From an uncultured Bacteroidia bacterium (lineage in GTDB: Bacteria; Bacteroidota; Bacteroidia; Bacteroidales; Prolixibacteraceae): a DNA stretch of 33,646 nucleotides. The position numbers and the translations under genes are program-made. The notes under the pieces were generated by a model, which was not told the origin of the DNA, did no database searches, and worked only from the letters and a program-made list of their open reading frames with translations. Location of the stretch: the NCBI GenBank assembly GCA_903850335.1, contig CAINLJ010000148.1, forward strand, positions 1-33,646, in the 5' to 3' direction. This document shows positions 1-33,646 of this stretch, piece after piece; the stretch's first letter is position 1, and each line of letters starts with the position of its first letter.

Positions 1-1080
1 AGATCGACGTCGACAATGTGCCCAGCAGCCAATTGGCAAAACACCTTTCTTATTTTCGTAAATATCATACACAGCATAAGCATCCGTCTGGATTACTCCC
101 TGATAATCCTTGAACATTTGCAATGCAACCTTTTGTGCCCGGGAACCATGATCGTAATAGAAAAAAACCAGGTCTCGCATCACCGCCCGGACCATCCAGA
201 GGTATCCTTTTACTGCCGTGTGCTTTTCATTATTGATAATCGGGATCGTGGTTTCATCACTCTGGATATAGTCGGAACTTAGTACCATCTCCATGAGCCG
301 GTAATAAATCGGTCTCATCAGGTCGGCCACATCCTGGAACCACCCGTTAATGGTGGCCGGGGAGATGGTTATCCCTTGTTGTTGAAACATCTGGATCTGG
401 CGGTAAAACGGAAGATGGTTTACATACTTGTCAATGATGATATCGGCTAAAAGGGTTGCACCGGCGTAGCTTTTAGCGATTGGCAGTGCAGGCATCGCAG
501 CTGTGATGATTTGCTTCTCTACATCCAGACTCTTGTCCTTTAGTACATATTTGTGACGGATGATTCTGCGTACATACCATCTGGCAGGGTCGCGTTCCAA
601 AACTTCGGTGATCTCCGGCTCCAACTCCGTCCACTTTTCGGGGTCAGCATGCTCCGGATAAATGTGGCATTCTTCTCTTGGAAGACTTTCCGGCAGAGGT
701 TTGCGTACCGGGTGGATTTTAGCCTTTAAAGGAACACTGATTGTCTTGTACTGTTCTATCTCCTGTTTGGCACTGGCGGCAAGTTCTTCTTCTTCCGGAA
801 GCAGGTCAAGTCCTTCAAAATCGAGGCGCCTTTGCTGCGGATCCTCATGGATAAATCGTTCACTGGATTTTCCCCAAATCTTCCGCAGTAGCATCTCGAC
901 CTGTTGTTTCAGTCTTCGGATGATCTCATCCTTTTCGCCCAGCAGTTGTTGGTAAGAGGCTCTTTCTGAGCCGAAGTTTTCAAAGTTGGCAAGCTCGCTT
1001 TCAAGCCTGGATGTTTCCCGGAAAAGCCTGTCCCGTTCCTCCAGAATTTGTTGCAAAAAAACCTCATCTTCAGCTGTCAT
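1..1080 (-). CDS. tnpC: IS66 transposase TnpC, C-terminus cut by window edge
   Basis: I translated the minus strand from the ATG at 1080 to base 1 and it stays open for 360 codons. The N-terminus is a coiled coil followed by LLRKIWGKSSERF, the usual IS66 leader. A central zinc-binding/linker segment and the DDE transposase core follow. Visible core motifs are SDETTIPI with the first catalytic Asp, QTDAYAVYD with the second, and GCWAHCRR near the window edge. The glutamate of the triad would lie off the edge. It catalyses cut-and-paste or copy transposition of the element and depends on the two small upstream genes. No frameshift is seen in the visible part. Confidence 0.93.
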   Translation of the reverse strand, partial: MTAEDEVFLQQILEERDRLFRETSRLESELANFENFGSERASYQQLLGEKDEIIRRLKQQVEMLLRKIWGKSSERFIHEDPQQRRLDFEGLDLLPEEEELAASAKQEIEQYKTISVPLKAKIHPVRKPLPESLPREECHIYPEHADPEKWTELEPEITEVLERDPARWYVRRIIRHKYVLKDKSLDVEKQIITAAMPALPIAKSYAGATLLADIIIDKYVNHLPFYRQIQMFQQQGITISPATINGWFQDVADLMRPIYYRLMEMVLSSDYIQSDETTIPIINNEKHTAVKGYLWMVRAVMRDLVFFYYDHGSRAQKVALQMFKDYQGVIQTDAYAVYDIYENKKGVLPIGCWAHCRRRS

Positions 1081-1159
1081 TTTCCCTTGTCTTTGATAGC
1101 TCAAAGATAGTAAATATCAATCTTTTAGCCAAATAAAAAACAAGTTTTTACCTGTTATT

Positions 1160-1510
1160 TTAAAGGTTTTTTCTTCTTTTTTTCTTCACCTTTTTATTGC
1201 TGGTAACACCTTGTACCATCATCATTAGATCCTGCCAGCTGGTTTGAAATGTATGGGTACTTTGATCAAAAACAGGCAGGTTGAAACAGCCCGATTCAAG
1301 TTTCATATGATAGATCACCAAACCGCCGCATTCCATGTGCAGGATTTTCATGCTGGTACAAGGGCGGTTTATAAAGATGTACACGTCTCCGTCCTGAACG
1401 TTACGCGCCATCATGTTAGTTACCATTCCGCTCAGGGTATAAAAACTCCGGCGCATATCGGTAGGATAAGAATACAGATAATACTGCATTGCTGAAGTAA
1501 GGCAGAACAT
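1160..1510 (-). CDS. tnpB: IS66 accessory protein TnpB
   Basis: A 116-residue protein with the conserved IS66 Orf2/TnpB pattern: TDMRRSFYTLSGMV followed by DGDVYIFINR and a MKIL block. Family members are about 110-120 residues, so it is full length. Its start is one base from the end of tnpA, suggesting translational coupling. The role is accessory to transposition and its biochemical function is poorly defined. The C-terminus is rich in Lys and Arg. It is diverged from the second TnpB at 2205-2561, so the two elements are different IS66 subtypes rather than a recent duplication. Confidence 0.9.
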   Translation of the reverse strand: MFCLTSAMQYYLYSYPTDMRRSFYTLSGMVTNMMARNVQDGDVYIFINRPCTSMKILHMECGGLVIYHMKLESGCFNLPVFDQSTHTFQTSWQDLMMMVQGVTSNKKVKKKRRKNL

Positions 1511-1511
1511 C

Positions 1512-1877
1512 CTACTGATGGGTTAAAAGCAACAACGACCGTAAGAGCTCAGGGTCTGTCAAACCGTTCAGTTTTACACTGACACCGTTGGGGTAGTTTA
1601 TCTCACAGGAAATCGTATGGCTGGCTGCTACCTGATCCGCAATGGTCTTCGGCCGGTTCTGCACCGGTGCCGGTACCTGAGATGACCGGGTCTTTTGTGC
1701 ATTATCAAAAACAACGGGCACAAATCCTCTCTTAGGTGGTAGTTGTCCTTTTAACTTGTTCTGCCAATAATAAAACATGGACTCTTTCATGTTCTGGTTG
1801 GCGCAATAATCACGGATAGTCAGACCTGATTCCAGGTACCCTTCATAGATCGATAAAAATTGTCTCTCTTTTAACAT
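1512..1877 (-). CDS. tnpA: IS66 accessory protein TnpA (helix-turn-helix)
   Basis: A 121-residue protein with an N-terminal helix-turn-helix of the IS66/IS3 Orf A type. It reads FLSIYEGYLESGLTIRDYC, then a recognition helix and FYYWQNKLKG. The C-terminal half is low-complexity and ends in a short beta segment typical of the family. It probably binds the IS ends. It is the first gene of the tnpA-tnpB-tnpC unit, and its start lies 80 bp inside the proposed terminus at 1957, the usual distance for a leader carrying the IS promoter. Confidence 0.88.
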   Translation of the reverse strand: MLKERQFLSIYEGYLESGLTIRDYCANQNMKESMFYYWQNKLKGQLPPKRGFVPVVFDNAQKTRSSQVPAPVQNRPKTIADQVAASHTISCEINYPNGVSVKLNGLTDPELLRSLLLLTHQ

Positions 1878-1936
1878 CGCATGTCTTTATTGAATATTAG
1901 AGACAAAATTAAAACGCCTAAAGACAAGTTAAAACA

Positions 1937-1957
1937 CGCGGTTCACCGAATGCTTAC
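1937..1957 (-). repeat. Terminal inverted repeat of left IS66 copy
   Basis: Read on the minus strand this starts GTAAGCATTCGGTG. The start GTAAGC is typical of IS66 ends. Positions 10-14 (CGGTG) match the terminus proposed for the other IS66 at 2862. The partner end is outside the window, so inversion cannot be verified here. Confidence 0.6.
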
Positions 1958-2135
1958 GATCATATAAGAATTGCAGGTGTTTAAATTCTTCTTTGGTCTT
2001 TTGTGCGGATTCTTCGGCAAGTTTTGTTTTTTCTTCAAAAAACCGAGTCTTTTGTTCAGCTTCCTGCTTGGCAGTTTGCAGAATTTGGTTCTGTTTTTGC
2101 AGTTCTGAAACAAGTATTTCCAAGCCTTTTTCCAT
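1958..2135 (-). pseudogene. IS66 TnpC, N-terminal fragment cut by the left IS66
   Basis: The reading frame from the ATG at 2135 encodes a Glu/Lys/Gln-rich coiled coil (SELQKQNQILQTAKQEAEQK) ending in KHLQFLYDR. This corresponds to the start of an IS66 transposase just before its usual LxxxxFGxxSER block. From 1957 on, the frame enters the left IS66 terminus and ends at 1929 after about eight foreign codons. It is therefore a disrupted transposase, not a 68-residue gene in its own right. Position and order (after tnpB) agree with IS66 organisation. Confidence 0.8.
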
Positions 2136-2204
2136 GTTGTAAATTTAAGAAAAAACCCTGTATTTACAATGCTTTCAGACCACTTTTCTGATTAAATTAT
2201 CATC

Positions 2205-2561
2205 TTATTTCAATAAAAAACGCTTGCGGCTTTGAACACTTTTCAGAGATATTCCTTCCAGAATCAGCATCAGTTTCTGCCGGCTGATTTCTACTGAATT
2301 TTGTGTCTTTTCGATCAGCGGCATCTCAAAAGTTCCCTGTTCGAGCCGCTTGTGCCAAATCGCAAATCCGGTCTGATCCCAGACCAAAATCTTGATCAGC
2401 ATACGTGTCCGGTTAATAAAAATAAAGATATCACCCGAAAGGGGGTTTTGACCAAGCTTGTTGGTCACAAGTCCGCTTAAACCGTCAAACCCTTTGCGCA
2501 TGTCAGCCGGCAGGCAATAAAGAAAAAGGCGTGCATTGCCAGAGATTCCAAATAACATCAC
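2205..2561 (-). CDS. tnpB: IS66 accessory protein TnpB (second copy)
   Basis: A full-length 118-residue TnpB with the family signature nearly at consensus: ADMRKGFDGLSGLV, SGDIFIFINRTR, IKILVWDQTGF, then KRLEQGTFEMP. It sits between tnpA (2565-2825) and the interrupted tnpC. It is intact, but its element has lost a working transposase through the nested insertion. It could only be mobilised in trans. Confidence 0.93.
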   Translation of the reverse strand: MMLFGISGNARLFLYCLPADMRKGFDGLSGLVTNKLGQNPLSGDIFIFINRTRMLIKILVWDQTGFAIWHKRLEQGTFEMPLIEKTQNSVEISRQKLMLILEGISLKSVQSRKRFLLK

Positions 2562-2564
2562 CGT

Positions 2565-2825
2565 CTAAAATATCCGGACAATAGCGCCACCAGAGAGTTC
2601 AATCTCAATTTTAGGAACCGAAGTAACAGATTCTGTTTCCGGAGTAAAAGTCACCGTAGCAAAACCTTGGTAAGCATTCTTCGATTGATGATATTTTTTA
2701 GTCCAGTAGGTAAGAGAATACAACTTGATATTCTTCTCCAAACTAAATTGCTTTTGGCTCTTTCCACTTTTTTGCCATTGTTCAACAAGGTTAAACATAG
2801 CTGAGGTCTTGAATTCTTCTGACAT
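2565..2825 (-). CDS. tnpA: IS66 accessory protein TnpA (second copy)
   Basis: An 87-residue protein starting at MSEEFKTSAMFNLVEQW. The frame is open 11 codons further upstream, but that stretch overlaps the IS terminus, so the ATG at 2825 is preferred. It contains the short IS66 helix-turn-helix pattern (WQKSGKSQKQF...YSLTYWTKKY) and a C-terminal beta segment (KIEIELSGGAIVRIF) common in these proteins. It is shorter than the left copy's TnpA, again indicating a different subtype. Its end is 3 bp from tnpB. Confidence 0.85.
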   Translation of the reverse strand: MSEEFKTSAMFNLVEQWQKSGKSQKQFSLEKNIKLYSLTYWTKKYHQSKNAYQGFATVTFTPETESVTSVPKIEIELSGGAIVRIF

Positions 2826-4515
2826 AACTTTTTTGCTCAAAGCTATGCCACCGGGCAATGACTGTCAAGATGGGTTGGTCGGACGGATACACTAAATCAT
2901 CCATTTCAACTAAATCAAACGAATTAATTGGTTTCTCCCTTGATTTTAATTCATCCCCACCTTGAATTAATTCATCTTTCTCCTTCTCTAAATTTACAAT
3001 ATTAGGGTAAAATTTATTCATAGCTGTTTCAATCCCTTTTTGTTCCCAAATATCTATAATGCTTGTAATTGAATCGAACCGGCCAATTAAATAATCGTAC
3101 CTCGTCTTTAATTTCACATACAACTCATTATTGGCCCCCTTGACCATTTTCAGGTAATCTAATTTACCACCTATAACACTTCCCATGTCTGGCTTACCTT
3201 TGACGTACAATTTTTCTGACATATATTGTTGTAGAAAGATTTCACAAGCTCTATCATAGCCATATCTTTCCCAGTAATACAACCACATTCTTAGCTGCTT
3301 AATATAGCGATGCTGGACGTTCACTTTTTCATTAACCAAAAGTCCAGTAACTTCTTTTCTATACCCCTCCTTTTGCAACCTGGTCTTGCTTTGCTTAATA
3401 AGGAATCCCTGTTCCACTATTATTCGATGTAATTCTTTTAAGAAATCACCTTCTTGCTGATAAACATTATGCATTGAACTAAAAGTGATATCATCAGCAT
3501 ACCGGCTATATTTTAGACCAAATCTTTTAGCAACTCCTGTAAGAATAAAATCAAGCCTTTGGCAAACTATATTTGTAATAACAGGAGATGTGGGTGCACC
3601 CTGCGGCAATACACTCAGTTTAACTAATTTCCAATCTCCTAATTTATCACGACGCTCTACTTCGATCTCCGTACAACAAATTGAAGAAATTAAATTTGAT
3701 ATACTTAATCTTGATGAAGTAATCAATTTCTTGTTTAAATGTTCTGTCTTTTTAGGTTTTAATGTTGCCCAATTCCTATTCTTTGTTTCACCATAATAAA
3801 CTTCAAAATCATTGGAATTGACCATTAAATGTCGAAGATTATCCTCTACAGTAATGCCCTGCAAAATAACTCCTTCTCCAAATTTTATGGTAAAGTATCT
3901 TTCTATGCCCTCTACTGTTTTCAATAAATGCAAATATTTGCCCTTGGGTGAATTAATAATTTTTAAGTGGCTTGGATCGATTGCTGCCAAAATATCAGCA
4001 AAAGATGAGATCTCAAATGCTAATTTAGACTCGATTTCTACTCCAATATCATTTAAATTAAACGGCTTTATTTGCAAACACTTCCATACCCTGCCCTGTG
4101 AAATACTAGGGAAAAAATCTTTTAAATCAATATTGTAAATGTACCTACTTCCTATATGATGTTTTGCATTATCTACAATAGATTTATTCCGAACAAATCC
4201 CATAGCAGCCTCGTGCGGTTCAAAGATGCACTGCAAGATAAAACTTAATGTTTTTTGAATTGACTTTAGTCCTTTTACAGGTGAATGAATAGATCGCTCA
4301 GCACCGGATTTTTTTTTGATTTTGAACTCTGTATAGCGTTTTTTGGCTAATTTAGGATTGGAATACCAGGTCAATTGTCTGAGTTGAAAAGGAACGGTGT
4401 TCGGACCATAGATCCAAGGCTTTACCTCATTCATTAAATGAAGCAAATCTTGTTTGTTTTGCATTTCTGCGAAAGCAATTCTAACTTGGTCGATTTTTGC
4501 TTGTTCCAGTTTCAT
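2791..4515 (-). CDS. Retron-type reverse transcriptase, C-terminus replaced by IS66 sequence
   Basis: A 574-residue RNA-directed DNA polymerase. Motifs in order are NIDLKDFFPSI (about residues 128-138, first catalytic Asp), LPQGAPTSP (303-311), YSRYADDITFS with the YADD catalytic pair (336-346) and VTGLLVN (389-395). The VTG motif is characteristic of retron RTs. About 160 residues lie between the FFPSI and PQG motifs, longer than in compact retron RTs. There is also a C-terminal extension after the KMVKG segment. Codon 551 is the last from the original gene; codons 552-574 lie inside the IS66 terminus (boundary 2862/2863), so the natural C-terminus is lost. A likely msr-msd RNA lies directly upstream. 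The catalytic core is intact. Any effector once encoded downstream is gone or off the window. Confidence 0.88.
   Translation of the reverse strand: MKLEQAKIDQVRIAFAEMQNKQDLLHLMNEVKPWIYGPNTVPFQLRQLTWYSNPKLAKKRYTEFKIKKKSGAERSIHSPVKGLKSIQKTLSFILQCIFEPHEAAMGFVRNKSIVDNAKHHIGSRYIYNIDLKDFFPSISQGRVWKCLQIKPFNLNDIGVEIESKLAFEISSFADILAAIDPSHLKIINSPKGKYLHLLKTVEGIERYFTIKFGEGVILQGITVEDNLRHLMVNSNDFEVYYGETKNRNWATLKPKKTEHLNKKLITSSRLSISNLISSICCTEIEVERRDKLGDWKLVKLSVLPQGAPTSPVITNIVCQRLDFILTGVAKRFGLKYSRYADDITFSSMHNVYQQEGDFLKELHRIIVEQGFLIKQSKTRLQKEGYRKEVTGLLVNEKVNVQHRYIKQLRMWLYYWERYGYDRACEIFLQQYMSEKLYVKGKPDMGSVIGGKLDYLKMVKGANNELYVKLKTRYDYLIGRFDSITSIIDIWEQKGIETAMNKFYPNIVNLEKEKDELIQGGDELKSREKPINSFDLVEMDDLVYPSDQPILTVIARWHSFEQKSYVRRIQDLSYV
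2842..2862 (-). repeat. Terminal inverted repeat of right IS66 copy
   Basis: The minus strand begins GTCATTGCCCGGTGGCATAGC. GT at the tip and CGGTG at positions 10-14 match the terminus at 1957. It marks the exact point where the reverse transcriptase frame passes into IS DNA. Confidence 0.55.
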
Positions 4516-4536
4516 ATTTAATAATAAAGATCAATG

Positions 4537-4737
4537 AAGCCTGCTGCGTTATTCTTCTTAAATGACATATATAATAAAAAGAAATATTTAAAGATTATTA
4601 CTAAACTGACTTACTAAAAGTTCGAGCTTAAAATAACCAAGAAACATTCATCCCGAATTTCTTCGGAACACCAACCGATCTGAAACAATCTTGCGACAGC
4701 TTCCAGTTGGCACAAATCAATATCGTGCAGCAGGCTT
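4537..4737 (-). ncRNA. Putative retron msr-msd RNA
   Basis: On the minus strand, AAGCCTGCTGC (4737-4727) and GCAGCAGGCTT (4547-4537) form a perfect 11-bp inverted repeat bounding 201 nt and ending 21 nt before the RT start codon. This is the arrangement of retron a1/a2 repeats. Inside lies a 7-bp stem with a GAAA tetraloop (core CCGAA-GAAA-TTCGG, 4653-4666). Near the 5' side there is a CCAAC/GTTGG pairing, and the 3' half is AT-rich. I could not assign the branching guanosine or the msr/msd boundary with confidence. A 63-codon ORF overlaps the region (4614-4805) but has no recognisable features. Confidence 0.6.
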
Positions 4738-4769
4738 TCAAAGAACAATGTGCAAAGTAATATTTTAAC

Positions 4770-4889
4770 TGTGCAGTGTAGCTGCACAAATATAATTATT
4801 TTCAATTAACTTTGTGCCACTAGGGACATCAGTACATTGAACTGCAAAATAAATCATATAGTATTCAGCCTATCTGCACAATATAATTA
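4770..4889. promoter_or_regulatory. Palindrome and repeated half-sites between retron and WYL gene
   Basis: TGTGCAG (4770-4776) and CTGCACA (4782-4788) form a palindrome with a 5-bp spacer, 33 bp upstream of the retron RNA. The right arm and its AT-rich flank recur as a direct repeat (CTGCACAAxATAATTA) at 4874-4889, just before the WYL start codon. A further TGTGCA lies at 4749. The spacing suggests an operator read by the adjacent WYL protein and shared by both divergent units. No binding data are available. Confidence 0.5.
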
Positions 4890-4897
4890 ATACAATT

Positions 4898-5911
4898 ATG
4901 GCAACCAATAAATTCGCATTAATTCGCTATAAAGTGCTTGATCGGTGCTTTCGCAATCCTGGGAAACGGTATTTTATAAACGACCTGATCGCTGAATGTG
5001 AGAGCATGCTCCTGGAGATGGATCCCAACTCAAATGGGATTAGTCGTCGACAGATTTTCGACGATATCTCTTTTATGGAGAGCAAAGAGGGTTGGGAAAT
5101 TGAATTAGACCGGCTTGAAGATGGTAGAAAAAAATATTACCGATACGTGGATATGTCTTACTCAATTAACAACATGCCACTGAATGAGGTCGAAATCAAC
5201 CACCTAAAATCAGCTGTAGATATTTTGACCCAGTTTAAAGGTATGCCCCAATTTGAATGGATCAACGAAATGGTATCCAAATTACGTCAAGGATTACCCT
5301 CTGACGAGAATACGAATACCGTTATCGAGTTTGATAGCAATCAATACCTTAAAGGGATTGAACTCTTAGGCGATTTGCATAGTGCCATCTTTTATAAAAA
5401 AGTGCTTTCTATTACCTATCGACCATTCGGTAGTGAAGCGCCATTTGAAATTATACTTCACCCTTATTTTTTAAAGCAATATAACAATCGATGGTTTTTG
5501 TTTGGATTTAATCCAGAGAACCAAAAGTATGACTGGAATTTAGCTTTAGACCGAATTGTCTCTCTTGAGGAAATCACTGGCAAATACCAAGAAAACATAT
5601 CAATCAAATGGAATGAATATTTTGATGATATAATAGGTGTTACCAAACCAGTAGATTTAACAATTGAGAAAGTTGTTCTGCATTTTTATGGTAAGTCGGG
5701 GCATTACGTGGAGACAAAACCACTTCATGGGTCTCAAAAGAAACCTAAATGGCTGGATAAGAATACTGCTGAAATTACGCTATCGGTGATGATCAATTAT
5801 GAACTTGAAAGTTTGATCCTATCGTATGCTGAAAACGTAAAAGTGGTTCAACCCCAAACATTAATTGACAGATTAAAGATGAGGCTAATAACTGCACTAA
5901 ACCAGTATTAG
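4898..5911 (+). CDS. WYL-domain transcriptional regulator
   Basis: A 337-residue protein with an N-terminal winged helix-turn-helix (about residues 5-75, containing SRRQIFDDISFM) followed by a WYL domain (about 155-230: KKVLSITYRPFG, then HPYFLKQYNNRWFLFGFN, LALDRI). A C-terminal extension (WCX-like) follows, with KPLHGSQK and an LILSYAENVKVVQP ending. Such proteins bind DNA as dimers and often control defence islands; BREX loci and other phage-defence clusters frequently carry one. Here it is divergent from the retron and convergent with the gene ending at 5924 (12 bp apart). The palindrome and direct repeat upstream suggest autoregulation and joint control of the retron, which is an inference. 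Confidence 0.85.
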   Translation: MATNKFALIRYKVLDRCFRNPGKRYFINDLIAECESMLLEMDPNSNGISRRQIFDDISFMESKEGWEIELDRLEDGRKKYYRYVDMSYSINNMPLNEVEINHLKSAVDILTQFKGMPQFEWINEMVSKLRQGLPSDENTNTVIEFDSNQYLKGIELLGDLHSAIFYKKVLSITYRPFGSEAPFEIILHPYFLKQYNNRWFLFGFNPENQKYDWNLALDRIVSLEEITGKYQENISIKWNEYFDDIIGVTKPVDLTIEKVVLHFYGKSGHYVETKPLHGSQKKPKWLDKNTAEITLSVMINYELESLILSYAENVKVVQPQTLIDRLKMRLITALNQY

Positions 5912-5923
5912 AAAGAGAAATTC

Positions 5924-6490
5924 TTAGGCGTATACCTGGATCTTAGCAAAGTTCAAAGTCTCTTTTTCGTCAAAGAAACCGTGCCAAATCTCCTGTTGAG
6001 CATCAAAGACCATATCAAATTGATCCTCCCAAAATTTGACTAAATCCTTCGTCTTGTTAAATATTCTGTATTGCAGACTTATTTCCTCCTTCTCAAATAT
6101 GCCAACCTTGACTGTTTTGGGTATTATATTTTGATATTCTGGTGATGTTTTTGAATATTTCCCTTTTTTAATTTGCTCAAAATCATCATTGAGTTTTTTG
6201 TTTAGTAAATAGACAACCACCACATAACCTCCGTTATAATCGTAATGATCCGCAATAGTAGAACCTTTCCGTTTATACTCTATCTCTAAAAGCTCTTTGA
6301 ATCTAAAAAGATTGGAAGGTTTGAACAATAGAAAAACTGCATTATCCGGGTAATTGGTTCGCAGTTTATCATATGAATAGGCATTTATGAAGTTTATTGC
6401 CTTATCGAATCTCATTGCCTTGACAACATCTGCATCAATTTTCAATGTTGGCATCATAAAAATACTCGTAATCGTTCTTTCCAGTTTCAT
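5924..6490 (-). CDS. Protein of unknown function next to VWA gene
   Basis: A 188-residue soluble protein that I do not recognise. It has no signal peptide or membrane segment. It reads like a compact alpha/beta domain, with a conserved-looking strand/turn segment DHYDYNGGYVVVVYLL (about residues 82-97) and a hydrophobic AVFLLFKP strand before it. The C-terminus holds aromatic residues around FWEDQFDMVFDAQQEIWHGFF. The start is the ATG at 6490, 62 bp after the end of the VWA gene on the same strand, so the two are probably cotranscribed. Its conserved neighbours could give a clue to function, but the sequence alone does not. Confidence 0.6.
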   Translation of the reverse strand: MKLERTITSIFMMPTLKIDADVVKAMRFDKAINFINAYSYDKLRTNYPDNAVFLLFKPSNLFRFKELLEIEYKRKGSTIADHYDYNGGYVVVVYLLNKKLNDDFEQIKKGKYSKTSPEYQNIIPKTVKVGIFEKEEISLQYRIFNKTKDLVKFWEDQFDMVFDAQQEIWHGFFDEKETLNFAKIQVYA

Positions 6491-6552
6491 AATCGGTATT
6501 TATCAAATTTGTAAATTCTTCTGAATTTATTTATTTCGATAAAGAATGCTCA

Positions 6553-7197
6553 TTACGAGCGCTCTTTATCGAAGTAGTTGTCAGACAAATCCTTTTTGCT
6601 GGTCCCTTTAGACATTTTATCAAAGAAGTTCATTCTTGCATTTGATTCTCTGGCAAACATATCCTTTGTTCCTTCTGATGTTTGGTTGAATGAGATGTAA
6701 TTATTTACAGAAATTTGGGAAGCAGCCCTTTCAATATCAATGTTGGCTCCAATAAAAGTAAACACCCATCCCAGACTTTTAAGTTCATCAATGAGATGTT
6801 TTATCATTTTGCCGGAGAACTCGCGTGAAGCATTCTCGTAACCATCAGTTATAATTGATACCAGCACCTGATGCTCTTCCTTTTGATTTATTTGATGACG
6901 CAACCTGGAAAGTGAGAGCCCCAGGGCATCATATAATGGAGTATTGCAATCAGGCTTATAGTTATTTACAGTTAACTTTTCTGCTCTTGAAATTGGAGAA
7001 AGATCAAGGATTGTTTTTACCTCGTTGCTATTAAAACTAACTAAAGTTACCAAGTGGTTTTGGGCTTCAAACTTCTTTTGGGCAGCCATAATTGTCTGAA
7101 CTGTTTCATTAAAACCATTGATAGTTTGCGTCTTAATACTTTCCATAGAACCGCTTTCATCCAAAATAATCAGGTTGTAGATCTTCGTCGCTTTCAT
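6553..7197 (-). CDS. VWA-domain protein (TerY-like)
   Basis: A 214-residue protein made almost entirely of a von Willebrand factor A domain. A complete metal-ion-dependent adhesion site is visible: DESGS (residues 13-17), a conserved Thr in CNTPLYDALG near residue 90, and ITDGYEN with Asp near 118. The VLVSIITDGYEN and GWVFTFIGAN strands are typical. Stand-alone cytoplasmic VWA proteins of this size resemble TerY and act as metal-dependent scaffolds, in tellurium-resistance/phosphorylation triads or in AAA-ATPase pairs. No kinase or phosphatase partner is adjacent here, so that role is not supported. A probable promoter lies 35-65 bp upstream. Confidence 0.85.
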   Translation of the reverse strand: MKATKIYNLIILDESGSMESIKTQTINGFNETVQTIMAAQKKFEAQNHLVTLVSFNSNEVKTILDLSPISRAEKLTVNNYKPDCNTPLYDALGLSLSRLRHQINQKEEHQVLVSIITDGYENASREFSGKMIKHLIDELKSLGWVFTFIGANIDIERAASQISVNNYISFNQTSEGTKDMFARESNARMNFFDKMSKGTSKKDLSDNYFDKERS

Positions 7198-7231
7198 AAG
7201 ATTAAATTTTTGTTGTTAATATTAAATAAGT

Positions 7232-7262
7232 CAAATGCGTTATTCATTAATTTCACAACAAA
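7232..7262 (-). promoter_or_regulatory. Possible Bacteroidota promoter for the VWA gene
   Basis: On the minus strand, TTTG (7262-7259) is followed after 19 bp by CGCATTTG (7239-7232), approximating the Bacteroidota -33 TTTG and -7 TAnnTTTG elements. The TA of the -7 box is missing. Its position about 35 bp before the ATG at 7197 fits a short leader. The rest of 7198-7416 shows nothing else I can name. Confidence 0.35.
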
Positions 7263-7416
7263 GGAAAGACCCATCTATGCAGTGGATATGCACAGATAAA
7301 AAAGCAATTGAAAATTTTTAATTTGGTAATAATTTGATCCAAATAACACCTGCAAATAATCGGTCTTCTAGAGAAAAGAAGAGGCTAAAAGAATAAAAAG
7401 AGACTGAATAAATTTA

Positions 7417-8421
7417 CTAATTATTAATTTTATACTCATAGAAATCAATAATTCTTAAGATGGAAAGTATTATTGATGCACCATCCTGCTGATTTAGATC
7501 TGGATTTCCGGCATGTGCAACCTGATTGCTATAGATTTGCAACAATCGCAAATGAGTCTCAATAATTGGGCGTTCCTGTCTTAGACTTTGCGATAATGCA
7601 CTTATCTTAGAACTTAAAGTTGAAGGCTCTAGATCAATTTGATAGATATCCAGCAATTTATTGCATACTAATTCGGCGAATCGTCTTCCTATCAGTCCTA
7701 ATAATTGAAGCGAAGAATGCTCTGAATTTGCTAACGAATTGATATTATTTAAGGTACTTAATGACAGATCTGAAATTTGGGAAGTAACGGAATTGCATGA
7801 TTCGTTGATTACCGCTTTAAACAGATTTGTTTGAATAACTTCATTTCTGCTCAAAAATTCATTTATCTTTTTATTCAAAACTCCAATAGTCTCGAAATTA
7901 TAAGCAAAGACCCGGATAATTTTCAGTTTGGTGTTCTTAAGCTGATTAAAAGACTTTAGAAGATGAGAAACAGATTCTTCCAATGAGATTCCTTGATTGC
8001 CAGTACCTAATAGTGGCAGAGATATGCTCTCATCCGTTTCTGCAGGAAAATTCTCAAGAAAGTGCAGAAGTTCCTGATACCTGGAAGCCAATTTCGCACT
8101 AGTGAAGTTATATTTTCTGTTTAGGTCAGATAGTTCTAGTGCCACTAACTTAATAAAATAAGGATTTTCCCTGGTATTAAAGGAAAGAACATTTTCAGAA
8201 AATCTGTGACTATTGGTTAAGTCATACTCAAAAACAGAAATATTTGTTTTGGAGTAAAGACTACCCCATATCGTTCCAGTCTTGGGAAAAAACATTCCCT
8301 TATATGCTGAGAGTAAAAGGATATCTGATGTACTATCAAAAATATCACCTGCATAAAATTCAATGATGACAGTACCACTTTTTGTTTGTAATTCATACAG
8401 ATTAAATAACGTGGTCTTCAT
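7417..8421 (-). CDS. Macro-domain protein with HEPN/DUF4145-like C-terminus
   Basis: A 334-residue two-domain protein. The N-terminal half resembles a macro domain. It has AGDIFDSTSDILLLSAYKG (about residues 24-42), matching the GDI...D..V.AA loop, and LPLLGTGNQGISLEES (135-150), matching the PLLGTGxxG loop that cradles ADP-ribose. The canonical Asn-rich loop is altered. The C-terminal part (about 225-334) is all-helical with LLGLIGRRFAELVCNKLLD and SNQVAHAGN, resembling DUF4145/HEPN-like domains found in defence proteins. The RxxxxH ribonuclease pair is not evident. A plausible role is sensing or removing ADP-ribose or a related nucleotide signal. It lies 108 bp downstream of brxL on the same strand. 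Confidence 0.65.
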   Translation of the reverse strand: MKTTLFNLYELQTKSGTVIIEFYAGDIFDSTSDILLLSAYKGMFFPKTGTIWGSLYSKTNISVFEYDLTNSHRFSENVLSFNTRENPYFIKLVALELSDLNRKYNFTSAKLASRYQELLHFLENFPAETDESISLPLLGTGNQGISLEESVSHLLKSFNQLKNTKLKIIRVFAYNFETIGVLNKKINEFLSRNEVIQTNLFKAVINESCNSVTSQISDLSLSTLNNINSLANSEHSSLQLLGLIGRRFAELVCNKLLDIYQIDLEPSTLSSKISALSQSLRQERPIIETHLRLLQIYSNQVAHAGNPDLNQQDGASIILSILRIIDFYEYKINN

Positions 8422-8529
8422 AGGTTTGATATGGTAATTTAAATAAAAAGGTTTAAAAAACTATTTATGCATGAGACCACTTAAAATGCGATTCTCCTAA
8501 TATCACCAGTTGTAAAAGCATCGTATTTT

Positions 8530-10575
8530 TCAATCCATCAACGCCTTTATTAAACAATCCTTCAAATCAGTATAATACTGAATATTAATCTTCGTGATCA
8601 TATCATCTGAAAGGTCGTTCAACTGTTTGCGAGCGTTCAGGGGGATAAGAATCGTCGTGGCACCTTTCTCGACAGATAACTCTGCGAGGTTTACTGCATT
8701 GTAGACCATATCAATCGAACCGCCCAGGTTAAGTTGACCCACAATGACCAACCCACCTTTGGTTCCCTTTTCGAGGATGGCGCTGCATAAAGCGATCAGG
8801 ACAGCCATTCCCATGCCATTGCCACTCTTTGATGCGTCAAATGCCCTTAATTGAATGGCAAACTCATGCGAACGCGGATCTCTGTCGCCAATCAGTTCCC
8901 TCGTTTTGCTGTAAAGATTTTGTTCGGCATATTTGACGCATTCCTGAAATTGAGGTGGTGACGGTTTATTAAGAATCTTGACACCTGATCCGGGACCAGC
9001 GTTAACTTCAATTTTATATAATCCGGTCGATTCATCCTGACCACCTGCATTCAGTGCCCAAATCTGGCCCGGAGGCAATGGATCTTCACCAATTGTGTTT
9101 TCGCTGTGGACCTCGGGTGTTGTGACGAATGTTTCAACACCGCTTTCTCCGATGCGATAACTAAAATGGGTATTCCGGAATTCCGCTGAACCAATTCTTT
9201 TTTGTTGTTCTTTCACCCTTCTTCTGTATTCCAAAGAAACCTTGATGGCCCATTCCAATAATTCGTCGGAGATTGGAGCATCCGGCCTTGGCTGCATCAA
9301 TTTCAGCAATCCGTTCATAGTCTTATTGACTGCAGTTGTATCACGTCCGCTTAATGCACCGCCGTAATCAATGCGATAGGAGACTGAAGAGATTCTGTTT
9401 ATGTCCCTTAATCGTGTCCAACACTCTGCCAGAAAATCACTGACCAATCCAAAATGACTCGTAAAGTATTGCTTATTTAATTTGGGGAAATCCCATCCCG
9501 GGACAAAAGCATGAATCCGGTCCATAAAAGCAGTATCATCGCGCATCTCCTGAGGGAGAGGACCAAACAAATGGCCGATTCGCTGCTGATGCTCCACATC
9601 TACCTCAAAGTTGCCAACCATTACAATTCCACCGTCTGCACGGATAGGTTCCTTACCCCGGCTAAACTCACCGCTCTCCATATATCCCTTCATGATGTTT
9701 ACGCCATCTTTCTGGTCAAACGAAACACCCGAAACCTCGTCAAAACAAACCACATCATACTTGCAAACAAGACCTCGTTCACCGCTTCCCATATTGACAA
9801 ACATCTTTGCTACCGTTGCCTTACCTCCCGAGACTAAATGTGAGTAGGGCGAGATCTGCTGATAAAGGTGTGATTTACCGGTGCCTCTTGGTCCAAGCTC
9901 AATCATATTGTAGTTACGTTCCAGGAATGGGATCATCCTTACGAACAATACATTTTTAGCTTTCTGGCTTAATTCCGTAGGTTCCATGCCCACGCTTTTG
10001 ATTAGGAAATCTTTCCATTCTTCAAGCGTAAACATCTCCCTACCTTTATAGAGAATATCCAGGACGTTTCGTTGCGACAATTGAATTGGCCGAATATTCG
10101 CAACTCCAAAAGGTCTGCCGCTATTTTCCTGGGCAATAGCTGCATCATATTCAAGCTCTACCTCAGCATAGAATCCACCAGTCAGCATCCGGTCGTTTGC
10201 ATTTACCGCTTCAGCTGAAATCCGGACTTTGTTGAGCATTAAACTCGGCAGGGTGGCCACATAACTGTCAGTGGCAGTATCCAGCTTTGCTGTAATGATG
10301 TCAATGATTTTAATAGAACCCTTCTCTTTCGCTTTCGACTTAAAATATTCCTCCTCCCCAGGACGAACGGTTCTGGCCTGGAGTTGCCGCTTTACAATTT
10401 CCAATCCTTCCTGAATCTCTGCTTCATCAGTAGTTGCACAATAACGCCCTAAAAGAAATTCGATGACATAGGTTGGCACGGGATAGGTTTTGCGGAATTG
10501 TTCCAGCAAATCCTTCCGTACAATAAAACCTTCAAAGGCCTTTGCCGCTAATTGGTCTGTTTTATCTAATTCCAT
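8530..10575 (-). CDS. brxL: BREX protein BrxL (AAA+ with Lon-like domain)
   Basis: A 681-residue protein with the standard BrxL layout. An N-terminal DNA-binding-type region is followed by a AAA+ core with Walker A GPRGTGKSH (228-236) and Walker B VVCFDEVSG (275-283), then a C-terminal Lon-protease-like domain (about 530-675). In type 1 BREX it is an effector ATPase that forms ring assemblies on DNA and is needed for phage exclusion but not methylation. Where Lon has its catalytic Ser (GPSAG-like) this protein has GNGMG (585-589), and the Lys of GGxK is replaced (GGSID), so peptidase activity is doubtful. It is full length and begins 11 bp after pglZ ends, indicating cotranscription. Confidence 0.93.
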   Translation of the reverse strand: MELDKTDQLAAKAFEGFIVRKDLLEQFRKTYPVPTYVIEFLLGRYCATTDEAEIQEGLEIVKRQLQARTVRPGEEEYFKSKAKEKGSIKIIDIITAKLDTATDSYVATLPSLMLNKVRISAEAVNANDRMLTGGFYAEVELEYDAAIAQENSGRPFGVANIRPIQLSQRNVLDILYKGREMFTLEEWKDFLIKSVGMEPTELSQKAKNVLFVRMIPFLERNYNMIELGPRGTGKSHLYQQISPYSHLVSGGKATVAKMFVNMGSGERGLVCKYDVVCFDEVSGVSFDQKDGVNIMKGYMESGEFSRGKEPIRADGGIVMVGNFEVDVEHQQRIGHLFGPLPQEMRDDTAFMDRIHAFVPGWDFPKLNKQYFTSHFGLVSDFLAECWTRLRDINRISSVSYRIDYGGALSGRDTTAVNKTMNGLLKLMQPRPDAPISDELLEWAIKVSLEYRRRVKEQQKRIGSAEFRNTHFSYRIGESGVETFVTTPEVHSENTIGEDPLPPGQIWALNAGGQDESTGLYKIEVNAGPGSGVKILNKPSPPQFQECVKYAEQNLYSKTRELIGDRDPRSHEFAIQLRAFDASKSGNGMGMAVLIALCSAILEKGTKGGLVIVGQLNLGGSIDMVYNAVNLAELSVEKGATTILIPLNARKQLNDLSDDMITKINIQYYTDLKDCLIKALMD

Positions 10576-10586
10576 AATGTTCAGTT

Positions 10587-12902
10587 TTATCCACCCACGG
10601 TGGTTGGTTTTTTATGAAGGATTCTTCCAGTTTCATCCAGGAGTACAATGGTTGCCGCCTGAGATTCTGCCTCATCGTTCACAACTACCGAACCTCTGTT
10701 GTCTGTTACTGATCTGTTTTTCGAGGCCACAATCGATGTGGTTTCATCGTTATATTTTGTCCGAATATCAAAAGTGACCCCTTTATTGGCCTCAACAGTT
10801 GTAACAGTGCACCGAAGGTTAACCCACTTAATGTCTTGAATCTTTGCTGCTGTTTTTGATCCTTTCTGATTTTCAATATAAAGGGTTGGGACCAGGCACT
10901 CATGGAGTGAAATACCGCCATGAGCATATTCCATATTGAGCTTAAAAAACGAGATCCCTGGGGCATAGGCAATAAATATGGAGGGATTCCAGCGCCAGGG
11001 AAGGTGCAATAAATCTGTTTTTGCCCCCTCCTTGATTAAGGCACAACGACCCCACCTTGTTTCAGTTAATCCTGCATACAATTGGGTCTTTGGTAAGCCA
11101 CCGGGTAAAAGCAACCAGCCGTGATCGGTCACGATTTTGATCCGTTTTACGCCTTGGTCAAAGGCATGACCGATCACATCCTGAACCTGTTCAAAAAGCT
11201 CTTCGATTCGCCTGACCATATCCGATTGCTCCTCGTGACCTTTCTTATCTATATCGCCGATCTCCTGCCAGCATTGAACCTCCGGATTGATATCACCACC
11301 CACGGTAATATAGTTACAGTTATTCAGTGTTAAGGCATCCCGGAAAACATTCGTCTGTATATCTTTTCCGGTCTGAAGCTGAGGACGAAATTCATTAATC
11401 TCGCTCACTTTCGATACCGATTTCGCCATTGGAGAAACTGCAGGCTTTGCCGTGGGAGTTAAGGAGGGAATGGCACACCACCCGGTCTCAAGTTTTACTT
11501 TATAATTATTGCTTTCCAGTCGTTTGCAAAATTCCTGAGCCAGTTCAAACCGAAAAGCGTCGACAAAAAGCACAAACAATTCATCTTCTGCCACTGCCGC
11601 CTGATTGGTGAAAATTGATGCATCTTTCGCAACAAGCTCCTGAAATTTAAGGGTGATCAATTCAATCCATGGCTGATAAATACATTTAATCAGGCTTTTA
11701 ATCAGGGTTTTATCCTGATCTGTTTTTACGGCAGCCATTGCCTTGCGCATCGACTGATCGGCTAGATAGCCATCCGTAATGTAATATTGCCTTAATTCAT
11801 CAATAGTGCCGGATGGGAGTGGTATTGTTGCCTTTGCCGTCATGCTGACTAAATGCTCCAGTACATTAGCCAGGGGAGCCTTACCAAGTTCACACCAGAC
11901 CCAATTTCTGCGAGCCCCATGGCTTTGTTCCAGGTTCTTTAACAATCCAAGAGCTTCAACAGGCAGAAGTTTCGATGCCTTTACAAGCGCTTTACGCAAC
12001 TCCTCCTCTTTTTTCTCATTGACTTGAGGCCAGCTCTCATCGGGCAGTGCAAATACTCCACTTCCCAGATCATCCGGTTTTGCAAGGCTCAGAAGTCCTC
12101 CAATTTCGGGATATTTACGCGTGGCAGTGGCATACAGCTGCCAGATATATTTCCAGCCATTGCGTTGCGACCCCAATTTTTCGGCGATGGCTTTAATATT
12201 GCGGTGATCGGGTGTAAAATCGTATTGTGACTGACACAGGCTTCCAAAAACATCCCTTTTCCCCTGATCCATATTTTGAAGGATGAAATCCCCCTTGCAC
12301 ATCCATTTTAAGATTGTCGGAATAATATCGGGGAGGAGTTGGTTGTTAAGATACTCTGCATCGATAATCGTCTTTCCATACAAAACCTCTCCATCCTGAA
12401 GAATTGTTGGCAAGGCTTTCTTCAAAGCATCCCTGGTCGCAGTATCTTTTGAAACTTTTAATCCGAGGCCGCTGTACGAATTCTCGACAAACGCAAGGAT
12501 CGACCACTCCTTCCCATTTTCCTGGGTAAACAGGGTCCCGGTATATTGGTATTCGAGCAATGGCTGAAATTCAAGACCGGCATGCTCCACATTTCTCAAA
12601 TCGTTTTTAGCCACCCCCGGAAGGTAAATAATTGGTGTTGCCTGTTCGTCCCAATCAGCTTCAGGAAGCGTCCGGGCCACCATGCATTTTAACCAGATGG
12701 CAGGACCCTGCTTCTTTAAAGGTTCATAAGGACCGAAAACAACCAGCTGTGGGATTATGCCTTGCAAGACAGGAATCACCTCTGTCCACTGCCGTTCCGG
12801 ATCGGGCCATAATATTACCTCAGGCTTCACCATGATGTTGCTGTTGTGCTGCTCTGCTTGCCTTAAAGCCAGAATTACCTTGTCAAATATGCTATTCTTC
12901 AT
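10587..12902 (-). CDS. pglZ: BREX phosphatase-like protein PglZ, type B
   Basis: A 771-residue PglZ of the length and pattern seen in type B proteins of type 1 BREX. Alkaline-phosphatase-superfamily motifs are visible: LFVDAFRFELA (445-455) with the nucleophile/metal region, VTDHGWLLLP (591-600) with metal-binding Asp and His, and EYAHGGISLHE (658-668) with the third metal-site His. PglZ is required for both host methylation and phage exclusion and works with PglX; its physiological substrate is not settled. The gene is intact and starts at the ATG at 12902. It lies 73 bp downstream of the AlbA/GHKL gene, so the accessory genes separate it from pglX. Confidence 0.93.
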   Translation of the reverse strand: MKNSIFDKVILALRQAEQHNSNIMVKPEVILWPDPERQWTEVIPVLQGIIPQLVVFGPYEPLKKQGPAIWLKCMVARTLPEADWDEQATPIIYLPGVAKNDLRNVEHAGLEFQPLLEYQYTGTLFTQENGKEWSILAFVENSYSGLGLKVSKDTATRDALKKALPTILQDGEVLYGKTIIDAEYLNNQLLPDIIPTILKWMCKGDFILQNMDQGKRDVFGSLCQSQYDFTPDHRNIKAIAEKLGSQRNGWKYIWQLYATATRKYPEIGGLLSLAKPDDLGSGVFALPDESWPQVNEKKEEELRKALVKASKLLPVEALGLLKNLEQSHGARRNWVWCELGKAPLANVLEHLVSMTAKATIPLPSGTIDELRQYYITDGYLADQSMRKAMAAVKTDQDKTLIKSLIKCIYQPWIELITLKFQELVAKDASIFTNQAAVAEDELFVLFVDAFRFELAQEFCKRLESNNYKVKLETGWCAIPSLTPTAKPAVSPMAKSVSKVSEINEFRPQLQTGKDIQTNVFRDALTLNNCNYITVGGDINPEVQCWQEIGDIDKKGHEEQSDMVRRIEELFEQVQDVIGHAFDQGVKRIKIVTDHGWLLLPGGLPKTQLYAGLTETRWGRCALIKEGAKTDLLHLPWRWNPSIFIAYAPGISFFKLNMEYAHGGISLHECLVPTLYIENQKGSKTAAKIQDIKWVNLRCTVTTVEANKGVTFDIRTKYNDETTSIVASKNRSVTDNRGSVVVNDEAESQAATIVLLDETGRILHKKPTTVGG

Positions 12903-12975
12903 TTTATACTGAGTATTTTCAAGAAATCACTAATTCGGATTTCGGTTGTTGTGTCTGATCCTTTTTTCTCTATGT

Positions 12976-14625
12976 TTATGATTTTAAGAGTTGTTTCCCT
13001 TTTAATGTCAGACGGTATTTTTGTAATTGACTGTTGGGTTTATCAGGCAAGGTCATCTCTATAATTCCATATTCCAGCAATGGTTTAATATAGTAGTTAA
13101 AATGTTTAGAGTGGTTGATAAGCCCCAAATGGGCTAAAATATCAAATCTTGATTTCTCTTCGATTAGAAAATCGATTATCTCTAACGACTTAGACACCGA
13201 CTTAGACACCGACTTGGACACCGACTTAGTTACTATTTGATCTCTGACATAATCTCTGACATCACTGAAATCGCTATCTAAAAGCATGCTTAATAGCTGA
13301 AAATCAAATTTTTCTTTAAAACACAAATCAACATCTTCACGGGTTAATTTATTCCCAGACTTAGTTACTGACTTAGTTACCAACCAATCTTTATGACATG
13401 GCAAAGTGACCAAAAACAATATATTTTCATCGTCAGTATAAAACACTGGTTTCGGATTACCATTTTTCGACATTTCGTCACGAATTACTGGAATTCCTGT
13501 GGCTTTTCCCTCTGTGAGGTTCAATTCCTTCAAAAAATCACCAATTCGCCGGTTCCGGTAATCCCTTGCAATGACCCTTCGTTGTTGTAAATCGGCATTT
13601 TTGATCGGGGGCAAAGGGCCAGGATAACTTAAGATTTCAATCCGGTCAGGAAGCACTTGTATTTCAATAGGTTTTTCATCAGCATAACTTTTATGATAAA
13701 CCGCATTGCAGATGGCTTCTTCCAAAGAATTGTAAGGATAGTTGCTGATGTTCAAACTTTCGGCCTGACCGGAAATTTTTCTGGTCTCAGTTTTTAGTAC
13801 TTTGTCCTTCAGGTAGGCCAGACAATTACGTATTTGCTTGTGCAAAGGGCCTTTAAAAGTTTCCGAAATATAATTCCGACCTGCTTCGTCCTTATGAATG
13901 GCCAATTCAATCCATGCCCGATTAAAAAAACGGTGCGGGTTGCTATTGAAAAACATGAGCCCGGCGTTTACAGGTCTTAGGAATTCAACCGGGCCACGGG
14001 CAATTTGCATCGCTTTGCACAAATCGGCAAAGGGCATCGAGGTGCTTTCTTCGAATAAGTCGCTCCCAACTTCCTGCAAAAACTCACGAATCAAGCCCAG
14101 TTCCATGTTATTAAGCTTGGCTTCCTGATTGATACGGTCATCGAAAGGTATTTTTGCAGTTAACTCAATCAGGTGCGTTTGATTATCTCCTTGTGCCACA
14201 ATACTGCGGCTACCCGACCGGATATAATATTGCCTCCTTGCATCGTTTCCAAGGGTCGATGGGCAAGAATAGGGACGCATATCGCCGGCAGGACACCAAA
14301 CAACTAAAATATGCTTTCCCTCAATTTCATACGGTTGTGTAATGGGAAGATAATTGGGCTGAATTTTATAGCATACACCAATTAATTCACCTTGTATCCG
14401 GTCTAAACTTTCTAATAACAAACCTTTTGGAGGATATTGAGGAATACCTTCGACAGCTTTGATTCCAATGATGATATAACCCCCTCCCCAATTATTGATA
14501 TCATTTGCAAATGCACACACCGAATGCAACACGTCTTCAGGATTCCACCCTTCCTTAAATTCAAGTCGTTCCCATTCAACTACTTTACCGTGTACTAATT
14601 CTGATATGTTTACTGGTAGTGCCAT
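12976..14625 (-). CDS. AlbA/Schlafen-type ATP-binding protein with wHTH tail
   Basis: A 549-residue protein. It begins with an AlbA_2 (Schlafen AlbA) domain (EWERLEFKEGW...FANDINNWGGGYIIIGI, about residues 17-55 onward). A GHKL-like ATP-binding segment (HATPase_c_4) follows, with SLEEAICNAVYHKSY (about 300-314) and RIEILSYPGP. A winged-helix C-terminus resembles putative transcriptional regulators. A tandem tetrapeptide repeat (VSKS, after two VTKS copies further upstream) links the last two parts. Such genes are frequent cargo inside BREX and type I restriction operons, where they may regulate or act as accessory effectors. It sits between fic and pglZ with 39 and 73 bp gaps, in the same orientation. 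Its exact role is unknown. Confidence 0.85.
   Translation of the reverse strand: MALPVNISELVHGKVVEWERLEFKEGWNPEDVLHSVCAFANDINNWGGGYIIIGIKAVEGIPQYPPKGLLLESLDRIQGELIGVCYKIQPNYLPITQPYEIEGKHILVVWCPAGDMRPYSCPSTLGNDARRQYYIRSGSRSIVAQGDNQTHLIELTAKIPFDDRINQEAKLNNMELGLIREFLQEVGSDLFEESTSMPFADLCKAMQIARGPVEFLRPVNAGLMFFNSNPHRFFNRAWIELAIHKDEAGRNYISETFKGPLHKQIRNCLAYLKDKVLKTETRKISGQAESLNISNYPYNSLEEAICNAVYHKSYADEKPIEIQVLPDRIEILSYPGPLPPIKNADLQQRRVIARDYRNRRIGDFLKELNLTEGKATGIPVIRDEMSKNGNPKPVFYTDDENILFLVTLPCHKDWLVTKSVTKSGNKLTREDVDLCFKEKFDFQLLSMLLDSDFSDVRDYVRDQIVTKSVSKSVSKSVSKSLEIIDFLIEEKSRFDILAHLGLINHSKHFNYYIKPLLEYGIIEMTLPDKPNSQLQKYRLTLKGKQLLKS
13187..13234 (-). repeat. 12-bp tandem repeat in coding sequence
   Basis: About four copies of a 12-bp unit (plus strand GACTTAGACACC, one with a single substitution) encode repeated VSKS within the AlbA/GHKL protein. 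The unit is a multiple of three, so copy-number change would alter linker length without a frameshift. Related TKSV units recur near 13360-13385. Confidence 0.85.
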
Positions 14626-14664
14626 TTTCTTTGTTTATTATATCGTTGATGGAATTCCTATTTA

Positions 14665-15744
14665 TTATTTTAATATTTCAATCAACCGTCTATTGATATA
14701 AAGTGTCTCTCTTCCGACACGTTGCGATTCAAGTATTCCTATCGACTCCAATTCTCTAAGATATCTCGACGCAGCTTTGCGTTCAACCTGAAGCCTATTA
14801 ACCACCAGTTCAATTTTTGAATAGGGCATTTCAAACAACAATTCAACCAGCTCTTTCTTATAGACCTTAGGGGCCTTCTGCTGTGCCTCCTCAATGGTTA
14901 GATCCAATAACTCCCTGATTGAATTAATTTTAGCTATCGTCTTTAGTGATGTTTTCTCGACCGCCTTGAGCATAAACACGATCCACTCTTCCCATTCACC
15001 GGTACGATTGGTATGATTCAGAAGCCGGTAGTATTCAGGCTTATTTTCGGTAATATAGGAACTCAAATATAAAATGGGGACTTCAATCAAATCATTCAGA
15101 ATCAGATACAAGATATTCAGAATCCTGCCGGTCCTTCCATTTCCGTCATAAAACGGGTGGATGCTCTCAAACTGATAGTGGAGGATAGCCAGGTTTATCA
15201 ACGGGGACAAATCCTGCTCGTTTTGATTAAAATGGGTAATAAAATTCGATAATAGATCAAGAATTTCGTTTTTATCCTGCGGTGGGGTGTAGACCACTTC
15301 TCCGGTGGTATCATTTTTAAGGACCGTGCCCGGCATACTCCTGATTCCGGCGGTGTTGTTAACCAATTGTTGCTGAATGCTCAGAATATCGTTTATTCGG
15401 AGGAATCCCTGTGCTTTAATGAAATCGTAGCCATGGAAGATTGCCCTTCGATAATTAACAACTTCCTTGGTATCTGATGTAACAGTTGATTGATGAATAA
15501 TCAGCGCCTTGTATAACTCATCCTGAGTTGTGATAATATTTTCAATCTCTGAACTATCCTTTGCTTCCTGAAGTACAACGGCATTAATTAACATAGCCTG
15601 ATTAGGAATTGTCTTTGCAATCCCTTTCAGTTCAGCCAACGCTGCCGCAGCCCTGCTGGTATGACGAAGTATTTCAATTGTTTCTACCTTGTCTCTGTGC
15701 GGAGGAAGGTAATCAAGTGTATAACCCGGTGCTTTTTGTCCCAT
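14665..15744 (-). CDS. Fic-domain protein (probable AMPylase, class II)
   Basis: A Fic protein of 359 residues from the ATG at 15744 (MGQKAPGY), or 369 from an upstream ATG at 15774. The shorter start is preferred because family members begin this way and the longer one lies inside an inverted repeat. The catalytic motif HPFYDGNGRTGR is complete. An N-terminal inhibitory helix SSEIENI matches the (S/T)xxxE(G/N) motif placed before the Fic core, as in class II proteins, so activity should be autoinhibited. A C-terminal winged helix (LVVNRLQVERKAASRYLREL) suggests DNA binding. These enzymes transfer AMP from ATP to a target hydroxyl; the target here is unknown. It is embedded between mcrC and the AlbA gene of the BREX locus. 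Confidence 0.9.
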   Translation of the reverse strand: MGQKAPGYTLDYLPPHRDKVETIEILRHTSRAAAALAELKGIAKTIPNQAMLINAVVLQEAKDSSEIENIITTQDELYKALIIHQSTVTSDTKEVVNYRRAIFHGYDFIKAQGFLRINDILSIQQQLVNNTAGIRSMPGTVLKNDTTGEVVYTPPQDKNEILDLLSNFITHFNQNEQDLSPLINLAILHYQFESIHPFYDGNGRTGRILNILYLILNDLIEVPILYLSSYITENKPEYYRLLNHTNRTGEWEEWIVFMLKAVEKTSLKTIAKINSIRELLDLTIEEAQQKAPKVYKKELVELLFEMPYSKIELVVNRLQVERKAASRYLRELESIGILESQRVGRETLYINRRLIEILK

Positions 15745-15757
15745 ATTATTTTTATTT

Positions 15758-15782
15758 GTACCAAAAATACACATTTTAGTAC
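15758..15782. promoter_or_regulatory. Inverted repeat at fic 5' end, possible operator
   Basis: GTACCAAAA (15758-15766) and TTTTAGTAC (15774-15782) form an inverted repeat with one mismatch and a 7-bp spacer, just upstream of the preferred fic start. Because Fic carries a C-terminal winged helix, autoregulation is possible. This is an inference from position and symmetry. Confidence 0.45.
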
Positions 15783-15792
15783 ATATATCTAT

Positions 15793-15909
15793 CTATGCTG
15801 TTTTTTTATGTCTAGCTATTTCAGGTTTATTTCCCCGTTCTTCCCTTTTTTCTTCCAAATACAAATCAATATCCCTCATTTCGTCCCGGTTGCCTTCCTG
15901 AGAGTTTCT
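15793..15909 (-). pseudogene. Fossil of a second pglX 3' end
   Basis: On the minus strand a short frame encodes EMRDIDLYLEEKREER before a stop. The last residues of the intact PglX at 20137 read EVRDNDMHLSSEEKREAR, and the underlying DNA (15847-15910 against about 20163-20228) is also visibly similar although diverged. An in-frame stop (TGA, 15912-15910) lies upstream. This is best read as the C-terminal tail of a different pglX allele left between mcrC and fic. It implies that pglX once stood directly before fic. Confidence 0.65.
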
Positions 15910-15968
15910 TCAAATACAGATTTCAACGGTATCGCTGGCCTTTGATACTTTGTCAAATATGCAGTAAT

Positions 15969-17246
15969 TCAAATAAATATCTTATCATTCAAGAACTTAT
16001 TAATCCGCTTACCAATGGTTCTGTCCAGATTTTTATTCTCATGATCCAAAACCGCCATCTTCATAATACCGCATCGATGCGTTGTCAATGATTTATCCTT
16101 CAGCGAAAATGATCCTTCATAATAAACCGGCTTATCTGAATAATTCGCATTGGGATAAACCAATAAGGCATTTTGACCACCCCAGTATTCATTGTAAACA
16201 AACATCTGTTTTAGATCGGCATCTGCCGGAATATTATTATCCGGAATTTTCCATTTTGTATCCAGAATGATCTTTATGTCGCTGGTTCTATTATGAATCA
16301 CAATGTCAGGACGAATTATTTTGGAACTTTTTGAATTTGTAAGTTTCCAGAAATTCTTGTAGTTCTGTTTACCGACAATCCAGTCAGATGGTTTATTCTT
16401 AAATAATTGACGATAAATATATTCCTCCCATAAATCATTCATATCAAAAAGGATAGCCAGAATATGATTATGACCCGTGCTAATATCCGGTCTGTAGTTT
16501 AAAAGGAGCATCGCTGCAATCTCTATGGCCTCTTTGTACCGGGTTGTCTTTCTGTCAAAGACCAGGTTTTGAAAGGTCTCCTCTGTAACTAAAATATCAT
16601 TTAAATCGGGGAACGACAATAAAAGATTATATACCCGATCCTTAAGAAATGGACTCTGACTTAGGACAGGTATGAGTTTCAATGCTTTTAAAAGCAGTTG
16701 GTTATACAGATTTTCACGATCAAATACCTGATGCCGCGTAAAAAACTTCTCCTTGTGAACCAGGTTGATTTGAACCTGTTTTTGGAAAAGCAGTTTTCCC
16801 TTTAACGCTCCACAATTGTTATCAACAGCCCTGTATTTCTTCACCAAGCCCTGCCGGATTAATTCTTCACATTCCTGAATAAATAGTTCCAGGTAAGCTT
16901 CCAGAATACTGTTGTATTTAAATCGCAAAGCGGCTTTATCATGTGTATAGATCTGCATCCAACTACATTCCCTTAACATATCGATTAATACCGATTGCCA
17001 TTTATCCTTATCTCCTTTTTCAACAACCTGACTGATCTTTGGCAGAATCTCAATGGTTAAATTTCCAACCTGTATTACCCCAACATATTGATTAAATCTC
17101 ACACCCTTAGGTGTTAAACTGAAAAAATCACCTCCATGTTTTTCGTTATACCAGCCTAATGATTCCCAGTGGGACTTAGTAAACCCATGCTCCCCAATAA
17201 GGAGTTGTTTGTACTCAAAAACCTGTATGGGCTTATTATTCTTCAC
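15969..17246 (-). CDS. mcrC: McrC-family endonuclease subunit
   Basis: A 425-residue McrC-like protein. The N-terminal half carries the family fold (TPKGVRFNQYVGVIQVGNLTIEILPK). The C-terminal PD-(D/E)xK nuclease shows RPDIVI with Asp about 313 and ILDTKWK with Asp about 329 and Lys about 331, followed by QMFVYNEYW. It would be the cleavage subunit recruited by the McrB motor to cut DNA carrying modified cytosines. Its start overlaps the mcrB stop region by 11 bp, indicating translational coupling. All key residues are present. It is 194 bp from fic, and that gap contains the pglX fossil. Confidence 0.92.
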   Translation of the reverse strand: MKNNKPIQVFEYKQLLIGEHGFTKSHWESLGWYNEKHGGDFFSLTPKGVRFNQYVGVIQVGNLTIEILPKISQVVEKGDKDKWQSVLIDMLRECSWMQIYTHDKAALRFKYNSILEAYLELFIQECEELIRQGLVKKYRAVDNNCGALKGKLLFQKQVQINLVHKEKFFTRHQVFDRENLYNQLLLKALKLIPVLSQSPFLKDRVYNLLLSFPDLNDILVTEETFQNLVFDRKTTRYKEAIEIAAMLLLNYRPDISTGHNHILAILFDMNDLWEEYIYRQLFKNKPSDWIVGKQNYKNFWKLTNSKSSKIIRPDIVIHNRTSDIKIILDTKWKIPDNNIPADADLKQMFVYNEYWGGQNALLVYPNANYSDKPVYYEGSFSLKDKSLTTHRCGIMKMAVLDHENKNLDRTIGKRINKFLNDKIFI

Positions 17247-20082
17247 CGGCTACAGCTTGATTATTTAGAAACTCCAGCGATTTAAAATCTTCAACGGTTA
17301 ATTCATTTGTGGGTTTTAATTGGTATTGCCACGCCTGGTCGTATTGGCCTGCCAAACCATTTCCTCCTGAAAAGGGGGCAAAAATAGTACTATTTACCTG
17401 AATATGAGGTTTGAAGAAAGCATCGCCCAGGAGTAACCCCAGTTTTTCGTAATCGTTATAGAAATATTCCTGTAAAAGTGGCAGAATCTTGTTTCCAAAG
17501 ACTTCCCTTAATTGTTTAATATTTTTTACCCCCATAAACCAGGCATGACCGATAGTATGATCCTCATCTTTTAAAATTCTTAAACGCTTATTCAGAGATT
17601 GGAGCAGCAATTGCAAATTAATATTTTCACCATCAAGATCTTTCGTTAATATATCTTCCTTGGGTTCCATGTGTATAAAAGAAAATCTTCTTCTCAAGGC
17701 AGTATCCAATGCTTCAACGCTGCGATCGGCTGTATTCATTGTTCCAATTATGTAAAGATTTGGGGGTACACCAAACTTCATCTTGCTGTAGGGTAATATA
17801 ACTTCCAGGGATTCCTCCATACCAAGGCGTTTATCTTCTTCGATTAAAGTGATAAGCTCACCAAATATCTGAGAAACATTGCCACGGTTAATTTCATCAA
17901 TAATTAGAACAACCGGTTCAGCTATTTTCCCAAATTCTTTTATTGCATCATAATAAACGCCTGCATCAAATTTTTCTTGTTTTTGATCCTCCTCAATTGA
18001 ATCAATTCCATTATCATTCGCAAAAAGCATATTATCAGAAGCATATATTTTTTCAAAGTCTTTTAAACCTCCGAAAACTGCACAAAATTCGTGTTCTCTT
18101 ATATTAATTTTAAAAGCACGAAACTCCTTCACATCTTTAATTTCTCCAAATTCAGAATATCTATTATATAACTTTTCCATATTTGTCTTTGTAAGCGGAC
18201 CAGCTTTTGGATCAGTTGATTCCTTACTCCTTGCTCCAATAGAATAATTACTTTTAATTTCATAGATCACGTAATCCCGGCCGTTAATAGATTTGTAAAT
18301 AGGATATTTTTTTGCATTTACCAAAGGAATAATTGAATCGAGAAAAGCACGGTATAGATCATCAAAGCTATAGACTTTCGGAACTCCCTTTGTTTTAGAC
18401 CATTTTTTATAACACAAATAAGCAGCATTTGCACAAGCTCTTTTAAAAATACCCGATTCAATGTCATAATTTAAAGATTCATTTGGAATGGGCGGCATTG
18501 GTTTAATTCCTTCAATAAAATCTTCATAGCCCATACTTTGATGAAAGGTGCAAAACACAATCTGGCCGTCCAGAACATAGTGATCAAAACGAGATTTTAC
18601 CAATACCCGATCCTCCTTAGCGATCAAATCAACAGGTGTATTTTCTACGATAGCCACCGCATGACTAATGCTATGAAACGTTTTACCAGTTCCTGGGGAG
18701 CCATATAATATGGTATTTAACTGAATATTAGGCATGTTTTTCTCTAAATTAGGTATCTCTACTTTTTCTTCTTCTACTACGATTGGTTCGTCACCCTCTT
18801 TACTAAGCATCTGATACAGGATATCCTGAACCAAAACAAGATGATTTTCATCAGCAAAGCAATCCGGATTCAAAAATCCATTAACAAGATTTATCAGTTC
18901 AGGATCAGGAAGAATATATCTCTCCCTGAGATCAGCAACCAATTCCAAATAATGAAAATATTTATCACCTTTTGCCTTTGGCTCAACCCCTGTCATTTTA
19001 CAATAATCCTGATAGTATGAGTTCTTAAAAAAGGTATATTTATTTGGGGTGTGATAGGTAAGGAATGTTGCAATGGTTCTTTCATCATGTTGATGCCCAT
19101 GCCGGCCCTCACTTTTTTGATATGCAATGTTCATATCAGAATCGAATTCTTTAATCCTTACTTTAAGATCTTCCTCTTCATTAAACAATTTGACCAGGCA
19201 GGCACGGTATTCTTTAGAAACAGTATCGGCAAGATGATTCCTTACTGCTTTCACCATTGGATAAATCAAATTACTATAATCGATGCTTTTGATTTCGGAT
19301 GAAAAATCATCAATATTCAAATCTGGCCTGCCCTGATACTTTTTAAGTAATTCCCATTTATAGATTTCGTCTTTCAGCCTTGTTTTGCGGATCTTATCCT
19401 TGTACTTTATGATCATTGTTTTTACAGGATCAATAACCTCTTTACCTGTGAGCTCATCAACTATTTTTATTCCTTCCGGTATTATAGTGCCATAATGCAT
19501 CAAATGATTTATATTATAGAAGTCGTTTCCTTCCTTTAATCCGGATAACAGGGTAAATGCTTCTGAAAGTATTTTATACTTCTCGGCTATGGATAATTTC
19601 GAAGATGAAATATTGATTCCAAATTTCTTAAGGAAATTTTCTGTTTTATTATTCCAGTTAGGAAGTATATCGGGAAACTGAGCCAGAAGGATAGGGCTCC
19701 AGAATGCTTTGGCAAAAACTTCAATCTTATACTTTCCTGCAAGAATATTTTGTGCTACCACAAAAGGTGAATCCGATGTAGTCATTATATACATTAAGTT
19801 ACGCCTTATTTCGTCAAGTGCGCCTCTTATCCTTGGCTCTCCAAGTTTTATCTGAACGGGCCCCTCCAATTGTCTGGAATACTTGAAAACCTTATCATAA
19901 AGTTCATCATCACTCATCTGTGACAATGCGTCTTTGGTAAGAAAATCGTCTATAATTTTTCTGGAAAGATCTCTGAACTTTTTAGGATAATTCTCTTCCT
20001 TAGGATCTGATTTGATCCAGGCATCATAACTAACTATCATATCTGTTAGCTTTTCATCGGAAATTCCAAACGGATTATTCAT
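17236..20082 (-). CDS. mcrB: McrB-family GTPase/AAA+ motor subunit
   Basis: A 948-residue protein. The C-terminal AAA+ module contains Walker A GSPGTGKT (about 461-468), Walker B VVLIIDEINRGNVSQIFGE (about 724-742), the McrB signature GTMNTADRS (780-788), and RRRF with HTIGHAWFMG. The roughly 450-residue N-terminus is the target-recognition region. It is not a short DUF3578 domain, so substrate specificity cannot be predicted; 5-methyl- or 5-hydroxymethylcytosine in phage DNA is typical for the family. It is 54 bp downstream of pglX and overlaps mcrC, so it is read as part of the BREX transcript. It is full length with no visible damage. Confidence 0.93.
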   Translation of the reverse strand: MNNPFGISDEKLTDMIVSYDAWIKSDPKEENYPKKFRDLSRKIIDDFLTKDALSQMSDDELYDKVFKYSRQLEGPVQIKLGEPRIRGALDEIRRNLMYIMTTSDSPFVVAQNILAGKYKIEVFAKAFWSPILLAQFPDILPNWNNKTENFLKKFGINISSSKLSIAEKYKILSEAFTLLSGLKEGNDFYNINHLMHYGTIIPEGIKIVDELTGKEVIDPVKTMIIKYKDKIRKTRLKDEIYKWELLKKYQGRPDLNIDDFSSEIKSIDYSNLIYPMVKAVRNHLADTVSKEYRACLVKLFNEEEDLKVRIKEFDSDMNIAYQKSEGRHGHQHDERTIATFLTYHTPNKYTFFKNSYYQDYCKMTGVEPKAKGDKYFHYLELVADLRERYILPDPELINLVNGFLNPDCFADENHLVLVQDILYQMLSKEGDEPIVVEEEKVEIPNLEKNMPNIQLNTILYGSPGTGKTFHSISHAVAIVENTPVDLIAKEDRVLVKSRFDHYVLDGQIVFCTFHQSMGYEDFIEGIKPMPPIPNESLNYDIESGIFKRACANAAYLCYKKWSKTKGVPKVYSFDDLYRAFLDSIIPLVNAKKYPIYKSINGRDYVIYEIKSNYSIGARSKESTDPKAGPLTKTNMEKLYNRYSEFGEIKDVKEFRAFKINIREHEFCAVFGGLKDFEKIYASDNMLFANDNGIDSIEEDQKQEKFDAGVYYDAIKEFGKIAEPVVLIIDEINRGNVSQIFGELITLIEEDKRLGMEESLEVILPYSKMKFGVPPNLYIIGTMNTADRSVEALDTALRRRFSFIHMEPKEDILTKDLDGENINLQLLLQSLNKRLRILKDEDHTIGHAWFMGVKNIKQLREVFGNKILPLLQEYFYNDYEKLGLLLGDAFFKPHIQVNSTIFAPFSGGNGLAGQYDQAWQYQLKPTNELTVEDFKSLEFLNNQAVAGEE

Positions 20083-20136
20083 GGCATTATTTCTTTATAA
20101 ATATGTAATACAAAAATCAAATTCAGAATCAAAACA

Positions 20137-23100
20137 TTATAGATTTGCCCTTGCCTCCCTCTTCTCCTCCGAACTCAAGTGCATATCATTATCCCTTACC
20201 TCGCCCCAATGACTTCCGGGAGGATTCTTTCCCCGATCGACACCCCATTTGATATTGAATTTTGAGCGCAAGACTCCTGCTTCGACAAACGGACGGATAT
20301 TCAGCCGCACCCCGTCATTCAGATCGGGGTCCCAGCCGATGGGTTGCTGACTGAGCGGTTTCCACCTTACGAAAATATCGTAAGGAGCCTCCCCCTGAAG
20401 GATAGCTTCCAACTTCTCTTTAAGTTTAAGGGCCGCACTGAGTAAACCCTCGGCGCCACTCTCTCCCGATTTCATTTTGGCATCGCACATACGAATCCAA
20501 TCGCCTAAATAGGTATAAATTAGCTTATTCAGATTTTCTTTGGTAAGCATGTGGTAATTGACTAATGCCGAAAACCCATCACTCCTCCCATCCCAGATAT
20601 TCCAGATAAACGGACGGTTTTGGAATAGTTTGCAGTGCTGGGAGAAGAATTCTTTACGCAGATAATCTTCCAGGCCGCTGGAAGCGGCTTGCACTTTAGT
20701 TAACAACTCACTAATGGTCTGATTAGTATATTCTCCCCCAAATACCTCCTGCAGGTAAGAGCGCAAACGGTCGGCGCCAGCCTCTTCGGCATTGACCGAT
20801 GGAATACAAAAAATCCCATCTTCATCGGTGAGGTGATCGAAAGCTTTTACTGCCTTTATTAACTCTCTGGCTTCGTCTGCCAATTCCATTTCTGTATCGC
20901 TTTCGGCTGGCCAACGATAACCCAAAAGTCGAGCTACAGCAACTTGCAATGGATTCTCTGCATTTATCGGATGTCCATGAAAATAAAATTCATCTGGGAA
21001 ATCAATATAAATTTTTGGTAATCCATTTGGAAATAATCTATTTGATACTTCAAGCCATTTGTCTAAATCAATCGAAACTCTTGAGAAATACTCATTATCA
21101 ATACTTAACTTCTGGTTAATTGCTTTTATCTTTTCATAAAACTCATCGGATTTAACAAAACTATATAGAGCAGCAATATCTTTTGTTTTTTTTGGTGTAA
21201 ATACGCTTATGTTATCATCAAACAATTCTCCATTATAAATTATGACATTTTTTGTAGAAACACGACTTACTGTGATTCCTCTTCTGTTCCAAGCACTTTC
21301 ACCTCTTAACCATGCACCAATACTTTCGCCTAGTCTTTGATGCAGAAATTCAATAAAATCACCCTCTCCATTCTGCCAATAAAAAATTTCTGTAACTCCT
21401 GAAAAAGGATTGTCAGGATGGATTGAACTACTTCTAAAAGCTTGCCATTCTTTTAAGATTTGAACTTCAAAAAAATTTCTAATAAATCTATTTCTATCAC
21501 CGGAACAAATACCCTTATGAAAATCGATTAGATTATTCAGCCTTATTTCATTCAAAGGATGCGCTGTTGAGAGATTTAATGCCGCACTTGGATTCATGAG
21601 CTGCTCCGACTGGTCAATCAATTTAAGTTCAGAATTTTTTAGTGCTTTATCTTTTGTAAATACTGTGAGTTTTTCTGAGACATCTAATCCAAAGAAAGGC
21701 TGCTCTTTCGAAGGATTCTGACGAGAAATAGATACTAAAATTGCTTTAACCACTTCACCCGTAATTTGACTAAAGGCCCCTGCCCCAAGTCTTGCTACAA
21801 AATGCCAAGTTTCGTTCTTTAATACCTTTTCTCGGAATTTTCTATACGTAGATAAAAAAAGCCAGTTTTGCGGCATTACGGTACAAGAAATACCACCAAT
21901 AAAATTTGATTTTAGCATCCTTTCTAAGAATACATTAGCCAAATCAGCTTTTGCTTCAGGATAATACTTTAATCCGTAATTTGAAATTATTCCTTTTTCA
22001 ACTAATCTGGTGTTCCCTAAATAAGGAACATTTGTAATCAGTAAAGTATATTTTTGTGCCAAGATTTCACCTGCTTTAGCAATTCCTGCTGCCATTACGC
22101 CACGTTCTACCATATCTTTATCAGCTTCGCCTTCCAGTGCTTTAGCCAAAACCGGTTGCAGTTGTTCAAAGCTGGCTGTAAAGGCATCGGCCCTCATCGT
22201 TGTAGGGTCCAACAAACTTCCCAGTTCAGGTGCCAATTGAAAATGGTCGTAAAGCATGCGCATTCCATTTTCCATACGGGATTTATCGACCGGGTCAGCA
22301 ATCTTATCCACTAATTTTACCCAATCCTCCACTTTACCTTTGGGAGCAATACCACTGCATGCGAGGTTCATCTCGGGCAACTCCTTGTAATGTCCGCAAA
22401 ACTTCCAGGCTGTAAGTGCCAGGTTAAAGGCGGCAATCTGGGTACACCGGGGATCGAGCTCCAAACCGTGGAGGTTTTCGGTGATTACCTTGTCGGTGGC
22501 TTCCTCTTTGGTTAAGCCCTCCTCGTACATTCGCAAGGTGGCAAAGACCGGGAATAAGGAGGCCACAAAATGGCCGGAGCCCATACAGGGGTCTAATGAG
22601 GTAACTTCTGAGGTTTTGTTTGGCCAACCTTCGAATTTGCCCGCAGCGGGTGTGCCATCCTCCAAAAGCCTTAAATATTCAAATTTTACTGGGGCAGTAA
22701 CGCCCGGATTGCGGCTTATCCACCATGCGCCAAGAGTATTGTCGATTAAAAAGTGAACCATATAAGGCTCGGTAAATAATTGTGTTACTGCCGGAAGTTT
22801 GGCCCCGTCAATTTTATCACCACTGGCATTAATTGAAGCCTTGGCATCGCTTTGCCAGAACTGGTAAACCCAGCCTAAGGCATCATCTGCGGTAAAAATG
22901 TAGCTGTCCAGAGCATCAATAATTGCTTCGAGTTTGATCCGGTCATCGGCTGCAAACTGGATCTGCATCAATGGATCATCGGTCCGGAAAATGGCCGGGA
23001 GCATTTTGGAAGCATAAGCCGCAGCGGCATCCCACTTGTCGATAAATCCCTCCTCGCGGGCAAGCTCTTCACACTCCTCCATCATTATGGCTACACCGGA

Positions 23101-23415
23101 AGGGTGCATCAACAACCCGTTACTCTCCAGAAATTTTGCAAACAACATCTTATGCCAGTTTTCGTAAGCCAGCTCGTATCCTAAACGATCGATCTGCTGA
23201 TTGCCTGTTGAGGGTAAATCATCTCCGAGTAATCGTGCCTTATGCCTTAACCTGTTGCGCAGAGCTCTCTGATCGGGGCTCATGTGTGAAAATGGTTCCG
23301 GATGGTCAACGGCTAGACTGTGCAAAGCATTTCGGGCACCTGTCTCTGCGAGTTTTCGCGCCTGTTTTACGGCAGTCTCCAGGGTGCCGCGTTGTTGGGA
23401 GGTTAGTACCGGCAT
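20137..23415 (-). CDS. pglX: BREX adenine-specific DNA methyltransferase PglX
   Basis: A 1092-residue methyltransferase. Motif I for S-adenosylmethionine is LDPCMGSGHF (about 274-283). The catalytic motif IV reads TNVPYLG (about 461-467), with NVPY in place of the usual NPPY. The N-terminus (RGTLETAVKQARKLAETGARNAL) and the long target-recognition C-terminus are typical of type 1 BREX PglX. It methylates the N6 of adenine at a non-palindromic site to mark self DNA and takes part in exclusion with PglZ and BrxC. It is the only intact BREX gene upstream of mcrBC. The repeat-containing small ORF directly precedes it. Confidence 0.94.
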   Translation of the reverse strand: MPVLTSQQRGTLETAVKQARKLAETGARNALHSLAVDHPEPFSHMSPDQRALRNRLRHKARLLGDDLPSTGNQQIDRLGYELAYENWHKMLFAKFLESNGLLMHPSGVAIMMEECEELAREEGFIDKWDAAAAYASKMLPAIFRTDDPLMQIQFAADDRIKLEAIIDALDSYIFTADDALGWVYQFWQSDAKASINASGDKIDGAKLPAVTQLFTEPYMVHFLIDNTLGAWWISRNPGVTAPVKFEYLRLLEDGTPAAGKFEGWPNKTSEVTSLDPCMGSGHFVASLFPVFATLRMYEEGLTKEEATDKVITENLHGLELDPRCTQIAAFNLALTAWKFCGHYKELPEMNLACSGIAPKGKVEDWVKLVDKIADPVDKSRMENGMRMLYDHFQLAPELGSLLDPTTMRADAFTASFEQLQPVLAKALEGEADKDMVERGVMAAGIAKAGEILAQKYTLLITNVPYLGNTRLVEKGIISNYGLKYYPEAKADLANVFLERMLKSNFIGGISCTVMPQNWLFLSTYRKFREKVLKNETWHFVARLGAGAFSQITGEVVKAILVSISRQNPSKEQPFFGLDVSEKLTVFTKDKALKNSELKLIDQSEQLMNPSAALNLSTAHPLNEIRLNNLIDFHKGICSGDRNRFIRNFFEVQILKEWQAFRSSSIHPDNPFSGVTEIFYWQNGEGDFIEFLHQRLGESIGAWLRGESAWNRRGITVSRVSTKNVIIYNGELFDDNISVFTPKKTKDIAALYSFVKSDEFYEKIKAINQKLSIDNEYFSRVSIDLDKWLEVSNRLFPNGLPKIYIDFPDEFYFHGHPINAENPLQVAVARLLGYRWPAESDTEMELADEARELIKAVKAFDHLTDEDGIFCIPSVNAEEAGADRLRSYLQEVFGGEYTNQTISELLTKVQAASSGLEDYLRKEFFSQHCKLFQNRPFIWNIWDGRSDGFSALVNYHMLTKENLNKLIYTYLGDWIRMCDAKMKSGESGAEGLLSAALKLKEKLEAILQGEAPYDIFVRWKPLSQQPIGWDPDLNDGVRLNIRPFVEAGVLRSKFNIKWGVDRGKNPPGSHWGEVRDNDMHLSSEEKREARANL

Positions 23416-23446
23416 TAGTTTAGGTCTTTATTTGTTTTATTATTTT

Positions 23447-23635
23447 TTATGAATCGGCAATTTTGAAATTCAGTCCAACAACCTGTTGAACTGAATCAAT
23501 CTGCCTGAGTGCAGCAACTTGTTGCACTGAATCTTTTTGTACATTTATCCTATTCAGTCTAACAACTTGTTTGACTGAATCAATCTGCCTGAGTGCAGCA
23601 ACTTGTTGCACTGGATCATTTTCTCCTTTATTCAT
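23447..23635 (-). CDS. Small repeat ORF upstream of pglX
   Basis: A 62-residue frame from the ATG at 23635 (a TTG at 23644 is less likely). It consists of two 28-residue repeats, each with VQQVAALRQIDSVxQVV, encoded by the 84-bp tandem DNA repeat. There are no Cys, membrane or catalytic features. Because the DNA itself is a series of palindromes, the coding potential may be incidental and the element may act as DNA or RNA. The lack of frame disruption across both copies is compatible with translation but follows automatically from an 84-bp period. Confidence 0.35.
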   Translation of the reverse strand: MNKGENDPVQQVAALRQIDSVKQVVRLNRINVQKDSVQQVAALRQIDSVQQVVGLNFKIADS

Positions 23636-23636
23636 G
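23469..23636. repeat. 84-bp tandem repeat, two copies, each with two palindromes
   Basis: Two direct copies (23469-23552 and 23553-23636) are near-identical over their first 60 or so bases. Each contains a 27-bp imperfect palindrome (23469-23495, 23553-23579; arms begin TTCAGTC and end ACTGAA) and a 21-bp one (23508-23528, 23592-23612; AGTGCAGCAA...TTGTTGCACT). All four share an ACAAC-YTGTT-type core. As RNA each would form a hairpin in the pglX leader; as DNA they could be protein-binding or recombination sites. Confidence 0.85.
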
Positions 23637-23686
23637 ATAATCAATTATTCTAAATTGCTAATCTCATATTTCCAACCAGATATTAC

Positions 23687-23832
23687 GGTGCGCTGCACCT
23701 TCATCTATTTACTTGATTTATAGCTACAAATATTGGGGTGCTCTGCACCTGCTTTGATGAGATATTAAGCAGCAGCGCTGCGACATATTTGTAGAAAAAT
23801 AATTACCAAAGCAGCAAAAGGTGCAGAGCACC
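23687..23832. repeat. Cluster of GC-rich short hairpins in AT-rich DNA
   Basis: Hairpins GGTGCGCTGCACC (23687-23699), GGTGCTCTGCACC (23737-23749) and GGTGCAGAGCACC (23820-23832) surround a perfect palindrome GCAGCGCTGC (23772-23781). The second and third are exact reverse complements of each other and have partly matching flanks (CTTTG/CAAAG, ATATTG/CAATAT), giving an overall inverted arrangement. The pattern resembles interspersed REP- or MITE-like hairpin elements. It occupies the gap between the small repeat ORF and the brxC remnant, which holds no gene. Confidence 0.75.
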
Positions 23833-23924
23833 GCAATATCCGTTCAACCAATATTTTAATGTTTAATAATCTTAACGCATCAATATTTAATTCTTATTAC
23901 TTTTTTACCTTTCCACTTCCATCC

Positions 23925-24389
23925 TTATTTCAATATTATAGAACTTGAATCCTTTAACAATTCTTCTAACTCAGTTTTTAATTCGGTGATGTAGGTATCA
24001 ATATCTGCCTGACTATTGATGGTTGTGCGGGGTAAACTATACGTTTTTGCTTTCGGCGCTGAAATAACAATTGCCTCATCCAATGCCGACTGAAACTGAC
24101 CGGGCAAAGCAGCTATTTTGGTATCCCATGCATAAAGACCGGCCTTCTGTAATTGGTTAAGAAGAGCAGTTGCATCCAACGGTTTTATCTCCGGCTTTGC
24201 TAAAATTTGGTGTTTAAACAGGATGGAATGCTTTTGCTCAGGGGTTAATTTATTAAAATAGATATTCTCCTGAAGTTCTTTCATTCTCAGATCGTACAAA
24301 CCAATATAGCTCTCCTTCAACTTATTCAGGGCTGTTTTCAACTTGTCTGTAAGCTCAGAAAGTTTATTCCGGTTCAGAATGCCTGGCAA
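23925..24389 (-). pseudogene. brxC: C-terminal remnant of brxC
   Basis: The 154-codon frame resembles the extreme C-terminus of BrxC. It has ALPGQFQSALDEA, then SAPKAKTYSLPRTTINSQAD, then a helix TYITELKTELEELLKDSS and a hydrophobic end SIILK. Full BrxC is a P-loop ATPase of about 1,200 residues; the Walker motifs and about 85% of the protein are missing. The frame opens only with a TTG, and an in-frame TAA (24395-24393) lies just upstream. So this is a 5'-truncated gene, not a small one. It sits where brxC belongs, upstream of pglX on the same strand. BREX activity without BrxC would be unexpected. Confidence 0.72.
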
Positions 24390-24405
24390 CTTTTAGCTGC
24401 TAATC
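24385..24405. other. Inferred recombination junction between brxC and helicase genes
   Basis: Two divergent genes, each missing its 5' part, meet here. Minus-strand BrxC similarity ends near 24389, and a plus-strand frame encoding helicase-like residues begins near 24400. The gene-free space expected between divergent promoters is absent. A deletion, or an assembly join, is the simplest explanation. Confidence 0.55.
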
Positions 24406-24485
24406 AATGCGAAAGTTATGAGAAACTTAGCCTGGTCTCTACATTTCATAAGGTAAGGAACTCAACAAACAATACCTTATCCACA

Positions 24486-27260
24486 TTGCTGGCATCCAGA
24501 ACCATATTTAAAGCATATCAGTATAAACCGCTTGTGAAGTTGTTAAATTCTCCGAATAGGAAGATTTTAATTGCCGATGAAGTCGGATTGGGAAAGACAA
24601 TTGAAGCCGGACATATTTTATTGGAATTGGCAGGGCGAAAAGAATTAAAGAACGCCTTAATCGTTTGCCCAAAATCGCTCAAAGAAAAATGGAAATTCGA
24701 AATGGAGGAAAAATTCAATTTCTATTTTAAAATCATGGGGAACCGAAAGGAATTAATATCAGCTTTAAATCACGCAGCATCCACAGGCGAAGATTTTAAA
24801 GTAATCGTAACCTATGATATGGTTCGGGTTAAGCCCCTGGGTCAGGACTATTCCGTTGAACAAAATCCCTTTTTACTGGCAATCGAATCCGCAGGCTTAT
24901 TTTTTGATCTGCTCATTTGCGATGAAGCCCACTACTTACGCAATATTAATTTGAGACACAGGGGAATAAAAAAAGTAATTGATGTTTCAAAAGCCTGCCT
25001 TTTTTTAACTGCCACTCCATTGATGACCGGAATTGAGAATTTATACAACCTGATAAAGCTTATTGATGAAAAGGCTTATTACAGGTGGGAAGAGTTTCAA
25101 AATGCTGTAAATATCAATAAACCTTTTATTAAAGCCGTCTCAAGGCTTAACAAAAATGAAAATTTGCTCGAAATACATGATGAATTGGTCAATTCGGAGG
25201 TTCCATTTTCGGTTTCGATTGGTGAAGAATTCAGAGTTGACGACAACATCAAAATTGGAGATTATTTTGCAAAAGATCCACTTTTTAATCGTGTGACCAG
25301 AAATCTGCAGTCCGGAAAATCTGATTATTCAATCTTAACCTCCCTTCAGAAAGACTTAACAGATTTAAATACCTTAAATCATATCTATTCCCGGACACGG
25401 AAAAGGGAAGTCACTACAGACGGGACATTTACAACTCGTACACCTCATAGTTTTATGATTCGCCTATCGGCTCAGGAGAGGGAGGCTTACGATGAGGTAA
25501 TAAATGCGTATGAAGGTGTTCCTTTGGCTTTAGTTTCGAAAAAACGGCAGATTTCAAGTTGCCTTCCCGCATTTTATAATACGGAAGAAGAAATCAAAAG
25601 TGGTATAACTAATTGGCATGGAAAGGATTCCAAATTTGACAAATTTAAAACTATTGTTGATGAAGTAGTCATAAAGAACAACAGGAAGCTCATTGTTTTT
25701 GCGTTTTTCCGAAGAACTTTATTATACCTGAAAAACAGGCTGGAACGTGAAGGAATAAAATGCATTTTGCTTTATGGCCCTACCGAAGATCGTCAGGCTG
25801 TCATTAACCAATTTAGAGATGATGCCAGTATTAAGGTATTCTTATCCTCACAGGTAGGTACAGAGGGGGTTGATCTTCAATTCTGCAATGCACTCGTAAA
25901 TTATGATTTACCCTGGAATCCGATGGTTGTAGAACAACGAATTGGGCGTATTGACCGGATTGGCCAGAAAGAAGATCTCATTCATATTTATAACCTGGTA
26001 TTAAAAGATACCATAGAAGAACAGATTTATAATCGTCTGTTAGTTCGCATCCATATTTTTCAGGAGACCATTGGTGACCTGGAGAGTATTTTGGCCGATG
26101 AAGATTCTTCATTCGATAAGGCATTTAGTAACCTTGAATTAGAATTGTATGGCAAGAAGCTTTCAGATGAGCAGCAAACCAGGTTAATTGAAACGATGTC
26201 GCTGGCCCTTGAAAGGCAAAAAAATGACCTCGATGAGATTAAAACGGAACTAACAGATTCGATGGTAAACGATGTGTTTTTTCAAAACGCCATCAACCAG
26301 ATCATTAAAAACAAGCAATACATCACCGAATTTGAAATCAAGAAATTTATTCAGTGGCTATGTGAGAATAAACTTGGCGGGATAATTTTCAAAGAGACAA
26401 ATCAATTTTTATATGAACTTGACTTCGTTAACAACAACGTAAGTATTCTGTTAAGCTTTATTTTTGAAAATATTGACCTTGAATTAAACCGGGATTTAAA
26501 AATCATCTATGGTAAATTCAGAAATTCAAATCTGGAAAAGCGAAAAATACTATTGACTTTCAATCAGAATTATGCCAGGGAGAACCCGGGTATAGAATAC
26601 ATCAATGCTTATCATCCCATAACTATTGCAGTTGCAAATTACATTGAAAAGCAGAAACTTCATGTCAACCAGGTTTTCCAGGCCCATCTTGCGGTCCACA
26701 ATGTTTCTGAGGATACTTTTCAGGCATCTGAGGGAGATTATTTAATGGCAGTTTATAAAATAACAATTCACAGGAAGAATCCGGTCAGTACGAAATCGTT
26801 TGATTATTTATACCCGGTCATTACTTATTTAGGTTCCGGTGATGGTATTCAGATTTTGAGTGATGATGATGCAGGCTTTCTAAATGGGAAAGTTCAACAA
26901 TATGCTGAGCGAATTGATCAATTTGCTGAATTTGAATCAGAATTTATTGACTACTTAACTCCCACATTTACTCAGAAATTAAGAGAGACTATTGATAAAT
27001 TCAAAGAAGAGGAAGAGATAAAAATAGAATCATTTAAAATCAGGTCGACCAAACAGATCGACCAATATTATTCCTATCGTATCGAACGTATAGGAGATCA
27101 GATTAGAGAGAATGTTTCAAATCTGAAAGTATTACCCATGTGGAAAAGCAACCTTCTTCAAATTCAGAACGAATATAAAGAACGTAAAGAATCAATTCTG
27201 GAGACCAGGATTGAAATGGATAACACCCTTGTGTCGATAACTTATTTTGAAATTAGTTAA
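24486..27260 (+). CDS. SNF2/DEAD-type helicase, probably 5'-truncated
   Basis: 924 residues from a TTG start. Superfamily 2 motifs of the SNF2/RapA type are visible: a YQYKPL Q-like element, Walker A ADEVGLGKT (about 30-38), DEAH (146-149), LTATP (174-178), and a helicase C-terminal domain. That last domain contains SSQVGTEGVDLQ, LVNYDLPWNP and QRIGRIDRIGQ. About 400 more residues follow, including a Glu/Lys-rich coiled coil. No in-frame ATG exists before codon 73, which is already past Walker A. The frame is open upstream with plausible coding sequence back to about 24400. So the natural start appears lost at the junction with brxC. It would be a DNA translocase; its partner is likely the actin-like gene 5 bp downstream. 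Confidence 0.87.
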   Translation: MLASRTIFKAYQYKPLVKLLNSPNRKILIADEVGLGKTIEAGHILLELAGRKELKNALIVCPKSLKEKWKFEMEEKFNFYFKIMGNRKELISALNHAASTGEDFKVIVTYDMVRVKPLGQDYSVEQNPFLLAIESAGLFFDLLICDEAHYLRNINLRHRGIKKVIDVSKACLFLTATPLMTGIENLYNLIKLIDEKAYYRWEEFQNAVNINKPFIKAVSRLNKNENLLEIHDELVNSEVPFSVSIGEEFRVDDNIKIGDYFAKDPLFNRVTRNLQSGKSDYSILTSLQKDLTDLNTLNHIYSRTRKREVTTDGTFTTRTPHSFMIRLSAQEREAYDEVINAYEGVPLALVSKKRQISSCLPAFYNTEEEIKSGITNWHGKDSKFDKFKTIVDEVVIKNNRKLIVFAFFRRTLLYLKNRLEREGIKCILLYGPTEDRQAVINQFRDDASIKVFLSSQVGTEGVDLQFCNALVNYDLPWNPMVVEQRIGRIDRIGQKEDLIHIYNLVLKDTIEEQIYNRLLVRIHIFQETIGDLESILADEDSSFDKAFSNLELELYGKKLSDEQQTRLIETMSLALERQKNDLDEIKTELTDSMVNDVFFQNAINQIIKNKQYITEFEIKKFIQWLCENKLGGIIFKETNQFLYELDFVNNNVSILLSFIFENIDLELNRDLKIIYGKFRNSNLEKRKILLTFNQNYARENPGIEYINAYHPITIAVANYIEKQKLHVNQVFQAHLAVHNVSEDTFQASEGDYLMAVYKITIHRKNPVSTKSFDYLYPVITYLGSGDGIQILSDDDAGFLNGKVQQYAERIDQFAEFESEFIDYLTPTFTQKLRETIDKFKEEEEIKIESFKIRSTKQIDQYYSYRIERIGDQIRENVSNLKVLPMWKSNLLQIQNEYKERKESILETRIEMDNTLVSITYFEIS

Positions 27261-27265
27261 TACCT

Positions 27266-28744
27266 ATGGGACAATTTGTAATTGGATTGGATTTTGGCAC
27301 CTATCAATCTAAGGTATGCATCAATCACTTAGATAAGATTCCATCTCTTCACGAATTTTTTGAGTTCAAAAATTCAGGTAATTCAAATTTGTTTTTACCG
27401 TCGTGTGTGTTTCTATTAAAAGATGGAACTTTCAGGTATGGAAATTATTCCGGTGACGATATTCTGCGAACTTTTAATTATTTCAAGATTGCTTCTGCTG
27501 AGGACCCTATTTTTCATCTTTTAACCGATTACAAAGAGTCCCTCTATAATTCAGCGGATAATTTTGGAGAATTTGCGCCTGAATTTTTATCTGTAATTTA
27601 CATCACATCAATACTCCTCGATGTAAAGGATTATTTAAAATTGAATGCTTTACCTGTCAAGAAAAAATTCAGTCTGGCCAGTCTGTTTGGAAAGAAGACG
27701 GAGACTGAGGCAGAACAGGTTGAATCTTTTGTCAGACTTGGCGTACCAACAGAATGGAATAAGAAAATAAACTTAGCCCGCCGCCGGAAGTTTGAAATGA
27801 TTCTTTTGATTTCAGAGATCATCCAAAAACACTTGGAATACTCACATGAGCGATATTTGGCCCTGAAAAAAGCAGAATTACTTGAAATGGTTAAGAGGGT
27901 AAATGACGACATAAAAAACTCCAAAGATAATTTCTATGATTTATTGGGTCAGCATAAAATTTCCGTCTCTCCTGAAAGCGCCGCCGGATTATTGTACCTT
28001 ATTCAAACGAAAAAATTAAATAGAGGGCTATATGCAGCTATCGACATAGGTGGAGGCACATCCGATATTTCTTTTTTTAACATAGATTTTGAGCATAGAG
28101 TTAAATATCTTGCTTCTGAGTCACTTATGGTAGCATGCAATAATATTTATCTGGGCTGTTCGAAAAAAGCAGATGTAAATCAAGTTGAGATTTGCAGGAT
28201 TGAGAAGGAAATTATTTCGCTGATTGAATTAAATGGATGCGAAAACGACTCTAATTATATTCGGAGTACAAACAAAGTAAAATCACTTATAAATAAGGAA
28301 CTAAAGATCCTATTTTGCGATCCTGTATGGCATGCATTAGTCCCTAAGTTTGAATATCGAAATGTGCTTAAAGCTTTTGATGGGAAGCCTTGTATAGTTT
28401 ATGGTGGTGGAATAAAACATCCAAAATTGAAATCCTGGGAAAAAATCTTGATTTTTGATAATGGTTCAACGCAAGTCAATTTACAACCGTATAGTGTCGA
28501 TAATTTTATTCCTGATCGTGATAAGGTCAAAAATCCATTCAATAAATGGTCGCAAGATTTCTATATGCTTGTTGTAGCTTTTGGATTATCTTATTTACGA
28601 CACGATTCTGAGGCTGAAGAATGGGATGATAGTCATTATGTTTCAACAAATGCAGAAAAGAAAATGATTGAGGTTCCTCATCCTATAAACGAGGACTATT
28701 ACATTTATGATGTGATTGACCGACAATGGTATGACAGGAAATAA
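27266..28744 (+). CDS. Actin/Hsp70-fold ATPase
   Basis: A 492-residue protein with the three nucleotide-binding motifs of the actin-ASKHA fold: phosphate 1 IGLDFGTYQSKV (residues 6-17), phosphate 2 AAIDIGGGTSDISFF (about 258-272) and adenosine CIVYGGGIKHP (about 375-385). A long insertion with a Lys/Glu-rich segment lies between the first two. It lacks an obvious DnaK-type substrate-binding domain, so it is not a standard chaperone. It begins 5 bp after the helicase stop, so the two are almost certainly cotranslated and probably act together. Pairing of a SNF2 helicase with an actin-fold ATPase suggests nucleotide-gated control of DNA remodelling, which is an inference. Confidence 0.82.
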   Translation: MGQFVIGLDFGTYQSKVCINHLDKIPSLHEFFEFKNSGNSNLFLPSCVFLLKDGTFRYGNYSGDDILRTFNYFKIASAEDPIFHLLTDYKESLYNSADNFGEFAPEFLSVIYITSILLDVKDYLKLNALPVKKKFSLASLFGKKTETEAEQVESFVRLGVPTEWNKKINLARRRKFEMILLISEIIQKHLEYSHERYLALKKAELLEMVKRVNDDIKNSKDNFYDLLGQHKISVSPESAAGLLYLIQTKKLNRGLYAAIDIGGGTSDISFFNIDFEHRVKYLASESLMVACNNIYLGCSKKADVNQVEICRIEKEIISLIELNGCENDSNYIRSTNKVKSLINKELKILFCDPVWHALVPKFEYRNVLKAFDGKPCIVYGGGIKHPKLKSWEKILIFDNGSTQVNLQPYSVDNFIPDRDKVKNPFNKWSQDFYMLVVAFGLSYLRHDSEAEEWDDSHYVSTNAEKKMIEVPHPINEDYYIYDVIDRQWYDRK

Positions 28745-28907
28745 AATCCCAAAAATAGGTTTGAATAACATTAAGGCTTTTGACTCGCAGAAACCGCCGA
28801 AAATTCTGCTCTAAAAATATTCTCGGATTTTTTCTGATCTGCCGAGACTACGACATCCCCTGTCTGACTCTGCTCCTACTTTTGACTCCTAAGCAAAGAA
28901 CAAGTTT
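28745..28907. other. Intergenic gap with weak hairpins
   Basis: 163 bp without a convincing gene. A 6-bp stem GCAGAA/TTCTGC (28787-28809) and CTCGG/CCGAG (28822-28846) could form hairpins, with T-rich runs nearby. These might end the helicase-actin transcript or lead the next gene. Neither is strong enough to call a terminator. Confidence 0.3.
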
Positions 28908-30038
28908 ATGGAGTCAGAAACTCTCTTATTTAAAAATTACTATGGTGGAAGACGAATGTCATTTGAATCAAACCAGCCTTCTGCGGATATCCCTCTGACA
29001 AATATATTTGTCGACAGATCAAGATCGTATCTCAATGAAAAACACTTGTTTATTGCTAAATTCAATCGGATCCCAAATTTTATCAATGAGATTAAAATAA
29101 ATTGCAGAAAGGCGAATGTCTGGTTTGCAAACAACTATGAGCAGGAAATCAAAGACTCGCATTTTGCACGGATTTATTACGGAGAAAAAAGAAGCGCTGA
29201 AATTGATGACATCTTTTATTTTCTGTACGATGATCTTATCGTGTACTTCGACACACAGAGTTCCATCGTCCGGTTTCTTTACCGGAATACCGATATTCTT
29301 AAGGTTGAGGCAATAATCCGGGAGATCAAAAAATTCAAGGAACGGAAAACCATTAACAGTTCAGAGATATCACTTCTGGTTAGCACTCGATCTGGAATTG
29401 AGACTAAAGTGATGAAAATCACCAAACCGAAACTAAGCATTGACGATAACTACAATGATGATTTTAAGCAAATCCACCAGACTATTCTGAAACGGCTTTC
29501 TAAGAAAAACGATAAAGGGCTGGTACTTTTGCATGGCAAGCCCGGTACAGGCAAGACTTCATACATTCGTTTTCTGATTTCATCGGTAAAGAAGAGTGTG
29601 ATTTTTCTTCCACCCAATATGGCTAATGCGATCACAAATCCGGATCTTATTTCGATTCTGATCGACAATCCCAATTCTATTTTTGTGATAGAGGATGCCG
29701 AAAACATCGTTGTCGACCGGGAGAAAAATGGAAACTCACCAGTCTCGGCTTTACTCAATATTTCGGATGGTCTACTTTCTGATTGTTTAAATATACAGGT
29801 AATTTGTTCATTCAATACTGACATCTCAAAGATTGATAACGCTTTAATGCGAAAAGGGCGATTGATTGCCAAATATGAATTTAAAGAGCTTGATGTACCC
29901 AAGGCCCAGGCGCTCTCGATGAAACTGGGGTTCAATACTCAGCTTGATTCTGAAATGACTCTGACTGCCATTTACAACCAGGAAGAGGCGGATTTTCAGC
30001 AAGTCAAAAGAGGTAATTCAATAGGATTTAAAGCTTAA
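28908..30038 (+). CDS. BCS1-like AAA ATPase
   Basis: A 376-residue protein with an N-terminal region of about 180 residues rich in beta and charged segments, followed by a AAA core. Walker A is GKPGTGKTS (about 210-218) and Walker B is SIFVIEDAE (about 255-263). Sensor 1 lies in VICSFNTD, and the arginine region MRKGRLIAKYEF is followed by a lid. The MRKGRL/KYEFKEL pattern resembles BCS1-type AAA proteins that are frequent in Bacteroidota. The start at 28908 is the first ATG after the gap. It lies 10 bp before the DnaA-like pseudo-ATPase, suggesting an operon. The substrate is unknown. Confidence 0.82.
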   Translation: MESETLLFKNYYGGRRMSFESNQPSADIPLTNIFVDRSRSYLNEKHLFIAKFNRIPNFINEIKINCRKANVWFANNYEQEIKDSHFARIYYGEKRSAEIDDIFYFLYDDLIVYFDTQSSIVRFLYRNTDILKVEAIIREIKKFKERKTINSSEISLLVSTRSGIETKVMKITKPKLSIDDNYNDDFKQIHQTILKRLSKKNDKGLVLLHGKPGTGKTSYIRFLISSVKKSVIFLPPNMANAITNPDLISILIDNPNSIFVIEDAENIVVDREKNGNSPVSALLNISDGLLSDCLNIQVICSFNTDISKIDNALMRKGRLIAKYEFKELDVPKAQALSMKLGFNTQLDSEMTLTAIYNQEEADFQQVKRGNSIGFKA

Positions 30039-30048
30039 ATAAAAAATC

Positions 30049-30744
30049 ATGGAAATCAATTTATTAGAAGAGTTCTTTAATAGTCATTTTAGAACTATGT
30101 TATTGGAAGGGTTCTTTAGTGACAACCCTAAGGAAGATGTGGAAATAGTGAAGCATTTCATTACGGAACAATGTTCGGTGGATATTTTATTAATTCGGAG
30201 TGATAGTGGGAATGGTGGGTCTCATTTATTAGTAGGTGCTGGAAATGATCTTCTAAAAAACGACATCAAATTTGTATGGCCAGGTTTTAAATCCTGCTTG
30301 CGACATAATCTTTCCAAATATTACAAGGATAGTTTTGAAAAATCCCTTCAGGATTGCTCTTTTTGCTTAATTGAATACCTCGACAATATTATTGAGCACC
30401 CTCCCTTACATCCAAATTCTTCACCGTCTCTTAGTTGGCTGCAAGAAATTTTAACCGGATTTATAAAAAGAGGCGGTAGAATCATTTTTTCGGCAAGCAA
30501 GGAGATCACTTCCAAACAGATTTCACTATACTTTAAGACTGATTCTGTTATTGAGGCGAATACTTCCTATCCTTCGTTGGAGACTCTAAAACTTATTGGG
30601 AAAAAAGAATATTCAGATGAATTTGTAGAGAAGTATGCAAAAGAAGCTTATTCGCATTCACGATGTGTTCGAGACTTTGAAAATTTTCTGATGAGTTTTA
30701 ACGCATTAATACAATTGGGAAAACCAATCAAATGGAAAGAATAA
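30049..30744 (+). CDS. DnaA/Hda-like protein with degenerate P-loop
   Basis: A 231-residue protein. The segment SDSGNGGSHLLVGAGNDLL (about 52-70) aligns by eye with the DnaA P-loop (GxxGxGKTHLLxAIGN), but the catalytic GKT is GGS. FCLIEYLDNII (about 106-116) is at the Walker B position, with E-Y in place of D-D. ASKEITSKQISLYF matches the sensor region of DnaA-type ATPases. There is no DnaA DNA-binding domain. It therefore looks like an inactive DnaA-family scaffold or regulator. An active relative lies two genes on (31767-32516), so the pair may form a mixed complex. The assignment rests on motif spacing only. Confidence 0.55.
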   Translation: MEINLLEEFFNSHFRTMLLEGFFSDNPKEDVEIVKHFITEQCSVDILLIRSDSGNGGSHLLVGAGNDLLKNDIKFVWPGFKSCLRHNLSKYYKDSFEKSLQDCSFCLIEYLDNIIEHPPLHPNSSPSLSWLQEILTGFIKRGGRIIFSASKEITSKQISLYFKTDSVIEANTSYPSLETLKLIGKKEYSDEFVEKYAKEAYSHSRCVRDFENFLMSFNALIQLGKPIKWKE

Positions 30745-30789
30745 CTTGGATTTTGACGAAACAAATAAATGAATAATTAAATTTTTGAA

Positions 30790-31461
30790 ATGGATATCAC
30801 TTTTATTTCAGATACCCACGGGTTGCATGGTTGGCTTAGGTTGAATGCAGGAACTGTTCTGGTTCATGCCGGTGATATTACAGAATATGGGACAGAGGAT
30901 GAAGGAATTGAATTTCTGGATTGGTTCTCTAAGCAACCTTTTACCTACAAGATTTTTATTGGAGGAAATCATGATCTCTTTTTGGAGGAGTTAACGCTTC
31001 GAAAGTTGAAGAAATTAATTCCTTCCGGTATTATATATCTTGAAAATAATGGAACAGAGTTAGAAGGAATTAAGTTTTGGGGATCACCGGTTACGCCCTA
31101 CTTTTTAGGTATGGCATTCAATGAAAGAGAAGGTAGGGAGATTAAAAAAGTCTGGAGCAAAATACCACTCGATACTGATGTATTTATTACCCATGGACCG
31201 CCTAAAGGAATTCTGGATGGTGGAATGGGATGTGAAGAATTGCGTCTTCGAATCGATAGCGTGCGACCTAAGGTCCATTGTTTTGGGCATGTGCATGGTC
31301 AGAACGGAATTGAAGTCATTAATGACACAACATTTATAAATGCTTCAATGGTAAACAACCTAAATCCATTCCAACATGAAGAATACAAACTAATTGGTAA
31401 GCCAATAATTTGCAAATATCCTTTACTGAATTCGGTTTACGGTAAAAAAATTACGAATTAA
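30790..31461 (+). CDS. Calcineurin-like metallophosphoesterase
   Basis: A 223-residue single-domain enzyme with all metal-site motifs: ISDTHG (residues 6-11), HAGDIT (26-31), GGNHD (58-62), THGPP (about 134-138) and FGHVHG (about 160-165). The motif order and size match the MPPED-type class III phosphodiesterases. It would hydrolyse phosphodiester or nucleotide substrates with two metal ions in the cytoplasm; the natural substrate is unknown. It is placed between the two DnaA-like genes, 45 bp after the first and 47 bp before the next small gene. In this context it could degrade a nucleotide signal or nucleic acid ends. No signal peptide is present. Confidence 0.88.
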   Translation: MDITFISDTHGLHGWLRLNAGTVLVHAGDITEYGTEDEGIEFLDWFSKQPFTYKIFIGGNHDLFLEELTLRKLKKLIPSGIIYLENNGTELEGIKFWGSPVTPYFLGMAFNEREGREIKKVWSKIPLDTDVFITHGPPKGILDGGMGCEELRLRIDSVRPKVHCFGHVHGQNGIEVINDTTFINASMVNNLNPFQHEEYKLIGKPIICKYPLLNSVYGKKITN

Positions 31462-31508
31462 AGAGGGATTCTTGATAGGTTTTATTGTCACACTTTAAAA
31501 TTATAGAT

Positions 31509-31751
31509 ATGAAAATTGATCCAAAAATCAAATACAAATCAGAAACCGGGAATTCACATTTTATTAAACTAGAATCAGAAAACATGGGATTTTCAGATGA
31601 TTCTGATGATATAAAGTATGCAAATTGTGTTTATGTTGGATTTTTACCTCCAGAATATCAAGGATCTCATTATATCAAAATTCCTACACCAGACTATGTT
31701 GAATGGCTCGAAAGCAAATTTGACAGCGATCTCAATCAATCATATTATTAA
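31509..31751 (+). CDS. Small acidic protein of unknown function
   Basis: An 80-residue acidic protein. I chose the ATG at 31509 (MKIDPKIKYKSE) over an upstream TTG at 31485. A compact fold is suggested by CVYVGFLPPEYQGSHYIKIPTPDYVEWLESKF, with conserved-looking aromatic and Pro residues. I do not recognise a family. It ends 15 bp before the second DnaA-like gene, so it is probably part of the same transcript and could be a partner of that ATPase. Confidence 0.55.
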   Translation: MKIDPKIKYKSETGNSHFIKLESENMGFSDDSDDIKYANCVYVGFLPPEYQGSHYIKIPTPDYVEWLESKFDSDLNQSYY

Positions 31752-31766
31752 CATATATATTACAAC

Positions 31767-32516
31767 ATGGAAAATAATTTTAAATCTTTTAGGAAGGATA
31801 AACCAAACCGTTTTCATCGGTTCGATAATTTTATTGAAGATGAAAGTAATTCTGCAGCTGTTTCTTTAGCAAAATTGGTTGCTAAAGGAGAAATAATTAG
31901 ATTTTTGAATATTCTCATAATATATGGAAAGTCAGAGAGTGGTAAAACTCATCTTGTTGAAGCAATTGCAAATTCGCAAAACCCAAATCATGAATATCAA
32001 AAAAGTCTGTTTTTAAGGTGTGAAACCTTAATTGAAAATCTCGTCAAATCTGTGAGGGAAAATTCTCGCAATGAATTAGTAAACTATTATTTAGACCACG
32101 ATATGCTGATAATTGATGATGTTCATTTATTGAAAGGCAAACAGAGTACATCAGACGTATATGGAAGTATATTAAACAGATTCCTGGTTGAGAACAAAAT
32201 TATTGTATTAACAACCAATGTTTTGCCGAATAATTTTTTTGAAAGTGAAAAACTTAATTCTATTCTATCAAAAAGTGTTTTAGTATCAATCTATGCACCT
32301 GGTCCTGAAACAAAGATTAAAATATTGAAACGTTATTTGGACGAATTTCTTCTAAATGTACCAACCGAGATAATTGATGAGTTGGTTCAGGATCAAGATA
32401 AAAATATTAATTTATTACTTGGAAATCTAATTACTCTTGTTGCCAAATCATCGGTTTTAAGAACGCCTTTAACGAAAGATTTCGCCAGGGAAAATCTTAT
32501 CAATAAAATCGAATAG
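31767..32516 (+). CDS. DnaA/Hda-like AAA+ ATPase
   Basis: A 249-residue protein limited to the ATPase module of the DnaA/Hda type. It has an FDNFIEDESN N-terminal segment like the DnaA FxxFVxGxxN block, Walker A GKSESGKTHLVEAIAN (about 54-69), Walker B MLIIDDVHLL (about 111-120), and sensor 1 VLTTNVLP. A C-terminal lid (LKRYLDEFLL...IIDELV) completes it. Domain IV for dnaA-box binding is absent, so it is not the replication initiator. By family it may bind a DNA-loaded partner or regulate another AAA protein. It is followed 14 bp later by an unknown gene. Confidence 0.8.
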   Translation: MENNFKSFRKDKPNRFHRFDNFIEDESNSAAVSLAKLVAKGEIIRFLNILIIYGKSESGKTHLVEAIANSQNPNHEYQKSLFLRCETLIENLVKSVRENSRNELVNYYLDHDMLIIDDVHLLKGKQSTSDVYGSILNRFLVENKIIVLTTNVLPNNFFESEKLNSILSKSVLVSIYAPGPETKIKILKRYLDEFLLNVPTEIIDELVQDQDKNINLLLGNLITLVAKSSVLRTPLTKDFARENLINKIE

Positions 32517-32530
32517 AAAAAATTTTCCAA

Positions 32531-33328
32531 ATGGATGGACTACTTGATGCTAAATCAATAAAACAATATAATTCATTTGCTATGCTTGAAAACTGGAAAG
32601 AATATTACGATGAAATCGAAAAACTGTCATTGTCAGAATTAGAGACAAGGATAAAAGGATTATACCTGGAATTCCAGAGAAGCAAATCAGTAAGAGACGA
32701 TCGGTTACAGGCTTGTTTGACGCAGCGCAAAAGGCTGATCGACAGAAATTTTAAGTTTACCCCAGAGACAGTCAGGCATATTGAACGGGTGAATCGAATA
32801 TTAACCGAGGGTAGCGCAATGGTGCTTAACCGCTGTGGACTTTTATTCCGGCAAATGTTGAAACTAAAGCAGGAAGGGGATGATTTTCTCGATGATTTCG
32901 ATATAGAAGGGTCAATGTCATTTCCTTTCGGAGATGAAGAATCCGTGTTAGTTCTTGGCGAAGATGAAAATAGCGGACAATCGGATTATGTAGCCATGGC
33001 AGATGTTTTGGACTATACCAGTCCTGATTTTGGAATACTGTCCGGTTTCCATTTCTCTTATTCTGAAGGTCTCGATTGGCAAATGAGCGATGAGGAACTC
33101 CGCATAAAAGACGATCGATTGGACTTTAACTGGAATATTGAATTATTAGACGCTCCGGAACTTAGTGCAATCGAATACTTTTGTTACTGGTCTCATCTTC
33201 TTTTTGTGGACATGGACTACTCCATCTCCGATGTTATCCGGTTAAAAAATTTCAGATTCGAAGTAAAAGTGACCCACCAGAACTGGGGCGAGAAACTACT
33301 TCCGGGATCTCAAATATCCGCTGAATAA
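32531..33328 (+). CDS. Protein of unknown function, last gene of the DnaA-like cluster
   Basis: A 265-residue soluble protein with no family I can name. The first about 115 residues are strongly helical and charged (EIEKLSLSELETRIKGLYLEF, then VRDDRLQACLTQRKRLI) and probably form a coiled coil. A very acidic linker follows (EGDDFLDDFD, EDENSG). The C-terminal part is aromatic-rich (IEYFCYWSHLLFVDMDYS). Its start is 14 bp after the DnaA-like ATPase, which supports co-expression. No signal or membrane segment is seen. Confidence 0.6.
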   Translation: MDGLLDAKSIKQYNSFAMLENWKEYYDEIEKLSLSELETRIKGLYLEFQRSKSVRDDRLQACLTQRKRLIDRNFKFTPETVRHIERVNRILTEGSAMVLNRCGLLFRQMLKLKQEGDDFLDDFDIEGSMSFPFGDEESVLVLGEDENSGQSDYVAMADVLDYTSPDFGILSGFHFSYSEGLDWQMSDEELRIKDDRLDFNWNIELLDAPELSAIEYFCYWSHLLFVDMDYSISDVIRLKNFRFEVKVTHQNWGEKLLPGSQISAE

Positions 33329-33426
33329 TAAATTTAAAAGTATGATATTTTTGTTCAATAGCGACAAAAAGATTTCTTACATTTAGAGCAACCTAATTAA
33401 TTTAACCTAAGTAATTTCCAGCCCCT

Positions 33427-33483
33427 ATGACTGCTGAAGAATTAGCACAAATCATTGCCAATTTCAATTGCCTTTTTAGATAA
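33427..33483 (+). other. 18-codon mini-ORF resembling the next gene's start
   Basis: It begins MTAEELAQIIANFN and stops after 18 codons. The next ATG at 33513 starts MNREEIEPIIEKYQ, a similar pattern (M-x-x-E-E-x-x-x-I-I). It may be a decayed copy of that gene's 5' end or a leader peptide; similarity over so few residues is weak. The remainder of 33329-33512 shows nothing else I can name. Confidence 0.25.
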
Positions 33484-33512
33484 GTATTTCATAACGCCTA
33501 AAATTAATTATT

Positions 33513-33646
33513 ATGAACAGAGAAGAAATTGAACCTATTATTGAGAAATACCAGGAGCTATCTATGAAAATAGAATCCTGCAGTGAACAGGAATATGAGA
33601 AAATTATGGAGCAAAATCCTGATTTAGAGGAAATCACAGATTCAGA
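33513..33646 (+). CDS. Unknown small protein, cut by window edge
   Basis: An open frame of 44 codons from an ATG runs off the right edge. The visible part is acidic and helical (MNREEIEPIIEKYQELSMKI, then EQEYEKIMEQNP). No family is recognised and the full length is unknown. Confidence 0.45.
   Translation, partial: MNREEIEPIIEKYQELSMKIESCSEQEYEKIMEQNPDLEEITDS

What the first reader, a model, noticed from the sequence alone, without database searches (positions are those of the whole stretch)
23925..24720. Head-to-head loss of two gene 5' ends: brxC and a SNF2 helicase fused at one junction
The sequence shows only the last ~150 codons of a BrxC-like frame (minus), closed by an upstream stop. 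It abuts a SNF2 helicase (plus) with no ATG before its Walker A and an open frame of plausible coding sequence running back to about 24400. Both losses point at the same ~15 bp. One event, probably deleting brxA, brxB, both promoters and both N-termini, explains all of it. This would make the BREX locus incomplete and leave both operons without native promoters.
Basis: partly seen in the sequence, partly recalled or inferred. Interest (0 to 1): 0.75.

Follow-up and report, generated by a model that had tools for sequence, protein, structure and literature searches.

The report
Deletion scar in a defence island
Two phage-defence gene clusters in an uncultured bacterium appear to have been joined by a recent deletion between short matching sequences that removed the front ends of both, an ordinary kind of genome scar that is easy to read here because a related genome keeps both parts unbroken.

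Summary
A minus-strand frame (23925-24389) carries only the last 146 residues of a BrxC; a plus-strand SNF2 helicase lacks its start; both break at 24351-24365. A same-genus genome (G094) carries both parents unbroken on different contigs: brxA-brxB-brxC on C77, and a 1019-aa helicase plus an Hsp70/actin-like gene on C3. C77 similarity ends at window 24365; C3 similarity (95.7%) starts at 24351; the parents share 12 of 14 bases there. Searches of the window's own assembly (95.6% complete) did not find the missing front halves. Best reading: a deletion, or other non-reciprocal illegitimate join, between short direct repeats in a defence island. It removed brxA, brxB, ~1000 BrxC residues, and 50 helicase codons with the start. 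Neither stump shows decay (helicase 98.3% identical, dN/dS 0.044), so the event is very recent, or the join is an assembly chimera; reads must decide. The genome carries a second, very different BREX. The scar is ordinary in kind.

The parts
23925..24365 (-). BrxC stump: last 146 residues of a BrxC (frame of 1158 aa in G094)
   Evidence: PADLOC BrxC profile 1003-1145/1146, E 2.4e-31; 79% identical to the end of the full BrxC in G094 C77
24351..24365 (.). junction / microhomology zone where brxC-like and helicase-like similarity overlap
   Evidence: C77 alignment ends at 24365, C3 alignment starts at 24351; 12 of 14 bases shared by the two parents
24351..27260 (+). SNF2 (DrmD/RapA-like) helicase without its first 50 codons; first usual start left is TTG 24486, codon 96 of the relative
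   Evidence: G094 C3 helicase residues 51-1019 matched; Pfam SNF2-rel_dom and Helicase_C; no ATG/GTG/TTG earlier in frame
27266..28744 (+). Hsp70/actin-like (ASKHA) partner gene of the helicase, 492 aa, open frame
   Evidence: 96.5% aa identity to the C3 copy; a similar gene directly follows the helicase in G094, G109, G005, G017 and viral contig L040; ASKHA assignment from motifs, recalled, with only weak DnaK matches (best E 0.15)
28745..28793 (.). right end of the block shared with G094 C3
   Evidence: similarity stops ~50 bp after the stop codon
20137..23415 (-). pglX of the broken BREX, 1092 aa, open frame
   Evidence: PADLOC PglX, 1452.5 bits
23416..23924 (.). 509-bp gap between the brxC stump and pglX with hairpins and repeats
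   Evidence: in 23300-24700, 5 terminator-like sites against 1.0 expected, 4 of the 5 in this gap; repeats; alignment to the G094 gap
10587..12902 (-). pglZ, open frame
   Evidence: PADLOC PglZ 6.2e-281
8530..10575 (-). brxL, open frame
   Evidence: PADLOC BrxL 6.5e-294; Pfam BrxL_N and BrxL_ATPase

Best explanation
The junction is the scar of a recent illegitimate recombination, most simply a deletion between two short direct repeats (around AGCTCAnnAAGTTT; at most about 18-20 bp, inferred). One repeat lies in brxC, about 1000 codons in; the other lies at codons 51-55 of a divergently oriented SNF2 helicase gene. Shown: the breakpoint, the missing halves, the unbroken parents in a same-genus genome, and no trace of the lost halves in searches of the assembly. 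Inferred: that the two operons lay back to back in one island before the event. Consequence (inferred): this BREX can neither methylate nor restrict, because BrxB and the BrxC ATPase part are gone. The helicase/Hsp70-like pair has lost the helicase's start codon, its N-terminal segment and any promoter upstream of it.
For: G094 (same genus) has both parents unbroken: C77 brxA-brxB-brxC and C3 helicase plus partner. The two alignments overlap only at 24351-24365, with 12 of 14 parental bases shared; 57 of 10,541,372 position pairs reach that. In the own genome the brxABC front DNA was not found, the BrxC profile finds only the stump and a distant second BrxC (the same profile gives 1327.9 bits with the C77 BrxC), and the helicase front and its C3 neighbours were not found except a 0.9-kb fragment on C230. 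No reciprocal product was seen. The 5 helicase homologues are full length. [quoted passage not shown] the BrxC N-terminus is needed for modification in Salmonella (PMC9009780, passages).
Against: No reads were available. No decay is seen in either stump: BrxC tail, 5 aa changes on the window side, 19 on the C77 side, 6 undecided (outgroup L006); helicase 3, 4 and 9 (outgroup G109). That fits a very recent event but equally a chimera. The junction was seen in no other genome: of 393 in the order, 4 matched, the window's own across the junction and 3 on one side only (a sample that did not list G094, two candidates scored per genome). No exact match in viral contigs (36-mer). In G094 the parents are not shown to be neighbours. 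On loss of function: in one Salmonella strain background, replacing brxB restored modification (PMC9009780, passage), so BrxB loss alone need not be fatal; BrxC's front is gone here too.
Confidence: 0.67

Rival explanations
1. The join is an artefact: two different molecules (possibly of two organisms) were fused by the assembler or during library preparation at a short shared sequence.
For: It is a fragmented assembly (284 contigs). The two sides differ in similarity to G094 (81% at the stump, 95.7% in the helicase block) and in GC (0.393 left, 0.355 right). No decay of the stumps. Junction unseen elsewhere.
Against: The shared stretch is at most about 18-20 bp as judged from BrxC relatives (inference), shorter than usual assembler words (recalled). 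A chimera should leave both missing halves on other contigs, but searches of the 95.6%-complete assembly found neither (for BrxB, without a positive control). GC of the window genes measured (0.30-0.45) overlaps that of five genes taken as core on C230 (0.37-0.45).
Confidence: 0.25
2. A mobile cassette carrying the helicase pair was inserted into brxC, and the rest of brxC with brxB and brxA lies beyond the contig's right end.
For: The block 24351-28793 is a shared unit, far more alike between the species than the one C230 contig stretch compared (69-81% in its five main matches), so it probably moved recently. In G094 it ends ~420 bp from a tRNA-Ser.
Against: The brxC front part was found neither right of 28793 up to the contig end nor elsewhere in the assembly. 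The cassette starts inside a gene, and no mobility gene was named next to its edges.
Confidence: 0.05
3. Both are natural short genes: a stand-alone BrxC-tail protein and a helicase that starts at TTG 24486.
For: Both frames are open and undamaged.
Against: The 3 other family genomes that match the BrxC tail carry it inside frames of 1147-1170 aa. The 5 helicase homologues seen start about 90-100 codons further upstream with a similar N-terminal segment. Residues 1-8 of the 154-aa frame are helicase antisense.
Confidence: 0.03

Closest known systems
Type 1 BREX locus (brxA-brxB-brxC-pglX-pglZ-brxL), in part on G094 C77 (= L004) and L006
   Same: pglX, pglZ, brxL and the brxC tail; tail relatives 65-79% identical
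   Different: brxA, brxB and about 87% of brxC are missing; McrBC, Fic and AlbA-type genes sit between pglX and pglZ
SNF2 helicase plus Hsp70/actin-like gene pair, as on G094 C3 and G109 C73
   Same: same two genes, same order, partner frame open
   Different: the helicase lacks its first 50 codons and start codon
DISARM DrmD / BrxHI / DpdE / RapA helicases
   Same: profile matches over the helicase core
   Different: the full-length relative scores far below the curated cut-offs (295 against 610 bits for DrmD); in the 18 window proteins scanned with PADLOC no neighbour has DrmA, DrmB or DrmC as best hit
Microhomology-mediated deletion scars in bacterial genomes (general knowledge, recalled)
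   Same: short shared sequence at a single join, with both flanks losing sequence
   Different: both parents survive unbroken in a same-genus genome, so both ends can be read

Membership tests
Functional type 1 BREX | brxB and full-length brxC present | tested here: not met
   brxC cut in the window; front part and BrxB of this subtype not found in the own assembly
Functional type 1 BREX | pglX, pglZ and brxL present and open | tested here: met
Functional type 1 BREX | phage restriction and host methylation | not testable with these tools
   needs wet work or modified-base reads
DISARM | DrmD at or above the family cut-off | tested here: not met
   295 bits against 610 with the full-length relative; the window copy hits PADLOC DrmD models at up to 390 bits, which are shown without a curated cut-off
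DISARM | drmA, drmB and drmC next to it | tested here: not met
   not the best hit of any neighbour among 18 proteins scanned; one DrmA-labelled model hits the helicase itself and a DrmMI model hits pglX below its PglX score
Microhomology-mediated deletion | short homology shared by both parents at the join | tested here: met
   12 of 14 bases between the G094 copies
Microhomology-mediated deletion | lost segments absent from the genome | tested here: met
   not found; the assembly is 95.6% complete, so absence is not proof
Microhomology-mediated deletion | parents were neighbours on one molecule before the event | tested here: inconclusive
   in G094 they lie on separate contigs C77 and C3

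The most novel reading that the evidence does not exclude
The broken locus is not dead but rewired: pglX, pglZ and brxL survive under their own promoter and draw on the brxA/B/C of the second BREX on contig C61, while the helicase, freed of its N-terminal segment and started at TTG 24486, still works with its Hsp70/actin-like partner. The lack of decay on both sides would then reflect continued selection, not recency.
Probability: 0.05. Interest if true: 0.55.

Novelty: new member of a known kind. Interest (0 to 1): 0.25.

Why it matters
It is a clear snapshot of defence-island turnover: an event small enough to read base by base that appears to silence two systems at once in a genome holding a second, very different BREX. 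It also warns that counting pglX/pglZ/brxL as 'a BREX system' would overcount here. If the join proved a chimera, it would be a caution about reading defence-island anatomy from fragmented assemblies.

Tried and rejected
A stand-alone short BrxC protein and a naturally short helicase were rejected by the homologues. Insertion of a cassette with the brxC front part further right: no trace in the own assembly. Reciprocal rearrangement: the reciprocal halves were not found (40 of 51 and 40 of 63 first-look candidates were scored). A wider search for the helicase in 395 genomes of the class gave only the window's own genome at E 1e-100 (two candidates per genome scored and the sample gave none of the four family genomes known to match, so weak as a negative). 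Plasmids: no match at 1e-60. Viral contigs: 10 stretches matched a pattern, 1 encodes a distant relative. The right part of the window (28740-33646) gave no match in G094, so G094 cannot tell its origin. sigma-70-type promoter scan: 6 found against 3.9 expected, uninformative. A scan for the Bacteroidota-type promoter (motif recalled) gave one weak site on the plus strand against 0.74 expected from shuffles, none upstream of pglX. Papers: the listings (titles and starts of abstracts) (13 papers; 1; 0; 0; 10 of 15 listed; 1) showed no such scar, but only three papers were opened, and of those only passages were seen; a case inside another paper is not excluded. (chimeric contigs, 6 listed) was seen as a listing only and is not used.

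Full report
What is there. The window is the whole of contig C148 of a 284-contig assembly (5.5 Mb, 95.63% complete). On the minus strand lie pglX (20137-23415), McrB-like, McrC, Fic and AlbA-type genes, pglZ (10587-12902) and brxL (8530-10575). Upstream of pglX, after a 509-bp gap, comes a 154-aa frame (23925-24389). On the plus strand lie the helicase frame (24486-27260), a 492-aa Hsp70/actin-like gene, an AAA gene, a metallophosphatase and a DnaA-like ATPase.

The stump. The 154-aa frame matches positions 1003-1145 of 1146 of a BrxC profile. Of 140 genomes of the family, 4 including its own have a match; the 3 others carry it within open frames of 1147-1170 aa. In genome contigs, 56 stretches matched a pattern and 3 encode a relative. 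Similarity begins at residue 9 in L004 and L006, i.e. window base 24365. Residues 1-8 are DNA identical to the helicase relative, read backwards.

The helicase. A full-length relative, 98% identical over the matched part, is on contig C3 of G094, a genome of the same genus. Its frame is listed from a TTG (1036 aa); I take the ATG at C3:14485 (1019 aa) as the start because it lines up with the homologues. The window has residues 51-1019 and no ATG, GTG or TTG in frame before TTG 24486, which is residue 96. The 5 homologues seen (G094, G109, G017, G005 and viral contig L040) are full length at this end, starting about 90-100 codons upstream of the matching point with a similar N-terminal segment, and each is followed directly by an Hsp70/actin-like gene. 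The script misread G005 (wrong strand), so its start is taken and it is not in that alignment.

The junction. BLASTN of the window against G094 C77 and the first 40 kb of C3 gives alignments that overlap at 24351-24365: C77 to 24365 (81.4%), C3 from 24351 to 28793 (95.7%). The two parents, as seen in G094, share 12 of 14 bases there (AGCTCAnnAAGTTT); of 10,541,372 position pairs between the two genes, 57 reach that level. The true length in this species is unknown; from BrxC relatives it is at most about 18-20 bases (inference). The repeats lie in the same orientation on the plus strand, as a deletion between direct repeats requires.

What is missing. A DNA search of the own genome with the C77 stretch holding brxA, brxB and the front of brxC gave one match, to the hydrolase gene at the far end of the query, on C19. 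The BrxC profile found the stump and one distant BrxC on C61; that profile is the one the C77 BrxC fits best. A BrxB protein search found nothing; it did not even find the BrxB on C61, and the tool warns that such an empty answer is weak. The C3 stretch upstream of the helicase found only a 0.9-kb piece on C230. So neither lost half and no reciprocal product was found, which fits a deletion better than a rearrangement or a chimera, within the limits of 95.6% completeness.

How old. Between window and C3 the helicase is 98.3% identical in protein over 954 codons, dN 0.0075, dS 0.17, dN/dS 0.044; with G109 as outgroup 3 changes fall on the window side, 4 on the C3 side and 9 are undecided (0, 2 and 2 with G017 added). 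Had the window copy drifted freely for its half of that time, well over a hundred replacements would be expected (own arithmetic). The partner gene shows 3, 4 and 10, dN/dS 0.094. The BrxC tail shows 5 changes on the window side, 19 on the C77 side and 6 undecided with L006 as outgroup (0, 11, 1 with L006 and L005; 1, 13, 2 with L006 and L009). Neither stump is decaying: the break is very recent, or it is an artefact, or the pieces are still selected. The pglX comparison (73, 89, 108; dN/dS 0.207) is less reliable because the G094 pglX carries an insertion.

Horizontal history. One stretch of ordinary genes (own C230) is 69-81% identical between the two genomes in its five main matches of 11 listed, against 95.7% for the helicase block and 78-92% for the matching BREX-side pieces, Fic and AlbA-type genes included. 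Both halves therefore probably moved between the species, the helicase block more recently (inference from one stretch). In G094 the block ends near a tRNA-Ser; the own C230 island also lies near a tRNA-Ser.

Consequences. [quoted passage not shown] The same passages hold exceptions: a Salmonella strain that regains modification when brxB is replaced, and an Escherichia fergusonii BREX with intermediate restriction when BrxC keeps only its first 551 residues; neither lacks the BrxC front as this locus does. The locus should thus be inactive (inference). The genome carries a second BREX on C61: brxA, brxB, brxC (1163 aa), pglX and pglZ by profile, and a brxL-like frame by similarity to the window's brxL and by position, not profile-scanned. 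Its BrxC is 21% identical over 521 aligned columns to the G094 BrxC, so help in trans is unlikely.

The promoter claim is not shown for pglX: it stands 509 bp from the stump behind hairpins; in Salmonella a predicted terminator with incomplete termination lies between brxC and pglX. The claim that one deletion did it all is the simplest reading, but the parents are not shown to be neighbours in G094.

Verdict. A real pattern in the assembled sequence, most likely a recent microhomology deletion scar in a defence island (0.67), possibly a chimera (0.25). Ordinary in kind, well documented here, and to be decided by reads.

Noticed in passing
window 24351-28744; L015:14485-19028; L020:2956-7552; L013; L014; L040: A SNF2 helicase with an N-terminal segment is followed directly by an Hsp70/actin-like gene in five sources besides the window. 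The partner has only weak library hits, and one paper search for such a pair listed nothing.
   Followed up: partly
L019 and L025 (own contig C61): A second BREX of a very different subtype in the same genome, with all six genes apparently present (brxL by similarity only).
   Followed up: partly
L004:11185-15327: The G094 pglX frame is 1381 aa long (stop to stop) and carries an IS200-like (Y1_Tnp) transposase match in frame, residues 419-495.
   Followed up: partly
L023:11307-11666 and L015:8705-9280: A mirror pair of truncations: the kinase is 119 aa on own C230 but 575 aa on G094 C3, while the neighbouring DUF499 protein is 1094 aa on C230 but only about its last 180 aa remain on C3. Another trace of island erosion near a tRNA-Ser.
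   Followed up: partly
window 23468-23840: Tandem and inverted repeats between brxC and pglX, largely preserved in G094; the 20-mer GGTGCAGAGCACCGCAATAT occurs at one other place in the genome (C158).
   Followed up: partly
window 2791-4515 (-): Reverse transcriptase of 574 aa, best matched by retron-type XI/XII models.
   Followed up: no
window 4898-5911 (+): WYL-domain gene on the opposite strand, beyond the brxL end of the BREX genes.
   Followed up: no
window 1-1104 (-): Transposase frame running off the left contig end.
   Followed up: no
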